This document shows, in pieces, positions 1 to 64,000 of a stretch of 64,000 nucleotides of DNA. A program made the position numbers and the translations under genes. Within the stretch, counting starts at the first letter, position 1, and each line of letters starts with the position of its first letter. Below the pieces are notes generated by a model, which worked only from the letters and a program-made list of their open reading frames with translations, searched no databases and had not been told where the DNA came from. The stretch comes from Candidatus Nitrosoglobus terrae. Its GTDB lineage: Bacteria; Pseudomonadota; Gammaproteobacteria; Nitrosococcales; Nitrosococcaceae. The DNA is taken from positions 124,001 to 188,000 of the forward strand of contig NZ_AP014836.1 in assembly GCF_002356115.1 (NCBI RefSeq), written 5' to 3'.

Positions 1-1216
1 GAGAAGTCGGTGATCGCGTTGTAACTGCCTGCGGTAGTTCTGAAGGTGCTAATCTTTGATCCTGTTCTTGAATTAATAAACCCCCGGCAACTCGTTTATA
101 GTCCAAATTAGGTATTGGCTGGGATGGCCATTCACCACAAGTTAGCACCCGTATATTGGGCTTAGCCGCTAATACGGCTTGAGCGGTTATGTCTATTGTT
201 GGGGTAATAATAACTTCAGCAAATTGGCGTTCAATGATAATTTTTGCTGTCAATGCATCTAATGGGCAGTTAAAGGCAATAATACCGCCAAAAGCTGAAA
301 TAGGATCAGCACTATACGCCCGTTCGTAAGCTTCTTCGAGGGATTTTCCGATGGCTACCCCGCAAGGATTGGCGTGCTTGACTATAACGCAGGTAGGCGT
401 GTTGGGAAATGATTTAACACACTCTAAAGCGGCATCGGTATCAGCTATGTTATTAAAAGAAAGATCCTTGCCTTGTAATTGCTGAGCCGCAGCAACAGTT
501 CCCTTCTGAGGGGTATGATCTACATAGAATGCAGCTTGTTGATGAGGGTTTTCGCCATATCGTAATTCCTGTTTTTTAATACATTGAATACTATAGTCGT
601 GCGGAAAATTTATTTTTTTATCTTTTAAAGAGAGTTTTTCTAGATAATTAGCAATAACTGTGTCATAAGCTGCAGTATGCTTAAAGCTTTTAACTGCAAG
701 CTCAAAGCGAGTAGCAGGTGAAATAAATCCATTGTTTATTTTTATCTCAGCGAGGATAAGTTCGTAATCAGTTGGATCAGTTACCACCACGACAGATTCA
801 TAATTTTTAGCGGCTGCTCGTAGTAGCGCTGGCCCACCAATATCAATATTCTCAATGATAGTGGGCAGGCTAGACTTTGGGTTTGCTATTGTTTGTTCAA
901 ACGGATAGAGATTAACAACAACTAGATCAATAGGTTTGATACCATATTCAGCCATAATAGGGGCATCAGCCTCTCTCCGCCCTAGAATACCTCCGTGAAT
1001 CTTAGGGTGAAGACTTTTGATACGCCCTCCCATCATTTCTGGGAATTGGGTATAGTCTGATACCTCTATCACCTTAATATGATGTTCTTGAAGTAATGCA
1101 GCAGTACCTCCGGTAGATAGTATTTCAACGCCATAGGTCGTTTGCAGCTGACGTGCAAATTCTGTCACTTTGCTCTTATCGGAAACGCTAATAAGCGCAC
1201 GTTTTATAGATTCCAT
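1..1216 (-). CDS. purH: Bifunctional AICAR transformylase/IMP cyclohydrolase PurH, 3' end cut by window edge
   Basis: PurH catalyses the last two steps of IMP synthesis in the cytoplasm: formyl transfer to AICAR, then ring closure. The minus-strand frame opens at ATG 1216-1214 and stays open to base 1, giving about 405 residues of the usual 510-530. The N-terminal IMP-cyclohydrolase (MGS-like) domain shows the start MESIKRALISVSDKS, the STGGT loop and the LHPKIHGGIL stretch with the conserved lysine and histidine. The visible C-terminal part belongs to the transformylase domain and includes a GGLLIQEQD motif near the edge. It lies downstream of fis on the same strand, the usual gammaproteobacterial order; purD would be expected beyond the left edge. 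The identification is secure; only the last 120 or so residues are missing from view. Confidence 0.95.
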   Translation of the reverse strand, partial: MESIKRALISVSDKSKVTEFARQLQTTYGVEILSTGGTAALLQEHHIKVIEVSDYTQFPEMMGGRIKSLHPKIHGGILGRREADAPIMAEYGIKPIDLVVVNLYPFEQTIANPKSSLPTIIENIDIGGPALLRAAAKNYESVVVVTDPTDYELILAEIKINNGFISPATRFELAVKSFKHTAAYDTVIANYLEKLSLKDKKINFPHDYSIQCIKKQELRYGENPHQQAAFYVDHTPQKGTVAAAQQLQGKDLSFNNIADTDAALECVKSFPNTPTCVIVKHANPCGVAIGKSLEEAYERAYSADPISAFGGIIAFNCPLDALTAKIIIERQFAEVIITPTIDITAQAVLAAKPNIRVLTCGEWPSQPIPNLDYKRVAGGLLIQEQDQRLAPSELPQAVTTRSPTS

Positions 1217-1296
1217 AAATTTCCTTAGCGGTACCTTAAGTTTCAGGTAAATTAGCGACGACGAGGTTAACTTCTAGATAATGTTTTAAGATTATA

Positions 1297-1593
1297 TTAA
1301 TTAATTGAGCTAATATTATACTGCTTTAGCTTTTTACGAAGAGTACTACGGTTCATACCAAGAAACTTAGCAGCTTTTGTTTGATTACCGCCAGCGTATT
1401 TTAATGTGATCTCTAGTAATGGAGGTTCTATCTCCCTAATTACAATCCCGTAGAGGTCATTGGGATTATGTCCATCAAGGTGTTCAAAATACTCATTTAA
1501 CATCTGTCTAAGGCATTCTTTAATGGATGAGTGTTGCTGTTCTTCATTGAAGCTAGTTTTATAGGATTCAATCTGGGTAAGTTTGTTACTCAT
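1297..1593 (-). CDS. fis: Fis family nucleoid-associated DNA-binding protein
   Basis: Fis is a small homodimeric protein that bends DNA and takes part in rRNA transcription, recombination and growth-phase control. The ATG at 1593-1591 gives 98 residues, exactly the length of E. coli Fis; an upstream TTG at 1623 would add ten atypical residues, so the ATG is preferred. The C-terminal half carries the helix-turn-helix: LEITLKYAGGNQTKAAKFLG followed by MNRSTLRKKL, matching the Fis/NtrC C-terminal fold. It sits between prmA upstream and purH downstream on the same strand. In many gammaproteobacteria fis follows dusB; here dusB is absent and the prmA-fis-purH order is used, as in several Chromatiales and Pseudomonas relatives. 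Confidence 0.92.
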   Translation of the reverse strand: MSNKLTQIESYKTSFNEEQQHSSIKECLRQMLNEYFEHLDGHNPNDLYGIVIREIEPPLLEITLKYAGGNQTKAAKFLGMNRSTLRKKLKQYNISSIN

Positions 1594-1756
1594 GAAACTA
1601 TTATCACTCTTAGCTTGTAACAAGGATTATTAATTCGTATTTTAATAGAAAATTGGGAAATTCGATTTCACATTGAAAGGAGTTATTTGAGGGCTAGCCA
1701 TAATACTCCCAACAATAAATTAGAAAAAGATTTTAACCATAGATTAACAATATTTA

Positions 1757-2635
1757 TTAATGACGATGGCCGATAAGTAATCCCCAATTTTCCTTGATCA
1801 TTGGGGTCTCAAAGATAAACCAATTGCTATAAACTTCAATAAGTTGTGGGATTTGATCCTGAGTAATACCTGACAAAGCGAGATAACCACTAGAGCAAAC
1901 TAATTTAGCGAAATGAGGGGCTAGCTCTAATAAGGGGTTTGCCAGAATATTAGATATCAAAAAATCAATTTTTATTGCTGTTAACTCAGAGGGTAATAAG
2001 GTTTGAAGGCGAGAAGTTATAGCATTGCGAGCAGCATTTTCTTGAGTAGCTACTAAAGCTTGAGGATCATGATCAATAGCAATCACACTGCTGGCTCCAA
2101 GTTTAAGCGCGGCAATTGCTAGAATGCCAGAACCGCAACCATAATCAATGAGTCGCGCTTGATCGAGGCGGGCGTTTGCTAGCCATTCTAGGCATAAGGC
2201 AGTAGTAGGGTGGGTGCCTGTGCCGAAAGCAAGCCCAGGATCGAGTAAAATATTAATTGCATTAGGATCAGGAACAGGAAGCCAACTTGGACAAACCCAA
2301 AGTCGTGAGCCAAAATATAAAGGTTTAAAATGCTCCATCCCTATTCGTTCCCAGTTTTGATCCGCTAAAATCCTATATTGATGAGTCAGAGGATCTGTAG
2401 GAGACCAAGTGCTACTGAGCTTGCTTAGAAGAGCATTTAAATCGATCTCAACTGGAAACAGTGCGCTAACACATGTTTTAGGCCATAGAGGGGTATCTCC
2501 TAGCGGTGGTTCATAGAGAGGTTGGTCAGCAGCATCTAGCAAAGTAACTGCTGCTGCTCCTAGCTCACTTAAATGATTTGACAGCTGATCAACTTCATTA
2601 GCGTTTATTTCAAATTGAATCTCGATCCATGCCAT
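1757..2635 (-). CDS. prmA: Ribosomal protein L11 methyltransferase PrmA
   Basis: PrmA trimethylates ribosomal protein L11 using S-adenosylmethionine. At 292 residues it is the standard length. The N-terminal substrate-recognition domain begins MAWIEIQFEINANEVDQLS. The Rossmann methyltransferase domain follows with the family motif LLDPGLAFGTGTHPTT near residue 130, the SAM loop DYGCGSGILAIAALKLGA near 165 and the NPPY-like ISNILANPL near 230. The ATG at 2635 is the only reasonable start. It follows accC by 18 bases, so accB-accC-prmA probably form one transcript; this neighbourhood is common in gammaproteobacteria. Confidence 0.95.
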   Translation of the reverse strand: MAWIEIQFEINANEVDQLSNHLSELGAAAVTLLDAADQPLYEPPLGDTPLWPKTCVSALFPVEIDLNALLSKLSSTWSPTDPLTHQYRILADQNWERIGMEHFKPLYFGSRLWVCPSWLPVPDPNAINILLDPGLAFGTGTHPTTALCLEWLANARLDQARLIDYGCGSGILAIAALKLGASSVIAIDHDPQALVATQENAARNAITSRLQTLLPSELTAIKIDFLISNILANPLLELAPHFAKLVCSSGYLALSGITQDQIPQLIEVYSNWFIFETPMIKENWGLLIGHRH

Positions 2636-2653
2636 AAAAAGGCTAACAAAAAT

Positions 2654-3994
2654 TTATAGCCCTAGCATGCGTTCTAGATAGTGGATGTTAGTGCCGCCCG
2701 CTTGGAAGTTAGTATCTTTAAGAATGCTTTGATGTAATGAGGCGTTGCTTTTGATACCTTCTATGACGAGTTCTGTGAGCGCAGTTTGCATGCGAGTGAA
2801 TGCTGATTCTCGTGTTTCTCCATAGGCAATAAGTTTACCAATTAGAGAATCATAATAAGGAGGTACTTTGTAGCCAGTGTATAAATGAGAGTCTACTCTG
2901 ATACCAGGCCCACCGGGGGCATGATACATAGTGACAACGCCAGGGCTAGGTATAAAGTTTTTTGGATCTTCGGCATTAATTCGGCATTCTATAGCGTGAC
3001 CATGAATTTTAATATCTTCTTGGCAATAACTAAGTTTCTCTCCAGCTGAAATACGGAATTGTTCTTTAACAATATCTACTCCGGTGATCATTTCAGTAAC
3101 TGGATGCTCTACTTGGACTCGGGTATTCATTTCAATAAAGTAGAACTGACCTTCTTGGTAGAGGAATTCAAAGGTACCCGCTCCTCGATAATTAATTTTA
3201 CGGCAGGCTTCAACGCAGATTTCACCCATTCCTTTCCGTTGCGCTTCAGTAATTCCAGGGGCGGGGGCTTCTTCAATGACTTTTTGATGGCGGCGTTGCA
3301 TGGAACAGTCCCGCTCACCCAGATAAATAGCATGTCCATGGCTATCAGCTAGGACTTGAAATTCTACATGGCGAGGGTTTTCTAGGTATTTTTCCATATA
3401 CACCATGTCATTGTTGAAAGCAGCACCTGCCTCAGCACGTGTTAAGGAAATTGCATTTAGTAAATGCGCTTCTGCATGAACAACCCGCATTCCTCGGCCA
3501 CCGCCGCCGCCTGAAGCTTTAATAATGACAGGGTAACCAATTTCTTGGGCAAGCGCTAGGTTTTCCTTGCCATCTTCTTTAAGTGGACTCTCCGATCCCG
3601 GTACGCAAGGTACGCCAGAGGACTTCATAGCTTTAATGGCAGAGACTTTATCTCCCATGAGGCGGATAGTTTCCGGGCGAGGGCCGATAAATATAAAACC
3701 ACTTTGCTCAACCCGTTCGGCAAAATCAGCATTTTCGGATAAAAATCCATATCCAGGATGAATAGCAGTAGCGTCAGTGATTTCAGCAGCACTGATGACA
3801 GCTGGGATATTTAAGTAGCTTTGAGTTGAGGGTGCAGGACCGATACATACCGTCTCATCTGCAAGCAAAACATGGGTAAGCTCTCGATCTACATCAGAAT
3901 GAACAGCTACTGTTCTAATCCCTAGCTCTCGACATGCACGTAGAATACGTAAAGCAATCTCACCCCGATTAGCAATAACAACTTTATCCAACAT
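2654..3994 (-). CDS. accC: Acetyl-CoA carboxylase biotin carboxylase subunit
   Basis: AccC carboxylates the biotin on AccB using ATP and bicarbonate, the first half-reaction of fatty-acid synthesis. The protein has 446 residues, the usual size. It opens with [20 protein letters not shown], the conserved start of the family. The ATP-grasp domain contains the glycine-rich loop [14 protein letters not shown] near residue 160. Farther on are the KVIEEAPAP motif and the catalytic segment [18 protein letters not shown] near 290. The C-terminal biotin-carboxylase domain runs to the end. Only four bases separate it from accB, so the two are surely cotranscribed and probably translationally coupled. 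Confidence 0.98.
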
Positions 3995-3998
3995 AAAA

Positions 3999-4439
3999 TT
4001 ATTTTATGACAAATAAAGACTGGCCGTATTCTACCGGCTGTCCGCTTTCGGTGAGGATAGCGGCAACAGTTCCGGCTTTATCGGTTTCAATCTGATTAAA
4101 CATTTTCATAGCCTCGATGATACATAACACATCACCTATTGCAACTTGATGCCCTATTTCTACGAATGGTTTTGCTCCTGGGGTTGGGGATCGATATAGA
4201 GTACCTACCATAGGCGATTTTACTATATGACCAGGAGGTATTTCTTCCTCTTTTTTGGTGGTTATCTCTTTTAGTAGAGGGGAAGGTATAGTTGGTGCTG
4301 CTATAGGCGTAGAGGGGATGGCTATAGGTAAGTTGTAACGATTAATGCGAACAGACTCTTCTCCTTCGTGGATCTCTAGCTCAGTAATATCGGAGGACTC
4401 TAGTAATTCAATCAGTTTCTTGATCTTTCGTATATCCAT
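3999..4439 (-). CDS. accB: Biotin carboxyl carrier protein of acetyl-CoA carboxylase
   Basis: AccB carries the covalently bound biotin that shuttles between the biotin carboxylase and the carboxyltransferase. It has 146 residues. The N-terminal helix ([20 protein letters not shown]) is followed by a Pro/Ala-rich flexible linker at about 40-70. The C-terminal biotinyl domain has the EAMKM motif with the modified lysine at about residue 112 and the lipoyl-type 'thumb' before it. Its first 32 bases overlap the end of aroQ in another frame, a tighter arrangement than the usual short gap between these genes. ATG at 4439 is the start. Confidence 0.97.
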
Positions 4440-4914
4440 AATGTTTTGTCTGATCAGCAGAAATGTGGACTGTAGGGTTTGAGAATCGGGCTATTGCCGT
4501 TTGTAAAGCAAGTTCATAACCTATTGACCCTAAACCACTGATAACTCCTTCAGCAATATCGGAAAAATAGGAATGATGGCGAAATGTTTCTCGTTTATAG
4601 ATATTTGATAAATGTACTTCAATAAAAGGTATAGCTATAGCGGCTAGGGCATCTCGTAGAGCAATGCTAGTATGTGTAAAAGCCGCTGGATTAATAATAA
4701 TAAAATCTATATTTTCCTTTACTGCCGTATGAATACAGTCTACAAGTAGGTGTTCTGCATTGGATTGAAAAAACTTTATATCATGCCCTGCTTTGGCCGC
4801 TTGATGCTCTAATCGGGAGTTAATCCTCTCTAGAGTAGTAGAGCCATAATATTTTGGCTCTCGAGTACCCAGTAGATTAAGATTAGGCCCATGAATAATT
4901 AATAAGCTTGCCAT
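4408..4914 (-). CDS. aroQ: Type II 3-dehydroquinate dehydratase AroQ
   Basis: AroQ dehydrates 3-dehydroquinate to 3-dehydroshikimate in the shikimate pathway. The ATG at 4914 gives 168 residues and starts [19 protein letters not shown]; an upstream GTG at 4935 would add seven residues with no family support. Family motifs are present: the GPNLNLLG loop, the flexible lid with the catalytic tyrosine in [23 protein letters not shown] in the middle, and [20 protein letters not shown] with the catalytic histidine. The C-terminus is about 20 residues longer than the common 145-150 and its last 32 bases overlap accB. aroQ directly before accB-accC is a common gammaproteobacterial order. Confidence 0.95.
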
Positions 4915-5079
4915 AATGTTGAGGCGATAAACCACATGGCTTCTTTTGAAATTAATTTATCATAGATTGTGCGCTTCTTACTGAAAAATGTCTAGATACT
5001 AATAAGTATGGCGTATTAAGAGGTTAACTAAAAACTTCTAAGGAAAAATCCGAAAAATCCTACTAGATAGCGCACACTA

Positions 5080-5604
5080 TTATAGTAGTGGTGAGATAAT
5101 ACTCTCTGTAGTTTTTTTATCCAATTCTCCAGCATGGGTATAGACAATTCGACCTTCGCGGTTAACGATAGCGGTATAGGGTACTACATCTAAAGTGTTA
5201 CCATAATCAGCTGCTATTAGGGTAGCTTTTTCTTCATCTACTAAAATAGGATAGTTAATACCATGTTCTTGAATAAATGCTTTGACGGCATCTGTTTTAT
5301 CGATAGCCACTCCAATGAACTGAAGACCTTTTGCTCCTAATGAATTTTGTAATGTGATAAATTCAGGTATCTCCCGTAGGCAAGGTGGGCACCAAGTAGC
5401 CCAAAAATTTATCACTAATACCTTCCCATCCCATTCGTTAATATTATGTTCGACTCCATTAACATCTGGAAGCTGGAAATTAGGTCGAGTTAACCCAACC
5501 GTGGGCGATTGATTATTTTGTCGCATTTGTTGTAGTGTGTAGCCTCCGATACCAGCAAGTAGAGCAATAATAAAGATTAGAGGCCAGCGGATAATGTCAT
5601 TCAA
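5080..5604 (-). CDS. TlpA/ResA-like membrane-anchored thiol-disulfide oxidoreductase
   Basis: This is a thioredoxin-fold reductase anchored in the inner membrane with its active site in the periplasm. It has 174 residues, with a transmembrane anchor at about residues 8-24, an AhpC/TSA-Redoxin domain and the active-site motif WCPPC at 71-75. The cis-proline loop appears as DVVPYTAIV near residue 141. The start is a TTG at 5604 whose bases overlap the dsbD stop (TTGA), which argues for translational coupling. Because DsbD delivers electrons to the periplasm, this protein is probably one of its client reductases, perhaps serving cytochrome c maturation. The exact substrate cannot be read from sequence. 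Confidence 0.88.
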   Translation of the reverse strand: MNDIIRWPLIFIIALLAGIGGYTLQQMRQNNQSPTVGLTRPNFQLPDVNGVEHNINEWDGKVLVINFWATWCPPCLREIPEFITLQNSLGAKGLQFIGVAIDKTDAVKAFIQEHGINYPILVDEEKATLIAADYGNTLDVVPYTAIVNREGRIVYTHAGELDKKTTESIISPLL

Positions 5605-7490
5605 GAGGGTATTCCTTTTAGCGCTTGCTTAGTTAGTAGGGTATTTACTCGTTGTAAGTGTGCCAAAAATTCCTGTGGTGAAGTAATGCCAATAAGCCGT
5701 GTTCCTTTAAGCTCAGTGCCATCTAAGCCGAAGAAGAGTATTGAAGGGGGGCCATATAGAGAAAATTGATTAAGCAGTGCTTTATCTTTATCATCGTAAG
5801 CAGTAACATCGGTTTGTAGCAATACAATATTACTAAGCTCACTTATCACGTTAGGATCACGAAAGGTGGTGGCCTCCATCCGTTTACAATCTACGCACCA
5901 ATCAGCGTAAAAGTCTAACATAATTAATCGATCTTTATTCTGCTCTAGCGCGTTCTGTAAACCTTCAAGCCCTTTCACAGATCGAAAGCTCAGCGTTTCC
6001 GTAATTGGATTATTCGCTGATCTTGTGGCTACTAACCCTTGGAGAGGCTGCCACTCAGTACCACTGCCGCTTGCTGCACCTATGATAAGCAAAATGCCAT
6101 AGACTAAGGAAATTAATCCAACGCCTTTCCATAATTTACCCCAGCCCGTAGTATTGGGTCTTATTACCTCTAATGCTCCAAGATAGACAGCGCTGATAAG
6201 AAATAGGGCACCCCAAAGAAGCATAATTACCGGATGGGGTAGAATACGCGAGAGTAACCAAATAGCAACGGCAAGTAATAAAACGCCAAAGAAATATTTT
6301 ACAGGCTGCATCCAGCTTCCTGTACGAGGGAGCCATTTACCTGCTGAGGTGCCAATAAGTAATAAAGGTGCCCCCATTCCCATACTTAATGCAAATAGCG
6401 CTGCTCCTCCTAAAAAAGCATTCCCAGTTTCTCCAATATAGATTAAAGCTCCAGCTAATGGTGGAGCAACGCAGGGGCCTACAATAAGGGCTGAGAATAA
6501 ACCCATAAGTCCTGTGCCTAGGAGAGTACCGCCTTTTTGTTTCTGATTAAGGTTAAAAAGCCGATTTTGTAAATAAGCAGGTAACTGCAGTTGATATAGG
6601 TCAAACATAGAAAGGGCTAGTAATACAAAAATTATGCTAGCCCCAATTAAAATAGCTGGGTGTTGAAAAGTAGCTTGTAGGTTACTTCCCACTAAGCCTG
6701 CAATAATGCCCGCTACAGTATAAGTAAGCGCCATTGCTAGAACATATACTAAAGAGAGTATAAAGCTGCGCTGTGTAGTTATCTCGCCTTGACCAATAAT
6801 AATCCCAGATAAGATAGGGATCATTGGAAAGACGCAAGGGGTAAAAGCTAATAATAGCCCAAAACCGAAGAAGGCCACAAGGGTAAGCCAGCTTTGATCC
6901 TGAAAGAGGATTTGCGCTATATAATCTTGGGCTGGAAGAGCTATATCCGCTCTTTCCTCTGTAGTTGAAATAGGGTTTATCGCAGTTGATGAATCTCCTC
7001 CAGCGTTTACAGAAGATGCCGGTAATTCTAGGCTAATTTCTTGGGTAGCAGGTGGGTAACAGATTCCGTGAATTGCGGAGCAACCCTGAAAAGATGCTTT
7101 TAAAGTAACCGTTTCAGGGTCTGTATCTTGGCGGTTTAGTGTAATTGGAATGTTAACTGTAGTTTTACCTGGGTAAATTTCTGTAGCCCCCATAAATGGA
7201 TCGTCTGTAGTTTTACCAGGAGGTAACTGTACTGCTAAAATGCTTGTTTTTGACGCATTGATTATTTGAAAGGTAAATTTATCCCGATAGAGATAATAGC
7301 CATCGACAATATCTACCTGAGCCATAAGGGTATGGCTATCTGTGACAACAGTCTTATATATAAAGGCTTCATCAACCTTTAATAAAGGAGGTTTTTCAGC
7401 GTCCTTTAGACCAAGCCGCTCCAGTAGCCCCGCTGTAGCTGAGAGGGAGACTAATAAAATTGAAATAAAAGCAAGAAAACGCATTTTCAT
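5601..7490 (-). CDS. dsbD: Thiol:disulfide interchange protein DsbD
   Basis: DsbD moves electrons from cytoplasmic thioredoxin across the inner membrane to periplasmic thiol proteins. The ATG at 7490 overlaps the cutA stop by one base (TAATG) and yields 629 residues starting with a signal peptide, MKMRFLAFISILLVSLSATA. An upstream in-frame TTG at 7517 is less likely. Order of parts: periplasmic N-terminal domain with a cysteine pair in the segment SFQGCSAIHGICYPP; eight or so membrane segments between about 200 and 470 holding the conserved cysteines in FTPCVFPMIPI and VGPCVAPPL; and a C-terminal thioredoxin domain with WCVDC near residue 530. cutA-dsbD-tlpA is a recurring gammaproteobacterial operon. 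Confidence 0.96.
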   Translation of the reverse strand: MKMRFLAFISILLVSLSATAGLLERLGLKDAEKPPLLKVDEAFIYKTVVTDSHTLMAQVDIVDGYYLYRDKFTFQIINASKTSILAVQLPPGKTTDDPFMGATEIYPGKTTVNIPITLNRQDTDPETVTLKASFQGCSAIHGICYPPATQEISLELPASSVNAGGDSSTAINPISTTEERADIALPAQDYIAQILFQDQSWLTLVAFFGFGLLLAFTPCVFPMIPILSGIIIGQGEITTQRSFILSLVYVLAMALTYTVAGIIAGLVGSNLQATFQHPAILIGASIIFVLLALSMFDLYQLQLPAYLQNRLFNLNQKQKGGTLLGTGLMGLFSALIVGPCVAPPLAGALIYIGETGNAFLGGAALFALSMGMGAPLLLIGTSAGKWLPRTGSWMQPVKYFFGVLLLAVAIWLLSRILPHPVIMLLWGALFLISAVYLGALEVIRPNTTGWGKLWKGVGLISLVYGILLIIGAASGSGTEWQPLQGLVATRSANNPITETLSFRSVKGLEGLQNALEQNKDRLIMLDFYADWCVDCKRMEATTFRDPNVISELSNIVLLQTDVTAYDDKDKALLNQFSLYGPPSILFFGLDGTELKGTRLIGITSPQEFLAHLQRVNTLLTKQALKGIPS

Positions 7491-7825
7491 TAGCGGGATA
7501 ACCTTTTGTCTATCCAACGTAAATAATCACTTAGGCCATTGCTGATAGTGACAGCGATAACCTCAGGAAGTTCATAAGGGTGTTGCTCCCGTATCGTTTG
7601 CTCTATTACTGAGTAAGTATCAACTCGTGATTTAATTAATAGCAAGCTCTCACTATCAGTCTGAATTTTTTCTTTCCAGTAGTATACCGAAGCTAATCTT
7701 GGAATAATGTTAACACAAGCTGCATACTGCTTCTCTACCAATAAAGTAGCAAGTTTTCTTGCTACTTCTTCATCAGGGCAAGTACAGAAAATAAGCAGGT
7801 AATCATTATTATTAGGATTAAGCAC
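7490..7825 (-). CDS. cutA: CutA1-type divalent cation tolerance protein
   Basis: CutA1 proteins are small, very stable trimers linked genetically to copper and other divalent-cation tolerance; the precise activity is unsettled. This copy has 111 residues and begins at a GTG (7825). Family signatures are visible: FCTCPDEEVARKLA near the start, the AACVNIIP stretch around residue 35, the YYWKEKI motif and the C-terminal HPYELPEVIAV. It directly precedes dsbD, with stop and start overlapping by one base, so the two are very likely co-translated. Confidence 0.93.
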   Translation of the reverse strand: MLNPNNNDYLLIFCTCPDEEVARKLATLLVEKQYAACVNIIPRLASVYYWKEKIQTDSESLLLIKSRVDTYSVIEQTIREQHPYELPEVIAVTISNGLSDYLRWIDKRLSR

Positions 7826-7847
7826 GATAACTTTTAGCTAGTACGCC

Positions 7848-8213
7848 TTAGCTTTCGTTATGGCTGGAAGGATTTGACGTTGATTGTCCTAATCCTGTGG
7901 GCATTTTCTCTGGCTTTGGCCAGTCAGAGTAAGGGAAAGGTCGATCATCTGTATTGTAAGTTAAATACAGTAATATGTGATAAATATAGGCTGATGTTTG
8001 TCTAGCAAATGTAGCCGCCCGCTCATTGCTGCCGCCAGTAAATAGGTTGTAAAAGATAAGAAATATTATCATCACCCAAACTGTAGCTTCAGTAAGAATA
8101 TAGACAAAAGTAAATAATATGATAAGCAGAAAGCGCTTCCAAAAGACGGGATTCTTTAGGTGCTGAACAATATCTTGGCCAATGTTATTCATCTTATTAT
8201 CTTCGTTAGTCAT
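7848..8213 (-). CDS. DUF4389-type small membrane protein
   Basis: The protein has 121 residues. After a polar start, two hydrophobic segments span about residues 27-48 and 46-60, followed by an amphipathic region with the sequence YIYHILLYLTYNTDDRPFPY, typical of DUF4389 proteins, and a Pro/Ser-rich tail. These proteins are predicted inner-membrane proteins without a known function. It lies just upstream of cutA-dsbD on the same strand with a 22-base gap, so it may share their transcript. The assignment to DUF4389 rests on remembered family features, not on a search. Confidence 0.7.
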   Translation of the reverse strand: MTNEDNKMNNIGQDIVQHLKNPVFWKRFLLIILFTFVYILTEATVWVMIIFLIFYNLFTGGSNERAATFARQTSAYIYHILLYLTYNTDDRPFPYSDWPKPEKMPTGLGQSTSNPSSHNES

Positions 8214-8318
8214 AAAAAACTCCCTAATTTAGTCATTTTTTAGATCCTTTACAGTTACTATTATAGCAATAGCTTTTCTTTAACGGATAAGAAATAATTT
8301 AATTATAGTTAACCTTGA

Positions 8319-9047
8319 TTAACCCTTATGAGTTAGGTAAACATCAAATCGAGTGTTTTTACCCTCAAGCATAAAATCGGGTTTAGGTCCTTCTATTGCC
8401 GGCGCTAGTCGAGGACGTTTAACGACTACTCGTTGCTGCGCACAGTCTAGTGCAATCTTCAGCAATAAAGGCGTATTCTTATCATTGCCTATTAACGTGC
8501 GCAATAGGCGCATTTCTTTTTTAACTAAGGCGCTTTTAGTGCGCTCAGGATACATAGGGTCAAGATAAACCACCTCAGGGAGATCTTGAGCACTAAGTTT
8601 CATCATAACATCTATGGAGTTGGCTTGAATCAAAGTTATTCGATCAGCTGCAAGAGCTGTTTTAGATGCTTGACTAGCTCGTGCTAGGCCATCTTCAAGT
8701 AATGCGCTTATGATAGGGGACTGTTCTATCAGCAATACTCGGCAGCCCAATGAGGCTAAAACAAAGCCATCTCGTCCTAAACCAGCAGTCGCATCTAATA
8801 CGTTTAGATGTAAGTTATTCTTCAGGCCAATAGCTCTAGCCAGTAACTCTTTATGTCCGCTATGCTGGCAACGATAGCCCATGGCTCCATTGACAAAATC
8901 TATATAAATAGAAGATTTGAGGTTAGGATAACGCAGCTCTAGGCGCTGAGCAACGAATACTAGCTCTGTAACAGGTTGTTGGCTAGCAGCTATTTGTTCA
9001 CAGATACGGATAGCCTCTACAGGGAGGATAGTAGCCAATTTTTTCAT
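8319..9047 (-). CDS. rsmJ: 16S rRNA (guanine1516-N2)-methyltransferase RsmJ
   Basis: RsmJ methylates N2 of G1516 in 16S rRNA with SAM. The 242-residue protein shows the family pattern: YIDFVNGAMGYRCQHSG near residue 50, the SAM loop LDATAGLGRDGFVLASLGC near 85, and the catalytic-type motif VYLDPMYPER near 158. The C-terminal PRLAPAIEGPKPDFMLEGKNTRFDVYL block is also characteristic of the YhiQ/RsmJ family. Its ATG overlaps the stop of the upstream pentapeptide-repeat gene by one base (TAATG), so the two are translationally coupled. Confidence 0.93.
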   Translation of the reverse strand: MKKLATILPVEAIRICEQIAASQQPVTELVFVAQRLELRYPNLKSSIYIDFVNGAMGYRCQHSGHKELLARAIGLKNNLHLNVLDATAGLGRDGFVLASLGCRVLLIEQSPIISALLEDGLARASQASKTALAADRITLIQANSIDVMMKLSAQDLPEVVYLDPMYPERTKSALVKKEMRLLRTLIGNDKNTPLLLKIALDCAQQRVVVKRPRLAPAIEGPKPDFMLEGKNTRFDVYLTHKG

Positions 9048-9514
9048 TACTCATTTTCAATTAAACCTTGAATGCTATCAAGCGTAGCATTACTAAGATT
9101 AGCTCCACGGAAATTAGTTTGATGAAGATTAGTATCGGATAAATCGCTCCACTCCAAATTGGCACCCGAGAAGTTAGCGCCTTGGAGGTTTGCCGTCTGT
9201 AATTTAGCGCTATTAAGGTTAGCCCCTTGAAGTTTAGCATTGAGAAGACTAGCTTCTTTAAGACTAGCTAGAATTAAGGTACATTCTTGAAGATTAGCAT
9301 TTTCTAAATTAGCCCCCTCTAAGCAGGCAAGGGTGAGATTAGCTCGTCGTAGATCTACCCCTACTAAATGAGCACCACGCAGAATAATGCCCTCTAAATT
9401 AGCTTGCTGTCCTTCTTTTCCTTCCGATTGTAACCATCTTTGATGAGCTATAAGAATATTCTCAAGCTTATTTTCATCAATAGAAAGCGATTCTTGGCTA
9501 GGTGATGTGATCAT
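9047..9514 (-). CDS. Pentapeptide-repeat protein
   Basis: A 155-residue cytoplasmic protein made almost wholly of A(D/N)LxX pentapeptides from about residue 40 on, for example LRRANLTLACLEGANLENAN. Such repeats fold into a right-handed quadrilateral beta-helix. Some family members mimic DNA and protect gyrase, but most are uncharacterised and nothing here marks this one as a gyrase protector. The N-terminal 35 residues are helical and non-repetitive, with LIAHQRWLQSEGKEGQQA resembling the lead-in found in other small bacterial repeat proteins. It precedes and overlaps rsmJ by one base. It is the last gene of the block before the 9.5-10.1 kb decayed gap. Confidence 0.88.
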   Translation of the reverse strand: MITSPSQESLSIDENKLENILIAHQRWLQSEGKEGQQANLEGIILRGAHLVGVDLRRANLTLACLEGANLENANLQECTLILASLKEASLLNAKLQGANLNSAKLQTANLQGANFSGANLEWSDLSDTNLHQTNFRGANLSNATLDSIQGLIENE

Positions 9515-10099
9515 AATCTAGTGTCTATTAGTTCATTTGAAATACTTAGCTTAACGCTTTAGGTTAAGTAGGCAATATTTAGAATCAGTGTATCTTTGCT
9601 CAGGGATTAAAAAATATAGTATTATCTTAAAATAACAGAAGAAAGCTTAAAGAAAACGCGCCAAGCTATGGTTAGTATCTCAGTGTCTATTACTGGTTTT
9701 TATTTCAGTAGCTGAAAGAGATTAGACTACAATAATAGCTAAAGAAAGGACGATAATCAGCAACGTTCGGGTCATCATTACCACGAATCAGGGGCAGAGT
9801 AATTTGGTGGCAGTAATCAAGACTAGGAATGATTGTATTTAGTTTTATCGATTAAGGAATAAATGGGCGTATCAAATAGTCTCTAATTTTCCAAAGCAAT
9901 AATAGGTTCGCGTATCGCTCTTGCCAGTCAAAGGTCATCCGAAAATCTATTCTATTAATATTGCTTATTCTAGGCATTCATGAGTAGAAAGAGAGGGGTG
10001 GCTTGCTGCTAGGGTTGATATTCTCATCCTTGTAAGACTCGTAGATTAATAAGACCACACTTTTTTACCTAGTGCTGTAATAAAAATATGCAGTTTATT
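9515..10099. other. Gap with possible decayed coding sequence
   Basis: No intact gene of normal size was found in this 585-base stretch between the pentapeptide-repeat gene and the cysteine-synthase-like gene. The minus strand from 9977 to 9705 holds a 91-codon frame with a single internal TAA, listed separately. The remainder is AT-rich and carries stops in all frames. Confidence 0.5.
9705..9977 (-). pseudogene. Possible coding relic with one internal stop
   Basis: From an ATG at 9977 the minus strand reads 41 codons, including DFRMTFDWQERYANLLLLW, then meets TAA at 9854-9852. The same frame continues for 48 more codons, including SLDYCHQITLPLIRGNDDP, to TGA at 9707-9705. The amino-acid composition is protein-like and only one stop interrupts about 90 codons in AT-rich DNA, which suggests a gene fragment. 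I do not recognise the family. No ribosome-binding site precedes the ATG. A chance open frame remains possible. Confidence 0.3.
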
Positions 10100-11050
10100 T
10101 TAAAGCGGATACATCAAAGACAGGTATTTTTCGCCTCGATCACATAATAATGTCAGAACAGTTTTAATTGAGGGATTATCTCGTTTAATTTTATGAGCCG
10201 CCCAGAAATTAGCGCCGCTGCTGGGACCGACGAATAGGCCGCGTTCGTATGCTATCTTACGAGCTTCTTCAATGGCTACATCACTATCGACGGAAATGAT
10301 CTCATCAATTTCATTACGGTGGCGTTGATAAATTGTGGGTACGAAACCGTCGGAAATCCCTTCTATTTTGTGGTCGGCAACAATACAACACTCAAGGGTT
10401 TGCGATTCTGTCGGCTCCATGGCAAAGACCTTTATATTAGGATTATGCCATTCCCTCAATGCTTGTGAAACGCCGATGAGTGTACCGCCAGTGCCAACGC
10501 CTTGAACAATGGCATCGAACTTAAAGCCTTCAGGAATTTGGCTGATGATTTCTCGGCCCAGCTCTTCACGGTTTTCCTCAACATTCCATTCATTATCGAA
10601 TTGGGCTGGACAATAAAATCCGTTCTGTTGGCCAAGCGCTATAGCAGCGGCTCTTGCGTCATTAACTTGAAAATGACCGACAAAACGAATTTCTGCGCCG
10701 TATCCCTTGGAAATCTGCACCCGTTCACTACTATAGCCTTCAGGGATCATAACGATAATCTTGTAGCCCTTGATTGCTGCAATCATGCTTAGTGCATTAC
10801 CAGTATTACCGCTGGTCGCTTCGACGATGGTATCGCTGGGCTTAAGGAGCCTTTTCTCTTCAGCACGTTCAATCATATAATTTGCCATGCGAGCTTTGAT
10901 CGATCCTGATGGATTCATAAACTCTGCTTTGGCAAAAATACCGTCGCCAAGATTAAGAAGGGGTGTATTCCCGATTGCAGACAGAAGTGTGGTATTGAAT
11001 CCACAGGCTGGTTTTTCTACCTTTTTAAGGGTTTCTCTATTTCTATTCAT
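10100..11050 (-). CDS. Cysteine synthase-like PLP-dependent enzyme
   Basis: This is a fold-type II PLP enzyme of the CysK/CysM/cystathionine-beta-synthase family, which adds sulfide or another nucleophile to O-acetylserine or a similar substrate. The ATG at 11050 yields 316 residues; a TTG at 11083 is an alternative. The PLP lysine lies in NPSGSIKARMANY. The substrate loop is EATSGNTGNALSM, the phosphate-binding glycines are in VQGVGTGGTLIGVSQAL, and the C-terminal GPSSGANFWAA serine motif is present. The lysine motif has PSGSIKAR instead of the usual PGGSVKDR, so it may not be the main CysK. It stands alone between decayed regions, which leaves open lateral acquisition. Substrate assignment is uncertain. 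Confidence 0.82.
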   Translation of the reverse strand: MNRNRETLKKVEKPACGFNTTLLSAIGNTPLLNLGDGIFAKAEFMNPSGSIKARMANYMIERAEEKRLLKPSDTIVEATSGNTGNALSMIAAIKGYKIIVMIPEGYSSERVQISKGYGAEIRFVGHFQVNDARAAAIALGQQNGFYCPAQFDNEWNVEENREELGREIISQIPEGFKFDAIVQGVGTGGTLIGVSQALREWHNPNIKVFAMEPTESQTLECCIVADHKIEGISDGFVPTIYQRHRNEIDEIISVDSDVAIEEARKIAYERGLFVGPSSGANFWAAHKIKRDNPSIKTVLTLLCDRGEKYLSLMYPL

Positions 11051-11122
11051 GTTGTATTTAGGATTAATCAGAAATTTCTTCAATTTAAATAGCCTAGAAA
11101 GGATTATATAGAATTTAGATCT

Positions 11123-11156
11123 AAAAAGCCCCTTGGTCTCATATCAAGAGGCTTTA
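11123..11156 (-). terminator. Rho-independent terminator
   Basis: On the minus strand an imperfect stem pairs AAAGCCTCTTG with CAAGGGGCTTT around a nine-base loop and is followed by a short T run. It lies downstream of the broken lectin gene and upstream of the cysteine-synthase-like gene, so it would end transcription from the former. Confidence 0.65.
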
Positions 11157-11223
11157 TAATCCTTAGAGATTTAAATATATAGATGATACTCAGCTCAGCG
11201 CTTGCGCCTAAAACAGATATTGC

Positions 11224-11728
11224 TCATGGTATTACACAACGAGGGCAATTTTTTGGCGGCTGCGGTGGTTGAATTGGATTGACTCTATTTGCTATTTCAG
11301 TATTTGTAGCCCATACAGCTTTAGGAGCATAGATAACCAAATTCCCATCATTTTGCATTATAAGAAAGGCCCCAGGGTCTCCTGCCATATTTGAGTCCTA
11401 AGCAGATTGTCCGTCTGAACGATATAACACTAAATTTCCATCACCTTGCATGACACAAAATTCAACGTCTTGACCGTTGGTGCCTGTAGACCAGAGAACC
11501 TGATTATCCCCACAACCAAAAACGTTAGCATTGCAATATAGGACGAAATTCCCATCGTTCTGCATTACCAATCTAAATTGCCCATTATTGGAGGATAAGG
11601 AGTCGCTGCGATAGAGAATATAAGCGTTCGCTGTTTTCTAAGGTATTATTAGCCAAAGCTGTTATTGCCGAACAAATCATGGTTATAATTGCTAGGGTGA
11701 AAAACTCTTGTTTTAGTAGCTTGTACAT
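11224..11728 (-). pseudogene. Broken bulb-type (mannose-binding) lectin domain gene
   Basis: Minus-strand reading from ATG 11728 gives a signal peptide (MYKLLKQEFFTLAIITMICS, then AITALA) and the start of a lectin repeat, then a +1 frame break near 11600. The second frame continues through three beta-prism repeats: VMQNDGNFVLY, VMQGDGNLVLY and, after an in-frame TAG, IMQNDGNLVIYAPKAVW. These QxDxNxVxY motifs are the carbohydrate-binding signature of the GNA/B-lectin fold. The TAG stands where the fold expects tryptophan (SDGQSA-stop-DSNM), so it looks like a TGG-to-TAG change. The tail is proline/cysteine-rich and ends at TGA 11226-11224. Two independent lesions make a sequencing error unlikely, though it cannot be excluded. 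Confidence 0.8.
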
Positions 11729-11792
11729 GTTCTTGTCCTGTCTACGCTAGTTATAGCTGTAGTCCTGCTCAATCAAATCATTGATAAAAATA

Positions 11793-12212
11793 CTAACAAA
11801 GAACGAGAACGGTTTGTGCTGTACCCTCTAGATCTATACAGCTCCAATGTACTTCTGGGCCTGAAGTAGTTATCGGCCCTCCCACATTTTTGTACACACC
11901 AATGGTGTTGAACTTCACGCTTTTATCTAAAGGTACACAGATATCTGGAAGGAACACGGAAAAGGTTCTTCCCCAATCATCCCAATCCGATTGTTCTGCT
12001 ACATTAGCAGCTTTTTCTGCTAAGGGTTCTATCGTTGAGATAAGTACGGTGATCATGCTCCCTAGCGGGGTTTTGACCTTCTCAATCTGGGTAGGTCTAA
12101 AGACTTCTCGAGTATTGGGTGTCTTATAGATGAGGGAGATAAAACTAGGATTGCCTCCTATTCTATAGGTAATGTCTAAATCTTTTCCTTTGAGAGAGAA
12201 AAAATTCGCCAT
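11793..12212 (-). CDS. Unrecognised 139-residue protein
   Basis: I do not recognise this protein. The ATG at 12212 is preceded by a good ribosome-binding site (AGGAGA, 7 bases upstream), and the frame is intact, so it is probably expressed. There is no signal peptide or membrane segment. The sequence looks like a compact beta-rich domain: FFSLKGKDLDITYRIGGNPS at the start, a DWDDWGRTFSVFLPDICVP segment in the middle, and a cysteine pair near the C-terminus (HWSCIDLEG and the final cysteine). It sits just upstream of the broken secreted lectin gene on the same strand with 64 bases between, so the two may once have been cotranscribed. No function is offered. Confidence 0.7.
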   Translation of the reverse strand: MANFFSLKGKDLDITYRIGGNPSFISLIYKTPNTREVFRPTQIEKVKTPLGSMITVLISTIEPLAEKAANVAEQSDWDDWGRTFSVFLPDICVPLDKSVKFNTIGVYKNVGGPITTSGPEVHWSCIDLEGTAQTVLVLC

Positions 12213-12486
12213 TGTCTACTCTCCTAAAAATAGCTATAGCTGCTTAAGAATAGATATTAAAATCCTAAAGTCAAGGTGGCTTAGGGGAACTTCGAGCGTT
12301 ATTATGGAAAAGATAAAATAGCGTCTAAAGCCTTATATCTAAATAAGCTTTCAGCGCCCTAACGCTTTGCCTAATCGCACCAAAGAGAGTACAGCAGATT
12401 TAGAAAAAATAGCCTTTAGGATACGGGCAACAGCTCTTAAGTACGCTGTTGCTCTTCGCATTTTAAGAAGAATACAGCAGAAATAT

Positions 12487-13362
12487 CTAAATAAATACGG
12501 TCTTTGCGTCAAATACAGGGCCATCTACACAGACCCGCTTCATCGCGGGTCCTTGCGCAGTTTGAATCTTTACTACGCAGCCAGCACAGCCGCCAACAGC
12601 ACAGGCCATAAATTCTTCCAGAGAGATTTGACAAGGAAGATCAAATTCTCGCGCCAATTTTGTGGTGGCCTGTAGCATTGGGTGAGGGCCACAAGCATAG
12701 AGGGCGATTTCCTGCCGTTGAGCTGGAGATAAAGTGAGTAGCCAATGTCGGGCTAGATCGGTGATAAAGCCTTCAAAACAGCCAGGGTAGCCTTGAAGAC
12801 TGGCTAATCGGCTTGGGATTTTCCAATTCTCCAGTAAGGGCATAGCCCCAATCACCCCATCAGGTAAACCTGGTATCAGAAATTGAGAAGGCTTTTGTTG
12901 GAAAGGGAAAGGAACTTCCGATCCCATGAGGACTAAGGGTTTGAAATGGCTATCCTGGCGTAGGGTATCTGCTAAAAATATCATGGGAGGAATCCCTACG
13001 CCGCCACCGATGAGTAGGGGTCGAGGATAGGCAGGATCTAATTTAAAGGGCTGGCCGATAGGGCCGATAATACTGATGATTTCCCCAGCTGTTTTTTGGC
13101 TTAATAACTGCAGGCCATGGCCTGTGGCTTTATAGAGGAACTCTATCCACCCTTGTTTAGCATTAGCTCGCATGATAGAAAGAGGTCGACGCATGGGGAG
13201 GTTGGGATCGCATTGAAGATGAGCAAAGCTTCCGGGGGTAGCGCGGGCGGCAATATTTGGAGCTGCGAGCCATAATATATACTGATTGCCAAGATAAGAA
13301 TCATGGGTTAAGACTTTACCGTCTTCCACTAGAATAGTATCTCGATGAGATTTTGGTTTCAT
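12487..13362 (-). CDS. Dihydroorotate dehydrogenase electron-transfer subunit (PyrK-like)
   Basis: PyrK-type proteins carry FAD and a [2Fe-2S] cluster and pass electrons from dihydroorotate dehydrogenase B to NAD. The 291-residue protein has the ferredoxin-reductase order: an FAD-binding barrel with MRRPLSIMRANAKQG near residue 57, an NAD-binding domain with LLIGGGVGIPPMIFLADTL near 115, and a C-terminal cluster motif EFMACAVGGCAGCVVKI with a fourth cysteine in RVCVDGPVF. Its ATG overlaps the pyrC' stop (ATGA), so it is the last gene of the pyrR-pyrB-pyrC' transcript. No class 1B pyrD lies in the window, and most gammaproteobacteria use a quinone-linked PyrD, so its partner is open. Confidence 0.85.
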   Translation of the reverse strand: MKPKSHRDTILVEDGKVLTHDSYLGNQYILWLAAPNIAARATPGSFAHLQCDPNLPMRRPLSIMRANAKQGWIEFLYKATGHGLQLLSQKTAGEIISIIGPIGQPFKLDPAYPRPLLIGGGVGIPPMIFLADTLRQDSHFKPLVLMGSEVPFPFQQKPSQFLIPGLPDGVIGAMPLLENWKIPSRLASLQGYPGCFEGFITDLARHWLLTLSPAQRQEIALYACGPHPMLQATTKLAREFDLPCQISLEEFMACAVGGCAGCVVKIQTAQGPAMKRVCVDGPVFDAKTVFI

Positions 13363-14639
13363 GGCGTTTCAGCTTTAAAAATCACTTGACCTGCCAGCAA
13401 TGTATGAGTCACTCGCCCTTGAAATTCCCAGCCGCTAAAGGGGGTATTTTTTCCATAGCTGATCATCTCTTCAGGCTTAAGAGTCCAGCAGCAATTCGGA
13501 TCAAAAATACAAATATCAGCGGGTTGCCCAGGGGCTAAATGGCCACTATCAATACCCAGTACTTGAGCGGGACGATAAGTTAAATAAGCAATAGCCTCAG
13601 TAAGTGTGAGAATATCATCCTGTACTAGCCGCAGACAGAGGGGTAGCAAGGATTCTAATCCAGAAATCCCCGGTTCAGTAATAGCAAACGGGCCTAGCTT
13701 GGCATTGATATCATGAGGTTGGTGATCAGAGCAAATAGCACTGAAGATACCCTCTCGTAAACCTTCATGGAGAGCCTCTCGATCTTGTCGGGATCGTAGG
13801 GGAGGAATAACGTGGCATTGGCTATCAAACTCCCCAATATCATTCTCAGTAAGATGGAGATGGTAGGCAGTGACATCCGCTGTAACCAACAGTCCCCCAG
13901 CTTGGGCTTCTTTCACCATTTGTACGGCTCGGCCACTTGAAAGATGACAAAAATGAGCACGAACCCCCGTTTGTTCGATAAGGAGTAAATCCCGGGCTAG
14001 TGGAATTGTTTCAGCGGTTTCTGGAATTCCTGCTAATCCTAGTCGGGCGCTGATAACTCCTTCATGGCAGCAACCATCAATACCCAGCCAAGGGTCGCGG
14101 GGGTGGAGAAAAACGGTGATCCCAAGGGTTGCCGCATACTCCATGGCGTGGCGCATAACACGGCTGTCAGCAATAGGGACTGAAGAGTTACTCACTCCTA
14201 CATAGCCTGATTTTTTTAGGGTAGCCATCTCTGCAAGTTGTAGCCCTTTGAGATCTTGCGTGAGGGCACCCAAGGGTAGAATTTTGCTCCGCTGACGCGG
14301 TGTTGTCTGGTGAGGAGTCAGATCGGTGGTAACTGAGCTATTAACTGAAATACTATCTGGCGGGCAGCATAGGGTCGTAATTCCGCCCTTAGCTGCTGCT
14401 AGTATTTCAGTAGTGATATCCCCTCTCCACTTCCGTCCTGATTCTTGTAACCTTGCTCGTAAGTCAATTAATCCAGGGCATATGATTTGATTTTGAGCAT
14501 TAATTTCTTGTTCAGCTAGGAAACCTTCAGGAGCTTTATCGATGGAGACTATCCGGCCATTAGCGAGATAGAGATCATGAAGTGCATCTACTTGGTTATA
14601 GGGATCAATGAGATGCCCCCCTCGAATCACGATATGCAT
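13359..14639 (-). CDS. Non-catalytic dihydroorotase-like subunit PyrC' (PyrX type)
   Basis: The 426-residue protein has the amidohydrolase fold of class I dihydroorotase, beginning [18 protein letters not shown]. The zinc-binding DxHxHxREPG motif expected near residue 60 reads GLIDLRARLQESG here, so both ligand histidines are replaced by arginine. Other conserved spots (HPRD, HFCHLSSG, SDHQPHD) remain. In Pseudomonas an equally degenerate PyrC' is known to be catalytically dead but needed to build the aspartate transcarbamoylase complex with PyrB; that is the likely role here. It overlaps pyrB by one base upstream and the pyrK-like gene by four bases downstream. A true PyrC should exist elsewhere in the genome. 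Confidence 0.88.
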   Translation of the reverse strand: MHIVIRGGHLIDPYNQVDALHDLYLANGRIVSIDKAPEGFLAEQEINAQNQIICPGLIDLRARLQESGRKWRGDITTEILAAAKGGITTLCCPPDSISVNSSVTTDLTPHQTTPRQRSKILPLGALTQDLKGLQLAEMATLKKSGYVGVSNSSVPIADSRVMRHAMEYAATLGITVFLHPRDPWLGIDGCCHEGVISARLGLAGIPETAETIPLARDLLLIEQTGVRAHFCHLSSGRAVQMVKEAQAGGLLVTADVTAYHLHLTENDIGEFDSQCHVIPPLRSRQDREALHEGLREGIFSAICSDHQPHDINAKLGPFAITEPGISGLESLLPLCLRLVQDDILTLTEAIAYLTYRPAQVLGIDSGHLAPGQPADICIFDPNCCWTLKPEEMISYGKNTPFSGWEFQGRVTHTLLAGQVIFKAETP

Positions 14640-15613
14640 TAGCGGGTCTCTTTAGCTTCGGGAACGGGTATCTGCATGGTCATGGCCATGATTGCCATGC
14701 GGGTAGCAATTCCATGACTGACTTGTTCTAAAATTACAGAGTGAGGTCCATCGGCAACGTCTGACGCAATCTCTATTCCTCGATTGATGGGGCCTGGGTG
14801 CATCACAATGGCATCTGGTTGAGCGAGATTAAGTTTTTCCTCAGTTAAACCGTAGAGCTGAAAATATTCTCGCTGACTAGGTAGGAGTGCGCCTTGCATG
14901 CGCTCCCGCTGAAGTCGTAGCATGATGATCACGTCTATATCTTTTAGGCCCTCTTTTATATCATGGAAGACGCGAACACCTAGAGAATTTATACTATGAG
15001 GGAGTAGGGTCCGTGGCGCAATGGCACGAATCTCTCCGGCTCCCAGGAGCGTTAGGGCGTGAATTTCTGATCGGGCCACTCGAGAGTGAAGAATATCACC
15101 GATAATTGCTACTCGAAGATCAGGGAATGAGGGTTTATGGCGGCGGATAGTAAACATATCCAATATGGCTTGAGAAGGATGGGCATGACAGCCATCTCCT
15201 GCATTGATAACGCTGACGTGACGAGAGGCATGGTGGGCGATAAAATGAGCAGCTCCACTGTCAGGGTGGCGTACGATGAACATATCGCAGTGCATGGCCT
15301 CTAGACTGCGAAGGGTATCTAATAAACTCTCACCTTTTTGCGTTGAGGAAGTACGAACATTGAGATTCATAACATCTGCTGAAAGACGTTTGGCGGCTAA
15401 TTCAAAAGTACTTAAAGTTCGGGTGCTGTTTTCAAAGAAAAGATTGACAATAGTTTTTCCCCTAAGTAGCGGGACTTTTTTAACTTGCTGACCGCTAATA
15501 CTAGAAAAATTCTCAGCGGTATCTAAGATAAGCGTGAGGAGATCCTTATTTAATCCCTGAATACTGAGAAGATGGCGTAACCGGCCTTGGTTATCTAGCT
15601 GAATATTACTCAT
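14639..15613 (-). CDS. pyrB: Aspartate carbamoyltransferase catalytic subunit
   Basis: PyrB condenses carbamoyl phosphate with aspartate in pyrimidine synthesis. The 324-residue length is standard. The carbamoyl-phosphate site is [19 protein letters not shown] near residue 55, with [10 protein letters not shown] and [19 protein letters not shown] farther on, and the C-terminal [12 protein letters not shown] motif near 270. The N-terminal extension before the catalytic core is typical of the PyrB that forms a complex with PyrC'. The last base of its stop is shared with the start of pyrC', so the two are made together. No pyrI regulatory subunit is present, as expected for this class. Confidence 0.97.
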
Positions 15614-15623
15614 TTAATGTTAT

Positions 15624-16154
15624 TCATCTTATAAGATCAGTACGCTGGAGGTTAAATTGCAATGGTTCTGGCCCGATTAATTTAATTTGCTCATTAGGTG
15701 TTAATTCTAAATGATGGCCAACTACATTGGCTTGTATTGGGAGTTCACGGCCAGCGCGCTCTACTAAGACCGCTAAGGTGACACTGGCTGGGCGACCATA
15801 GTCAAAAATTTCATTGAGCGCCCCCCTTATGGTTCGCCCAGTATAGAGTACATCGTCTACCAAAATAACATGCCGATCAGCAGTAGAAAAAGGAAGTTGG
15901 GATGGCTGAACTTGGGGATGTACTCCAGTACGGGTAAAGTCATCCCGATAGTAGGCAATATTAAGTACCCCTAGAGGATCATGAATAATAGTGTTTAGTT
16001 GTGCTAATAAATGTTCTGCAACCCATACTCCGCCTGTGCGGATACCAATCATGACTGGATTTTCCCGTTGCTGCTGGGTAATAAGCTGGCTTAAATCCAT
16101 TGCTAGCTTACGGAGTAGGGCATCTATATTTAAAAGGCTTTGCGGGATATTCAT
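15624..16154 (-). CDS. pyrR: PyrR-type uracil phosphoribosyltransferase
   Basis: PyrR proteins have a type I phosphoribosyltransferase fold. In Firmicutes they regulate pyr mRNA; in gammaproteobacteria the regulatory role is less clear. The ATG at 16154 overlaps the ruvX stop (ATGA) and gives 176 residues; GTG 16184 or ATG 16169 are alternatives lying inside ruvX. The PRPP loop VILVDDVLYTGRTIRGAL is near residue 95, and IGIRTGGVWVAEHL and LAVLVERAGRELPI are also conserved. Eleven bases separate it from pyrB. I saw no PyrR-type attenuator between the genes. Confidence 0.93.
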   Translation of the reverse strand: MNIPQSLLNIDALLRKLAMDLSQLITQQQRENPVMIGIRTGGVWVAEHLLAQLNTIIHDPLGVLNIAYYRDDFTRTGVHPQVQPSQLPFSTADRHVILVDDVLYTGRTIRGALNEIFDYGRPASVTLAVLVERAGRELPIQANVVGHHLELTPNEQIKLIGPEPLQFNLQRTDLIR

Positions 16155-16591
16155 TGCTCTCTCAGCCATGTTTGCAGAATACACTGGGCGGCTAGCTGAT
16201 CAATGTCTCGACGACTAAGAAAATTAGGTTTAAGCATTAATTGCTCCCAAGCCTCAACAGTAGATAAGCGCTCATCTACCCATTCTACGGGTAATCCATA
16301 ACGGCCATGTAAACGATTACCAAAGCGACGAGCTGCGTGCGTTAAAGGTTGTTCAGATTGATCCATATTAAGTGGTAGTCCCACGATTAATAGGTCAGGA
16401 TGCCATTGCTCAATCAGCTGAGTCACCTGATCCCAATTGGGTTTTCCATCATGGGCTTTGAGGGTGATTAAAGGATTAGCGGTGTAGGTGATTTCTTGGC
16501 CTACAGCAACACCAATGTAGCTCAGTCCAAAATCAAAACCTAGCACGACTCGAGGCTTAGCTGGCGCTTTGTTGTCAGCAGTTTCGTTCAC
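16151..16591 (-). CDS. ruvX: RuvX/YqgF RNase H-fold nuclease
   Basis: RuvX (YqgF) is a conserved RNase H-like nuclease, described as a Holliday-junction resolvase homologue and also implicated in 16S rRNA 5' processing. The protein has 146 residues. It shows the first acidic motif in VLGFDFGLSYIGVAVGQ, the LIVGLPLNMDQSEQPLT block with the conserved NMDG-like turn, and the VDERLSTVEA motif near residue 107, with the final aspartate in RRDIDQLAAQ. It overlaps pyrR by four bases. In related genomes yqgE usually precedes it; here the 94 bases to the TonB gene have no room for that gene. Confidence 0.93.
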   Translation of the reverse strand: MNETADNKAPAKPRVVLGFDFGLSYIGVAVGQEITYTANPLITLKAHDGKPNWDQVTQLIEQWHPDLLIVGLPLNMDQSEQPLTHAARRFGNRLHGRYGLPVEWVDERLSTVEAWEQLMLKPNFLSRRDIDQLAAQCILQTWLREQ

Positions 16592-16685
16592 GTATTGCTA
16601 ATCCCTGTTCTAGTATTGATTATAAGAAGCATCAATTATAATTTGTCTGCTATTTTCCAGCCCTGGTTGCGTAAGGATTACCTTG

Positions 16686-17528
16686 TTAACTTGAGCTAAA
16701 ATCTGTATTGCTATGAAATTGCCATGTGCGCACAATGGAAAGCATGTCATATCCTTGTAGCACGGTCTCAGGCACTTTGGCAAAAGGGGCGGCTAAACGT
16801 ACGATGTGGATAGCTGCTTTATCTAGGACTTTATAGCCAGAAGATCGGCGAACTATAATATCGGCAACCGTACCGTCGGGATTAAGATCAACGGCTAAAA
16901 CTAAGCTTCCTGATAACTCCTGTTGTTTAGCTTTTTCTGGATAGCTCATTTTTCCTATCCGTTCTATTTTTTTACACCAAGCATTTAAGTAAGCCACAGC
17001 AGCATATCTCTTAGTATGAGAATCAATATATTGCTTTCGAGGTTGATGGCTATGGCCTTGAATTTCTCGAATAAGTTGCTGATCTAAGCCTGCAATAAGC
17101 TCTCGAGCTGAGGGCTGAGGGCTAGGAGAATTTAGCTTTGGCGTAGTCTTTGCTATTGGTATGGGTTTTTTATCTTGCTGCTGATAATGAGCAGCGTGAA
17201 GTAATAATTGCTGACCTAAAATCTTGGAAGCCTCTATGCGTGTAGAAATTGTCTCTTGAATTTTAGCTGGAGTATTAATTTTCGCTGGGACTGAAGATAT
17301 TGTTTCTTCCTTGGCTATAGTTTTATTTTGCGTAGGAAAATCGGGTGGCTGAGCAACTAAATTAACCTCTAACATGGGGAGAGGCGTTTTAACTGGAGGA
17401 AGTAAGCGAGTATTAGATCGGCTGATATTAAAAATAATCGTCCCATGAATCAAAACTGAAAGGAGTAGTGCTAAATTTAAGCGATAGTTATGTATCGCTT
17501 GAGAAATGAAAGCAGAAAGATACATCAT
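16686..17528 (-). CDS. TonB-family energy transducer
   Basis: TonB proteins couple the inner-membrane proton gradient (through ExbB/ExbD) to outer-membrane transporters. The 280-residue protein has a short cytoplasmic start, one membrane segment at about residues 17-33 with the SVLIHGTIIF histidine-containing motif, a Pro/Lys-rich periplasmic linker at 45-150 and a C-terminal TonB domain (about 190-270) including LSGSLVLAVDLNPDGTVADI and RSSGYKVLDKAAIHIVRLAAPF. The synteny tonB-ruvX-pyrR-pyrB resembles the tonB3 neighbourhood in Pseudomonas, where that protein affects twitching motility. No exbBD genes lie nearby. Confidence 0.88.
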   Translation of the reverse strand: MMYLSAFISQAIHNYRLNLALLLSVLIHGTIIFNISRSNTRLLPPVKTPLPMLEVNLVAQPPDFPTQNKTIAKEETISSVPAKINTPAKIQETISTRIEASKILGQQLLLHAAHYQQQDKKPIPIAKTTPKLNSPSPQPSARELIAGLDQQLIREIQGHSHQPRKQYIDSHTKRYAAVAYLNAWCKKIERIGKMSYPEKAKQQELSGSLVLAVDLNPDGTVADIIVRRSSGYKVLDKAAIHIVRLAAPFAKVPETVLQGYDMLSIVRTWQFHSNTDFSSS

Positions 17529-17933
17529 CTCAACCCTATATTGACCTATTTTTTACAAAATAAGATTTCCGAGCGCTATAGAGAATACTGTTACATAGCT
17601 TCGTAAAGCGCTATTACTAAGGCTAAGGTATAAAATAAGCTAAGTTATCTTTAAGGCTCGGTAAATTTTGAAGAGATTGGATCAACGATGATCAAGGTAA
17701 ATGGGCATCTTAAAGATAGCGGTATCATTAGCGTTATTAATAACATAGCGGCTTCGTCAAGTTTTCTCTCGCACCAACGGTATAGGAATATAGTCGATTT
17801 CCCCATCTCTTCTTAAATACTCAGGAAGATAAACGTATTATCCTTAATATATCAGGTAACTATCAATAATATTTTATATTGAGTATGGCATTTAAAATAG
17901 GATTCTTAGTAAATTTATTTGGAGGATCAAACT
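17529..17933. other. Gap with inverted repeat and a short coding-like fragment
   Basis: No intact gene is present in these 405 bases. A perfect 10-base inverted repeat (TATCTTTAAG at 17646-17655, CTTAAAGATA at 17709-17718) lies in the left half. On the minus strand 17837-17757 reads a 26-residue protein-like stretch (LRRDGEIDYIPIPLVREKT before the stop). The last bases before 17934 carry a good ribosome-binding site, GGAGG at 17921-17925, for the methyltransferase remnant that follows. Confidence 0.45.
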
Positions 17934-18867
17934 GTGAATACCTATAAAACTGATTATAAAGCTTACGTACTTGCCGTATTACAAGCGGCGCGAGAAATCA
18001 ATTTAGCCAAAAGTATTTTTCTTCCTACCTTTGACCAAACAGGCTGGGGTTTAGGACAAGTGCTAGATGAGGAGCTTTATCCAGATTAGATCCCCACCTT
18101 TAACGGGGCAGTAGAAGACTGGCTCCTTCAAGAGATTGGAGCAATCGTCAACCATCAGACTGAGTTGCCGCACATTGCAAAAGATACAGCTCTTATTGCC
18201 AAAATTGAGCGAACATTGCCTCTCATTCCAACGCGGCATAACCTCTATAACACCGATGCCAGAGATCTTGATTTTCTTGATCTGGGGAGTGTCCATCTTG
18301 TTCTAACCTCCCCGCCCTACTGGACTTTAAAAAAATACCACGATCATCCTTCTCAATTGGGTGCTGTAGTAGATTACACAGAGTTTCTGGATCAGCTTGA
18401 TAAAGTCTGGCATGGATGCTATCGAGTGCTTGTGCCCGGTGGCCGCCTAGTGTGTGTAGTAGGCGATGTTTGCCTATCACGGCGTAAGAATGATGGTGAG
18501 CACACGGTTGTACCTTTGCATGCCTCTATTCAGGACCGTTGTCGAAAGCTTGGTTATTCTAATTTGACTCCGATTATCTGGCATAAGATTACCAATGCTA
18601 AATACGAGGCTATAGGAAGCGGAGGGGGTTTTTTAGGAAAGCCTTATGAACCGAACGCCATTATCAAAAACGATATCGAATTCATTCTAATGGAGCGTAA
18701 ACCAGGTGGATATCGTAGTCCATCTGTTGCCGCACGTGTGCTGAGCGTGATTCTAGCGGATCAACACAAAAGCAGACCTTATTGAGTACAGGGAGAATCT
18801 CGTTGCTATCGGTGAGGCTATTGTAAAATTGTTAGAAGAGCATTTGGAAAATATCAAAGCGCTTTGA
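17934..18867 (+). pseudogene. Remnant of a DNA (N4-cytosine/N6-adenine) methyltransferase locus
   Basis: A GTG at 17934 with GGAGG eight bases upstream opens a frame that reads LPTFDQTGWGLGQVLDEEL and stops at TAG 18087-18089. The same frame then continues without interruption to 18785, containing the catalytic motif LTSPPYW (about 18304-18324) and GGYRSPSVAARVLSVI near its end. The SAM-binding FxGxG motif that beta-class methylases carry at their C-terminus is absent. After the stop, another frame (18778-18867) reads EYRENLVAIGEAIVKLLEEH, perhaps the tail of a restriction enzyme. The simplest reading is a methylase gene with a nonsense mutation and an internal deletion that fused it to a neighbour. 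It is probably inactive. Confidence 0.75.
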
Positions 18868-19125
18868 AGATTAGGATATGTTCTTGAGGAAAAACTAGGG
18901 TGGCTCAGCACACTAACACTAGGTAAATATCTCTTATCGTGCCTTTATATTGGTTATAGTATTCAGGTGCTTGAATGGTTTAATGTCTTCTATTCGCTAT
19001 AAGCTAAATCAACACTAGGCTCTACAGGCTGAGATTAGCCTCGAATCTGAGGCTGATCTATTTTATGATCTAGAGAGATAATCTAAGTAAATTATATTTT
19101 GGCCTATCTATAATAGATAATAAAA

Positions 19126-20076
19126 ATGACTATCAATGGATTAAAGCAGGGATTAGTAGCAACAATGCCTGCAACTTTTCAGGATCTTATCCTACGGCTA
19201 CAGCAATACTGGGCTGAGCAAGGCTGTGTACTTCTCCAACCCTATGATTTGGAGGTGGGGGCTGGAACTTTCCATCCTAGCACTTTTCTGCGTGCTATTG
19301 GGCCTGAGCCTTGGCGTGCTGCCTATGTGCAGCCTTCACGCCGCCCCACGGATGGGCGTTATGGAGATAACCCCAACCGACTCCAGCATTATTACCAGTA
19401 TCAGGTGATGCTTAAGCCTTCACCTTTAGAGATTCAAGATCTTTATTTAGGTTCATTGCGCATGTTAGGGATATCTCCATTAATCCATGATATTCGCTTT
19501 GTAGAAGATAACTGGGAATCCCCTACCCTTGGCGCTTGGGGATTAGGCTGGGAAGTGTGGCTCAATGGTATGGAGATCACCCAATTTACCTACTTCCAAC
19601 AGGTGGGAGGATTAGAGTGCCGACCCGTCACGGGTGAGATTACCTATGGTTTGGAGCGAATAGCGATGTACTTACAAGGGGTCAATAGTGTCTTTGATTT
19701 AGTTTGGGCGGAAGGTCCCCGAGAGTGTATTACCTATAAAGATGTTTTCCATCAAAATGAGGTGGAGATGTCTAAGTATAATTTTGAGCAGGCTCATATA
19801 GATCATTTATTTGCTTGGTTTAATAGCTATGAGAGTGAAAGCCAACGCCTGATTGAAGCCGAGTTACCTTTACCGGCCTATGAGATGGTATTAAAAGCTT
19901 CTCATGTTTTTAATTTACTGGATGCGCGTCATGCTATTTCTGTCACTGAGCGGCAGCGCTATATTTTGCGCGTCCGTACCCTTGCCCGTGCGGTCGCTGA
20001 ATCCTATTTAGCCCGTCGAGAGTCTTTGGGATTTCCGATGCTAGCTACCCGTAGTCAGGGGGCAGCCAATGGATAA
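19126..20076 (+). CDS. glyQ: Glycyl-tRNA synthetase alpha subunit
   Basis: GlyQ is the catalytic subunit of the alpha2-beta2 bacterial glycyl-tRNA synthetase. It has 316 residues. The class II core begins with [20 protein letters not shown] and includes [40 protein letters not shown] and [17 protein letters not shown]. Two starts are possible: ATG 19126 and ATG 19165 (MPATFQDL), the latter closer to the usual family start and preceded by AGGGA; the longer form is kept because it is the first ATG. It overlaps glyS by eight bases, so both subunits are made from one message. Confidence 0.97.
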
Positions 20077-22147
20077 AACCCGAGATCTTTTGGTTGAGAT
20101 TGGCACTGAAGAGTTACCTCCCAAAGCATTGAATGCGCTATCTAAAAATTTTGCTCAGGAATTGAGTCAAAGAATAGAATCATCAGGGCTTACCTATACC
20201 GATCTAAAAAGCTATGGATCGCCACGACGTTTAGGCGTATGGGTTCAGGATCTGGCAATTTCTCAACTAGATCGAGTAGTGGAGCGCCGAGGCCCCGCTT
20301 TAGCAGTCGCTTTTACCAAAGAGGGGCAACCTACTGCTGCTGCTCAGGGCTTTGCCCATAGTTGTGGTGTGCTGGTGGATGCCTTAGATCGCATTGAAAA
20401 TGATAAAGGGATTTGGTTAGTCTATCGACAGCGTCAAGAGGGCGTACTCACCCAAGAGCTATTGCCAGCAATACTGGCTCAGGCAATACAAGCCCTTCTT
20501 ATTCCGAAACGTATGCGCTGGAGTAATCTTCAAGCAGAGTTTATACGGCCAGTCCACTGGCTGATTCTGCTGTTTGGGGATGAGATCATTCCTGCAACCC
20601 TGCTAGGGGTTCAAGCCGATCGTAAGACTTGGGGGCATCGTTTTCATTGTCTAGCCCCGCTTTATTTGTCTAAACCTGCTGACTATGTATCTTTATTAGA
20701 AACCCAAGGTAAGGTATTAGTTGATTTTTCTGTTCGCCGTGAGACTATTAATACGCAGGTCATGGCGGCTGCCCAATCTTTAGGTGGAAAAGCCCTGATT
20801 GATGAAGCCCTACTAGATGAGGTGACGGGTTTAGTTGAGTGGCCGGTGACGTTAGCCGGCGAATTTGACAAAGCTTTTTTAACGCTGCCAACAGAAGCGC
20901 TCATTGCCACGATGCAAAGTCACCAGAAATATTTTCCGGTGCAGGATGAGCAAGGGCGTTTAATGCCTTATTTCATTACGGTGTGTAATATTGAAAGTGA
21001 GAATCCGGCTACTGTAGTAGCTGGTAATGAGCGGGTGATTCGGCCTCGTCTTACGGATGCTGCCTTTTTCTACGCCACGGATTGTAAAACGCCATTAATA
21101 GGCTATAACGATAGACTTAAAAGAATTACTTTTCAGGAAAAATTAGGCAGTATATTTGATAAAACGACGCGAATTGCGCAACTTGCCCGCTATATTGCGA
21201 GAGATATTGGGGGTAATGAAAATTGGGCAGAGCGTGCTGGGTTTTTATCTAAATGTGATTTAGCTACTGCGATGGTGGCGGAATTTCCTGAATTACAAGG
21301 CGTAATGGGTCGTTATTATGCACTTCATAGTCATGAACCTGCAGAGGTAGCAGAAGCCCTTAGAGAGCAATATTTACCCCGCTTTGCAGGGGATATCCTA
21401 CCCCGTACAGCTACAGGCCAAGCGCTAAGCTTAGCTGATCGCCTTGATACTTTAATTGGGTTATTTGGTATTGGCCAAGCGCCTAGTGGTGATAAGGATC
21501 CTTATGGTTTACGGCGCGCGGCTTTAGGCGTGTTACGTATTATGATTGAATCTAAGCTAGCTTTAGATTTACTTCATTTACTTACGTTAAGCTGTGAAAA
21601 CTATGGTCATCATTTACTTGAGAAAAATATCGTAGCCCAACACGTATATGATTACTTGCTGGAGCGTCTTCGCAGCTATTATTTAGAAGCCGGTTTTCGG
21701 GTCGATGAAATTGAAGCGGTTTTAGTTTTAAGACCTAGACAACCTTGGGATTTTGATCGGCGATTAAAAGCGGTTTCTGCTTTCCTTACCCTTCCAGAGG
21801 CCACATCTTTAGCAGCGGCTAATAAGCGGATTCAAAATATTCTACGTAAACATGAAGAAGCGATTCCAGCGCAAATTCAGCCTGAATTATTGCAAGCGCC
21901 CGCTGAGCAAAGTTTAGCCGATAAAGTATACACTTTAGAGCAAGAAATAGCCCTATTATTGGAGACAGGAGATTATGGGGCTGCTTTAAAGATTCTAGCA
22001 GGGTTACGTGATCCGATTGATCGGTTTTTTGATGAGGTGATGGTGAGAGTAGAGGATCTTGCTTTACGGGCTAATCGTTTAGCTTTGCTCACGCGAGTAC
22101 AAACATTATTTCTGCAAGTAGCAGATATTTCTCGGCTACAGATCTAA
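20069..22147 (+). CDS. glyS: Glycyl-tRNA synthetase beta subunit
   Basis: GlyS is the tRNA-binding partner of GlyQ. The 692-residue length is typical. It begins [20 protein letters not shown], the hallmark of the family. Further conserved stretches are [12 protein letters not shown], the segment [17 protein letters not shown] near residue 285, the HD-like region with [14 protein letters not shown], and [19 protein letters not shown] near 475. The C-terminal anticodon-binding domain (DALR type) occupies roughly the last 110 residues. It starts within the end of glyQ and is followed after ten bases by gmhB, so the transcript probably runs on. Confidence 0.97.
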
Positions 22148-22157
22148 AACAATAATA

Positions 22158-22697
22158 ATGCGCTTAGTTATTTTGGATCGAGATGGGGTAATCAACGAAG
22201 ATTCTGATGACTATATTAAATCCCCGGATGAATGGGTGCCTATTACTGGAAGTTTAGAAGCTATAGTACGGCTTAATCAAGGGGGGTATCGGGTGATAGT
22301 GATTACGAATCAATCTGGGATAGCGCGAGGGTTTTTGGATGTACCTATGTTGAGTCGAATTCATCATAAAATGCATCAGCAATTAGCCCAAATGGGAGGG
22401 AACATAGAAGCCATTTTATTTTGCCCTCACTTGCCAGAAGATAATTGTAGCTGCCGTAAGCCTTGCCCAGGCTTGTTTCAAGAGCTCAGCAAGCGCTTGC
22501 ATATTCCATTAAGTGATATACCCGCAGTGGGGGATTCCTTACGTGATCTTCAAGCCGCTGAGGCTGCAGGAGCGATACCCCTACTGGTACGTACTGGCAA
22601 AGGTAAAATAACGGAGAAAGCTGCTAATTTACCTGTCGGAATTAAAATTTATGATGATTTAGCGTCAGTTGTAACCACTTTGCTAAGACGTTGCTAG
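22158..22697 (+). CDS. gmhB: D-glycero-beta-D-manno-heptose-1,7-bisphosphate 7-phosphatase
   Basis: GmhB removes the 7-phosphate during ADP-heptose synthesis for the lipopolysaccharide inner core. The 179-residue HAD-family protein has motif I VILDRDGVIN, motif II VITNQSGIARG, and motifs III/IV in the C-terminal half with VGDSLRDLQAAEAAGA. Between them lies the zinc-binding loop FCPHLPEDNCSCRKPCPG, diagnostic of GmhB. It follows glyS closely, as in Pseudomonas and other gammaproteobacteria, and precedes plsC. Confidence 0.95.
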   Translation: MRLVILDRDGVINEDSDDYIKSPDEWVPITGSLEAIVRLNQGGYRVIVITNQSGIARGFLDVPMLSRIHHKMHQQLAQMGGNIEAILFCPHLPEDNCSCRKPCPGLFQELSKRLHIPLSDIPAVGDSLRDLQAAEAAGAIPLLVRTGKGKITEKAANLPVGIKIYDDLASVVTTLLRRC

Positions 22698-22723
22698 CCA
22701 AATGAATCGAGAAAAAACCACTT

Positions 22724-23488
22724 ATGGATAAGCCTAGCCCATCCTTAGCTCGAAATTTATTTATAGTTAACGGGTTATTTTGGCGGTCTTTGGCGTTTAG
22801 TCTAGGACAAGTATTGTCTACTTTTATTTTTGCCTTAGGGGCCTTGTCCTTATTTTTTCTACCATTCCCTCAGCGTTATCGCTTTATTACGCAATGGAGC
22901 TATTTCAATTTTTGGTGGCTTGAAAAAACCTGTAAGCTAAGCTTTCAGGCACAGGGAATAGAATATATTAGCTCGGGTCCCGCCATTATACTGTGCAAGC
23001 ACCAATCTGCTTGGGAGACGATAGCGTTACAGCATATCTTTCCATTCCAGAGCTGGGTACTGAAGCGAGATTTGCTATGGATTCCTTTTTTTGGCTGGGG
23101 ATTAGCGTTACTTGAGCCTATTGCGATTGATCGCAAAGCTGGACGTCAGGCGCTTAATCAAATCTTATTACAAGGCCGGCAGCGCCTTGAGGCGGGTCGT
23201 TGGGTGGTGATATTTCCAGAGGGTACTCGAATACCTATCGGCAGGATGGGTCGTTTTGCCATTGGGGGGGCTGTCTTAGCTCAAGCGACTGGATATCCGG
23301 TCGTACCCGTTGCCCATAATGCTGGGCGTTATTGGCCAAAAGGTGGATTTATCAAATATCCAGGGGTGATTAAGGTTGTGATTGGCCCACCGATTGAAAC
23401 TAAATCAAAGACTGTAATGGAGATAAACGAAGCGGCATATACTTGGATAGCAGAAGTCATGAAGCGTATTGATCCCCCTAGAGCTTAG
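22724..23488 (+). CDS. plsC: 1-acyl-sn-glycerol-3-phosphate acyltransferase
   Basis: PlsC adds the second acyl chain to lysophosphatidic acid in phospholipid synthesis. The 254-residue protein has an N-terminal membrane segment near residues 25-45. The acyltransferase motif I reads CKHQSAWETI, that is HxxxxE in place of the common HxxxxD; this variant is normal in one PlsC subgroup. Motif III is VIFPEGTRIPIG near 165, and VPVAHNAGRYW follows. It sits at the end of glyQ-glyS-gmhB-plsC. The assignment to this activity over lyso-ornithine lipid acyltransferases rests on the conserved synteny. Confidence 0.92.
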   Translation: MDKPSPSLARNLFIVNGLFWRSLAFSLGQVLSTFIFALGALSLFFLPFPQRYRFITQWSYFNFWWLEKTCKLSFQAQGIEYISSGPAIILCKHQSAWETIALQHIFPFQSWVLKRDLLWIPFFGWGLALLEPIAIDRKAGRQALNQILLQGRQRLEAGRWVVIFPEGTRIPIGRMGRFAIGGAVLAQATGYPVVPVAHNAGRYWPKGGFIKYPGVIKVVIGPPIETKSKTVMEINEAAYTWIAEVMKRIDPPRA

Positions 23489-23508
23489 TATGATTGGATC
23501 TAAAGCGT

Positions 23509-24414
23509 ATGGAAGAAGAGCAGCAGGCTTGGGTTAATCATTTTTTTACTCATCTTCAGTATGAGCGGGGTCTATCAGCGCGGACAATTGCAAGTTATTG
23601 TTATGATTTAGCAAAAGTAGTTGCATTTTGCTGCAAAAATAAAATTTGTAGCTGGAAGGAATTAGATGCTCAAAAAGTACGGGCAATAGTAGTTGCCTGC
23701 CACCAGATAGGATTATCTGGGCGTAGTATTCAACGTCTATTATCCGCCTTGCGTAGCTTTTATACCTACCTACAACGAGAAGGGTTAGTGGAAGATAACC
23801 CAGCACAAAGGCTTTACGCCCCCAAGGGAAAATATGAGCTGCCTCATGTTCTTGATGTAGATCAAGTCGCTCAACTATTGGATAAAACAAATTTAAGTAG
23901 TGATTTACTCCTTCGGGATCAGGCCATATTAGAGCTGTTTTATTCTTCTGGACTTCGGCTATCTGAGCTGGTGAGCTTAAATATGCGAGCCTTAGATTTA
24001 AATGCTGCTTTGGTACGTGTTGTTGGCAAAGGAGCCAAAATTCGTGAAGTTCCCATTGGGCGGCGAGCTAAAGAGGCCCTAGCCCGTTGGTTTTTAATAC
24101 GATTAACATGGGTTGAACCGCAAGAAGAAGCGGTTTTTATTAGCCAACAAGGTCGCCGTTTATCTTCTCGGGCAATTCAAAAGCGGCTGCATCTTTGGGG
24201 TTTACGTCAAGGTCTTGATGTGGCCCTACATCCCCATCGTTTACGGCATGCGTTTGCTACTCATTTACTGGAATCTAGTGGTGATCTGCGAGCTGTGCAA
24301 GAGTTGTTAGGTCACGCGGATATTAGTACCACACAAGTGTATACTCATTTGGATTTTCAGCACTTGGCTAAAATATATGATCAAGCCCACCCAAGGGCTA
24401 GGAAAAAATACTAG
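23509..24414 (+). CDS. xerC: Site-specific tyrosine recombinase XerC
   Basis: XerC works with XerD at the dif site to resolve chromosome dimers. The ATG at 23509 gives 301 residues; a TTG at 23494 would add five. The N-terminal SAM-like core-binding domain includes LQYERGLSARTIASYCYDL. The catalytic domain has the expected residues: R in SSGLRLSELVSL, K in VRVVGKGAKIREVPIG, HxxR in HPHRLRHAFATHLLES, H/W position in LLGHADISTTQVYTHL and the nucleophilic tyrosine in that last motif. XerC rather than XerD is favoured by the HLDFQHLAKIYDQAHPRA tail. It begins 20 bases after plsC. No mobile-element context suggests a phage integrase instead. Confidence 0.93.
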   Translation: MEEEQQAWVNHFFTHLQYERGLSARTIASYCYDLAKVVAFCCKNKICSWKELDAQKVRAIVVACHQIGLSGRSIQRLLSALRSFYTYLQREGLVEDNPAQRLYAPKGKYELPHVLDVDQVAQLLDKTNLSSDLLLRDQAILELFYSSGLRLSELVSLNMRALDLNAALVRVVGKGAKIREVPIGRRAKEALARWFLIRLTWVEPQEEAVFISQQGRRLSSRAIQKRLHLWGLRQGLDVALHPHRLRHAFATHLLESSGDLRAVQELLGHADISTTQVYTHLDFQHLAKIYDQAHPRARKKY

Positions 24415-24707
24415 CTATAAAATTGTGCTTTTAGCTTTAAGGATAAGATTGGGTTTTGATGTTTTTTATTTACCGGTCTAAGATTATAGAGAGTTGTTTT
24501 AAAGCTAGATTAAGGATAGGCTTATTTTATTAGATTTTTGTTGAACTTAGGGTGGGGAGCATCCGAAGTTAAAGCGCGAAGAGTGGTAATCAATACTAGC
24601 TCATAAGGAATCGCAGCTTTATTGGCTGATGGAATATGACTGATATAGCATTGAAGTCAGCCATGAGAAAACTCCAAAAATATGCCAATAGTAACAGGAG
24701 AAAAAAA

Positions 24708-25052
24708 ATGGAGAAGAAAATGCTAAAACATACCCTATTAATTATGGCCAGCGCTGCAATGGCTTCCGCTTCAATCTCTGCTTTAGCAGAGGGTGATGCT
24801 GCAGCAGGCAAGGCGGATTTTACGAAAAATGGATGTGTCGCTTGCCATGGAGCTGAAGGTCAGAGCGTTAACCCAGCTATGTTCCCAGTACTTAAAGGCA
24901 AAGATGCCGATTATATTAGTAAGCAGCTTCATGCCTTTAAAAGCGGTGAACGCAAAGGACAAGGCCCTGGGATGATCATGAATCAAAATACTAAAAAACT
25001 GAGCGATAATGATATTGCCAATATTGCAGCCTTTATAGAAAGCTTGAAATAA
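24708..25052 (+). CDS. Small periplasmic class I cytochrome c
   Basis: A monohaem electron carrier. The ATG at 24708, eight bases after a CAGGAG ribosome-binding site, gives 114 residues; the longer frame from 24636 has no such site. A signal peptide (MEKKMLKHTLLIMASAAMAS...) ends near ALA-EGD. The haem site is CVACH near residue 50, and the axial methionine is probably in GPGMIMNQ near 89. The arrangement matches the c553/c4-like soluble cytochromes of proteobacteria. It stands alone with its own terminator, so it is probably a single-gene unit. Which oxidase or dehydrogenase it serves is not visible. Confidence 0.93.
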   Translation: MEKKMLKHTLLIMASAAMASASISALAEGDAAAGKADFTKNGCVACHGAEGQSVNPAMFPVLKGKDADYISKQLHAFKSGERKGQGPGMIMNQNTKKLSDNDIANIAAFIESLK

Positions 25053-25080
25053 ATAGCTATTTAACGGAAGCTTAAGGAGG

Positions 25081-25108
25081 AAAGCGCCAGTATCCTGCTG
25101 GCGTTTTC
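25081..25108 (+). terminator. Rho-independent terminator after cytochrome c
   Basis: CGCCAG (25085-25090) pairs with CTGGCG (25098-25103) around a seven-base loop and is followed by TTTTCTT. It ends the cytochrome c unit; a short T run on the other strand may let it also stop the converging glycosyltransferase gene. Confidence 0.8.
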
Positions 25109-27301
25109 TTATCCTTTAAAGCTTTGAAAAAAATCAATCAGCGCTTCAAGAGGCGCTTGCTGATTAAAAAGTCGCCCGCAACGGGCTGAAATATAATTCC
25201 GCAGTCGTTGATTTTCCAATTTATCCCCACCATAGTAGAGTGCTTTAGCAACATAATCCTGAGTATTATGGGCAATAAGCTCAGGTAGTTCCAGCAAAGT
25301 AAGCATAGCAGCTGTTTGTCGTCCCCGCATATACCCGCTGGGTAATGAGATAATGGGTAGCCCGGAGCTAAGCGCGTCCAAAGCCGTATTTCCCCCTGAC
25401 CAATGGGGTGGATCAAGCATAAGATTACAGCAGCGGTTAATTTGTAAGTAACGAGTACGAGATGTGACTGGAAGTAGCAGCATTTGCATTTTAGGGTTTG
25501 CGCCAGTGTTAGCTAGGGCAGCTTCTAAGCGTTTCCATAACCGGTCAGTTACACGGCGATCTTGACCCATAAATAATACCAGTGTACCCATACTGTCTTC
25601 AGCCAATATCTGAGCGAGTAAAGTATCCATATCGGGGTGAATCTTAAACGGCGACTGAGGTAATAGATATAAGGTGCGGTTTTCAGGTAGACCGAGATCT
25701 TGACGGTTCGCAGCGGGAGGGGTTAAGGGCGCAGGGTAGCTAGTGCCAATTCCGGGGAGCAATATCAGTTGCTCCCGGTAATGATCTTGAGCGATATTAG
25801 GCTCCATAGTCCCACAGGAAAAATAAATATCTATAGTAGGTAGACCGCTGGTAATTGGGTGACCCCAAGCGCAACACTGAAGCGGGGCTAGTCTAAGGGC
25901 AGCAAGCACCAATACTTGAGCGTCCATACCCAGCTCTGGGTAGATAAGCCCATCAAGTTTATCTTCTAAGATTTTGGCAGCACATTGAGAAAGATTGCCA
26001 GTCAAATAATAAAATTTACTGGTTGAACTTGCGATAGTGTGAGTGTAATGATCTCCTTTGGTACTTAGTTGGTAAACTATCACTTCAAATCCCGCTTTAC
26101 GCAGGGTCTCAGGCCAATGACCGAAGTAATGACCCACAGTACAATCGCGGAAAAAGCTTGAAACAAATCCGATACGACGCAGTGTTGCAGCGCAGGTATG
26201 CTGAACTTGATAAGGCGTATCTTGTGCGTGGCTTGCCCACTGATGTAGCCAGTTACCGTACTCAGTTTGCAGCTGAAGATCATTAAATCCTTGGTAAGCT
26301 AGAAAAAAATTAGACCAAACTAAGTCTGCTAGCTGGGGTAAATATTTTGGTTGCCAGGTCTTAAGTGCGTTAAGTCCATCGGTAAAGCGGTTCCGCGCCA
26401 CGGTAAGCTGTTGATGGTTATCATAGATAATAGGTAGGGTAAGCATTGAACCTAGCTTTGCTTGCCAAGAGTTTGGGTTGACGGCTAGGGCTTGTTGATA
26501 AAGGCTCATTGCCTGATGGGATTCCCCGGCGTGGGCAAATGCTTGCGCCAGATCTAAATACTGTTTTTCACTCACATTCGGCTCTTGTCTAAGCCTTTGT
26601 TGTAGCCATTGAGCCGCTTGCCAGTTTTCTCCGTAGCGGCGAGCTAAGGTCATAATGTGAGGGGTTAAAGTATTTAAATGGGTACATTGTTGCTGTAGCA
26701 AAGCCCATGCCTGATGGGATTGATGACAGCGTAGCCATTGTTCAGCAACAGCTATAAGGGTTTCATTAGATAAAGGGATATTTGATAAACTATGCAATAA
26801 GTCAATGGCCGCCAAAGGTTGATTATCGGTAATCAATGACCGTGCTAACAATAATTGAGCTTCCTGATTATGGGGATCTAAAGCAGCGGTTTGACGAGCG
26901 CTGATGACGGCAGCTTGGCTTAGTCCAAGTTGAAGCTGGCTTAGCGTTAAATTGCGCCAAGCCAGTTTATTATTAGGATTAAGGGCAACTGCCCGTTGAA
27001 AATGGGTGATGGCGGGTGATAGATCAGCTACTTCAAATAACCGTGAGCCCTGGTTATTGTGAGCCATGCTTAGGGCATTTAAGAGAGGTGCTTGAGGCGT
27101 TATTACCGTGAGTAGACGCTCTAAATGAGCAATAGCAGCGGTAAAGTCTTTGTTCTGGATAGCGATATTGCCCAGCCCAAGTAACGCTTCTGGATGATTT
27201 GGGTAGTTATCAAGAATTTGCTGATAAAGTTGAGCGCTTTGATAAAGATGACGATGCATCTGTAGTTTACGCGCCTGTAAGATAATCTCCTCTATATTCA
27301 T
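25109..27301 (-). CDS. TPR protein with O-GlcNAc-transferase-like (GT41/SPINDLY-type) domain
   Basis: The 730-residue protein has tetratricopeptide repeats over about residues 1-300, for example PNHPEALLGLGNIAIQNKDF and LNPNNKLAWRNLTLSQLQLG. The C-terminal half (about 370-730) resembles the GT41 family: RIGFVSSFFRDCTVGHYF, QCCAWGHPITSGLPTIDIYF, LYLLPQSPFKIHPDMD and LDPPHWSGGNTALDALSSGLP. GT41 enzymes add a sugar to serine or threonine of proteins, or in bacteria also to asparagine when HMW1C-like. It has no signal peptide, so it should act in the cytoplasm. It is divergent from the type II secretion operon, so a glycosylated surface or secreted protein is a possible target, but that is inference. 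Confidence 0.85.
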   Translation of the reverse strand: MNIEEIILQARKLQMHRHLYQSAQLYQQILDNYPNHPEALLGLGNIAIQNKDFTAAIAHLERLLTVITPQAPLLNALSMAHNNQGSRLFEVADLSPAITHFQRAVALNPNNKLAWRNLTLSQLQLGLSQAAVISARQTAALDPHNQEAQLLLARSLITDNQPLAAIDLLHSLSNIPLSNETLIAVAEQWLRCHQSHQAWALLQQQCTHLNTLTPHIMTLARRYGENWQAAQWLQQRLRQEPNVSEKQYLDLAQAFAHAGESHQAMSLYQQALAVNPNSWQAKLGSMLTLPIIYDNHQQLTVARNRFTDGLNALKTWQPKYLPQLADLVWSNFFLAYQGFNDLQLQTEYGNWLHQWASHAQDTPYQVQHTCAATLRRIGFVSSFFRDCTVGHYFGHWPETLRKAGFEVIVYQLSTKGDHYTHTIASSTSKFYYLTGNLSQCAAKILEDKLDGLIYPELGMDAQVLVLAALRLAPLQCCAWGHPITSGLPTIDIYFSCGTMEPNIAQDHYREQLILLPGIGTSYPAPLTPPAANRQDLGLPENRTLYLLPQSPFKIHPDMDTLLAQILAEDSMGTLVLFMGQDRRVTDRLWKRLEAALANTGANPKMQMLLLPVTSRTRYLQINRCCNLMLDPPHWSGGNTALDALSSGLPIISLPSGYMRGRQTAAMLTLLELPELIAHNTQDYVAKALYYGGDKLENQRLRNYISARCGRLFNQQAPLEALIDFFQSFKG

Positions 27302-27396
27302 ATTAAATTATGCTACCAATATGGTTCTTATCTTGTTTTAGCTTTAACAGCCGATAATAACAACTATATGATTAATTTAAGGTTGAAAATAATACC

Positions 27397-28086
27397 TTGA
27401 CAGTTAATTTATCACGGTATGGCTTAAAAAAAATAAAACGCTCACATGGCGGATTTACCTTGGTAGAACTGCTCATTGCCATTACCTTAGTAGGGATAAT
27501 TTTGGTGATCTTATTTAGTAGTTTACGGCTATCAACCCGCAGTTGGGAGGCGGCTGAGCAAAAGACTCAGTCGATTGAAAAATTCAGAGTCATCGATAGT
27601 CTATTTCGTCGTCAACTTAGAGAGCTTAAGCTGTTGTTTTACCATGATCCTGAGCAAGGATCTGTAATTACTTTTTGGGGTAGCTCTAATAGCATGAGGT
27701 TTGTGGCCCCCTTACTCACTCATTTAGGCTTAGGTGGACTGTATTGGATCACCTATAAGGTGGTGAAAAAAGGGAAGACATCACAATTAATCATGAATTG
27801 GCAGCCTTACCGACCTAATGAGCCACTGACAGATCAACCTGAGCAGGAAGTGTTATTAGATGCCATCGATAGTGTAAGATTTTCTTACTTCGGTGGAAAT
27901 ATGGCGATGGGCGAAGGATTTCAGTGGCGTGAAGGTTGGGAAAATTTACAGCAGGCACCACAACTTGTACGTTTAAAAATCAGCACTGAGGGTATTCAAT
28001 GGCCCCAGTTGGTCGCTCGTATTCAGGTTGATCCCCGAGATAGCAGTCAAGCGCCAGGGGGAGGAGGTATTGGCTTTGGCCCTTAA
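27397..28086 (+). CDS. gspJ: Type II secretion minor pseudopilin GspJ
   Basis: GspJ is one of the minor pseudopilins forming the tip of the type II secretion pseudopilus. The protein has 229 residues from a TTG at 27397; no ATG precedes the prepilin motif, so a TTG start is forced. The prepilin-peptidase site is GGFTLVELLIAITLVGI after a short basic leader. A GspJ-like beta domain follows with SIEKFRVIDSLFRRQLRELK and QPYRPNEPLTDQPEQEVLLD. It opens a six-gene run gspJ-K-L-M-C/N-D. The genes for GspE, F, G, H and I are not in the window, so they must be elsewhere if the machine is complete. Confidence 0.85.
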   Translation: MTVNLSRYGLKKIKRSHGGFTLVELLIAITLVGIILVILFSSLRLSTRSWEAAEQKTQSIEKFRVIDSLFRRQLRELKLLFYHDPEQGSVITFWGSSNSMRFVAPLLTHLGLGGLYWITYKVVKKGKTSQLIMNWQPYRPNEPLTDQPEQEVLLDAIDSVRFSYFGGNMAMGEGFQWREGWENLQQAPQLVRLKISTEGIQWPQLVARIQVDPRDSSQAPGGGGIGFGP

Positions 28087-28990
28087 GCACCAAACTCTGG
28101 GCAGTCAGGCTACCCATCGAGGTATTGCTCTGGTATTAGTATTATGGGCAATTACTTTAGTAGCTGTTATTGCGGCCAGCTTTGCTTACACTGTGGGTAT
28201 TGAGGCTACGCTTGCTGCAAACTTGGTAGGGCAGGCGAAAGCGCGAGCTTTGGCAGAAGCCGGTATTCATTATGCTATTTTTGATCTTCTCGGCTCCGTG
28301 CAATTACATCGTTTTACTGCTGATGGTACCCCTTACCCTATAGAGATTGGCTCGGAAACCGTGACTATTTCAGTTCGGGATGTTACGGGGCTAATTGATT
28401 TAAACACGGCCAGCCGAGAGCTTTTAGGGGGATTATTCATGGCGGCTGGTGTACCACAAGATCAGCTAGATTCTTTACTTGATGTGATTGAAGATTGGCG
28501 AGATCCCGATGATATACCTCACCCACAGGGCGCAGAAGATCAAGACTATATTGCTGCTGGATTACCTTATGGCGCTAAGGATGCCCCTTTTGAAGAGGTC
28601 ACAGAGCTGCAGCAAGTTTTTGGCGTATCGTTAGAGTTATATCGACGGGTTGAGAAATCATTGACCGTATTTTCTGGGCAGGCGGGTATTAATCCTGCAG
28701 CCGCATCTAGAGAGACTTTATTAGCCATCCCAGGAATTGATCCCGGATCGGTTGAAGCTTATGTTCAAGCGCGTGCAGAAAGCCAAGCCGCGGGAGGGAC
28801 ACCGCCTCCCCCGCCTGCTATGGGTGCTGGATATTTGGCTCAGACGGGGGGGGTAGCGTATAGTTTGCACGCTGAGGCCAAGATAACAGGAGGGGGAGTT
28901 GCCATTATAGAAGCTACAGTATCCCCAGGGGCTTTGAATACGGGAGGCATCATCCCCAATTCATCGGTATTTGAGTGGAGGAGTTTATAG
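28076..28990 (+). CDS. gspK: Type II secretion minor pseudopilin GspK
   Basis: GspK is the large minor pseudopilin at the tip of the pseudopilus. A hydrophobic prepilin-like segment, GIALVLVLWAITLVAVIAAS, follows a short polar leader. The mature part contains the alpha-helical insert domain with IDLNTASRELLGGLF, EDWRDPDDIPHPQGAEDQDY and INPAAASRETLLAIPGI, all typical of GspK. The start is uncertain: TTG 28076 lies eight bases after GAGGAGG and gives 304 residues, overlapping gspJ by 11 bases; TTG 28028 would make it longer. The C-terminus contains a proline run and a flexible stretch before the last beta part. Confidence 0.87.
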   Translation: MALKHQTLGSQATHRGIALVLVLWAITLVAVIAASFAYTVGIEATLAANLVGQAKARALAEAGIHYAIFDLLGSVQLHRFTADGTPYPIEIGSETVTISVRDVTGLIDLNTASRELLGGLFMAAGVPQDQLDSLLDVIEDWRDPDDIPHPQGAEDQDYIAAGLPYGAKDAPFEEVTELQQVFGVSLELYRRVEKSLTVFSGQAGINPAAASRETLLAIPGIDPGSVEAYVQARAESQAAGGTPPPPPAMGAGYLAQTGGVAYSLHAEAKITGGGVAIIEATVSPGALNTGGIIPNSSVFEWRSL

Positions 28991-29029
28991 CGACTATAGT
29001 GTATTGCTATATTTATACTGATAAATGTC

Positions 29030-30148
29030 ATGAAATATCAATCAAAACGAAAACAGCAAAAAAGTAGTGCTAAGGTTGCTTCTTCCCATTCTCTGAATAT
29101 TGATGTCAATATAGATCTAAGCCGTTTTTTAGCTTGGTGGGGGCAAGGGCTTATGTATTATCTTCCTCCGTCGGTACGGCAGTTATTTTGGCATCAGGCG
29201 GCAACGGTAGTCTTGGAGCCACAGGGCGATGGAGTGCGGATACAGCGACTGCGGAGAGAAAGTAATGAGGTGCTTGGCTTTTATGATGGAGTGAGGCGTT
29301 GGGATACCAGTTTGCTTCATGAAGGTGAGGTCTTGATATTTCGCCTGCCAGCAGCGCAAGTACTCTCAAAATCCATTGAACTGCCCTTTGCAGCGGAAGA
29401 GAATTTACGTCAAGTCCTTGCTTTTGAGATGGAGCGACACACCCCCTTTACGGTCAATCAGGTGTATTACGATTTTGAGGTAATCAGCCGTAATGCAACT
29501 ACACGTCAAATAACAATCCGCTTAGTAGTAGCACCGCAGCGGATTTTGAATGAATGGCTGGAGCGGCTGTCTGATTGGGGACTGCAGCCGGCTGTAGTCA
29601 GTGTAGTGGGTCTTGAAAAGATGCGGATCAATCTACTGCCCCAGGAATCTCGTCCTGTTAAATCTAGTATTCTGCCCCGGATTAATATTGGGCTAGGGGT
29701 ATTGCTGCTGGTTTTGGTTGCAACGGCTACTTTACTCCCGTTGTGGCAAGAACGGAATGTGGTTATTCAGTTAATGCCAAAAGTGGCGGCGGCTCAGCAG
29801 CAAGCTGAGGCGGTTGTGGCTATTCGCCAGCAACTGGAGAAAGCGGTTAAGGCTTCAGAGTTTTTAATTAAAGAAAAACGACAATATCCTTCAGCGGTAG
29901 AGTTTCTCTATGAGCTTACTCATATTCTGCCCGATAGTATTTGGCTGCAGCAGCTTGATTTTACCCGAGGTGAGCTTAATATTCGGGGAGAGGCCGTTGA
30001 GGCATCCGCACTAATAGCCCTTTTACAGTCCTCTACGTATATGAAAAACGCCCAATTTCGCTCACCGATTACCACTGATTCTCAGACGGGTCGAGATCGT
30101 TTCCATATCACGGCTCAGATCCCTAAGGTGGAGATACCTCTTTCATGA
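29030..30148 (+). CDS. gspL: Type II secretion protein GspL (PilN-domain type)
   Basis: GspL is the inner-membrane platform protein that links the cytoplasmic ATPase GspE to GspM. The 372-residue protein has an N-terminal actin-like cytoplasmic region (about 55-200), with EENLRQVLAFEMERHTPF as the conserved stretch of the short GspL/PilM-PilN form. One membrane segment lies at about 222-242, followed by a periplasmic coiled coil and a ferredoxin-like PilN domain, with LYELTHILPDSIWLQQLDF near 295. The start ATG is 40 bases after gspK and its stop overlaps gspM (ATGA). Confidence 0.87.
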   Translation: MKYQSKRKQQKSSAKVASSHSLNIDVNIDLSRFLAWWGQGLMYYLPPSVRQLFWHQAATVVLEPQGDGVRIQRLRRESNEVLGFYDGVRRWDTSLLHEGEVLIFRLPAAQVLSKSIELPFAAEENLRQVLAFEMERHTPFTVNQVYYDFEVISRNATTRQITIRLVVAPQRILNEWLERLSDWGLQPAVVSVVGLEKMRINLLPQESRPVKSSILPRINIGLGVLLLVLVATATLLPLWQERNVVIQLMPKVAAAQQQAEAVVAIRQQLEKAVKASEFLIKEKRQYPSAVEFLYELTHILPDSIWLQQLDFTRGELNIRGEAVEASALIALLQSSTYMKNAQFRSPITTDSQTGRDRFHITAQIPKVEIPLS

Positions 30149-30759
30149 ATTTTCATCTACCAGAAAAGTGGCACGGTGCTGCCGCTATAGGTTTATTGTT
30201 ATTGATTTTACTAATGATTTATATTGTGGCTATCCAGCCGATTATCGCAAAGCATAGATTTTATCAAGAGAATATTGCCTCAATGCAGCAACGGTTGGAG
30301 AAATATCAGCAAATTATTGCTAGTCGACCGACGCTGGAGATTCAGTTAAAGCAGTTATATCGAGAGCAGGCCACTAATGCTTATTATCTAGCCCAGCAAT
30401 CTGCGCCACTAGCGGCCACCGAACTGCAAAGATGGGTTAAAGCTGCATTGGAGGCCAGCGGCGGTGGCGGCACTTTAATGAGTATGCAAAATTTACCCGT
30501 CGTTGAAACTGAACTTTTCCCCCGGGTAGGAATCAATGTTCGGATGAACGGTAGTACCGAAGTCTTAGAGAAAGTGCTCTATGATTTAGAATCTAGGCAT
30601 CCTTTGTTATTTATTGATCACCTTCAAGTCATGAGCCGCCAAATCCGGCAGCGTAGCTTGCAAGATCGAAAAAAAATCATTGAAAAAACCCTACTGACGA
30701 TTAGCTTTGAGCTTTACGGGTATATGCGAGATCCTAATGCACCACCCGTTGGCGCTTAA
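30145..30759 (+). CDS. gspM: Type II secretion protein GspM
   Basis: GspM is the second inner-membrane platform protein, which binds GspL. It has 204 residues: a short cytoplasmic start, a membrane helix at about 12-30 (AAAIGLLLLILLMIYIVAIQ), a coiled coil at 38-75 and a ferredoxin-like periplasmic domain with VGINVRMNGSTEVLEKVLYD. The shape matches the GspMb subgroup. Its start overlaps the gspL stop by four bases and its end overlaps the following GspC/N-like gene by 23 bases, so the set is tightly coupled. Confidence 0.85.
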   Translation: MNFHLPEKWHGAAAIGLLLLILLMIYIVAIQPIIAKHRFYQENIASMQQRLEKYQQIIASRPTLEIQLKQLYREQATNAYYLAQQSAPLAATELQRWVKAALEASGGGGTLMSMQNLPVVETELFPRVGINVRMNGSTEVLEKVLYDLESRHPLLFIDHLQVMSRQIRQRSLQDRKKIIEKTLLTISFELYGYMRDPNAPPVGA

Positions 30760-31345
30760 TCATCGGATGCTGGCTAATTTGCTGGCAGGTTTATGTTTAT
30801 TGGCGCTGATAATCATTGTTTTAAAGGCGCTATATCCCGTAAGGCTTTCACCGGATGCAGGTAAAACGCAGGCCAAAACAGACTCGGTAAACACTCATCC
30901 CCCTGCGCGGAAACCACCAGAGCAAATTGCGTTAATTCCTTTCACTCGCTATGGGGAGATTGCTACTCGTCCACTTTTTCGACCCAATCGCCAGCCCCCT
31001 GATCCTGATGAAATGGAGACAGGTGAGACTAATGAGACTAAAGAACAAAGAGCTATCCGGGAAAGGGAGGAGCAACAGCTCAATAGTCATGTGGAGGATT
31101 TATTTGTCATTAGCGGGATTGTGGTTACTGACCATAAAGCTATAGCTCTTTTGCACGATATTAAAAATGACAAACTGCTACGAGCGATTGAGGGAGAGGA
31201 GCTAGAGGGTTGGAAAATCAAGCAGATTTTTCCTGATAATGTATTATTTAGGAATACGGAACGAGTAGAGACCTTGAATTTAATTCGGCGCTTTGAGCCG
31301 GTTAAAGCAAGTACATCGCCGAAAAACTCACCCTCAGCTCGATAA
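30737..31345 (+). CDS. GspC/GspN-like type II secretion protein
   Basis: The ATG at 30737 gives 202 residues. One membrane segment (about 12-33) is followed by a Pro-rich linker, the RPLFRPNRQPPDPD motif typical of the GspC homology region, an acidic stretch with many Glu residues, and a small beta domain with LFVISGIVVTDHKAIALL and GEELEGWKIKQIFPDNVLF. In GspC this HR domain contacts the secretin, so the gene probably provides the inner-to-outer membrane link. GspN of the Xanthomonas XpsN type is an equally good name. A PDZ domain is absent. It lies between gspM and gspD. Confidence 0.75.
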   Translation: MHHPLALNHRMLANLLAGLCLLALIIIVLKALYPVRLSPDAGKTQAKTDSVNTHPPARKPPEQIALIPFTRYGEIATRPLFRPNRQPPDPDEMETGETNETKEQRAIREREEQQLNSHVEDLFVISGIVVTDHKAIALLHDIKNDKLLRAIEGEELEGWKIKQIFPDNVLFRNTERVETLNLIRRFEPVKASTSPKNSPSAR

Positions 31346-31433
31346 GCAACGATCCAATCTCTTAGATAGATAAAGTAATCTTCAACCTCAGATATCCATC
31401 ATGGTCATGTTTTTGCCTCTAGGGGAATTTTGA

Positions 31434-34001
31434 TTGCAAGAGAAGCATAAAAATATACGCTATATGAACTGGCTCGTAGCTGTTTGTTTTCTTACCTTAA
31501 GCGCTTGTATAAATCAGACTCCCCGTACTGAAGATCAGCAGCAATCAGAACCCCTTGAGACTTCCTCTTCTGATTCGGATCAGCAATCTTTGGCACCGCA
31601 GCAAGAGCAAGAGCAAGAGCAAGATAAGGATAAAGCCATAGCCACTGAAGTAAAGCTTAAAGATAAAGAGAAGAAAAAAGCCAAACCGCCAGAGCTTTAC
31701 CCCGGAAGTAATCACTTCATTGATCTTAAGGCCGCCGGCAAATCGCCTGCTTTTGAGGTAGTAAAAGGCGCTATTTTATTGAACTTTGAAAATACTAATC
31801 TTCGCGAGGTAGTTAAAACTATTCTTGGGGATATCTTAGGGGAGAATTATCTCATTGATCCGGCGGTTCAAGGAACAGTGACGGTACAAACGGGTCGACC
31901 ACTGCCCAAGGAGGTGTTAGTCCCCACCCTTGAAAACTTGCTGCGGATGAATAACGCGGCTTTAGTACAGTCCAAAGGGCTATATAAGGTTGTTCTGACG
32001 AGCCAGGCGCTCCAAGGAAATCTATCCCCCCATTTAAAGGCGGCTCAGGCGACCCCGGGGTATGGCGTGCGGATTATCCCGTTACACTACATTGGGGCAG
32101 CTGAGATGGAGAAAATCCTCACTCCCTTTGTCCCCAAGGAAGCTTTTATTCTAGTGGATCCTAATCGAAACTTGATCATGCTAGCGGGTATCGCCCAAGA
32201 ACTGGATCAATGGCAGGAGACCGTAGATGTTTTTGATGTGAACTGGCTTAAAGGCATGTCGGTGGGATTATATCGGTTGCAAAACACCGAGGCTGGAACG
32301 GTGGCTACTGAATTGGATGGGATTTTTGGCGCTGAATCGGATACCCCGTTAGCGGGAATGTTTCGCTTTGTGCCGGTTGAGCGGCTTAACGGTATTTTGG
32401 TGATTACTTCTCAGTCCAAATATCTGGATGAGGTGAAAACGTGGATAGATCGCCTGGATCTAGATGAAGATATCGAATCAGAGCATTTTTACGTCTACCA
32501 AGTGCAAAATGGCAAGGCCGAGTATCTGGCTGATCTATTACAAAGCGCTTTTGGTCAAGAAAGTAGCGCTTCCTCATCGGGTAAGGTTGCGCCAGGGCAA
32601 CGATCCAGTCAGCTGTTCTCATCTCCTGGGGGGAGAGGAGGCATGGGTTCTATGTCCGGATCAGGCGGGTTCGGTTCTTCTTCGTTTGGTTCCGGCGGTT
32701 TTGGTTCCTCCTCTGGTGGTATGGGGGGAAGCATGGGCGGAAGTATGGGTGGACGTACGGGAGGTGGGTTTTTAGCCTCTCAGGAGGTAGATCCTAATGC
32801 AGCTACTCAAGAATCGGCTACAGCACCTGATAAATCTACCCAGAAAACAGATCCCAATCAGCCTGCGCAAGCCTTAAATCTGCAAATTTCTCAAGCAGAA
32901 AGTAAAGGCAATAAAGGGAAAGAAAAATCTGGCGTAGGTAAAAAGATAAAATCTCTATTGGGTGGCACTAAAAGCAGTGATAGCGAAGAACCCGAGGTAC
33001 GTATTATTCCCGATGAAGCTAATAACTCATTGCTGATTGCCACCACGCCTCCGACTTACGATAAGATCAGAGCCATTCTTCGCCATCTGGATATAGCCCC
33101 TCGCCAAGTGCTGATAGAGGCTACTATTGCTGAAGTGACCTTAACCGGTGCGCTTCAATATGGGGTGCAATGGTTTTTCAAAAATGGGATCGGAAAAGCC
33201 GGTAATAATAATTTTAGCGGTACCGGTACGATCAATACGGGCGGGGCATCGCCCTTGACCGCTGCTGCAGCTTCTGCGGCTAAAGCCCTGGGAAGCAGTA
33301 ATTTCTCCTATGCGCTGACGAGTGGAGGAGCCATTAACGCGCTCCTTACTGCGGCGGCCTCTGAGAGCAAGCTTAACGTGCTTTCCTCTCCCCAGCTGAT
33401 GGTGCTGGATAACCAGATGGCCGAGATTCAAGTGGGAGATCAGGTACCTATTCTATCTGGCCAGACAGCAGGCGTAGGGGGGATTGGGACGGGCGTACTC
33501 ACCTCGCAAGTTCAGTATAAAAATACCGGTGTTATGTTAACCGTTATTCCCCGCGTTAATGCGGGAGGGCGGGTGACGTTAGAGCTTAAGCAAGAGGTGA
33601 CTGATCAAGGCAGTGCAGTGACGGTAGGGAATATTTCAAATTTTACTTTTCTACAGCGCGCTTTCCAGAGCGTGGTGACGGTGCAAAGCGGCAATACAAT
33701 TATCTTAGGGGGCTTAATTCGCACTAATGATACGTTTAACAGTAACGGGGTTCCTTTTTTATATAAATTGCCCCTCGTAGGCTCTCTGTTTGGTTCTCGG
33801 AACACCACTAAGAACCGCACTGAGTTGATTGTACTGATGACTCCGCGCGTAGTGCGGGATCAAACTGAAGCCAGGTTGGTGACCGAAGAATTTCGTCAAA
33901 AGCTGAATAACGCTTCTAATATTGCTAACCAAGAGGCGACAATGGAAGATGAAGGGGGAGATCCTTATTATTCTAATATAGAAAGTCAACCCCTAAAATG
34001 A
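31434..34001 (+). CDS. gspD: Type II secretion secretin GspD (lipoprotein)
   Basis: GspD forms the outer-membrane channel of type II secretion. The TTG at 31434 is favoured by AGGGGA seven bases upstream; an ATG at 31464 is an alternative. The 855-residue protein has a lipoprotein signal (LTLSAC near residue 24), an acidic Gln/Glu/Lys-rich linker, N0-N3 domains with ILLNFENTNLREVVKTILGD near 112 and the secretin core with VLSSPQLMVLDNQMAEIQVG, VPILSGQTAG and TIILGGLIRTNDTFN. A long Gly/Ser/Met-rich insertion (about residues 380-450) and a second charged stretch (about 470-520) interrupt the N3 region. Its lipid anchor may remove the need for a separate pilotin, but this is inference. Confidence 0.93.
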   Translation: MQEKHKNIRYMNWLVAVCFLTLSACINQTPRTEDQQQSEPLETSSSDSDQQSLAPQQEQEQEQDKDKAIATEVKLKDKEKKKAKPPELYPGSNHFIDLKAAGKSPAFEVVKGAILLNFENTNLREVVKTILGDILGENYLIDPAVQGTVTVQTGRPLPKEVLVPTLENLLRMNNAALVQSKGLYKVVLTSQALQGNLSPHLKAAQATPGYGVRIIPLHYIGAAEMEKILTPFVPKEAFILVDPNRNLIMLAGIAQELDQWQETVDVFDVNWLKGMSVGLYRLQNTEAGTVATELDGIFGAESDTPLAGMFRFVPVERLNGILVITSQSKYLDEVKTWIDRLDLDEDIESEHFYVYQVQNGKAEYLADLLQSAFGQESSASSSGKVAPGQRSSQLFSSPGGRGGMGSMSGSGGFGSSSFGSGGFGSSSGGMGGSMGGSMGGRTGGGFLASQEVDPNAATQESATAPDKSTQKTDPNQPAQALNLQISQAESKGNKGKEKSGVGKKIKSLLGGTKSSDSEEPEVRIIPDEANNSLLIATTPPTYDKIRAILRHLDIAPRQVLIEATIAEVTLTGALQYGVQWFFKNGIGKAGNNNFSGTGTINTGGASPLTAAAASAAKALGSSNFSYALTSGGAINALLTAAASESKLNVLSSPQLMVLDNQMAEIQVGDQVPILSGQTAGVGGIGTGVLTSQVQYKNTGVMLTVIPRVNAGGRVTLELKQEVTDQGSAVTVGNISNFTFLQRAFQSVVTVQSGNTIILGGLIRTNDTFNSNGVPFLYKLPLVGSLFGSRNTTKNRTELIVLMTPRVVRDQTEARLVTEEFRQKLNNASNIANQEATMEDEGGDPYYSNIESQPLK

Positions 34002-34192
34002 GACCTAATTCTCAATTTGGAGATCAACAAGTATTTGACCTAATAAGGCCTATGTTATAATTTAGGCAACAATAAGTATTTCTGGGTTTTTGTCTTAATT
34101 TTATTCATGAATAGGTATTGAAGTTATTGGCTAATGGGGTTATTCTCCGGCCTGTTAATTAAGTTTTTAGGATAGAAATCTAATATAACTTT

Positions 34193-34684
34193 TTGTATCT
34201 AAAAAACAACATTGAGCGGGACAATCAAAATCAATCAAAGGAGGCGCTTATTCTTCCGAAGACTACTGTTGTTAACAAAGAGCTGTTTTCATCCTACCTA
34301 ACCTCCACTCTTACCCTAATTATTATCACTCTCATGATTAAGCTGAGCGGCTGTACTACCGCCCCGACCACCGAGGAGATCGTAAAGCAACGGGCACTTG
34401 AACGGTGGCAGGCTTTAGTTCATGGGGATTTTGATAAGGCGTATGATTATTTAAGCCCGGGTTATCGGGCGGTAAACCCGTTAAATTTGTATCGGGGTCG
34501 CTTTGGTCATGCCGTAGTGTGGGAACAGGCGGGGATCAAACAGATTGCTTGCACGGCTAAGGCTTGTGAAGTAACCGTGAGTATCCACTATCGCTACCCA
34601 GCAAGAAATTACCAAGGGGAAAGCACAGTGGAAGAGCGATGGATAGGGGAGGATAACCACTGGTGGCTATTGCCAAAAGATTAA
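34193..34684 (+). CDS. Small lipoprotein, NTF2-like
   Basis: The frame runs from TTG 34193 (163 residues) but no ribosome-binding site fits that start. A perfect AAAGGAGG at 34237-34244 points to an ATT codon at 34250, giving 144 residues. Either way the protein has a hydrophobic stretch and a lipobox, IKLSGCTTAPT, so it should be an outer-membrane or periplasmic lipoprotein. The mature part has helix-sheet features seen in NTF2-like proteins: ALERWQALVHGDFDKAYDYL, LNLYRGRFGHAVVW and VTVSIHYRYPARNYQGE. I do not recognise a specific family. It stands between the secretin gspD and the first secreted paralogue, so an accessory role in secretion is possible. Confidence 0.7.
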   Translation: MYLKNNIERDNQNQSKEALILPKTTVVNKELFSSYLTSTLTLIIITLMIKLSGCTTAPTTEEIVKQRALERWQALVHGDFDKAYDYLSPGYRAVNPLNLYRGRFGHAVVWEQAGIKQIACTAKACEVTVSIHYRYPARNYQGESTVEERWIGEDNHWWLLPKD

Positions 34685-34767
34685 TTTTATCTCTGTTTAT
34701 GTTAAGGCGTGTTGTTTAGGTACTATTTAAATTTAGTTTAACTCTCTAGCGGAAAGGAGACATTTTA

Positions 34768-36735
34768 ATGAGAAAAACAAAACTGGCTATGGCAGTTTCC
34801 CTAGCCCTTGCTGGCACCAGCGGAACGTTTGTAGCGAATGCCCAGGTTCCCAATGCGGGCATCAACGTCAACCCGGATGGATTAGGACAAGTACTGTTGT
34901 TTCCCTACTACACGGTGAGAAATAACAACAACACCTTAATTGCCATTGGCAACAGTCATCCTAACGAAGTCAAAGCGGTGAAAATCCGTTTCCATGAAGG
35001 TAAGAACAGTAAAGATACCCTAGATTTTCACATCTACCTGTCCCCCAACGACATGTGGACGGGGTCGTTAGTCCAAAGTCAAAACGGTGTGATGCTCACC
35101 ACGGCGGATAAATCCTGTACCGTGCCGCCTATTCCAGCCAATGGGGTTGAATTTCGGAACACCGTCTACGCCATTCAGCAGCCCGACGGGGAAGACATGA
35201 CCTTAGATCGGACGCGGGAAGGGTATATCGAAATCATCGAAATGGGGGTGGTGACTTCTGCTGCTGGCCCAATTACCAGTACTAACACCAATGTCACTAA
35301 CTTGGCACAAGCCGCTACCCACGTCAATGGTGTGCCCCAAGATTGTGCGGCGCTGAACAATGCGTGGGGCTCGGGTGGTCTGTGGGCTAACACGAACCCT
35401 CAGGGAAGCACCGGAGTGACCTCCCCTACAGGTGGCTTATTTGGGGATTTAGCTATTGTTAATGTGCCGCGGGGGACGGATTACACCGTCGCCGCCACCG
35501 CGTTGCAGAACTTTGCCCTTGGCACGCCTGGTCAATTGGTTGGAACCTTGGGTAATGAGGATCTCCACGCGGCCCCTGGGTCTGATTTCCCCAACCTAGG
35601 CTTTGATGCGGGCGCTACCAGTGGTGCGCCGGTACCAATCCTCCCAGCCGATGTGATGACCTTCAGCAATGTCTTTGTGGATGGAGGAATGGTGAGTTCC
35701 CAATGGGGTAATCGAATTGATGCCGTCAGTGCGGTGTTAATGCACGCCTCGGTGATCAACGAATACACCACTGAGCCAGGCTTAAACGCCAACACCGACT
35801 GGGTGTTGACCTTCCCCACCAAAAACTTCTATGTCTGTGCGGTGAATCCCGCTCCCACTGCCAACAGTCCCACCCCTAACACAGGCAATAGCGACTGCGC
35901 CCCTGGGGTAGTCGGTTCTGGCGTGCTCGCTGGTGCAACCTTTGGCCCGCCCTTTAGCCTACCGCAAGGCACAGGCTTTTGGACCGGAGGAGCGCCACAA
36001 AATGTAAATATGAACATCTTTGATCGGGAAGAAACCACCACCGTTCAGCCTATTGACTTCTCTCCCCCTTCTCCTACGGGTGCCAATACCCTACCGTGGG
36101 AAGTCAATACCATTACCTTCAACCAGCCTTCAGGCATGACCACCAGCACCGTACTGGGATCAGCGCTGGTGTCCAATGTATCCACGGGCAGTGTTGGGGT
36201 GAATGGTTGGATGAATTTAGATCTGACCCCCGGTCATAGTATGTCTACTAATGGTTTGGTTGTTAACAACGCTGGTGGTGGAGCTGCAACGACTACCTAT
36301 ATCGGTTTACCGGTCATTGGTTTTGGGGTGGAGGAGTATGTCAATGGAAGCATCAATGGTGTGCTAGCCAACTTCGCTTCTGTCTTCTCCCATAGACTCT
36401 GCGCAGCCACCACATCAGGCGGTGAGGGTAACACCGATTGCGGCGGTAATATCACGCTTCCTCCGCCAGCGACAGGTACTGGCACTAGCACTAGCACAAG
36501 TACCAGCACTGACACAGGTACAGGCACAGGTACAGGCACAGGTACAGGTACAGGCACAGGTACAGGCACAGGTACAGGCACAGGTACAGGTACAGGTACT
36601 GACACAGGTACAGGTACTGACACAGGTACAGGTACTGACACAGGTACAGGTACTGACACAGGTACAGGTACTGACACAGGTACAGGTACTGACACAGGTA
36701 CAGGTACTGACACAGGTACAGGTACTGGTCCATAA
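34768..36735 (+). CDS. Secreted protein of unrecognised family with Gly-Thr repeat tail
   Basis: Starting at ATG 34768, eight bases after AAAGGAGA, the 655-residue protein has a signal peptide, [20 protein letters not shown], cut near VANA-QVPN. The main part (about 28-560) shares blocks with the protein at 37899: [88 protein letters not shown] and [12 protein letters not shown]. Cysteines occur in matching places. The tail is Ser/Thr-rich, then a Gly-Thr repeat, then seven DTGTGT units. I know similar proteins as uncharacterised secreted proteins in other proteobacteria. Position after gspD suggests a type II secretion substrate. No sorting motif or membrane segment is seen at the C-terminus. 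Confidence 0.82.
36475..36731 (+). repeat. Tandem repeat: 6-base GGTACA/GGCACA units, then seven 18-base units
   Basis: Within the 3' end of the secreted-protein gene, 36517-36600 consists of 14 consecutive 6-base Gly-Thr units, GGTACA or GGCACA with a last GGTACT. From 36601 to 36726 the unit GACACAGGTACAGGTACT is repeated seven times without a base change, coding for DTGTGT. All units are multiples of three, so changes in copy number would alter tail length without shifting the frame. Confidence 0.95.
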
Positions 36736-36778
36736 TAACCCAGTCGCTAAATCAACTAGCTTTAGCCGACAGGCAACC

Positions 36779-36812
36779 AGAGCAGATCGCTTCGGCGGTC
36801 TGCTCTTTTCTT
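36779..36812 (+). terminator. Strong rho-independent terminator
   Basis: AGAGCAGATCGC pairs with GCGGTCTGCTCT around a TTCG tetraloop, with one G-U pair, and is followed by TTTCTTTCT. It ends the secreted-protein gene, so the parvulin gene downstream probably has its own promoter or depends on read-through. Confidence 0.92.
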
Positions 36813-36853
36813 TCTCACTCACCTAGTTTTAAAGCAAATCGTTTAATTTGAAT

Positions 36854-37825
36854 ATGATGATGAAATATTTTGGCATAGGGGTATTCGTAGGATTTTATGC
36901 CAGCTTAGCTTTAGCTGCAGATAATCCGCCTAATACCCCGTTAATTGAATACCAAGACGTTACCGTAACCCAGCAAGACTATGCGGCAGAGCTGGCCACC
37001 TTGCCCCCCCAGTTTCAAGCTGAAGTTGGCACCAGTGGTAAGCAGGTGCATAAACTGTTAGACAAGGTTTTTGTGTATCGGGTACTGGCTAAGGAGGCAC
37101 GTACTGAAGGCTTAGATCAAGATCCTCAGTTACAAGCCCAGGTGCAGTTGGCGCAGGAGCGAACCTTGGGGTTAGCCCGCTTAGATCAACTCCGAGCGCA
37201 AGCGTTAGCCACTCATCCGGATTTTGCGGCGCTGGCTAAGGAGAAATACCAAGCGAATCCGCAAGAATACACCACGCCTGAGCAGGTGAAAGTAGCCCAT
37301 ATTCTCATTAAGCCGGAAGAGAGTTCCCCAGCGGCGGAAGAGAAAGCGCAACAATTGGCAGAACAGATACGCCAGCAAGCCTCAGCGGGGGAGAAATCCT
37401 TTTCCGATCTCGCCCTTGAGTATTCCCAAGATCCTTCCGTGAAGCGAAATCATGGCGATCTGGGGTTTATCACGGCTGGGAAAACCGTAAAGCCCTTTGA
37501 AGAGGCCGCCTTTGCTTTACAAAAGCCAGGGGAGATTAGTCCGGTCGTTAAAACTCAGTACGGTTTTTATATTATTCAACTAGAAGCCCGTCAACCAGCG
37601 CAGCTTCAGCCGTTTACTGAGATACAAGCCCAGCTAGTGAAGGGGATTAAGGAGAAATATTTACAGGATATAGTGAGTCACCACCTACACCAGATTCGCA
37701 ACGCGGAAGGGATTAATATGAATGGAGAGGCGTTGAAAAACCTGATTAAACCCAATCCGTATAAAGCGGCGGGAGCAACGAAGGGGGTTATTATTAGCCC
37801 AGCCCCAGCTGATTCAGCTCAATAA
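36854..37825 (+). CDS. Periplasmic parvulin-type peptidyl-prolyl isomerase
   Basis: The protein is a PpiC/SurA/PrsA-like folding helper. The first ATG at 36854 (a TTG at 36848 is possible) gives 323 residues with a signal peptide ending near SLALA-ADNP. Two parts follow: a helical SurA-N-like chaperone region (about 40-130) and a single parvulin domain (about 140-250) with VKVAHILIKPEESS, FSDLALEYSQDPSVKRNHGD and LGFITAGKTVKPFEEAAFAL. The Ala/Pro-rich tail is disordered. Parvulins of this layout (EpsD-like) are found in exopolysaccharide loci. It lies between the two paralogous secreted-protein genes, so a client relation with them is likely but inferred. Confidence 0.9.
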   Translation: MMMKYFGIGVFVGFYASLALAADNPPNTPLIEYQDVTVTQQDYAAELATLPPQFQAEVGTSGKQVHKLLDKVFVYRVLAKEARTEGLDQDPQLQAQVQLAQERTLGLARLDQLRAQALATHPDFAALAKEKYQANPQEYTTPEQVKVAHILIKPEESSPAAEEKAQQLAEQIRQQASAGEKSFSDLALEYSQDPSVKRNHGDLGFITAGKTVKPFEEAAFALQKPGEISPVVKTQYGFYIIQLEARQPAQLQPFTEIQAQLVKGIKEKYLQDIVSHHLHQIRNAEGINMNGEALKNLIKPNPYKAAGATKGVIISPAPADSAQ

Positions 37826-37898
37826 ACATTGATAACCTCATCCCTCAACTGCTTCTGCTATGCTTAAGGAGCGTATTTCTTGAGCAGACAGAAAGGTG

Positions 37899-39572
37899 AT
37901 GGTAAAAATAATGGAGGTGATCCTCGTAGCTTGGGTATTAGTAAGTACCCACGGGATCTTCACTCTGGCTGGCGCGGTTAATTTAGCGCCTGATGGTTTA
38001 GGGGAAGTATTGCTGTTTCCGTATTATACGGTGAGAAATGGGAATATGACCTTACTGTCTATTATCAATACTCGCCAGCGGGTAAAAGCCGTAAAGCTAC
38101 GGTTTTTGGAAGGGAAAAATGGCCAGCCGGTGCTGGACTTTAATCTTTATTTATCGCCGCAAGATGTCTGGACGGGATCTTTAGCCCAAAGCGCAACCGG
38201 TACAGTATTAACCACTACTGATAAATCCTGCACCGTACCGGCTATTCCCCCTGCGGGCGTTGAGTTTTCTAATACGGCCTACGCCATGACTTCCCCTGAT
38301 GGGGAAGATACGAGCTTAGATCGAACACGAGAAGGTTATTTTGCAGCCTTTGACATGGGCGTTGTCACCGACTCTGCTTTAGCAGCCGCCGCCACTCATA
38401 TCGATGGCTTACCGCAAAATTGCGCTGCCCTACAACAAGCCTGGACTACGGGAGTGTGGGCGTTAACGCCCAGCATGGGTATGGGTTTTGATCCGGGTGG
38501 GCTATGGGGTAGCCTGCAGTTAGTCAATGTTAATCAAGGCACGGATTATGGAGCTTCAGCCATCGCCCTTGGGGGTTTTTTTAGTACTGCTATTCATACC
38601 GCAGCGAGTGCCCCGTTGCCGAATTTATCCTCAGCGAATCCTGAAACCGATATTCTGACTCAGGCCAATCCTGCTGGAGGTGTGCCGAGCGTAGTGCATT
38701 CCACTTGGCCACAGAATAGTCAAGGAGGTGTGGATGCGGTAAGTGCGGTTTTAATGCGCCGCGCAGTGATCAATGAATATACCATTGATCCCGCCTTAGC
38801 GGCGCGTACTGATTGGGTGGTTAATTTTCCAACGAAACGATTCTATGTGCCGATACACAATAGCACCAATGGGGGCATACCAATTGTCGCTACCCCACCG
38901 TTTACCCAGAGCTTCTGGACGGGAGGCGCGCCCGAGGCGGTAGCGTTAAGCCTGCGGGATCGGGAAGAGCAGGTAAACAAAGGGAGCGCTGCAATGTTAC
39001 CTTGGGCAGTGAATGTGATGACCTTTAGGGATATTTCTGTCTTAGGGTCGGCGCTGACGCTTGCTATAGATACGGCCAATATGGGGAACAATGGCTGGAT
39101 GAAGCTGAAATTTCCAGTCACTCCAAATCCCATCAGCAGCAGGCAGAACATCCATGAGCTGATAGATAATGAGGGCAGTGCTTACTTGGGTTTGCCGGTG
39201 ATGGGTTTTGCGGTGGAAGCCTATGGAAATAAAGATGCCCATTATAGAGAGCTATTGCCCCATAAATTTAGTCGGGATATAGCTATGAGTCTAGATGAGG
39301 TGATCGCTAAAACAATACCCCCTAAGGTGGCGATGCCTAAAACATCAGCATCTAAGTTGTCAATGGAGAAAGCTGCTTGCCAGACGGCTATTGAGATGGA
39401 GATTGAATTGCAAACGGCTAGGGGATCGGCAACCGTTAATGGGGCACTGGCCATGATAGCTTGTCAGGCAGCAGCTGCAATCATCGCCGCATCACCGCAG
39501 GTGCCCATTGGGGCGGCGGCAATAGAGGCGGCGGTTAAGGCAGCAGCCATAGCGGCGATTACCCATCAGTGA
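37899..39572 (+). CDS. Second secreted paralogue, without the repeat tail
   Basis: From ATG 37899 the protein has 557 residues. A signal peptide ends near TLAGA-VNLA. The core is homologous to the protein at 34768: [114 protein letters not shown] and YLGLPVMGFAVEAYGN. The C-terminal 90 residues differ: after a Lys/Ser stretch there is an Ala-rich helical segment with two cysteines (KAACQTAIEMEIELQTARG and MIACQAAAAIIAA). A good ribosome-binding site (GAAAGG) precedes the start. The function of the family is unknown to me. Confidence 0.85.
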   Translation: MVKIMEVILVAWVLVSTHGIFTLAGAVNLAPDGLGEVLLFPYYTVRNGNMTLLSIINTRQRVKAVKLRFLEGKNGQPVLDFNLYLSPQDVWTGSLAQSATGTVLTTTDKSCTVPAIPPAGVEFSNTAYAMTSPDGEDTSLDRTREGYFAAFDMGVVTDSALAAAATHIDGLPQNCAALQQAWTTGVWALTPSMGMGFDPGGLWGSLQLVNVNQGTDYGASAIALGGFFSTAIHTAASAPLPNLSSANPETDILTQANPAGGVPSVVHSTWPQNSQGGVDAVSAVLMRRAVINEYTIDPALAARTDWVVNFPTKRFYVPIHNSTNGGIPIVATPPFTQSFWTGGAPEAVALSLRDREEQVNKGSAAMLPWAVNVMTFRDISVLGSALTLAIDTANMGNNGWMKLKFPVTPNPISSRQNIHELIDNEGSAYLGLPVMGFAVEAYGNKDAHYRELLPHKFSRDIAMSLDEVIAKTIPPKVAMPKTSASKLSMEKAACQTAIEMEIELQTARGSATVNGALAMIACQAAAAIIAASPQVPIGAAAIEAAVKAAAIAAITHQ

Positions 39573-39608
39573 TTATTGTAGGATTAAGCCACTGATGCTA
39601 AAGGAGCT

Positions 39609-40382
39609 ATGAGGCAGTATCGAGCACTTTTTCAGCAATTACTGCTACGGGAAATTAACAGTCGTTATCTGGGGAGCCTCAGTGGTTATTTTTGGGTTTT
39701 GGTGCAACCCCTTGCCCAACTCGCCCTCTATGCTCTAGTGTTTACTACTATTTTTCGGGTGCGTTTTCCAGAGCTGGCTCAGCATAACTTTATCACTTTT
39801 GTAGCCATTGCGCTGTGGCCTTGGTTGGCCTTTCAGGAAGCTATTCAGCGGGCGCTAGGGGCTATTACCAGCAACGCGGGGCTGATTAAAAAAATTGCCT
39901 TGCCCCATGAAATACTTATCTATGCCGCCGTGGGGAGTAGCTATGTCGTCCACGGGGCGGGATTTTTGTTGGTGCTAGCGGTATTAACCATTTTAGGATC
40001 GGATCTTTATCTGAGTACCTTACCTTGGGTGCTGATATTACTGGGCATGTTATTTTTATTGACCTTAGGGTTGGCGTTGGTATTGGCCACCTTACAGGTA
40101 TTTTTACGGGATATTGAGCATGGACTGGTGTCAGTGCTGATGCTCTGGTTTTACGCTTCCCCTATCTTATATCCGGTGTCTTTAGTGCCAGCGCCTTTCC
40201 ATACTTTGATTCTAGCCAATCCCTTAAGTTATTTTTTTGATCGGTTGCGGGCGTTATTGATGTTTGGTCAAGGAGAGTTTACTGGAGTAGATCTAATAGC
40301 AGCAGGGAGCAGCGTACTGGTGTTTATGTTTGGGCTGGCTTTTTTCCGCCGCTGTGCCGGTCGGTTTGAGGAGTTTTTGTAA
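39609..40382 (+). CDS. Polysaccharide ABC exporter, permease (Wzm-like)
   Basis: The 257-residue protein is the membrane half of an ABC-2 exporter for O-antigen or another lipid-linked polysaccharide. It begins with a basic amphipathic start, LLLREINSRYLGSLSGYFW, typical of the Wzm/KpsM/TagG family, then about six membrane segments, with the conserved LWFYASPILYPVSLVP region near residue 175 and LANPLSYFFDRLRALL near 205. It is followed two bases later by the ATPase gene. This start, the lack of KpsM features and the Wzt-type partner favour a Wzm role. Confidence 0.9.
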   Translation: MRQYRALFQQLLLREINSRYLGSLSGYFWVLVQPLAQLALYALVFTTIFRVRFPELAQHNFITFVAIALWPWLAFQEAIQRALGAITSNAGLIKKIALPHEILIYAAVGSSYVVHGAGFLLVLAVLTILGSDLYLSTLPWVLILLGMLFLLTLGLALVLATLQVFLRDIEHGLVSVLMLWFYASPILYPVSLVPAPFHTLILANPLSYFFDRLRALLMFGQGEFTGVDLIAAGSSVLVFMFGLAFFRRCAGRFEEFL

Positions 40383-40384
40383 GG

Positions 40385-41578
40385 ATGGTGCCTAAATTAC
40401 TGGTGAAGTTAGATCAAGTGAGTAAAGTGTACCCAAAGCTGAGTACCTCTAGGGATCGGTTACAGGCGTTTTGGGCCATACTCAAGAATCGGCAAGATTA
40501 TTCAGGTTATTCGGTGCTACAGGAGATTTCTTTACATCTATATCAAGGGGAATCCTTAGGGATTATCGGCGAAAATGGAGCTGGCAAATCCACTTTACTT
40601 AAGCATATTGCCGGTGTGGTGAAACCCTCTAGGGGAACCGTAGAGGTCTTTGGCCGCATAGGCGCGTTGTTAGAGTTAGGGGCTGGTTTTCATCCTGAGT
40701 ACAGTGGTAGAGAGAATCTTCGGCTCTCAGCGGCACTGATGGGAATGAGCGATTCAGAGCTTATTGAAAAACTAGACGCGATTATTGAATTTGCGGATAT
40801 TGGTGCTTATATTGATGAGCCAATTAAGCATTACTCTTCGGGGATGGTGGTACGGCTTGGGTTTGCCTTGGTAAGCGCTTTGCGGCCAGAGTTATTGATT
40901 ACCGATGAAGTATTAGCGGTAGGCGATGAATCTTTTCAAAAAAAATGTATTCGCTGGATAGAAAATTACTTGAACCAAGGCGGTACTTTGCTTCTGTGCT
41001 CCCATAGCATGTTCCATGTTCAGAAATTGTGCCAAAAAGCGGCTTGGATTAAAGGTGGGCGGTTGGTGTCTTGTGGGGAAGTTTTTCAAGTTACCCAAGA
41101 TTATTTGGCCTATCATGAGGGTAAATCTCAGCAGGAAGCTGTTGATAGCCTTAAAAAAGAGCAGATATCGACAGCCCTCTATCGAGTATCGGCGTTAAGG
41201 ATTTCTGGAGCAGCAGGCGAAGAGCTTGCTCTAATTGCCATGGGGGAAGATTTAATTGTTAACGGGGAACTATACTCTCCAGATGATCGGCCTCCCGTGG
41301 TTGCCATTGGAGTTGTGCGTACCGATGGAGCGGCGATTTATGGGTTAATCTCTGATGTAGATGGTTTTACCTTAAATAAGTTAGCCCCCCATCAGTTTGG
41401 ATTTCGGTTGACATTTTTTCAATTGCCTTTACTTCCTGGAAAATATACCCTTCGCGCTCATGCCATGGACCCAGAAGGCTTAAGGTTGTTTGATACCATA
41501 GAACAAGCCTTTCAGGTGACAGGGCAGACCCGAGAGCTTGGGTTATGTTGTTTAGCTCACGCGTGGGCATCTCCCTAG
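40385..41578 (+). CDS. Polysaccharide ABC exporter, ATPase with C-terminal sugar-binding domain (Wzt-like)
   Basis: The 397-residue protein has the nucleotide-binding domain in the first 240 residues: Walker A GENGAGKST near 63, the HYSSGMVVRLGFALVSAL signature near 150, and Walker B LLITDEVLAVGDESFQKK near 172. The last 140 residues form a Wzt C-terminal beta-sandwich, with ELYSPDDRPPVVAIGVVRTD, which in known Wzt proteins recognises the modified end of the O-antigen chain. Together with the Wzm-like permease it forms an exporter. A capping modification such as methylation would fit the two methyltransferase genes just downstream. Confidence 0.93.
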   Translation: MVPKLLVKLDQVSKVYPKLSTSRDRLQAFWAILKNRQDYSGYSVLQEISLHLYQGESLGIIGENGAGKSTLLKHIAGVVKPSRGTVEVFGRIGALLELGAGFHPEYSGRENLRLSAALMGMSDSELIEKLDAIIEFADIGAYIDEPIKHYSSGMVVRLGFALVSALRPELLITDEVLAVGDESFQKKCIRWIENYLNQGGTLLLCSHSMFHVQKLCQKAAWIKGGRLVSCGEVFQVTQDYLAYHEGKSQQEAVDSLKKEQISTALYRVSALRISGAAGEELALIAMGEDLIVNGELYSPDDRPPVVAIGVVRTDGAAIYGLISDVDGFTLNKLAPHQFGFRLTFFQLPLLPGKYTLRAHAMDPEGLRLFDTIEQAFQVTGQTRELGLCCLAHAWASP

Positions 41579-41605
41579 GATAAACAGGTAGAGGACAGTA
41601 GATTA

Positions 41606-42538
41606 ATGGCATTTGATAGTTACAGTCATTTTTGGGATCAGCAGGCTAGCACTACCGACGGAGCGATTGCTGCGGTGGATGGTAGTGCTAATGAAAGTAT
41701 TGTTCAGCTGACCGGCCAATGGAGCGCAAATTTAGTTCGAGCAGCACTTACTCTTAAAGGGAGTGAACGGGTGCTAGAGTTGGGCTGTGGTGTGGGTCGC
41801 ATTGGTCGAGAGTTAGCCCCTTATTGTGGTTATTGGCAAGGAGTTGATATCTCTCACAATATGCTTAAGGTCGCCCAAGCGCGATTAGCTGGCCAGACAA
41901 ATACGGGATTTTGTCAATTACACCGTACCAGTTTAGAGATGCTAGAGAATGAGAGTTTTGATCGGGCCTATTCTATCGCGGTATTTTGTCATTTAGATAA
42001 GGAGGATTTATTCCTTTATTTAAAAGAACTTTATCGGGTTTTAAATCCCCATGGCCTGATTTATGTAGAAACATGGAATTTAGCCCATCCTGTAGGCTGG
42101 AAACGCTGGGAGCTGGAGGTAAATCACTGGGCGAGATCGGATCATCGTCAGCGTAAAGATGTAGCACGTAATCAATTTTGTACTCCGGATGAATTTAATC
42201 TCTATCTCCAAGGAGCGGGTTTTAAAACTCTAGCGTGTTATACCGATTCGCCTTGGATTCAAGCCATTGCTACTAAGAGCGCCCTAGAATCTGAACAGGA
42301 ATCTATTAAAATAGTACTCAGGGCTAAGGAGCATAAAATTGCTTATTCACCATTATTTTCTACACTTTTTGATAGGCTGCTGGATGTTGTCAGCGGTTTA
42401 ACTCACCCTAAAGAGTATTTAGCGTTTTTAGATGCTCAAGAAGCGTCCGAGGAGAACAGTATGTATCGGCGTTACTTATTGGCGCTATGGTCATCTAAGG
42501 AAGATCTTTGGGGGGCTACTGTTATAAATGGTGTTTGA
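41606..42538 (+). CDS. SAM-dependent methyltransferase
   Basis: A 310-residue class I methyltransferase. The SAM-binding loop is VLELGCGVGRIGRELAPY near residue 54, with FDRAYSIAVFCHLDKED around 115 and LYRVLNPHGLIYVETWN following. The C-terminal 120 residues are specific to this protein. Its target cannot be told from sequence, but the polysaccharide-export setting suggests a sugar or a lipid-linked intermediate. The gene ends eleven bases after the next one begins. Confidence 0.85.
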   Translation: MAFDSYSHFWDQQASTTDGAIAAVDGSANESIVQLTGQWSANLVRAALTLKGSERVLELGCGVGRIGRELAPYCGYWQGVDISHNMLKVAQARLAGQTNTGFCQLHRTSLEMLENESFDRAYSIAVFCHLDKEDLFLYLKELYRVLNPHGLIYVETWNLAHPVGWKRWELEVNHWARSDHRQRKDVARNQFCTPDEFNLYLQGAGFKTLACYTDSPWIQAIATKSALESEQESIKIVLRAKEHKIAYSPLFSTLFDRLLDVVSGLTHPKEYLAFLDAQEASEENSMYRRYLLALWSSKEDLWGATVINGV

Positions 42539-43130
42539 TCTGGGTTTTCCCGATCCAGTCACCAGTTTCCTAGGCATTGATCGGTTGGGCAAAGACTGTC
42601 GAATTAGCCCGAGCGTCAGCGTGATGAGGCGGGGAGTCGCTCACTCTGGGCAAGGGATATTTCTTGGGGACCAGGTCATCTTATTTGATAATACCCGGCT
42701 CGTATTAGGAGATGTGAGCCTATCATCAGTAGCACGACTGGATCTGGGTAATCAGGTGATTATTAATGTGGGGAGCTATATTTCGGGAGAAGGCGGATTG
42801 ATCATTGAAGAGGAAGTGCTCATTGGGGCTCATGTGCGTATTTTATCTGCAGGCCATGAGATTCATCGGGGTGAGTCTTCCGTTGCTCGTAACCCCATTA
42901 CTTATGGGGCTATCCATATTGGTCAAGGGGCTTGGGTTGGCGCAGGCAGTACCCTATTGCAAGGCGTTACCTTAGGCGCAGGGAGTGTAGTAGGGGCCGG
43001 TAGTGTGGTCACTAAAGAGATACCGCCCTATGCCGTAGCTGTAGGCAATCCTGCTAGGATCTCCCATTATCGACGGGGATATGGGCCTAAAAAGCAATGG
43101 GCTTTTTGGTATAAGAGCCCAGATCGCTAA
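42528..43130 (+). CDS. Hexapeptide-repeat acyltransferase (LbetaH)
   Basis: A 200-residue acetyl- or acyltransferase of the left-handed parallel beta-helix class. The repeats are visible as SYISGEGGLIIEEEVLIGAH and ILSAGHEIHRGES, with the catalytic histidine, then IGQGAWVGAGSTLLQGVTLG, GAGSVVGAGSVVTKEIPPYA and VAVGNPARI. Such enzymes O-acetylate sugars of surface polysaccharides. It overlaps the previous methyltransferase gene by eleven bases and is one base from the next. Confidence 0.88.
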   Translation: MVFDLGFPDPVTSFLGIDRLGKDCRISPSVSVMRRGVAHSGQGIFLGDQVILFDNTRLVLGDVSLSSVARLDLGNQVIINVGSYISGEGGLIIEEEVLIGAHVRILSAGHEIHRGESSVARNPITYGAIHIGQGAWVGAGSTLLQGVTLGAGSVVGAGSVVTKEIPPYAVAVGNPARISHYRRGYGPKKQWAFWYKSPDR

Positions 43131-43131
43131 A

Positions 43132-44721
43132 ATGAGCAAGGATACCTCGTCGGAGAAGCTTGGAGTCATTCCAGCAGCAGAAGCCTATATTTATCAACGA
43201 AACTTTGATCCTCAAGGAGAGGACTCCTTAGCCAAGATTGCACGCTTAATACGCCCTCATAGCCGAGTACTTGATCTAGGTACAGGTCCTGGGATTTTAG
43301 GTCAATATTTATCTACTATCCTAGGGTGTACTGTGGATGGGGTGGAATTAAGCCTAGAACAAGTTCAGATTGCGGCTCCCTTTTATCGCAATCTTCTGCA
43401 GGCTGATTTAGAACAGGTAGATTTAGCGGCCCTTTTTCCTGAGTCCTATGATTATGTTGTTGCTGCCGATATCTTTGAGCACTTAAGAAATCCAGAAGCT
43501 ATTGTTTCTCAGTTGCCAGCGTTGTTGGGCACTGAAGGTCGAGCTATGCTCTCTGTTCCCAATATTGCCCATGCCGGTGTAATTGCTGAACTGTTAGCAG
43601 GGGAATTTCGCTATCGCCCAGAAGGGTTATTGGATACTACCCACGTACGCTTTTTTACCCGTCAATCGTTATTAACACTGTTAACAGCATCAGGTCTAGC
43701 CGTGCTTTCAATAGATACGGTGCGTTACGATTTACGAGAAAGTGAGTTTAAGCACTATTATTTAGATACCTTACCCCCCGCTATTTATCGTCTACTAGCA
43801 GCTTATCCAGATAGTTTAACCTATCAGTTTATTGTGGAAGTGACCCCAGAGCAGCAGGCGGCAAATTTAAATGCTATTCATCAGGGCGTGAATAAATTTT
43901 ATTTTTCCACGCAGATGTATTGGCGTTTTGAGGGGGAAGAATATCAAGAGGAAAACAGTATTCAAGCTTTGGGTGTTATTGGCGATAAGCGGCAGGTTAT
44001 CCAATTTTCTTTTCCGCTCACCAAGCAATTACTTAGCGGAATACGGATAGATTTAGCTGATCGCCCCGGTTTTTTGCGGTTATATGAAATAGCGCTTTAT
44101 GATAGTGATAAAAATTGTCTTTGGAGATGGGAAGAAAATATTACTACGTTATTAACCAAAGAAACTCATCAGGTTGAGTTTGCAAGTGGGTTAGTGACCT
44201 CTTTTGGAACCAATATGCTCTTAACAGGGGAGGATCCTTATATTGAATTACCCCTGAGTGAATCTGATTTAAAACCGTTAAAGGGTGGAGGTACGTTAGC
44301 ATTAATACTCTCATGGCCAATATCGGCAGATTTTATGGCACTCACTCAATGTTTAGGACAAAGAGATAGAGCGCTTATCCAGCAGCAGCAGCTCATCGCG
44401 CTCCAAAACCAGCAAGCCCATGAAAAAGATAAATTACTAGCGCTTAAAGATAGACAGCAACAGGAGAATGAGCAACTACTGGCACACATCACTGAGCAGC
44501 TAAACGAGAAAGAGCGATTAATTGTGCACCATCATTTTCAACTGCGGGAAATCAGCCGGACGGTGGAGCGGCAAAATAACCAGATGTCATACTATGAAAC
44601 GTTGATTAAGTCGCTAGAGTTTCAGTTGAGATACCGAGATAGCTGGCGGAGTTGGATCCGTAGGCCACTGAGACCGTTAAAGCGCTGGTGGTTAAAGATC
44701 ATTGAGATTGTAGGTCGATGA
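43132..44721 (+). CDS. Methyltransferase with long C-terminal coiled coil
   Basis: From ATG 43132 the protein has 529 residues (ATG 43081 is inside the previous gene). Residues 30-190 form a class I methyltransferase: RVLDLGTGPGILGQYLSTIL and DYVVAADIFEHLRNPEAI. A middle beta-rich domain spans about 220-410. The last 110 residues form a Gln/Leu-rich coiled coil followed by a basic tail. The coiled coil resembles those seen in Wzb-/WbdD-type chain-length regulators, which cap O-antigen, but that comparison is speculative. Its end overlaps the glycosyltransferase gene (ATGA). Confidence 0.85.
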   Translation: MSKDTSSEKLGVIPAAEAYIYQRNFDPQGEDSLAKIARLIRPHSRVLDLGTGPGILGQYLSTILGCTVDGVELSLEQVQIAAPFYRNLLQADLEQVDLAALFPESYDYVVAADIFEHLRNPEAIVSQLPALLGTEGRAMLSVPNIAHAGVIAELLAGEFRYRPEGLLDTTHVRFFTRQSLLTLLTASGLAVLSIDTVRYDLRESEFKHYYLDTLPPAIYRLLAAYPDSLTYQFIVEVTPEQQAANLNAIHQGVNKFYFSTQMYWRFEGEEYQEENSIQALGVIGDKRQVIQFSFPLTKQLLSGIRIDLADRPGFLRLYEIALYDSDKNCLWRWEENITTLLTKETHQVEFASGLVTSFGTNMLLTGEDPYIELPLSESDLKPLKGGGTLALILSWPISADFMALTQCLGQRDRALIQQQQLIALQNQQAHEKDKLLALKDRQQQENEQLLAHITEQLNEKERLIVHHHFQLREISRTVERQNNQMSYYETLIKSLEFQLRYRDSWRSWIRRPLRPLKRWWLKIIEIVGR

Positions 44722-46973
44722 ACGCCCAAACTATCGATATTATTATTCCTATCTATAATGCCTATGAGCATCTTATCGCTTGTTTAGCGAGCGTTGATCA
44801 GCACACCGAGAGGAAATATCAGCTTATTTTAATAGATGATGCCTCAACCGATTTAAGAATCGAATCGTTATTTGAAACGCTTAAGGAAAAAAATAATCCC
44901 AATATTCTCTTGCTGAAAAATAAACTTAATCAAGGGTTTGTTGCGACGGCTAATCGTGGGATGAAGGTTAGCAAAAATGATGTGGTGCTTTTAAATTCTG
45001 ATACGTTAGTCACTCAAAACTGGTTAGGTAAACTTAAACGCTGCGCTGATTCTGATCCAAAGATAGGCACTATAACCCCTTTTTCTAATAATGCTGAAAT
45101 TTGCTCCTTTCCTGAGTTTTGCCGTGAAAATCCAATGCCTGAAGACCTAGCATTGATCAATCGCGCCATAGAAGCAGCATCAGTGCCTATTGATTTGGAT
45201 ATTCCAACAGGCGTGGGATTTTGCCTATATATACGTCGTAGTTTAATTAACAAAATTGGGGTATTTGATGTAGAAACCTTTGGTAAAGGTTATGGGGAAG
45301 AAAACGATTTTTGCCTACGGGCGAGGCAAGTTGGTTATCGTAATGTACTCTGTAGCAACGCTTATGTGGCTCATGTGGGAAGCGGCTCTTTTGGTCAAGA
45401 AAAAAAAGAGTTGGCAGAAAAGCAAATGGCTGCATTGTTAAAGAAACACCCCAGTTATTTAACTCAGGTCGCGCGATTTATAGCACAGGATCCTATCAGG
45501 CCCATTCGGCATATGATTCAAACCCATTTGCAGATAGTATCCAATCCTCAGAAACTTGGGATTTTGCATATACTCCATGGTCATGGGGGCGGCACGGAGA
45601 AGTATGCTCGAAATATCGCCGAGTTAATGGCAGGACAATTTCGACATTACTTATTGATTGCTTTAGAAAGAGAATGGATAGTCAAGGTGATTGATCCAAG
45701 CTGCTATCAGGAGCAAAGCTATCATTTTCCCTATCGCGCAGATGAGCTGTGGGTAGTGTTTTTGGAATCTATTTGCGCTTGGCTAGATATTCGCTTATGC
45801 CATATTCATCAGCTTTCAGGCTGTCGAGATGGATTGCTGTCAGCATTTAGTCAAACCCATATTCCTTATGGGTTTAGTATCCATGATTTTTTTCTAGCGT
45901 GCCCGAGCGTTAATTTTTTAGATGGCAACGGTCATTATTGTGGAGGGGTGACGGAGGTAACTCAGTGTCAAAAGTGCCTTGATGAACAGGTCTCTTTTGC
46001 CGGTATGCGTATTAAACAGTGGCGGCTCCAGCATAAAGTATTTCTTGCTAAAGCCGCATTTATCTTTGCTCCCTCTCTATGGGCTAAAAATACTTTTAGC
46101 CAGTATTTCCCTGAGATTAAAGTTGAAGAAATGCCTAATGTTCATAGCTTAGAATCCAAAAAATCTTTAACGGGGGGGATTCAGTGTTTCTTACTTCCTC
46201 AGGATGGGGTGAAACATATTGGCGTGATGGGTGCCATTGGGCCAGTTAAAGGAGCAAGAAATCTGGAGCAGCTGGTTACTAAAACGCGGGATAGAAAGTT
46301 GCCTATTCGCTGGGTGGTGATTGGTTATACGGATCGCCAATATAAACCGTATCAGAGTAAGGACTACGTCTTAACAGTACACGGCCCTTATGCACAAGAA
46401 AATCTTGCCAGCTTACTGGATCATTATCATATTTGTCTTGTGGTTTTCCCTTCCATAGGGCCTGAAACGTTCAGCTATACCCTTTCAGAGGCATGGGCAG
46501 CGGGTAAACCAGTTTTAGTGCCTCCGATAGGGGCTTTAAAAGAGAGGGTTGAGCAAACGGGCGTAGGCTGGCTCATGGAAGATTGGACAAATGTAGATAA
46601 AATCTTGGATCAGATTGTGGATTTGACCTACCAGATGGATCAAAAATCCCCTATCACTGAAATGAAAAAGCATAAATATAACAATAATGAGCAGGTCGCG
46701 CTTAATAAGATAGAAAGCTTATATAGTCAGTTCTTGGCCTTAGCTCCAATTCCCTTACAAAAAAGAATATCTCCACTGCGGGTATATGAGGGGGCTTGTT
46801 ATGGGACAGGGGTGGATAATATTAAAAATAAATTACCTCGTATAAAGAAGGTGATAGGCGCAATGATAAGGTATGGTCTACGGTTCCGTTATACGGTTTT
46901 TGGCACGTGGATAGAGCGTAAGTTACCTGCAAGTTGGCACTATCGGTTAAGACGCTTATTGCTTCAGGGTTAG
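44718..46973 (+). CDS. Two-domain glycosyltransferase (GT2 + GT4-like)
   Basis: The 751-residue protein has an N-terminal GT2 domain (about 1-270): IDIIIPIYNAYEHLIACLAS, LILIDDASTDLRIE, VVLLNSDTLVTQNWLGKL and the GEENDFCLRARQVGYRNVL motif. The second domain (about 285-660) is a Rossmann-like GT-B type, with HILHGHGGGTEKYARNIAE, YGFSIHDFFLACPSVNFLDG, a cysteine-rich loop (YCGGVTEVTQCQKCL) that may bind metal, and ETFSYTLSEAWAAGKPVLVP. It therefore probably transfers two sugars in one chain. It starts within the end of the previous gene. Confidence 0.88.
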   Translation: MNAQTIDIIIPIYNAYEHLIACLASVDQHTERKYQLILIDDASTDLRIESLFETLKEKNNPNILLLKNKLNQGFVATANRGMKVSKNDVVLLNSDTLVTQNWLGKLKRCADSDPKIGTITPFSNNAEICSFPEFCRENPMPEDLALINRAIEAASVPIDLDIPTGVGFCLYIRRSLINKIGVFDVETFGKGYGEENDFCLRARQVGYRNVLCSNAYVAHVGSGSFGQEKKELAEKQMAALLKKHPSYLTQVARFIAQDPIRPIRHMIQTHLQIVSNPQKLGILHILHGHGGGTEKYARNIAELMAGQFRHYLLIALEREWIVKVIDPSCYQEQSYHFPYRADELWVVFLESICAWLDIRLCHIHQLSGCRDGLLSAFSQTHIPYGFSIHDFFLACPSVNFLDGNGHYCGGVTEVTQCQKCLDEQVSFAGMRIKQWRLQHKVFLAKAAFIFAPSLWAKNTFSQYFPEIKVEEMPNVHSLESKKSLTGGIQCFLLPQDGVKHIGVMGAIGPVKGARNLEQLVTKTRDRKLPIRWVVIGYTDRQYKPYQSKDYVLTVHGPYAQENLASLLDHYHICLVVFPSIGPETFSYTLSEAWAAGKPVLVPPIGALKERVEQTGVGWLMEDWTNVDKILDQIVDLTYQMDQKSPITEMKKHKYNNNEQVALNKIESLYSQFLALAPIPLQKRISPLRVYEGACYGTGVDNIKNKLPRIKKVIGAMIRYGLRFRYTVFGTWIERKLPASWHYRLRRLLLQG

Positions 46974-47030
46974 TGATTATTTAGCCATCACCCTACAGTT
47001 AGAACTACTCATTAGGCATGGCTATATGCG

Positions 47031-48353
47031 ATGATCTTTTTTAGAATTTTACCTAAAGTATGGATGAATAATAGCGCAAAGGTAATCGCTAGCTTAGTAT
47101 CACTCGCTTATTTTTTAGCGTTGATGACGATAGTTTTTATCGTTGGGTATTATTTTTTTCTTGTTTATCAAAATAGTGTCAATATCCCATATTGGGATGA
47201 TTATACTCACTTAAAAGTAATTACTCATATTATTGATGCCGATTCTCTAGTTGAGAAAATTAAATTACTATTTTCCTTCCATAATGAGCATCGTGTTGTC
47301 TTCGCCCGTTTAATTACTTTGGCCAGCGTACTATTAACGGGGGAGGTTAATTTTTTTACCCTGATTATACTGGGTAATCTTAGCTTAGTAGGTATCGCGA
47401 TAATTTTATTTTTAAGTTTTTTTACAGATCAATGCCAAGATTTTAGATGGCGGATACTCTATTTTTTACCTGCCATATGTTTAATATTTAATTTATCCTA
47501 TTTTGAAGCCTCGCTTTGGGCGTTGGCAGCATTGTCTAGCTTGCCCGTCATTTTACTGTCCTTTTTATCTATTTTTATTTTAACTCGCTCCTCAGACCCT
47601 GACTCTTGGTGGGCTTTAGTTGCATTTTTTGTTGGGGTTTTAGCCGTTTTTACCCAAGGTAATGGGCTATTAGTGCTCTATGTAGGGGCTTTTCTTCTTA
47701 TCCTTCAAAATAGATTGACCACCGGGATGTATTGGGGGATCGGAACCGCAATTATCAGTATTCTATATTTTTATCATTATGTAAGTTTAGATTTCAGCCC
47801 CCATGAATCTGGCGTGCTTTCCACTATTGATCCAATTTTAAATTACTTAGTTTTATTTTTTGGATCATGGTCAAGCACACCATTTACTGTGGGTTTATTT
47901 TGCTTAGGGTTATTTAGTTGGCTAATATCTTCGGGGTTATATCGAAAAAATATTACCTTTTTTGGGCTTCTAGTTTTTATTTTTTTGAGTGCGGCAGCAG
48001 TAGCCAATGGTCGTTACCAGCTAGGGATGGAGCAGGCGCTATCTTCTCGTTATAAAATCTATTCATTATTGTTTTGTGCCATCATTTATTTATCTATCTT
48101 TGAATTTTTAAGAAAACCATGGGTAATTAAATGTTTTTTCTTTCTTTTTTTTGCTGCGATGCTGAAGATTAATATAAATATAACGGCTGAGGTTTATGAT
48201 GCCATCGAGGCTAGAAAATTAATGTTAATAAATGGGCTAGTGTCATGGCAGCAGCAAGGTAAAGGGCTGACTCATTGGGATAACGAGGTTGCCAATGACC
48301 TGATCATTGAGGCTATTGACCATCATATTTATTATCCTCCTAAATTTCCCTAA
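47031..48353 (+). CDS. Multi-spanning membrane protein, GT-C-like
   Basis: The 440-residue protein has roughly ten hydrophobic segments and a first periplasmic loop with NIPYWDDYTHLKVITHII and a nearby HNEHRVVFARLI, which resemble the acidic loop of GT-C glycosyltransferases. No signature motif beyond that can be named. It stands between the two-domain glycosyltransferase and the next GT2 gene, so a role in transferring or modifying a lipid-linked sugar is plausible. A polysaccharide polymerase is an alternative. Confidence 0.65.
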   Translation: MIFFRILPKVWMNNSAKVIASLVSLAYFLALMTIVFIVGYYFFLVYQNSVNIPYWDDYTHLKVITHIIDADSLVEKIKLLFSFHNEHRVVFARLITLASVLLTGEVNFFTLIILGNLSLVGIAIILFLSFFTDQCQDFRWRILYFLPAICLIFNLSYFEASLWALAALSSLPVILLSFLSIFILTRSSDPDSWWALVAFFVGVLAVFTQGNGLLVLYVGAFLLILQNRLTTGMYWGIGTAIISILYFYHYVSLDFSPHESGVLSTIDPILNYLVLFFGSWSSTPFTVGLFCLGLFSWLISSGLYRKNITFFGLLVFIFLSAAAVANGRYQLGMEQALSSRYKIYSLLFCAIIYLSIFEFLRKPWVIKCFFFLFFAAMLKININITAEVYDAIEARKLMLINGLVSWQQQGKGLTHWDNEVANDLIIEAIDHHIYYPPKFP

Positions 48354-48413
48354 TTATAGTAAATCTAGTTTAATTATAATAAGTTAAAGAAAATGATATG
48401 AGCAAATCTACTT

Positions 48414-49457
48414 ATGAAAACTGTAGGTGAGGTATATGGACTAGATGCTAATGAGGCTAAAGATCATCCTTTAGTCTCAGTGGTTATTGTAAATTTTAAT
48501 GGAGGATGGTTACTAAGCGAGGCAGTATCCTCAGTACTAAAAACGAATATTCCTATAGAGGTGATCATTGTAGATAACGGCTCCCAAGATGACAGTATTG
48601 CCTGTTTACGTGGGGTCGTGGGTAAAAATCCTCAAGTTCGATTTATTGAGAATGGCTATAACTTAGGTTTTGCGCGAGCTAATAATATCGCTTTAAGGCA
48701 GGCAAGGGGGGATTATGTATTGCTCCTTAATCCAGATTGTATTATTCGTCCTAATACCCTTTCAAGTCTTATCGAGTCTATGATGACCTATCCCAAAGTA
48801 GGTATGGTGGGATGTTTAATTAGAAATCCTGATGGAACTGAGCAAGCTGGGTGTCGTCGCCGAGTGCCGACGCCATGGCGATCTTTGATTCGCGTGTTGC
48901 ATTTAAATAAAATTTTGCCTCATCATCCAAAATTTCGTGGGTTTGTTTTGGCCCATGAACCTTTACCGACTCATCCAATATTAATAGAAGCCATCTCTGG
49001 TGCTTTTATGCTAGTTCGAAAAGAAGGATTACAGCAAGTCGGATTATTGGATGAGAATTATTTTCTCCATTGCGAGGATTTGGACTGGTGTATGCGATTT
49101 CAGCAAGCAGGCTGGGGAATTTTATTTGTTCCTAGTGTAGAAATTGTTCATTATAAGGGTACTTGTAGTAAGTATCAGCCTATTCGGGTATTGTGGCATA
49201 AACATAAGGGGATGGTGTATTTTTACCAGAAATTTTTTCGCCAGCAATACTCCCTGCTGTTTATGAGTTTAGTAATTAGTACGGTTTGGGGTCGTTTTTG
49301 TGTATTAGCTGGATTAACCCTACTAGAGCAATTAGTAGTTGAATGTAAGAAGAAGCCAGCGGTTGCTAGATCTTCCGGTATCTCATCACATAGAGTTCCC
49401 TTGGAAAGAGTCGATCCCCCATCGGATATCGTAACAAAACAGGCGCATAGCCGCTAA
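48414..49457 (+). CDS. GT2 family glycosyltransferase (rhamnosyltransferase-like)
   Basis: The 347-residue protein begins with a GT-A fold: PLVSVVIVNFNGGWLLSEAV near residue 19, IEVIIVDNGSQDDSIACLRG, NLGFARANNIALRQARGDYV, LLNPDCIIRPN and FLHCEDLDWCMRFQQAGWGI near 220. These match the rhamnosyl- or other hexosyltransferase group of GT2. The C-terminal hydrophobic part at about 285-305 may touch the membrane. It follows the multi-spanning gene by 60 bases and precedes the epimerase-like gene by 21. Confidence 0.88.
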   Translation: MKTVGEVYGLDANEAKDHPLVSVVIVNFNGGWLLSEAVSSVLKTNIPIEVIIVDNGSQDDSIACLRGVVGKNPQVRFIENGYNLGFARANNIALRQARGDYVLLLNPDCIIRPNTLSSLIESMMTYPKVGMVGCLIRNPDGTEQAGCRRRVPTPWRSLIRVLHLNKILPHHPKFRGFVLAHEPLPTHPILIEAISGAFMLVRKEGLQQVGLLDENYFLHCEDLDWCMRFQQAGWGILFVPSVEIVHYKGTCSKYQPIRVLWHKHKGMVYFYQKFFRQQYSLLFMSLVISTVWGRFCVLAGLTLLEQLVVECKKKPAVARSSGISSHRVPLERVDPPSDIVTKQAHSR

Positions 49458-49478
49458 TTAATAGGGTATCTAACCTGA

Positions 49479-50498
49479 ATGAAGCTACTTATTACTGGGG
49501 CAACGGGTTTTATTGGCCAACGCCTGGTGGCTACATTACTTTCAAGATCGGTATCAATTCGTGTATTGGTAAGAAGTACCGATAAAGCTAAAGCGATATG
49601 GAGTGATTCTTCGTTAGAAATGTTTCAAGGGGATTTAGCGATACCCCAGCTACCTGAGGATGTATGCGAGGGAGTAGATACTATTTTTCATTTAGCGAGT
49701 GGCAGCTTTGCTGAGGATGATAAAACAGGTGAGGCGGAACGGCTACACCAAAAATTAATAGTAGAAGGTACCAGAGAATTACTTCGACTAGCCATAAAAA
49801 CAGGTGTTAAGCGATTTATTTTTATAAGTAGTGTAAAAGCTATGGGTGAGGGGACAGAGAGCTGTCTGAATGAGTTAAGTTTAGCTGCCCCTAAGACAGC
49901 TTACGGTCGGGCGAAATTAAGCGCTGAGCAGATTGTATTAGAATCTGGCCGTGCCTATAACATGCATGTTTGTAATTTACGACTCCCTATGGTGTATGGG
50001 GGTGATAGTAAAGGAAATCTTCCTCGGATGGCGATGGCTGTTGCTCGGGGCTGGTTCCCGCCGCTGTCTGAAGCGGGGAATCGACGCTCAATGGTTCATG
50101 TAGAGGACGTAGTGCAGGCCATGTTACTTGCCGTTGAAAACCATCAGGCTCATGGCCAAACTTATATTGTTACTGATGATTATATTTACTCTTCTCGTCA
50201 GATGTACCTATTGATTTGCCAAGCTTTGGATCGATCCATTCCTCCATGGGTTTTTCCTATTTGGATCCTGCGGGTAAGTGCCAAAATAGGTGATCTTGCT
50301 GGGTCGATATTGAAAAGGAAGATGCCTTTAGACTCTAAGGTTTTATACAAAATAACCGGATCTGCATGGTATAGCTGCGCCAAAATAAAAAAAGAGCTCG
50401 GTTATAATCCTCAGTATTCGTTAGTAACAGCTCTACCTGAGATTTTAGAAATTTTAGGATTACCGAACTCCTCTAGAAAATCGCAAACATCTTCTTAA
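49479..50498 (+). CDS. NAD-dependent epimerase/dehydratase family protein
   Basis: A 339-residue short-chain dehydrogenase of the extended SDR type. It has LLITGATGFIGQRLVATLL at the start with the NAD loop, FHLASGSF near residue 75, FIFISSVKAMGEG and the catalytic YGRAK in AAPKTAYGRAKLSAEQIVLE near 145. VHVEDVV-like MVHVEDVVQAMLLAVEN lies near 210. The likely reaction is epimerisation, dehydration or reduction of a nucleotide sugar used by the neighbouring glycosyltransferases. It ends the polysaccharide cluster. Confidence 0.85.
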   Translation: MKLLITGATGFIGQRLVATLLSRSVSIRVLVRSTDKAKAIWSDSSLEMFQGDLAIPQLPEDVCEGVDTIFHLASGSFAEDDKTGEAERLHQKLIVEGTRELLRLAIKTGVKRFIFISSVKAMGEGTESCLNELSLAAPKTAYGRAKLSAEQIVLESGRAYNMHVCNLRLPMVYGGDSKGNLPRMAMAVARGWFPPLSEAGNRRSMVHVEDVVQAMLLAVENHQAHGQTYIVTDDYIYSSRQMYLLICQALDRSIPPWVFPIWILRVSAKIGDLAGSILKRKMPLDSKVLYKITGSAWYSCAKIKKELGYNPQYSLVTALPEILEILGLPNSSRKSQTSS

Positions 50499-51073
50499 AG
50501 TAATATGCGGGAGCAAAGCAGACATAAAAATCTATAAATTATTATAAGTAACAATGATTTTCTACTAGATTAATCTTATGCCCTCAAGTATGTGGTTTTC
50601 TGGTAAAGCGTACAAACCTGCCGCTATTTCTATAGAGATCCTCTAATCAATCATTGATTGAGTAAAAAGATCTCAGCTCAATAAAGCCGTAATACCACAA
50701 GATTGACAGTCATCTATTACCTGCATTTTAGCAGTGCTTTCTGTGATGCTATAGATAATATGCCAAATATTTGGCGGGTTAGGTGCTATAAAGTCAAAAT
50801 CCCGTCATATTATTTATATACTAGCTTAGATTAATAATAAAATATTTATTTATTATCAATGGGTTAATAAATAATTAATATTATTTTGGTGATTTGGAAC
50901 AGTTATTGCTTATTCTTTATTTAAACGTGAATGAGTGGCTGTAAAAGCAGGCTATTGGGGATATAGGAATATTAATAGTGATTTTTTATATGTTTAGTTT
51001 GGATCTACTTCGAGTAGAGATATATAAATATAAAAAAATAGAACTAAGGTAATTTTTAGTAGAGAGATAACTG
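50499..51073. other. Gap with hairpin and AT-rich tract
   Basis: No gene of normal size is seen. There is an imperfect hairpin, outer arms GAGATC (50635-50640) and GATCTC (50669-50674), with a perfect inner inverted repeat TCAATCA-T-TGATTGA at 50647-50661. From 50810 to 50900 the sequence is almost pure A/T. A short hairpin CTACT-TCG-AGTAG lies near 51007. This looks like a control region for the sigma-28 gene and its small upstream frame, but no promoter can be named with certainty. Confidence 0.5.
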
Positions 51074-51175
51074 ATGAAAATTAAAAATAACTTACAATCT
51101 TGGTTAAAGGTGTATTTCCTAGAAGGATTAATGAACAGCTATGTTAGGGCAAGTGATAAGGAAGGATTAGTATGA
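51074..51175 (+). CDS. Small 33-residue open frame coupled to fliA
   Basis: ATG 51074 opens a 33-codon frame (starting MKIKNNLQSWLKVYFLEGLM) whose TGA at 51173-51175 overlaps the fliA start as ATGA. A weak ribosome-binding stretch (AGAGAG) lies upstream. The peptide has no recognisable family. The ATGA coupling and position suggest either a translational leader for fliA or the last piece of a deleted upstream gene. It could also be chance. Confidence 0.4.
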   Translation: MKIKNNLQSWLKVYFLEGLMNSYVRASDKEGLV

Positions 51176-51897
51176 ATGCTGTTATTGCCCATTATACTGC
51201 TGCGTGCACCCAAAAAGATATCGATAATGTCATTATTGAGTATACATCGTTAGTTAAGCGTATTGCCTATCATGTATCGATTAAGCTACCGCCTAGCGTG
51301 CGCTTAGATGATCTTATTCAAGCTGGGATGATTGGTTTATTGGAAGCAGCTCGAAATTATGATGTTTCCCAGGGTGCAAGCTTTGAAACCTATGCTGGAA
51401 TCCGTATCCGTGGTGCCATATTAGATGAAATCCGCCGCAATGATTGGGCTCCACGCTCTGTCCACCGTAAAGCAAGACAAGTTACTGAGGCAATACGAAA
51501 GGTTGAGAATCGGGAGGGACGGGAGGCGAGGGATCATGAAGTGGCAAAAGAGCTAGGATTATCTCTTGATAAATATCATCGACTCTTGCAGGATGCTGGG
51601 AGCTATCAAGTACTTAGCCTTGATGAGTTCAGAGAAAATGAAGATGTTAACCTGCCTACTACCTCTTTAAAAGATCCTAGCGGAATATTACAGAACGAAA
51701 ACTTTCAATCTGCATTAGTGGAAACTATTGAAAATCTACCAGAACGGGAGCGACTGATCATGTCGCTTTACTATGTCGAAGATTTAAATCTTTTAGAGAT
51801 AGGTAAAGTATTGGGGGTTAGTGAGTCGCGAGTGAGCCAGATTCATGGCCAAGCCGTACTACGCCTTCGTGCGCGCCTGCGCCAGTGGTTAAGCTAA
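51172..51897 (+). CDS. fliA: RNA polymerase sigma-28 factor FliA
   Basis: FliA directs RNA polymerase to late flagellar and chemotaxis promoters. The 241-residue protein has sigma region 2 with LVKRIAYHVSIKLPPSVRLD, DLIQAGMIGLLEAARNYD and ETYAGIRIRGAILDEIRRND, then region 3 (RSVHRKARQVTEAIRKVENR) and region 4 (NLPERERLIMSLYYVEDLNL and GVSESRVSQIHGQAVLRLRA). The length and the regions all fit FliA. No flagellar gene lies near it in this window: neither flhF, flhG nor the motor genes that normally adjoin it. It may control genes other than flagellar ones, or the flagellar genes lie elsewhere. Confidence 0.92.
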   Translation: MNAVIAHYTAACTQKDIDNVIIEYTSLVKRIAYHVSIKLPPSVRLDDLIQAGMIGLLEAARNYDVSQGASFETYAGIRIRGAILDEIRRNDWAPRSVHRKARQVTEAIRKVENREGREARDHEVAKELGLSLDKYHRLLQDAGSYQVLSLDEFRENEDVNLPTTSLKDPSGILQNENFQSALVETIENLPERERLIMSLYYVEDLNLLEIGKVLGVSESRVSQIHGQAVLRLRARLRQWLS

Positions 51898-52344
51898 AGT
51901 ATTTAGCCGGTCTTACTTCCTATGAAGTACCGCCTTATAATTTAATTAAATCAAGAAAAATAATCTAGATTTGGCTTTAAAAAGCTATGAGATGGAGGTA
52001 GCTAAAGTTTAATGGCATAAAATTTGCTTAACTTATGCGCTTCTTTGCCGCTGAAATATTGGTATGATATATCTTGCATAGAAAAAATACAGGCATTCCG
52101 AAAAATAAAAGGCCCTCACAATAGAGCCAAACCACCGGTGTATGCTCTGAGTGTGGTGTAATAGGTGAGAAACTGCCGCTAAATATACGAGAATGGGAGT
52201 GTAAAGATTGCAATTAAAGTAATCTTACAGATGCGGTTGTGACACGCTAGCCGTTAGCTCCGATCACCGGGTAATACCTAGTGTTGTCTAGTAATAGATC
52301 TAGTCTATAGATTTAAATTATTATAATTCTAAGAGTTTTTGTTT
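51898..52344. other. Gap with weak hairpin and transposon fossil
   Basis: After fliA a weak stem (CGGT...ACTTC with GAAGT...ACCG, about 51907-51933, bulged) precedes an AT-rich run and could end fliA transcription. The middle holds the TnpB fragment listed separately. No other gene is seen. Confidence 0.4.
52125..52213 (+). pseudogene. TnpB (IS200/IS605 OrfB) zinc-ribbon fossil
   Basis: The frame starting at 52125 reads SQTTGVCSECGVIGEKLPLN followed by IREWECKDCN and ends in TAA. This matches the C-terminal zinc ribbon of IS200/IS605-family TnpB, in which two CxxC pairs are separated by about 16 residues with a conserved REW/REWxC. The HDRD motif that should follow is missing, and an in-frame stop lies right before the fragment. 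Hence it is a truncated relic of an insertion sequence, not a working TnpB. Confidence 0.72.
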
Positions 52345-52740
52345 ATGCTAAGTACTGAAAGCTTACAGTTAAGTTTTATGCTATCTAAGTATAGTAAAGA
52401 AGCTGTAAAATCTTCCATCCTAGCTTACTATGAATCTAAGTATCTTTGGCGGGATCGTCGCTCAGGGTTCGATCGTCGCAAACCTAAGAAGCTAGGTCTG
52501 TCATTTGAGCGACGTATTATTAGAGATCGGCGTAATATTGAATCTCCTAAGGTGATTCAGCATCGTCGAGCTAGAACTCAGCTTAGGAGACGATTAAGAG
52601 AATATCAAGTTAGCCACTCTCTTAATCGTCTTTTCATTGGAGCTGCTGCGTTATTAATGGTTATAGTATTAGTGTGCATAATGATTTTCTTAAAATTAAC
52701 AAAATGCAAAGAAATTTTTATATGCGCTTTATCAATATAA
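52345..52740 (+). CDS. Small basic protein with one membrane segment
   Basis: I do not recognise this protein. From ATG 52345 it has 131 residues. The middle is very rich in arginine: WRDRRSGFDRRKPKKLG and FERRIIRDRRNIESPKV. A hydrophobic helix, LFIGAAALLMVIVLVCIMIF, occupies about 95-115 and a short cysteine-containing tail follows. The DRRSGxDRR pattern also appears in small hypothetical proteins of other gammaproteobacteria. It may sit in the inner membrane with its charged part in the cytoplasm. No operon partner is evident; TerC starts 120 bases downstream. Confidence 0.65.
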   Translation: MLSTESLQLSFMLSKYSKEAVKSSILAYYESKYLWRDRRSGFDRRKPKKLGLSFERRIIRDRRNIESPKVIQHRRARTQLRRRLREYQVSHSLNRLFIGAAALLMVIVLVCIMIFLKLTKCKEIFICALSI

Positions 52741-52860
52741 ATAAAGCTTAATTGTTTTTATAGGCAAGCACTGGGCTATTAATGTTAATTTTAATAAAAA
52801 TCAAAAATCAAGTGGAGGTTAGCGGCAATCTTTAGGTGTAGATTTAGGGATAATTAAGTA

Positions 52861-54078
52861 ATGGAGTCCTTAGTTTGGATTGGATCTATTGGGATCATTA
52901 TTGGGTTATCCATTTTAGATTTTTTTCTTCCTAGCCTTAGACGGACGCGCACAATACCTGCTAAAGAATCCTTGTCTTGGGTAATTATTTGGGGAGTACC
53001 CGCCCTTTGTTTTAATATTTTTATATATTTTTTGTATGAAAATAACTGGTTTGGGTGGGCTGATCTACCATCCCATACGGCTAATGGACAACAGGCTGTT
53101 ATTCAATTCTTTACTGGATTTCTCTTAGAGAAATCCCTATCTGTAGATAATATCTTTGCGGTTACTACGATCTTTTTATACTTAAAAGTGCCCTTGGTGG
53201 AGCAAGATCGTATGTTGCAATGGAGTACCCTAAGTGTACTAGGATTACGGGCGGGTATGATTGCACTAGGTGTTGTATTGATATACCGCTTCCATTGGAT
53301 GAATTATCTATTTGGATGGGTACTCATCATGATAGCTATAAAAACGCTTATCATCCACCAAGATAAAGTCATCATAGGGCATAATCCATTAATCTTATTG
53401 GCAATGAGATTTTATCCAATTACAGATAATTTTAAAGGGGAAAATTTCTTTAGCCCTATATGGGGGAATCAGACTATAACTCCCTTTATACTTGCGTGGG
53501 GATTAATTGCGAGCAGTCATTTAATCTTTGCTTTTAGTTCTACCCTAGCGGCTTTTGTAGTGAGTCAAGATCCTTTTTTGGTATTTACCAGTAACGCGTT
53601 CTCCCTACTCGGTTTTAGAGCACTTTACCTTACCCTTAAAGACTATATAGATCGGTTGCGTTATATTAAGCTGGGTTTGGTTTTTATTTTTGCTTATCTA
53701 GCAATCAAAATAATATTCATTCAATCTTATCCTATTCCAAATATTACTTCTTTAGCTGTTATCAGCACTATTCTTACGTTTAGTATCCTTGCCTCAATAG
53801 CTGTATTACCTACAGATTCTCATAATAAGAAGCCTCTTTTTAATGATGTAGCTATCTTAGCCGTTCTTAGCTATCGGCAAGCACGGAAAATTGTGGTATT
53901 GGTTTCAGGCACTTTGGTACTTTTAGTTGGGATTGCAATGATTGTATTACCTGGCCCGGCTGTTGTTGTCATCCCAATTGGATTGGGTATTTTAGCTATT
54001 GAGTTTGCTTGGGCGAGACGGTGGCTACAAAAAATACGTCAAACAGCTGGGAAAATTAAGCAACGGATACAGGGCTAG
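52861..54078 (+). CDS. TerC/Alx-family membrane protein with C-terminal PGPGW-type domain
   Basis: The 405-residue protein has about nine membrane segments. The first part (about 1-310) matches TerC/Alx family proteins, linked to manganese export and tellurite or alkaline stress: GFLLEKSLSVDNIFAVTTIF near residue 85, WSTLSVLGLRAGMIALGVVL and FTSNAFSLLGFRALYL. The C-terminal 80 residues (LVLLVGIAMIVLPGPAVVVI, then PIGLGILAIEFAWARRWLQ) resemble the separate PGPGW transmembrane family, so this looks like a fusion. No yybP-ykoY-like riboswitch was recognised upstream. MscS-type channel gene follows after 39 bases. Confidence 0.82.
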   Translation: MESLVWIGSIGIIIGLSILDFFLPSLRRTRTIPAKESLSWVIIWGVPALCFNIFIYFLYENNWFGWADLPSHTANGQQAVIQFFTGFLLEKSLSVDNIFAVTTIFLYLKVPLVEQDRMLQWSTLSVLGLRAGMIALGVVLIYRFHWMNYLFGWVLIMIAIKTLIIHQDKVIIGHNPLILLAMRFYPITDNFKGENFFSPIWGNQTITPFILAWGLIASSHLIFAFSSTLAAFVVSQDPFLVFTSNAFSLLGFRALYLTLKDYIDRLRYIKLGLVFIFAYLAIKIIFIQSYPIPNITSLAVISTILTFSILASIAVLPTDSHNKKPLFNDVAILAVLSYRQARKIVVLVSGTLVLLVGIAMIVLPGPAVVVIPIGLGILAIEFAWARRWLQKIRQTAGKIKQRIQG

Positions 54079-54117
54079 TTTTGCTGAGTATTAGCAATAA
54101 TTAACTCATCGGTTGTT

Positions 54118-57100
54118 ATGAAGCAAACGATAAGTTTAAGTAATATCAGCATATGGCTATTAAAATTATTTTTTATGCTTATTTTATGGCAAGAAGCTAT
54201 TGGAGTTTCTTTAGCAACGCCGGCGATTGAGATTACCCATCTAGATTCTGGTGCGGTACTAGCGCAAGTTCAAGGTAAAATTAAGGAGATAGAAGAGGAT
54301 CAAGGATTAGATAGTGTACAGAAGAAAAAATTATTAGATCTATACCGATTAGCAAAGGAACGTTTACAGGCGGTTAAGACTTATAAAGATAATGTTAGTG
54401 CTTATAGGCAGGCTATTGAGCTGATACCGGCTCAGATAGAGAAAATAAACAAAGATCTTGCGTCCACAAGTACAGATAGGGTTATTACTCCTTTAAATCA
54501 ATCGGGCGATAGTACTTCTCTTCTTGATCTAGAGCAATACCTAACGCAAAGAGAGGCAAAATTAACCGCCTTAGAGGGGGTCTTAGCGGGGTTAGATAAA
54601 CAGCTACAGGAGCAGCAACCTCGGATTAGACAGGCACGGGATCAGTTAGCAGAAGCAAAGCAGCGGCAAGAGCAGATAGAAATTGAGCTTAAAGTACCCC
54701 CTCGGGAAGGGGAAATTTCTTTTATTTCTGAAGCCAGTCAACTAGCATCTCAAGCCAAATTAGAAGCTTGTCTTAGTGAAATTGAGATGCTTGAACAGGA
54801 GTTATTAAGCTACAATCCACGGCTCCAGTTATTGAAAGCGCAACGCGACCTTACTGCCCAACAGATTGCGCAAGCTCAAGTACAGGTTAAATTTCTACGA
54901 CAATTAATTAATCAGCGGCGGCAGACCGAGGTAGGGCAGGTTCAGAGAGTGACCGCCCTAGCTGAACAAGAATCAGCGGGTAAAGATCCAGCTATCCAAA
55001 GATTGGCCGAGCAAAATGCACGGCTGGGGGAAGAACTTGCTTCCATGGTTGCCAAGTTAAGTCAAATTCCTGCTAAGGGTGAGATTGCTGAAACCCAACT
55101 AAAACTGATAGAACAAGAATCTAAAAGTGCACGGCAAAGATTAGAGATTGCAGGATTGAATGAAGCGTTACAGCAGATTTTACAAAAACAACGCCGTAGC
55201 TTACCTGAGCTAAGCTATTATCGGATTGAAATTAGGAAGAATCGTCAAGAAATGGCTGAAGTCGGCCTCAGTCAGCTGCGCATTGACGATCAACGTCAAC
55301 AGCTTAGCAAGATTAATGATGCTGTAAACCAAGAACTAGCTGGACCAGTTAGCTTACAGCTACCTCTATCTAAGCAGGGGGAGATAAAAATAGAGGTACG
55401 TAAGCTGTTAGAAAGCCAGCGCTCTTTGCTCGATAAACTCAGCGCAACCCAAACCCAGTATCTCTTATCGATAGGAGATTTGGACTTTACCCAACAGCAG
55501 CTGATCAGTAAGGTTGAGCAATATACAAAGTTTCTAGATGAGCATTTACTCTGGATTCCAAGTACCTCCCCTTTAGATGTTAGGACTTGGCATGGCTTGC
55601 TGATTAGCATCACTTGGTTATTCTCTCCAAGTAATTGGCTAGAAACTACCCATGTGTTGAGAGTAGCTGTGATGGATGAGATTCTATTAATTACTACCGT
55701 AATACTCGTTTTTATCGGGCTAACCCTGATGCGCCATCGCTTACCTAAGATTCTGGAATCGATTGCAGAGCGAGTAGCGATGATTTATGTGGATCGTTTT
55801 AATTTTACCCTTCGAGCTTTAACCGTAACGTTACTGGCGGCATTACCATGGCCATTATTATCTGGGTTTACTGGTTGGCTGTTACAGATTTCCCCTGAAG
55901 CCTCTGAATTTAGTAAAGCGGTAGGGGCTGGATTAACTGCTATTACGCTGCCCTTATTTTCAATGCACGGGCTTCAGCTCTTATGTTACAAAGATAATGG
56001 GGTAGCCCAAGCTCATTTTCGCTGGGGATCCCAAGCGGTAGAGGTTTGGCGGCGAAATATTACTTGGGCTATCCCAGTTGGTTTGTCCGCTTTATTTATC
56101 ACAGCGATGGCAAATGCTCAAACCAGAGAAGTATATGCTGAAAGTCTAGGACGAATAAGTTTTATCATCGGCATGGGAGTATTTGCGATCTTTTTTCAAC
56201 GAGTGTTAAAACCTAAAGGAGGTATTGTTGAGTGGTATTTAACTGATCAGCCTTCAGGCTGGCTATCCCGTTTTCGCTATCTTTGGTATTCGGGAATAGT
56301 TATCTTTCCTACGGCTTTGATGGGGCTAGCGATAATGGGTTATTTTTATACAGCATTGCATCTTAATTATGAAATTGTTGCTACATTTCGGTTGATTATT
56401 GCAATCGTGTTGGTTCGTGATTTGGTGATACGCTGGTTAGTCGTCGCTCAACGTAAGCTGGCTTTAGTTAAAATGCGGGAAAGACGTGAAGCTGAACGAG
56501 TAACCCTTTCTACTAGAGAGGCCGCAAGCCAATCTGGAGAAGGAATGCCGCCTAAGCTCGATATTGATCAAGTAGATATTCAGACAATTAATGCTCAGAC
56601 GCGTCAGCTACTACACACTATTATAGGGTTGTCACTGGTCATTGGACTTTGGCTAATTTGGTCATCTACGGTTCCAGCCCTTGGGATTCTGAATGATGTC
56701 ACTCTTTGGTATCACGCTGTCGTTATTGAAGGGCAAGAGGTTCAAAAGCCTTTTACGCTGGCCAATCTTGCTGTGGCTCTAGCCTTAGCTTTAGTAGCCT
56801 TTGGGGCAACGAGAAATCTTCCTGGCGTTTTAGAAATAATGATACTACGGCGGCTGCCGCTGGAGCCAGGCAGTCGTTATGCAATTACTGCCCTATGCCG
56901 TTATGCCCTTGGAATTATTGGGATCGTCGTGGTATTTGAAGCTATTGGGGGCAGCTGGTTTCAAATTCAATGGCTGGTAGCTGCCCTTACGGTGGGATTA
57001 GGTGTTGGCCTGCAGGAAATATTTGCTAATTTTGTTTCAGGATTAATTATTTTATTTGAGCGACCGATTCGAGTAGGGGATGTGATCACCATTGGAGATG

Positions 57101-57576
57101 TTTCGGGAACAGTTTCCAGAATTAGAATTCGGGCAACTACGGTGACAGATTTTGATCGTAAAGAACTCATTGTTCCCAATAAAACGTTTATTACTGATAA
57201 ACTGGTGAATTGGACTCTCTCTGATTCAACGACTCGGATAACGATTAAAGTGGGTATTGCTTATGGATCGGATACTATACTTGCTCACCAAGTCATTTTA
57301 GGAGTAGTCAAAGCAAATCCCTTAGTGTTAGAGGATCCAAAGCCTAGTGTTTATTTTATGGGTTTTAGGGAGGGCTTATTGGATTTTGTGGTGTGGGCTT
57401 TTGTAAGAGAGTTAGGTAATCGCAATCCTTTAATACATGAGCTAAATATTGCCATTAATCAAGTGCTGGGTGAGCAGGGGATTAAGATCCCTTCTCCTCA
57501 GTTAGACATTCATGTGCGGTCTGTTACGCCAACCCCCACGGAAATTCAGCTCTTAAAAGATATAAAAGCAGGCTAA
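54118..57576 (+). CDS. Large MscS-family mechanosensitive channel (MscK/KefA type)
   Basis: MscK-type channels open under membrane tension and release solutes on osmotic downshock. The 1152-residue protein has a signal peptide, a long periplasmic coiled coil (about 40-460) with many Gln/Glu/Arg heptads, and multiple membrane segments from about 505. The MscS core is at the C-terminus (about 900-1140): FQIQWLVAALTVGLGVGLQE, FANFVSGLIILFERPIRVGD and the beta domain TTVTDFDRKELIVPNKTFIT. Length and layout equal E. coli MscK/YjeP. A gene for a TerC protein precedes it by 39 bases, so they may share a transcript. Confidence 0.92.
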   Translation: MKQTISLSNISIWLLKLFFMLILWQEAIGVSLATPAIEITHLDSGAVLAQVQGKIKEIEEDQGLDSVQKKKLLDLYRLAKERLQAVKTYKDNVSAYRQAIELIPAQIEKINKDLASTSTDRVITPLNQSGDSTSLLDLEQYLTQREAKLTALEGVLAGLDKQLQEQQPRIRQARDQLAEAKQRQEQIEIELKVPPREGEISFISEASQLASQAKLEACLSEIEMLEQELLSYNPRLQLLKAQRDLTAQQIAQAQVQVKFLRQLINQRRQTEVGQVQRVTALAEQESAGKDPAIQRLAEQNARLGEELASMVAKLSQIPAKGEIAETQLKLIEQESKSARQRLEIAGLNEALQQILQKQRRSLPELSYYRIEIRKNRQEMAEVGLSQLRIDDQRQQLSKINDAVNQELAGPVSLQLPLSKQGEIKIEVRKLLESQRSLLDKLSATQTQYLLSIGDLDFTQQQLISKVEQYTKFLDEHLLWIPSTSPLDVRTWHGLLISITWLFSPSNWLETTHVLRVAVMDEILLITTVILVFIGLTLMRHRLPKILESIAERVAMIYVDRFNFTLRALTVTLLAALPWPLLSGFTGWLLQISPEASEFSKAVGAGLTAITLPLFSMHGLQLLCYKDNGVAQAHFRWGSQAVEVWRRNITWAIPVGLSALFITAMANAQTREVYAESLGRISFIIGMGVFAIFFQRVLKPKGGIVEWYLTDQPSGWLSRFRYLWYSGIVIFPTALMGLAIMGYFYTALHLNYEIVATFRLIIAIVLVRDLVIRWLVVAQRKLALVKMRERREAERVTLSTREAASQSGEGMPPKLDIDQVDIQTINAQTRQLLHTIIGLSLVIGLWLIWSSTVPALGILNDVTLWYHAVVIEGQEVQKPFTLANLAVALALALVAFGATRNLPGVLEIMILRRLPLEPGSRYAITALCRYALGIIGIVVVFEAIGGSWFQIQWLVAALTVGLGVGLQEIFANFVSGLIILFERPIRVGDVITIGDVSGTVSRIRIRATTVTDFDRKELIVPNKTFITDKLVNWTLSDSTTRITIKVGIAYGSDTILAHQVILGVVKANPLVLEDPKPSVYFMGFREGLLDFVVWAFVRELGNRNPLIHELNIAINQVLGEQGIKIPSPQLDIHVRSVTPTPTEIQLLKDIKAG

Positions 57577-57587
57577 AGACTGGCTAC

Positions 57588-57857
57588 TTATTTTCCTAAG
57601 AGTTTTTTAACGCGCTTATATCCGCTTTCTATTTCTTCAGCAGCTAAGGTTAAAGAGGTAAAAATATTTTTAGAGCTGGCAATGGATTCATCTCGAATTG
57701 CGTTTAATGTGGGCTTCAATTTTTCCCATTTCTCTTCTATTTGTTCCCATTCTTCTTGAGCTTCAAGCTTTCCTAGATGTATTTGTACCCGTAGCTCATC
57801 ACGCTGCTGTTCTAAATAATCTAAAAACTCTTGAAGGGAATCTCTATCATGGCTCAT
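57588..57857 (-). CDS. Small charged coiled-coil protein
   Basis: The 89-residue protein is nearly all helical and rich in Glu, Lys and Gln: DSLQEFLDYLEQQRDELRVQ, IHLGKLEAQEEWEQIEEKWE and AAEEIESGYKRVKKLLGK. It is cytoplasmic, with no signal or membrane segment. I recall similar short proteins of unknown function in gammaproteobacteria. It converges on the mechanosensitive channel gene with 11 bases between. No function is offered. Confidence 0.7.
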   Translation of the reverse strand: MSHDRDSLQEFLDYLEQQRDELRVQIHLGKLEAQEEWEQIEEKWEKLKPTLNAIRDESIASSKNIFTSLTLAAEEIESGYKRVKKLLGK

Positions 57858-58011
57858 AGCGTTTTTCCTTATATAGATATTAAAAATTTAGGATCTCAGC
57901 ATAATTCATTTAGCTATTTTTGCCAATCTTTATAAGTAGATCCTATTTTAGTGGGTTATCAGTCTTTTGCCTTTTGCCCTTTAGACTACGCGCTTTGTAG
58001 ATTCTATTGGA

Positions 58012-59976
58012 TTACATTGCACTAACGTAGAGGAATTTATTTATGGCCTTAAAGAGTTTCTCGAATCGATCCAAAGCCTCGGCTACTGCCAGATCGTCCT
58101 GTTGTAGGCACTCCGGATTACGTAGAAGCCAATTGGCAGGAATAAAATGGTTAAAGCTGGGAGCATCTGGGGGAAGGCAACGCTCAACCTGCTTTACGAT
58201 CCTTTGTGTATTCGGGTCGGCCTTGGCTGCCTTGTCAGGTGTGATCTGCTGTATACCCTTTAAGCCAAGTGCTTGGTTGACCAGATCGCAGTATAGTTTC
58301 GCCCCGAATAGATCTTCCACGTCCGACTTGTCTTTTCCAGAGAAATTGGTCGCAATAAGGATGCGGGATGACTCCAGAATCTGGCTTTGTCGCAGGCGTT
58401 CGATCTTGGATCTGTCGCCCTTTCCGAAGTCGCAGAACACTACGATGTTTAGTCGGTTTCCAGCAAACAGCGACGCAAAAGATGCGACTTTATCTAGTCC
58501 TCCCATGGGGCAGATAGTCCAGCGAGTCATATCTAGATATTCCCGCTGCCTAGATTGAAGTGCATTGGACATCATTTGCAGATAGATAATATCAGATGGA
58601 CCTTCTACTAGTAAGCAATTTGGGCCGATAAAGAGAGATTGAGTAATTTCATAACCGAGGCAGGCTTGCAAAGGGAAGATGGTATCGCGATCTACTGAAA
58701 GCACATTGGCCGACACTTTGGTTCCTTTGATCACTGGACGATTAGCATTAGATCGATCTACAAGATCTTCAACTACGCGTACGTCAGTTAAATGCTGCAC
58801 AGGCACCATAAAGGGTGAATGGGTTGAGTAGATCACTTGATGTTCTGGCAAGATCCGATCATTAATATATCGCAGCAAGTCAGACTGTGCTTTGCCATGG
58901 AGCGTTAGCCCCGGCTCATCGAGAAGAATGATAGACTCCCCGGAGTGTTTCTTCAACTGCTTGAATTGGGCAATGAACGAGAAGAACCAAATAAAACCAG
59001 CGCTTCGTTCTGAAAGGGGTAGGCTTACTCGGTGATTTTTGTTCTTAATCCGAATCTTGGCTACTCGGCCAGTGTTAAATGGTGGAGGGTCGTCTTTTAA
59101 CCCATCGCCGATATCGATCTCCACCTCCAGTGCATCGTTTTGACTCCAGAATTCAAAGATTTCATCTGTAATATTGTTGGAGGCTGCCTCGCACTTGGCC
59201 TTGAGTTCTTCGAGCTTAGTTGCATTTTGAAGTTCCTCAATGGATGTTCCAGCGTACTCCAAGAAGTCTAGGAAGATCTGATCCCTAGGTTCAACTTTTC
59301 CTTGCTGCCTGTCTCGCAAAAGCTTGTCTAGTGATATTTCACCCGCCATACGCTGAAAAAAAGAAGTATAAAAGAAGCGGGGTAGTCGCTTCGAGAGAAT
59401 GTTAGCTGCGGCCTCGGTCGCAGACTTACTGTTCAGTGTAATCAGGGTATCTAATAAGGCTTTCTGTCCATTAGATGGTTCGGATAACCCCTGCAGTGCA
59501 ACCCGTGCCTCGTGAATGGTAGTGCTCTCTTTTATTGCGGTTTTCTCATCGGCGGTTAGTGAACATCGACCGATCAAATTTTGAAGGCATTTTTTTTCAT
59601 CGACAGGTACAACCCATGCCAAGGTATCACGCCCAATATAACTGGTGATCATCACGATATCGCCAGAAAGTGCGCCGTCACCTAGTTTATCTTCTATCGC
59701 CCGCACATCTTCGGTATCCAAAGACCACTCTGTGATGGTAACTTTCGACTGTCCATCGGGGTGGCGCTCATCATAATGATTAAGGTAGCGACGTGGGTAG
59801 TCTCGTGTCCGATCATAAGTGAAACTGGGGGTTGATTTTATCCCGTGAAGTGCTTCAAGAATGGCAGTCTTGCCAGATTCATTTTTCCCAACGAGGCATG
59901 TAAGGTCACCGATTTCAAATTCGGTGCTATCTTCCACTGACCGAAAATTGAGCACTTGGGTTTTGATTAGTTTCAT
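58012..59976 (-). CDS. OLD-family ATPase with C-terminal TOPRIM nuclease domain
   Basis: OLD proteins pair an ABC/SMC-like ATPase with a TOPRIM nuclease, and several act against phages. The 654-residue protein has Walker A GKNESGKTAILEALHG near residue 30, an LSERSAGFIWFFSFIAQFK signature near 325, Walker B SIILLDEPGLTLHGKAQSDL near 350, and THSPFMVP as the H-loop. The TOPRIM part has LLVEGPSDIIYLQMMS near 460, VFCDFGKGDRSKIERL and KSDVEDLFGAKL. The gene is GC-richer than its neighbours, consistent with lateral transfer. No UvrD-like helicase partner lies beside it, so it is a class 1, stand-alone OLD. Its defence role is inferred from the family. Confidence 0.88.
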   Translation of the reverse strand: MKLIKTQVLNFRSVEDSTEFEIGDLTCLVGKNESGKTAILEALHGIKSTPSFTYDRTRDYPRRYLNHYDERHPDGQSKVTITEWSLDTEDVRAIEDKLGDGALSGDIVMITSYIGRDTLAWVVPVDEKKCLQNLIGRCSLTADEKTAIKESTTIHEARVALQGLSEPSNGQKALLDTLITLNSKSATEAAANILSKRLPRFFYTSFFQRMAGEISLDKLLRDRQQGKVEPRDQIFLDFLEYAGTSIEELQNATKLEELKAKCEAASNNITDEIFEFWSQNDALEVEIDIGDGLKDDPPPFNTGRVAKIRIKNKNHRVSLPLSERSAGFIWFFSFIAQFKQLKKHSGESIILLDEPGLTLHGKAQSDLLRYINDRILPEHQVIYSTHSPFMVPVQHLTDVRVVEDLVDRSNANRPVIKGTKVSANVLSVDRDTIFPLQACLGYEITQSLFIGPNCLLVEGPSDIIYLQMMSNALQSRQREYLDMTRWTICPMGGLDKVASFASLFAGNRLNIVVFCDFGKGDRSKIERLRQSQILESSRILIATNFSGKDKSDVEDLFGAKLYCDLVNQALGLKGIQQITPDKAAKADPNTQRIVKQVERCLPPDAPSFNHFIPANWLLRNPECLQQDDLAVAEALDRFEKLFKAINKFLYVSAM

Positions 59977-60396
59977 AAGATCTTCCTCATCACGCTACAA
60001 TACTAGCCTGGTCTATATCGGGATGGCTTCCATAGTTAAGATGGAAGCCCAATGCAGCTCATAGCGCCTGTGATTGTATTGCATGTGTTTTTGAATCTCC
60101 TTTTTCTTTACCCAATGTTTCTTATTGGCGTACTTTGTAGTTCGATAGCAGTACCTCGGCAGTGCTAGGCTTGTAATCGGCCTCTTGCTTGGTGATCTCT
60201 AACAGATTCTTTGTGATGAGATATATCCGCTACGCATGATGCCAATGATATATAGGTTATATAATAATAATATTATTGCATAACAGAGCCGATATATCTT
60301 AATAACCCCTCCTATTACATAGAGAGGGTGATAGGGTGATAAAGAGCGTTTTAGTATTTTAACTTCATAGTATTTTATTTTTCTAATCCTTTAATT
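59977..60396. other. Gap with gene fragments and inverted repeat
   Basis: On the minus strand a 35-codon frame reads LITKNLLEITKQEADYKPST through LLSNYKVRQ and a stop at about 60126; another ends LNYGSHPDIDQASIVA at a TGA about 12 bases before the OLD start. Both are GC-rich like the OLD gene, so they look like the end of a decayed partner gene. To the right, AGATATATC (60219-60227) and GATATATCT (60291-60299) form a 9-base inverted repeat around an A/T-rich core. No intact gene is seen. Confidence 0.45.
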
Positions 60397-61143
60397 ATGG
60401 CGAATTTTAATATCCATATGCTGGGTGCAGCGGCAGTAAGCGGCATTGGAGTTACGACTCTACTGATAACCCGTGCTTTTCCGCCCTCTATGCTGATGGC
60501 TTATTTTATCCTAGGGATACTTGGTGGAATGCTGCCTGATATTGACTCTAAAAGTTCTATTGCTATTCGTTGGGTATTTAGTGTTTTGGGTGTAGGGATT
60601 GGGTTTTTTTTAGTTTTATATTTTGGGACTCATTATTCACTTATTGAGCTGGTTATTTTGTGGGGCACCTGCTTTATCATAGTTCGTTATGGAGTGTCTT
60701 CTTTGCTCACTAAGTTAACTGTCCATCGGGGTCTTATTCACTCCATTCCGGCTGGACTCTCTTTTTCCTTGGGTGCTGTTATCTTAGCGGTACAGATATT
60801 TGGTATCTCCCTATTGAATGCTTGGCTTTGTGGATTATTTTTATTCTCAGGGTTTATTACCCACTTAGTCTTGGATGAGCTTTATAGCGTCGATCTAAGG
60901 GGGATACGGGTAAAAAAATCTTTTGGTAGCGCCCTAAGCTTGGGGAGTTTCCGCACCCCATTCGGAACCCTGTTACTTTATCTATTGACCGGCATTTTAG
61001 TATACCTAGCCCCACCTATAGATAAATTTCTAGCCTTTATCTACAGTTCTAAATTACATCAATTATTACTTAAACGGCTGCTACCCGCAGAAGATTGGTT
61101 TCATCATCTAGTTACTGCAATTCATCGGTTTTTGCTGCCATAA
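60397..61143 (+). CDS. Membrane metal-dependent hydrolase of the YdjM/DUF457 family
   Basis: The 248-residue protein has about five membrane segments and two conserved spots: FILGILGGMLPDIDSKSS near residue 40 and KLTVHRGLIHSIPAGLSF near 110, with a THLVLDELYSVDL motif near 162. These HxxxD/LPDID patterns match the LexA-regulated YdjM type of inner-membrane, presumed zinc-dependent hydrolases, whose substrate is unknown. Its 3' end overlaps the end of the pterin dehydratase gene by 32 bases, tail to tail. Confidence 0.87.
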   Translation: MANFNIHMLGAAAVSGIGVTTLLITRAFPPSMLMAYFILGILGGMLPDIDSKSSIAIRWVFSVLGVGIGFFLVLYFGTHYSLIELVILWGTCFIIVRYGVSSLLTKLTVHRGLIHSIPAGLSFSLGAVILAVQIFGISLLNAWLCGLFLFSGFITHLVLDELYSVDLRGIRVKKSFGSALSLGSFRTPFGTLLLYLLTGILVYLAPPIDKFLAFIYSSKLHQLLLKRLLPAEDWFHHLVTAIHRFLLP

Positions 61144-61447
61144 TAAAATCATTTTTATGGAGTCCTTTGATTTTATGGGACCACCAAGTAATAGTGACCT
61201 GTCCATAGGCGGTGAGAATATCTGGGTGGTGCCCGTTCTCCTCTGCCAATGCTCCGGCTTTATTAGTAAAGGTTAGCGCTTCAGCAAAATTATTAAACTT
61301 AAATACACGCTGTAAGCGATTGATATTATTTTCTTGGATGATGTTCCAATGAGGAATTTGGGCGTGTAGCACTTTGATTTCTGCCTCAGTGACTAAGGGT
61401 GCACCTACCCGGCAGGCTTCGCAGTGCATTGTGGTTAATTTCTCCAT
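61112..61447 (-). CDS. 4a-hydroxytetrahydrobiopterin dehydratase (PCD)
   Basis: This enzyme, also called pterin-4-alpha-carbinolamine dehydratase, recycles the pterin cofactor of aromatic amino-acid hydroxylases. The 111-residue protein has the family stretch IPHWNIIQENNINRLQRVFK, FNNFAEALTFTNKAGALAEE, and the catalytic pair in NGHHPDILTAYGQVTITWWS near residue 72, followed by the HKIKGLHKNDFIMA end. The N-terminal MEKLTTMHCEACRVGAPL is typical of proteobacterial copies. The gene for a phenylalanine hydroxylase is not in the window. Confidence 0.94.
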   Translation of the reverse strand: MEKLTTMHCEACRVGAPLVTEAEIKVLHAQIPHWNIIQENNINRLQRVFKFNNFAEALTFTNKAGALAEENGHHPDILTAYGQVTITWWSHKIKGLHKNDFIMAAKTDELQ

Positions 61448-61474
61448 TAGAATATCCTCATATGTAGAAAAATA

Positions 61475-62167
61475 CTAAGCAGATAATCGATCTAAAATAC
61501 CTGTCATTGCTGTTTTTATGGTGAGGAAATTATCTTCTGTAACAACAAGCATCTCTTCCGGAGTTTGGATATATTTACCCGCTTTAAGTTCATTTCTACC
61601 ATGATGAATTAATTGCTGTACATTTTCTAACAGCACTTCCAAATGAAACTGGAATGCAATCACATGCTCGTGATATATGAATCCTTGATGGGCGCAGGCT
61701 TTGCTTTGAGCTAGTGGGATAGCACCAGCAGGCAGATCAAAGGTATCTCCATGCCAATGAAAAACATTGAGAGTCTGAGGTAGAAAATTAAATAGGGGAG
61801 ATTCCTGAGCTTGTGCTGTAAACTCAATGGGAAACCAACCAATTTCTCGATACTGATTCGGGAATACTTTTGTGCCTAATACATCGGCAATTAACTGAGC
61901 GCCTAAACAAATACCTATGACAGGTTTTTTTGCTTTAATCGCTTGTTCAATAAATTTTTTCTCTTGTGCTAGCCAAGGATATCGATCTTCCTCGTAAATA
62001 TTCATAGGCCCACCCATGACAACGAGCCAATCAATGGTGGCTAGCTCAGGTAATGGATCGCCCTGATAAAATTTAGTCGCGAATAGGGGATGACTATGGG
62101 ATCTTGCCCATGATTCAATACTCCCTAGCTTTTCAAAAGCCACATGCTGAAGATAATGGATTTTCAT
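61475..62167 (-). CDS. Class I glutamine amidotransferase-like protein
   Basis: A 230-residue protein similar to the amidotransferase domain of GMP synthase. The nucleophile motif is PVIGICLGAQLIADVLG with the catalytic cysteine near residue 85, and the catalytic histidine/glutamate pair is in IAFQFHLEVLLENVQQ near 172. WLVVMGGPMNIYEEDRYPW lies upstream. It is a stand-alone form, like those annotated as GMP synthase-like or YfeJ-type; the acceptor is unknown. It follows sugE by six bases. Confidence 0.9.
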   Translation of the reverse strand: MKIHYLQHVAFEKLGSIESWARSHSHPLFATKFYQGDPLPELATIDWLVVMGGPMNIYEEDRYPWLAQEKKFIEQAIKAKKPVIGICLGAQLIADVLGTKVFPNQYREIGWFPIEFTAQAQESPLFNFLPQTLNVFHWHGDTFDLPAGAIPLAQSKACAHQGFIYHEHVIAFQFHLEVLLENVQQLIHHGRNELKAGKYIQTPEEMLVVTEDNFLTIKTAMTGILDRLSA

Positions 62168-62173
62168 AGGGTA

Positions 62174-62491
62174 TTAGGGTGAGGTAAGTTTAAGCCCAAC
62201 GATACCAGTTATGATCAAAGCGATACAAGATAAACGCGAAAGGGCAGCGGATTCTGAGAACAGAATGATTCCTAAAATAGCTGTACCCGAGACACCAATT
62301 CCCGTCCAAATAGCGTACCCAGTGCCGATAGGGATCGTTTTGAGTGCCTGAGATAGGAAATATAAACTAATGCTCATGGTTGAAATAGTGAAAATACTAG
62401 GCCATAGTTTGGTAAACCCTTCGGTGTATTTTAAACCGATTGCCCAGCTGATCTCGAACAATCCTGCGATTACAAGATTAACCCATGCCAT
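62174..62491 (-). CDS. sugE: SugE/Gdx-type small multidrug-resistance protein
   Basis: SugE-class SMR proteins export guanidinium or quaternary ammonium compounds. The 105-residue protein has four membrane segments; the first contains the conserved glutamate in [20 protein letters not shown], as required for coupling to protons. [20 protein letters not shown] near residue 58 is the SugE-specific motif. I saw no guanidine riboswitch upstream. It probably forms a dimer in the inner membrane and shares a transcript with the glutamine amidotransferase gene. Confidence 0.92.
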
Positions 62492-62750
62492 ATTTGGTTT
62501 CCTTCAAGTTGTATAGTTTAGTTGTTAGGCTAATCATAGGCTATTTATCTGCCTAAGTTAGCTTTAGATAGCGGTCTAAGATCATTTAAATTTAGCGCGA
62601 AATAGATGACTGATGTGGGTTGGAGTACCTTAATTGATAATTTAATATACTGCTTTATATAGTTAGCGCCAAATGCATCAAAGACGGTAGCGTAAGATGC
62701 TGGCGGTTAGATTCTTTATTTTTAAACACTGATAATAGAAGGAATATACG

Positions 62751-63458
62751 ATGGATTTTGGAAATCTTGTGGGACAACTGCTACAGGGAGTTACCGATCA
62801 GAGTAGCTCCAGATTAGAACATGTGACTAGCTCTAATGTGCTTGGTAACCTAATGGACGTTGCTCAAGACTTTCTCAGTAAAAAACAAGCAGGAGAGATG
62901 ACAGGCGGGCAGCTTGGCAGTCTTGGTGCTCTTGCTGGTGCGTTACTGGGTGGAGGTGGTGAAGCTGCAAAAGGGGCGATTGGGGGCAGCGCCATGGCAA
63001 TTCTGGGAGCATTAGCCGCTAGTGCATTGCAAAAAAGAGAAAGCATGCAATCTACACAGCCACCTTCTTTACCTCAAGATCACGTTGAGGCCTTAACTGC
63101 CCCAGAAACTGAGCAGTTGATTATTCGCGCCATGATAGGGGCTGCTAAAGCAGATGGGCAGATTGATCAGAAAGAACTAGATAAGATCTTTGGCCGAATA
63201 AATGCCGATCATCTTACGGATAAGGAGCGTCAATTTTTGATGGAAGAGCTTAGCCGTCCAACGGATTTACAGGCTTTAGTTGCTGCGGTACCCAATCAAG
63301 CTGTAGCAGCGCAAGTTTATGCAGCTTCTTTGTTTGCGATTGATATTGATACAGAGGCTGAGCGAATCTATCTACAGCAGTTAGCTGAGGTGTTAAAGCT
63401 TGATTTAGAAACCGTAAACCATCTTCATGAGCTGACTGGGTTAAATAAACCCGCATAA
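62751..63458 (+). CDS. DUF533/TerB-like protein
   Basis: The 235-residue protein has an N-terminal low-complexity part with a glycine-rich hydrophobic hairpin (LGALAGALLGGGGEAAKGAI and GGSAMAILGALAAS at about 60-95) and a C-terminal helical domain of the TerB/DUF533 type, with LIIRAMIGAAKADGQIDQKE and AAQVYAASLFAIDIDTEAER. E. coli YebE has the same layout; the function is not known, though TerB-like domains are tied to metal or envelope stress. It is a single gene facing HtpX. Four cytosines, GGGCG and CGCCC, could form a weak hairpin between them. Confidence 0.88.
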   Translation: MDFGNLVGQLLQGVTDQSSSRLEHVTSSNVLGNLMDVAQDFLSKKQAGEMTGGQLGSLGALAGALLGGGGEAAKGAIGGSAMAILGALAASALQKRESMQSTQPPSLPQDHVEALTAPETEQLIIRAMIGAAKADGQIDQKELDKIFGRINADHLTDKERQFLMEELSRPTDLQALVAAVPNQAVAAQVYAASLFAIDIDTEAERIYLQQLAEVLKLDLETVNHLHELTGLNKPA

Positions 63459-63479
63459 TTGCTCAATAGGGCGGCGGCT

Positions 63480-64000
63480 CTATGGAGTCAGTCGCCCTTC
63501 TAAAGCAGCAATACGATTTTCAATACTGGGATGGGTGGCAAAAAAAGAATCCCCTTTATGATAAATATAAGCTGCGCTGCGATAGGCTTGCCCGGTATCG
63601 GTGTGATCGTATTGATAGGTTTCGTGTTCGCTGGAGATTTTACGCAAGGCGCTAATCATGGCCTGATTATCTTGTGTTAACTCAACTGATGCAGCATCCG
63701 CCATATATTCTCGGGTACGGGATAAATAAAAATAGAGCACTTGGGTGATTAGGGGCAGCACCATATTTAGTATGATGAGCAATAACCGCGCTTTATTGGC
63801 CGCTTCATTACGCCGATTATCTTGTGCGCTGGAAAGATAAAATAATTGGCTAAAAATATTGGTGATGGTCAAAATGACGTTGGCTAAAATACCGACGTAT
63901 AAAGTCAGTTTTGAATCCCCATGAACAATATGCCCCACTTCATGGGCAAGTACGGCTTGTATTTCTTGCCGATTAAGTCGATCTAATAATCCTTGAGTAA
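63480..64000 (-). CDS. M48 metalloprotease HtpX-like, start outside window
   Basis: HtpX is an inner-membrane zinc protease that degrades misfolded membrane proteins. The frame stays open to the right edge, so only the C-terminal 173 residues are visible. The zinc motif HEVGH is at about 63931-63945, followed by IVHGDSKLTLYVGILANVIL, a second membrane segment, then ADAASVELTQDNQAMISALR with the third zinc ligand near 63690. ATHPSIENRIAALEGR ends the protein. HtpX is the best name; other M48B members are not excluded without the N-terminus. Confidence 0.88.
   Translation of the reverse strand, partial: TQGLLDRLNRQEIQAVLAHEVGHIVHGDSKLTLYVGILANVILTITNIFSQLFYLSSAQDNRRNEAANKARLLLIILNMVLPLITQVLYFYLSRTREYMADAASVELTQDNQAMISALRKISSEHETYQYDHTDTGQAYRSAAYIYHKGDSFFATHPSIENRIAALEGRLTP

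Follow-up and report, generated by a model that had tools for sequence, protein, structure and literature searches.

The locus described here raises the question of what two related secreted proteins are doing next to a type II secretin, together with a folding enzyme. The window analyzed (G000:C1:124001-188000) is the whole stretch of 64,000 nucleotides, taken from the 2.02 Mb, two-contig genome of the gammaproteobacterial ammonia oxidizer Candidatus Nitrosoglobus terrae, in which a match to ammonia monooxygenase is present. We find that the module is real and conserved, and that the protein family has already been published as a family of S-layer proteins. The explanation which, taken as a whole, we regard as very probable is that both proteins belong to the published NpdA family of S-layer proteins, exported by the type II secretion system (T2SS), folded with the help of the parvulin, and assembled into a lattice anchored on a glycan.

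The genes form a single run on the plus strand, in which gspJ-K-L-M-C/N-D (27397-34001) is followed by genes for a lipoprotein, P0001, a parvulin, P0002, Wzm, Wzt and further glycan genes, ending at 50498. P0001 (34768..36735) has 655 residues and an ATG start, while P0002 (37896..39572) has 558 residues and starts at GTG, or at an ATG one codon later. The earlier note on this sequence had described them as paralogous secreted proteins, which is borne out: both reading frames are open, all the conserved blocks that it quoted are present in the alignment, and BLASTP aligns the pair over 617 columns with 40% identity (E=4e-119). On inspection of the sequences, both N-termini are signal-like with AxA-type sites. 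The cleavage sites are approximate, and give approximate mature masses of 55.9 kDa for P0002 and 63.5 kDa for P0001 with tails, compared to a family median of 51.3 kDa. P0001 ends in a Thr/Gly/Asp repeat tail, encoded by an 18-bp tandem array (36508..36727, plus strand; 12.2 copies with 93% match in TRF). The order given in the note, with the paralogues enclosing the parvulin after gspD, is also confirmed, except that a lipoprotein gene (34193..34684, start codon uncertain) between gspD and P0001 had been overlooked; past P0002, Wzm/Wzt and glycan genes continue the set as far as about 50.5 kb.

A third, unlinked paralogue is found at G000:C1:805 kb. P0001 and P0002 are not placed as sister copies: the tree groups P0001 with the copies from genome G002 (support 94), with P0002 and the third paralogue beside this group without resolved branching. 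Given the grouping of P0001 with the G002 copies, the duplications seem to be confined to the acid-adapted lineage.

The secretion genes upstream were assigned with varying strength. The gspJ-like minor pseudopilin (27397..28086) clusters with GspJ of homologous loci and is in the corresponding position, and the gspK-like minor pseudopilin (28028..28990) is likewise named from clustering with homologous loci and from gene order. The Pfam GspK model PF03934 has no match in this genome and matches in many control genomes, and was therefore not counted as evidence. The gspL-like gene (29030..30148) matches PilN (E=3e-14) and, more weakly, PilM_2 and T2SSL; gspM (30145..30759) is of subtype b (T2SSM_b, E=8.7e-26); the gspC/N-like gene (30707..31345) has a conserved position, and matches T2SSC at E=0.25 only; and the gspD secretin (31434..34001) matches Secretin (E=9.6e-46), Secretin_N (4e-33) and the gspD N0 domain (2e-16). 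The cluster starts at gspJ, and gspE-I were not found in it. The sole GspG match of the genome is at C1:344 kb, apart from the cluster.

Searches of P0001 and P0002 against Pfam, NCBIfam and PDB sequences gave no match, except for low-complexity matches in the repeat tail, and a search for plasmids of near identity gave none. The proteins can nevertheless be placed, by comparison with the literature. NpdA is the S-layer protein of Paracidovorax citrulli, as shown by deletion, proteomics and cryo-EM; it has a 25-residue signal, a mature mass of 52.4 kDa and 12 gsp genes upstream (PMC10765051). The same paper lists among the owners of NpdA the Nitrosococcus species, Ca. Nitrosoglobus terrae and Ca. 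Nitrosacidococcus tergens, and reports that gspEFGHI are missing from the clusters of Nitrosococcus and Ca. Nitrosoglobus terrae, which matches the start of the present cluster at gspJ. The proteins resemble NpdA, the S-layer protein of Delftia acidovorans and P. citrulli (PMC3110197, PMC10765051), in their position just downstream of the gsp cluster, their signal peptide, their size (about 52 kDa for mature NpdA) and having no known Pfam domain. The window differs from these NpdA systems in having two copies, which flank the parvulin and both lack a C-terminal cysteine pair.

Relatives were collected by scanning about 85,000 genomes, one per species, with an alignment of ten family members as the seed, and 376 were confirmed. 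They include proteins from taxa on the published list of npdA owners (Nitrincola alkalilacustris, Gilvimarinus agarilyticus, Rudaea cellulosilytica, Wenzhouxiangella limi and Nitrotoga fabula), and from listed genera (Haliea, Neptunomonas, Chiayiivirga and Dokdonella). In Comamonas odontotermitis, another of the listed species, the second gene past the gsp cluster encodes a family member (profile E=8e-81). The order on its plasmid NZ_CP083452.1 is rfbBDAC, gspE to gspD, a lipoprotein (profile E=1e-27), this protein (annotated as 'cell surface protein'), a peptidylprolyl isomerase (E=1.5e-66), an ABC permease and ATPase, and methyltransferases. The window proteins are only 28-29% identical to the Comamonas protein, which we count against the identification. 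Membership of the NpdA family is thus a strong inference, drawn from gene order, the lists of species and one relative known by name rather than from the sequence of NpdA itself. The note's view of an undescribed system, built on a family with no described function, is not supported: the proteins match the NpdA S-layer family, whose linkage to type II secretion is already published (PMC10765051).

The loci of the best 80 of the 376 relatives were compared. They come from Betaproteobacteria and Gammaproteobacteria, with one labelled Ferrovibrio. The usual order in these loci is gspE-F-G-H-I-J-K-L-M-C/N-D, lipoprotein, NpdA-like protein, a variable secreted protein, parvulin, Wzm and Wzt, with methyltransferases and glycosyltransferases beyond. 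Where more than 4 kb was available upstream, gspD and the lipoprotein were each present in 59/65 loci; where more than 7 kb was available downstream, the parvulin was present in 57/60, Wzt in 53/60 and Wzm in 44/60, making the parvulin a more constant neighbor than Wzm/Wzt. In 67 of 73 pairs, the genes for the NpdA-like protein and the parvulin are separated by a further gene of 140 codons or more, and 56 of these 67 variable genes have in common a C-terminal motif resembling TYYLN or SxCPG. This variable gene is absent from the window and from G002, where extra NpdA copies come after the parvulin. The main text of PMC10765051 does not mention the lipoprotein, the parvulin, the variable protein or the glycan exporter and, judged on that text, the full set of conserved accessory genes around NpdA appears not to have been described previously.

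The parvulin (36848..37825) is a periplasmic-type peptidyl-prolyl isomerase, with a hydrophobic N-terminal signal and clear matches to Rotamase_3 (E=1e-28; 100.6 bits against a curated cut-off of 22.5) and Rotamase (1.8e-27). The suggestion that it is dedicated to folding the two paralogues is consistent with the data as far as the position of its gene goes. Parvulins such as SurA assist folding in general, and the isomerase could instead serve the outer membrane or the glycan pathway generally, rather than the S-layer protein. We consider this unlikely, because the parvulin travels with the S-layer gene, not only in the 57 loci counted above but also in second modules which lie away from gspD.

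The lipoprotein has an LSGC lipobox with an invariant cysteine. Its predicted structure (pLDDT 87.8) matches NTF2-like and KSI-like proteins with Z up to 12.4, a likeness of fold which implies no function.

The AlphaFold2 model of P0002, made with 80 sequences, has a pLDDT of 87.9 and a pTM of 0.80, and thus provides a confident predicted fold for a family having no solved relative by sequence. It has two β-sandwich regions. The C-terminal region (282-461) aligns with TM1070 (Z 8.9, rmsd 2.7 Å over 110 residues, 4% identity), and the N-terminal region (32-211) aligns weakly with galectins. The galectin likeness, at Z of about 5, is indistinguishable from a common β-sandwich; sialidases among the Foldseek matches were discarded for their low probability, and at E<=0.001 Foldseek returned nothing that matched the model as a whole. 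TM1070 belongs to the ASRAH superfamily, which is predicted to bind sugars (PMC2739507). There is no link to it at the level of sequence, and a shared β-sandwich shows no function. The fold matches are modest, and may reflect common β-sandwich arrangements alone. In the alignment of 80 members, the cysteines in columns 346 and 369 occur together in 73, are both missing from 7 and never occur singly, as expected for a disulfide-bonded pair, which would support the presence of periplasmic disulfides in the family. Shared ancestry reduces this covariation to a few independent losses, and P0001 and P0002 are among the members without the pair.

The linkage to the T2SS, and the resemblance of the C-terminal domain to a predicted sugar-binding fold, would also suit a soluble or loosely attached T2SS substrate, for example a glycan-binding or enzymatic exoprotein, which is released and forms no lattice, a broader form of the note's reading. 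This is improbable, since the NpdA orthologue is an S-layer protein by deletion and cryo-EM, 15 of 16 further cultures having an orthologue showed an NpdA-like layer (PMC10765051), and a Pfam domain, of an enzyme or otherwise, was found in 0/80 of the aligned family members.

The proposal of a dedicated secretion module, with the two proteins as its T2SS substrates, is upheld as a linkage. In addition to the constancy of gspD and the parvulin, a sample of 369 genomes of the class contained 16 with a family match, and T2SSM_b-type GspM was present in 11 of these, against 52 of all 369 (Fisher p=4e-7). The export route itself rests on this linkage, which supports the assignment of P0001 and P0002 as probable dedicated type II substrates. 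A secretin was found in all 22 genomes examined, and a full GspD with the N0 domain, at or near the expected size, in all of them but G384. The note had considered that homologues in genomes without a T2SS would speak against its proposal, and G384, which is about 99% complete, is one possible counter-example. It carries the lipoprotein, the NpdA-like protein, the variable protein, the parvulin, Wzm and Wzt; GspD was not found there beyond a PilQ-like secretin, which holds the genome's only N0 match, and GspG was not found. A missing contig could account for this. The set of lipoprotein, NpdA-like protein, parvulin and Wzm/Wzt lies away from gsp genes in G384, G072 and G406, and G003 and G004 each have a diverged second module which adjoins glycan genes apart from gspD. 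The module is thus tied to the T2SS, yet separable from it on the chromosome. Several orphan copies of the family also do not adjoin gspD.

That the protein is a surface or S-layer protein exported independently of the neighboring T2SS, through a different T2SS, the secretin of a type IV pilus or some other route, with the linkage reflecting co-transfer, would fit G384, the orphan and second-module copies and the local incompleteness of the gsp cluster in the window (no gspE-I), but is improbable, being opposed by the adjacency kept over distant families, the T2SSM_b enrichment, the presence of GspG elsewhere in the genome, and the requirement of the Aeromonas salmonicida S-layer for its linked T2SS (as cited in PMC10765051).

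Downstream of P0002, Wzm (39609..40382; ABC2_membrane E=7e-11, 42.4 bits) and Wzt (40385..41578; ABC_tran E=1.7e-19) fit the ABC type of glycan exporter, as permease and ATPase respectively. Wzt carries a Wzt_C glycan-recognition domain (E=1.9e-7), which scores 31.6 bits against a cut-off of 30.4. They are followed by a methyltransferase that is probably a glycan gene (41606..42538; Methyltransf_25 E=8e-18), a hexapeptide acyltransferase (42528..43130; Hexapep E=7e-12), a methyltransferase with a C-terminal extension (43081..44721; Methyltransf_23 E=2e-21), a two-domain GT2 and GT4-like glycosyltransferase (44718..46973; Glycos_transf_2 E=1e-15, Glyco_trans_1_4 E=2e-10), a family 2 glycosyltransferase (48414..49457; E=8e-26) and an NAD-dependent sugar epimerase/dehydratase (49479..50498; Epimerase E=1.5e-39).

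Under the preferred reading, P0001 and P0002 would be S-layer subunits that cross the inner membrane via Sec, and would then fold in the periplasm, assisted by the co-encoded parvulin as a putative chaperone and stabilized by disulfides. They would leave through the secretin GspD of the adjoining type II system and assemble on the outer membrane into a lattice that would contain both paralogues. The lattice would be anchored on a polysaccharide that is synthesized with the downstream methyltransferases, glycosyltransferases and epimerase and has Wzm/Wzt as its exporter, and the NTF2-like lipoprotein may act as a periplasmic or outer-membrane factor in assembly or anchoring.

By analogy, the closest experimental precedent for such a mechanism is the vapA locus of A. 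salmonicida. Here too an S-layer gene (for the VapA A-layer) has its own T2SS (Sps) among wzm/wzt O-antigen genes, with LPS tethering the layer (PMC4483657). The likeness considered is one of gene layout, and the order differs, as wzm and wzt stand on either side of vapA and the T2SS genes. The layout around Slr4 of Pseudoalteromonas tunicata is similar, in that its gene is directly downstream of a T2SS cluster; unlike the present locus, no parvulin or glycan exporter is mentioned in the part of the report consulted (PMC7821379).

More tentatively, and with less than even confidence, the genes may constitute one S-layer assembly line, comprising the T2SS, the lipoprotein, NpdA, a fast-evolving secreted partner, the parvulin, and anchoring to the Wzm/Wzt glycan via sugar-binding β-sandwiches, in which the acid-adapted ammonia oxidizers have replaced the partner by a second NpdA to give a two-component lattice. 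For more than 50 years S-layers have been observed in Nitrosococcus with no protein assigned to them, and the candidate put forward in print is NpdA (PMC10765051). To the NpdA-type S-layer, the genes conserved around NpdA add a probable helper in folding, a lipoprotein of unexplained role, a secreted partner that varies and a likely glycan anchor. As another Wzt_C protein is encoded elsewhere in the genome, at C1:855 kb, the organism may have a further ABC-exported glycan system besides this locus.

The module is not always found beside gsp genes. Genomes G003 (L026:7677-11590) and G004 (L028:8523-11911) carry a diverged second module, composed of an NpdA-like protein, a parvulin and a lipoprotein, which lies near glycosyltransferases, sulfotransferase-like genes and Wzm/Wzt, with no gsp genes nearby at either locus. 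It is possibly a second surface layer. In G384 (L113:6495-11062), the module is accompanied by Wzm/Wzt and dTDP-rhamnose genes, and the genome contains no recognisable GspD or GspG.

Two genomes carry damaged or split copies. In the Nitrosococcus-like genome G001 (3.48 Mb), the npdA-like gene (L030:9700-10510) is broken: after the signal peptide and first block a large stretch is missing and the reading frame changes, and the C-terminal part is still open. This could be a natural strain without an S-layer, or a loss in the laboratory. In G002 the parvulin is flanked on both sides by near-identical npdA-like copies (L024:13675-15392 and 16514-18803), each consisting of two overlapping frames, which reflect either a natural frame change or an assembly error.

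In loci L033-L112, secreted proteins that evolve fast are encoded in the interval separating the NpdA-like gene from the parvulin. They are about 150-650 residues long, and many of them end in a Cys-rich domain (SxCPG ... TYYLN); a search for a description of them found none.

Hypothetical proteins at about 33.5 kb on two Nitratiruptor plasmids (NZ_AP023064.1 and NZ_AP023060.1) match the NpdA-like protein of Comamonas odontotermitis in its N-terminal domain only (33% identity, E=5e-7). Judging from this sequence match, the domain may occur beyond the NpdA-like family.

The Ca. N. terrae genome itself holds a third NpdA-like paralogue of 524 residues at 805 kb (L032:9286-10860), unlinked to the window locus. 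It has a Gly-rich tail and retains the C-terminal Cys pair that is lost from the two window paralogues, P0001 and P0002. A 93-residue open frame at position 1642138 of the same contig matches only the C-terminal end (E=1e-7).

What the first reader, a model, noticed from the sequence alone, without database searches (positions are those of the whole stretch)
58012..60140. Stand-alone OLD nuclease in GC-richer DNA, likely defence gene
The ATPase and TOPRIM motifs are complete, the composition differs from neighbours, and gene fragments of similar composition lie upstream. OLD-family proteins include the P2 Old exclusion protein and the GajA half of Gabija. No GajB partner is seen, so it is class 1 or the remnant of a two-gene system whose partner has decayed.
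Basis: partly seen in the sequence, partly recalled or inferred. Interest (0 to 1): 0.5.

Follow-up and report, generated by a model that had tools for sequence, protein, structure and literature searches.

The report
Stand-alone OLD-type defence nuclease gene
A bacterium that oxidises ammonia carries, at one spot absent from its sequenced relatives, an intact single gene for an ATP-driven nuclease of a kind that bacteria use against viruses; its closest relatives sit inside other anti-virus operons, so it is most likely an ordinary, horizontally acquired defence gene.

Summary
The gene is real: an intact 654-codon ORF at 58012-59976 (-), not reaching 60140. It encodes an OLD-family protein with an ABC ATPase head and a TOPRIM domain. 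Walker A, Walker B and H-loop are intact. The TOPRIM is not fully 'complete': E458, D462, D516, D552 and E554 are kept, but the second Asp of DxD is Gly518, replaced in 25 of 27 family sequences. It looks acquired: codon use is second most deviant of 46 window ORFs, it occurs in 1 of 6 family and 7 of 369 class genomes, and relatives are scattered over plasmids and phyla. GC alone is unremarkable (13th of 46). No GajB or other partner is present; the upstream 'fragments' match nothing usable. Of 34 related loci, 14 lie with type I R-M, BREX or other methyltransferase-based defence genes; one has a UvrD/GajB-like helicase. The predicted C-terminal domain resembles Class 2 OLD (Bp/Xcc) more than Class 1 TsOLD, so it fits neither class cleanly. 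Most likely a single-gene abortive-infection or guard nuclease (untested). OLD-TOPRIM genes in BREX are already in print (PMC12839542): a new member of a known kind, moderate interest.

The parts
58012..59976 (-). OLD-family gene, 654 aa: N-terminal ABC ATPase (AAA_15 match aa 1-391) and C-terminal TOPRIM domain
   Evidence: ORF; Pfam; models; Foldseek best match TsOLD 6p74
59866..59889 (-). Walker A, aa 30-37 (GKNESGKT)
   Evidence: read from the translation; K36 in 26 of 27, the other row a fragment with a gap
58906..58926 (-). Walker B and following loop, aa 351-357 (LLDEPGL)
   Evidence: D353 and E354 in 27 of 27
58819..58821 (-). H-loop histidine H386
   Evidence: 27 of 27
58015..58641 (-). 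C-terminal region aa 446-654 modelled alone: TOPRIM core plus C-terminal helices
   Evidence: model m0fbe4c29ec0c, pLDDT 88.8, pTM 0.87; Z 10.7-10.9 to Xcc/Bp OLD C-terminal regions, Z 9.2 to TsOLD
58591..58605 (-). TOPRIM acidic residues E458 and D462 (taken as TsOLD E377/D381 by motif)
   Evidence: 27 of 27 each; PMC7049728 passages
58423..58431 (-). degenerate DxD: D516-F517-G518
   Evidence: D516 in 26 of 27; Asp at 518 in 2 of 27
58315..58323 (-). D552-V553-E554, taken as the second metal site by motif
   Evidence: D552 in 26 of 27 (Glu in one), E554 in 27 of 27
59984..59987 (-). AGGA ribosome-binding-like sequence, 7 nt before the ATG
   Evidence: read; not tested
   Evidence: no credible match:
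57588..57857 (-). conserved 89-aa gene flanking the locus (not part of the system)
   Evidence: present in 5 of 6 family genomes
60397..61143 (+). YdjM-like membrane protein flanking the locus (not part of the system)
   Evidence: present in 6 of 6 family genomes; Pfam YdjM

Best explanation
An intact, horizontally acquired, single-gene OLD-family nuclease. SHOWN: a 654-aa ABC ATPase-TOPRIM protein with its ATPase motifs intact and all but one of the expected acidic metal-site positions kept; patchy distribution; atypical codon use; no partner gene at the locus; relatives that recur with R-M and BREX genes. INFERRED: the ATPase head dimerises and, when phage infection gives a trigger (an anti-restriction protein, DNA ends, or a shift in nucleotide pools), lets the TOPRIM domain cut DNA or RNA, so that the infected cell or the phage genome is lost. 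In relatives inside R-M or BREX operons it would be a back-up fired when the first line fails. Here it sits alone and would act by itself, or in trans with the type I R-M-like genes elsewhere in the genome.
For: Family: Pfam AAA_15 and OLD-like_TOPRIM; phmmer to TsOLD 6p74 E 1.6e-11; Foldseek ranks TsOLD first (8e-12) and GajA second (5e-10); the C-terminal model matches OLD C-terminal regions first. Active site: with PMC7049728 and PMC6755086 (passages; single mutants of BpOLD ligands, D457A included, had no discernible effect). Acquisition: codon use z 8.0, rank 2 of 46; 1 of 6 family genomes and only 2 of 63 order genomes with a close copy; 7 of 369 class genomes at E 1e-60; 91 of 72,556 plasmid records. 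Defence context: 14 of 34 relative loci; in the window gene's clade of 7 (100/99) the five other rows with a readable upstream side all lie in BREX or type I R-M loci. Precedent: IbfA, a single plasmid gene with ATPase and TOPRIM domains, lowers phage yield (PMC12111858, passages). The genome has three strong N6_Mtase (HsdM-like) loci elsewhere.
Against: No function was tested. 20 of 34 relative loci show no R-M or BREX gene in the same gene string. The DxD is degenerate, so nuclease strength and substrate are uncertain. In YbjD the TOPRIM domain was dispensable for the anti-phage phenotype (PMC13261556, passages), and Cran1 is an OLD protein with a cell-cycle role (PMC12796447, passages). No background rate of R-M adjacency was measured. 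Codon deviation is also high for likely native genes such as biotin carboxylase.
Confidence: 0.7

Rival explanations
1. Orphaned R-M or BREX accessory: it arrived as part of an R-M or BREX operon whose other genes were lost; without them it has no trigger and is on the way to decay.
For: Its nearest clade is operon-embedded; 420 bp of unassignable DNA lies upstream.
Against: The ORF is intact with the family's conserved catalytic positions kept; several plasmid relatives are annotated as whole genes without an R-M or BREX neighbour in the stretch shown; no operon remnant was found.
Confidence: 0.12
2. TOPRIM altered: the family acts mainly through the ATPase head, or cuts RNA rather than DNA. 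(Not exclusive with the main reading.)
For: Second Asp of DxD replaced in 25 of 27; YbjD TOPRIM dispensable; AriB TOPRIM cuts tRNA (PMC12409363, passages).
Against: E458, D462 and E554 in 27 of 27, D516 and D552 in 26 of 27; in BpOLD the second DxD Asp reaches the metal only through waters and its single mutation had no discernible effect.
Confidence: 0.15
3. Remnant of a Gabija system (GajA whose GajB has decayed).
For: The C-terminal domain matches the Class 2 Bp/Xcc OLD regions best; one relative, L060, overlaps a UvrD-type helicase by 4 nt (PADLOC RTasHel 1.5e-65, GajB 5e-58).
Against: phmmer with the L060 helicase finds no second one among 595 ORFs; PADLOC Old (4e-21) scores above the best GajA model (1e-14); no GajB remnant at 57858-58011 or 59977-60396.
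Confidence: 0.06
4. Cellular DNA-repair or cell-cycle ATPase, not defence.
For: Cran1 precedent.
Against: Patchy distribution, plasmid carriage, R-M and BREX neighbours of relatives.
Confidence: 0.06

Closest known systems
Class 1 OLD (TsOLD 6p74; P2 Old; YbjD)
   Same: Single gene; ABC ATPase plus TOPRIM; TsOLD is the best whole-model Foldseek hit and best sequence hit in the PDB.
   Different: DxD is D-x-G; extra predicted C-terminal helices that TsOLD lacks; about 130 residues longer than TsOLD (525 aa).
Class 2 OLD (GajA of Gabija; BpOLD, XccOLD)
   Different: No UvrD-like helicase partner at the locus; only 1 of 34 relative loci has one.
TOPRIM-linked OLD-ABC modules of BREX and BREX-related systems (PMC12839542)
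   Same: In four relatives the gene follows brxC by 33-36 nt, with a PglX-type gene further on; the paper (passages, section 35 part 1) reports such modules as back-up effectors.
   Different: The window copy has no BREX gene next to it.
IbfA / HEC-04 (PMC12111858, passages)
   Same: Single gene with ATPase and TOPRIM domains, plasmid-borne, lowers phage yield.
   Different: About 518 codons (1557 bp) against 654; IbfA was not aligned to the window protein here.
PrrC and PARIS guards of R-M
   Same: Accessory effectors linked to R-M that fire on anti-restriction (PMC12707154, passages).
   Different: PARIS is two genes (AriA, AriB); PrrC's effector is an anticodon nuclease of another fold (recalled). 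The trigger is not known here.

Membership tests
OLD family (ABC ATPase + TOPRIM) | N-terminal ABC ATPase with Walker A, Walker B, H-loop | tested here: met
   model
OLD family (ABC ATPase + TOPRIM) | C-terminal TOPRIM domain | tested here: met
   Pfam OLD-like_TOPRIM 24.1 bits, cut-off 23.2; fold matches
Class 1 OLD | metal-site residues including both Asp of DxD, described as conserved among Class 1 homologs | tested here: not met
   D516-F-G518; the statement is in PMC7049728. Mapping is by motif, not by superposition.
Class 1 OLD | single isolated gene | tested here: met
   no partner found at the locus
[quoted passage not shown]
   predicted helices between aa 553 and 653; Bp/Xcc regions align over 171-173 residues, TsOLD over 137. 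Prediction only.
Class 1 OLD | protects against phage alone | not testable with these tools
   needs a bench test
[quoted passage not shown]
   neighbours
Class 3 OLD (retron) | adjacent reverse transcriptase and ncRNA | tested here: not met
   neighbours are the 89-aa gene and YdjM; no Rfam family at 57500-61200, which does not exclude an uncurated ncRNA
Class 4 OLD (PARIS) | ATPase and TOPRIM encoded as two adjacent genes | tested here: not met
   one 654-aa ORF holds both
BREX / R-M accessory module | encoded next to BREX or R-M genes | tested here: not met
   not at this locus; met for 14 of 34 relatives; strong N6_Mtase loci at about 0.79, 1.85 and 1.97 Mb, the gene at 0.18 Mb

The most novel reading that the evidence does not exclude
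The window gene belongs to an unnamed OLD subclass, distinct from Classes 1-5: a single gene with a Class-2-type helical C-terminus but no helicase partner and a TOPRIM with D-x-G instead of D-x-D, which moves freely between plasmids, R-M operons and BrxF/PglXI-type BREX operons as a plug-in guard that fires when the resident modification-based defence is inhibited.
Probability: 0.3. Interest if true: 0.5.

Novelty: new member of a known kind. Interest (0 to 1): 0.32.

Why it matters
A 2023 review (PMC10568477, passages) asks whether an isolated OLD protein can give broad protection on its own, and knew only P2 Old as an example; later work on IbfA and YbjD (passages) bears on this. The family found here occurs both alone and inside R-M and BREX operons, so the question can be tested in matched settings. 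The family-wide change of the second DxD aspartate also allows a test of which metal ligands OLD nucleases really need.

Tried and rejected
Partner remnant upstream: six-frame reading, tblastn with neighbour proteins, Pfam on short frames, plasmid blastn and family-genome DNA search (outside the place itself only pieces of 52 bases or less, the best 27 bases at E 0.0013 elsewhere in the own genome) gave nothing usable. The two lowest E-values were dismissed: L015 5959-6402(-), 2e-6, which lies antisense to that locus's own OLD gene, in a tiny database; and L069 13169-13603, 0.002, 31% over 61 residues. The Pfam hits (zf-U11-48K 0.019, Cornichon 0.13) are below cut-off.

Insertion-site repeats: 10-23 nt, the perfect ones only 10-12 nt, one 10-nt pair lying on the two sides of the gene; no target-site duplication is claimed. 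Promoter and terminator scan: 6 against 5.8 and 3 against 2.6 in shuffles. Rfam: none.

Phage origin: 2 of 50,697 phage records match weakly; one viral-contig scan confirmed none. E. coli: no DNA match. None of these shows absence of distant relatives.

'Multi-copy in G042': the partial matches lie at contig ends; one (L052) follows a Tn3 transposase. They may be one gene broken by assembly and a transposon, so I claim no copy number.

VIA-align of the whole model is dominated by SMC/Rad50 heads and says nothing on class. Whole-model TM-scores are low (0.28/0.34, rmsd 18.7 for TsOLD), as expected if domains are placed differently.

Rows left out of the 34-locus count: L014 (same locus type as L012, gene interrupted), L070 (near-identical to L064), L058/L066 (same contigs as L050/L051), L051, L052, L053 (G042 fragments), L079/L080 (same contigs as L064/L060), L003/L008 (pieces of L054), L004-L006 (short N-terminal matches), L011 (29%, context not read). 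15 of 91 plasmid records were opened. Linked by my rule means a co-directional gene string with R-M, BREX or methyltransferase-based defence genes; in L050 an ISL3 transposase and in L013 a 118-aa ORF lie between. Not counted as linked: L096 (hsdR 1.1 kb away, other strand), L064 (Pycsar cyclase on the other strand, 168 nt away), L019 (PDC-S37/MkoA-like gene 1.4 kb upstream), L092 (HamB-like helicase 2.2 kb away), L062 (PDC-S02 1.3 kb upstream). Neighbour evidence is uneven: PADLOC for many, annotation for L013 and L093 (L093 HsdS also by phmmer), BLAST or phmmer to those for others; not every neighbour of the 20 unlinked loci was scanned, so 14 is a lower bound. The family count of 27 includes near-duplicates (L064/L070, L081/L082), one fragment (L051) and one distant row (L054).

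Full report
WHAT IS THERE. The window lies at G000:C1:124001-188000 of a 2.02-Mb genome in two contigs. The finding is one ORF, 58012-59976 on the - strand, 654 aa, ATG start, with AGGA 7 nt before the ATG. The genome has one match to the protein, the gene itself. It also has an ammonia monooxygenase subunit (PF02461, E 1e-117), and its family holds three genera in the set searched; from recall this fits a gammaproteobacterial ammonia oxidiser such as 'Candidatus Nitrosoglobus', which no call names.

FAMILY. Pfam: AAA_15 9e-26, OLD-like_TOPRIM 5e-5, just over its cut-off. PADLOC: AriA model 8e-27 (a 373-position model that covers the ATPase part), Old 4e-21, best GajA 1e-14. NCBIfam: none of 23 listed models reaches its cut-off. 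PDB by sequence: TsOLD 6p74 E 1.6e-11. An AlphaFold2 model from 15 sequences has mean pLDDT 79, pTM 0.67; Foldseek ranks TsOLD first (8e-12) and GajA second (5e-10), with low TM-scores. Residues 446-654 modelled alone (pLDDT 88.8, pTM 0.87) match the C-terminal regions of XccOLD and BpOLD best (Foldseek E 4e-5 to 1e-4; Z 10.7-10.9 over 171-173 residues), with retron Eco2 within one unit (Z 10.0), then TsOLD (Z 9.2 over 137) and GajA (Z up to 8.8). The models put helices between aa 553 and 653. TsOLD is described as lacking the C-terminal helical domain of Class 2 (PMC7049728, passages), so the protein is Class-2-like in its predicted C-terminus and Class-1-like in gene context.

ACTIVE SITE. 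TsOLD metal residues are E377, D431, D433 (A) and D381, S478, E480 (B); BpOLD: E400, D455, D457 and E404, T506, E508, plus K562 (PMC6755086, passages). By motif the window protein has E458, D516, G518 and D462, D552, E554, with R592 or K595 as basic candidates; this mapping is not a superposition, and one search's paper warns that sequence alone could not place these residues between classes. Over 27 aligned family proteins: E458 27, D462 27, D516 26, E554 27, D555 27, D552 26, R592 24; Asp at 518 in 2 of 27, one (L019) only after a two-residue insertion and the other (L054) a distant row. The change at 518 is thus a family trait, not decay of this copy. In BpOLD that Asp reaches the metal only through waters and its single mutation had no discernible effect, so activity is plausible but unproven. 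K36 is in 26 of 27 (one gap), D353, E354 and H386 in 27 of 27.

ORIGIN. GC is ordinary (rank 13 of 46 ORFs), GC3 rank 6, but codon use deviates by z 8.0, rank 2 of 46; the next ranks include genes that look native, such as a biotin carboxylase, so this alone does not prove transfer. In the class 7 of 369 genomes match at E 1e-60, own genome included. 91 of 72,556 plasmid records match, all under 60% identity. The flanking 89-aa gene and YdjM are found in 5 of 6 and 6 of 6 family genomes; in the four g3 genomes they are about 7.4 kb apart. In the two g3 stretches read (L047, L048) five genes lie between, with no match in this window; for the two of them searched, own-genome matches are partial or weak. 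So the gene sits at a junction where gene content differs between genera. No insertion boundary could be defined.

NEIGHBOURS OF RELATIVES. 34 loci were examined (27, 7 plasmids). In 14 the gene lies in a co-directional string with modification-based defence genes: type I R-M in 8 (L050, L054, L057, L059, L081, L082, L084; L093 by annotation and an HsdS match), BREX in 4 (L055, L056, L067, L068; brxC 33-36 nt upstream; L068 also has BrxF and PglXI), a methyltransferase (PADLOC type II 7.5e-89, type III 2e-56) with a UvrD-type helicase in 1 (L060), DUF1156/DUF499 in 1 (L013, annotation). In L050 an ISL3 transposase lies between the HsdR-like gene and the OLD gene. The other 20 show no such string in what was scanned (and annotation), though some have other defence genes near: a Pycsar cyclase beside L064 (6.5e-103) and hsdR 1.1 kb from L096. 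On a tree of 26 rows the window protein sits in a clade of 7 (100/99); L055, L056, L057, L067 and L068 are in BREX or type I R-M loci, and L065 begins 257 bases from the end of its stretch. A background rate of R-M adjacency was not measured.

PARTNER QUESTION. Neither 59977-60396 nor 57858-58011 holds a recognisable gene or remnant (for the second stretch only). The L060 helicase has no second relative among 595 ORFs from the relatives' stretches and the window's last 14 kb (phmmer, E 1e-5). A decayed Gabija is therefore unlikely.

FUNCTION. Most likely a single-gene abortive-infection or guard nuclease: the ATPase head senses an infection-linked trigger and licenses the TOPRIM domain. The chemistry is inferred from TsOLD, BpOLD and GajA, the guard idea from operon context and from PrrC and PARIS (PMC12707154, passages). 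The genome's strong N6_Mtase (HsdM-like) loci lie far away, so a link to them is possible only in trans.

KNOWN OR NEW. PMC12839542 (passages; [quoted passage not shown] it credits earlier ABC-ATPase work, which I could not read. Classes 1-4 and a Class 5 are described in PMC12796447 (passages). I did not see the D-x-G variant described in the passages read (paper searches), which is not proof that it is unreported. The window gene is a new member of a known kind.

Noticed in passing
L060:5035-11915 (Thiothrix MAG): A 989-aa UvrD-type helicase (PADLOC RTasHel 1.5e-65, GajB 5e-58) overlaps the OLD gene by 4 nt and a methyltransferase follows 30 nt later: a possible hybrid of Gabija-like and R-M parts.
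   Followed up: partly
L050:1-6344 and L052 (G042, Methylophaga MAG): An ISL3-family transposase lies between an HsdR-like gene and the OLD gene; another OLD piece follows a 1010-aa Tn3 transposase, and a same-sized ORF lies at the other end of that contig.
   Followed up: partly
L014:6001-10000 (Caballeronia plasmid): The OLD gene is interrupted after about codon 533 by a transposase gene, while the related plasmid locus L012 has it whole; a TIR-domain gene lies nearby in both.
   Followed up: no
L064:10134-10886 (Stenotrophomonas geniculata): A Pycsar cyclase match (PycC, 6.5e-103) lies 168 nt from the OLD gene on the other strand.
   Followed up: no
L081:5436-6500 (G183): Upstream of the HsdS-like gene and OLD lies a strong match to PADLOC candidate family PDC-S05 (1.6e-160).
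   Followed up: no
L057:2618-3703 and L062:5562-6674: PADLOC candidate PDC-S02 (PD-DExK-like) genes lie in two of the OLD neighbourhoods.
   Followed up: no
window 34768-36735 (+): 655-aa ORF with the most deviant codon use of the 46 ORFs tested and no Pfam match at 1e-3.
   Followed up: no
window 49479-61143 against L049 (G058): In genus g2 the YdjM gene lies directly beside an epimerase gene whose counterpart is about 10 kb away here; TerC, MscK-like, 89-aa and OLD genes lie in that interval.
   Followed up: partly
G000:C1 about 791, 1847 and 1966 kb: Three strong N6_Mtase (HsdM-like) loci in the same genome; their neighbourhoods were not read.
   Followed up: no
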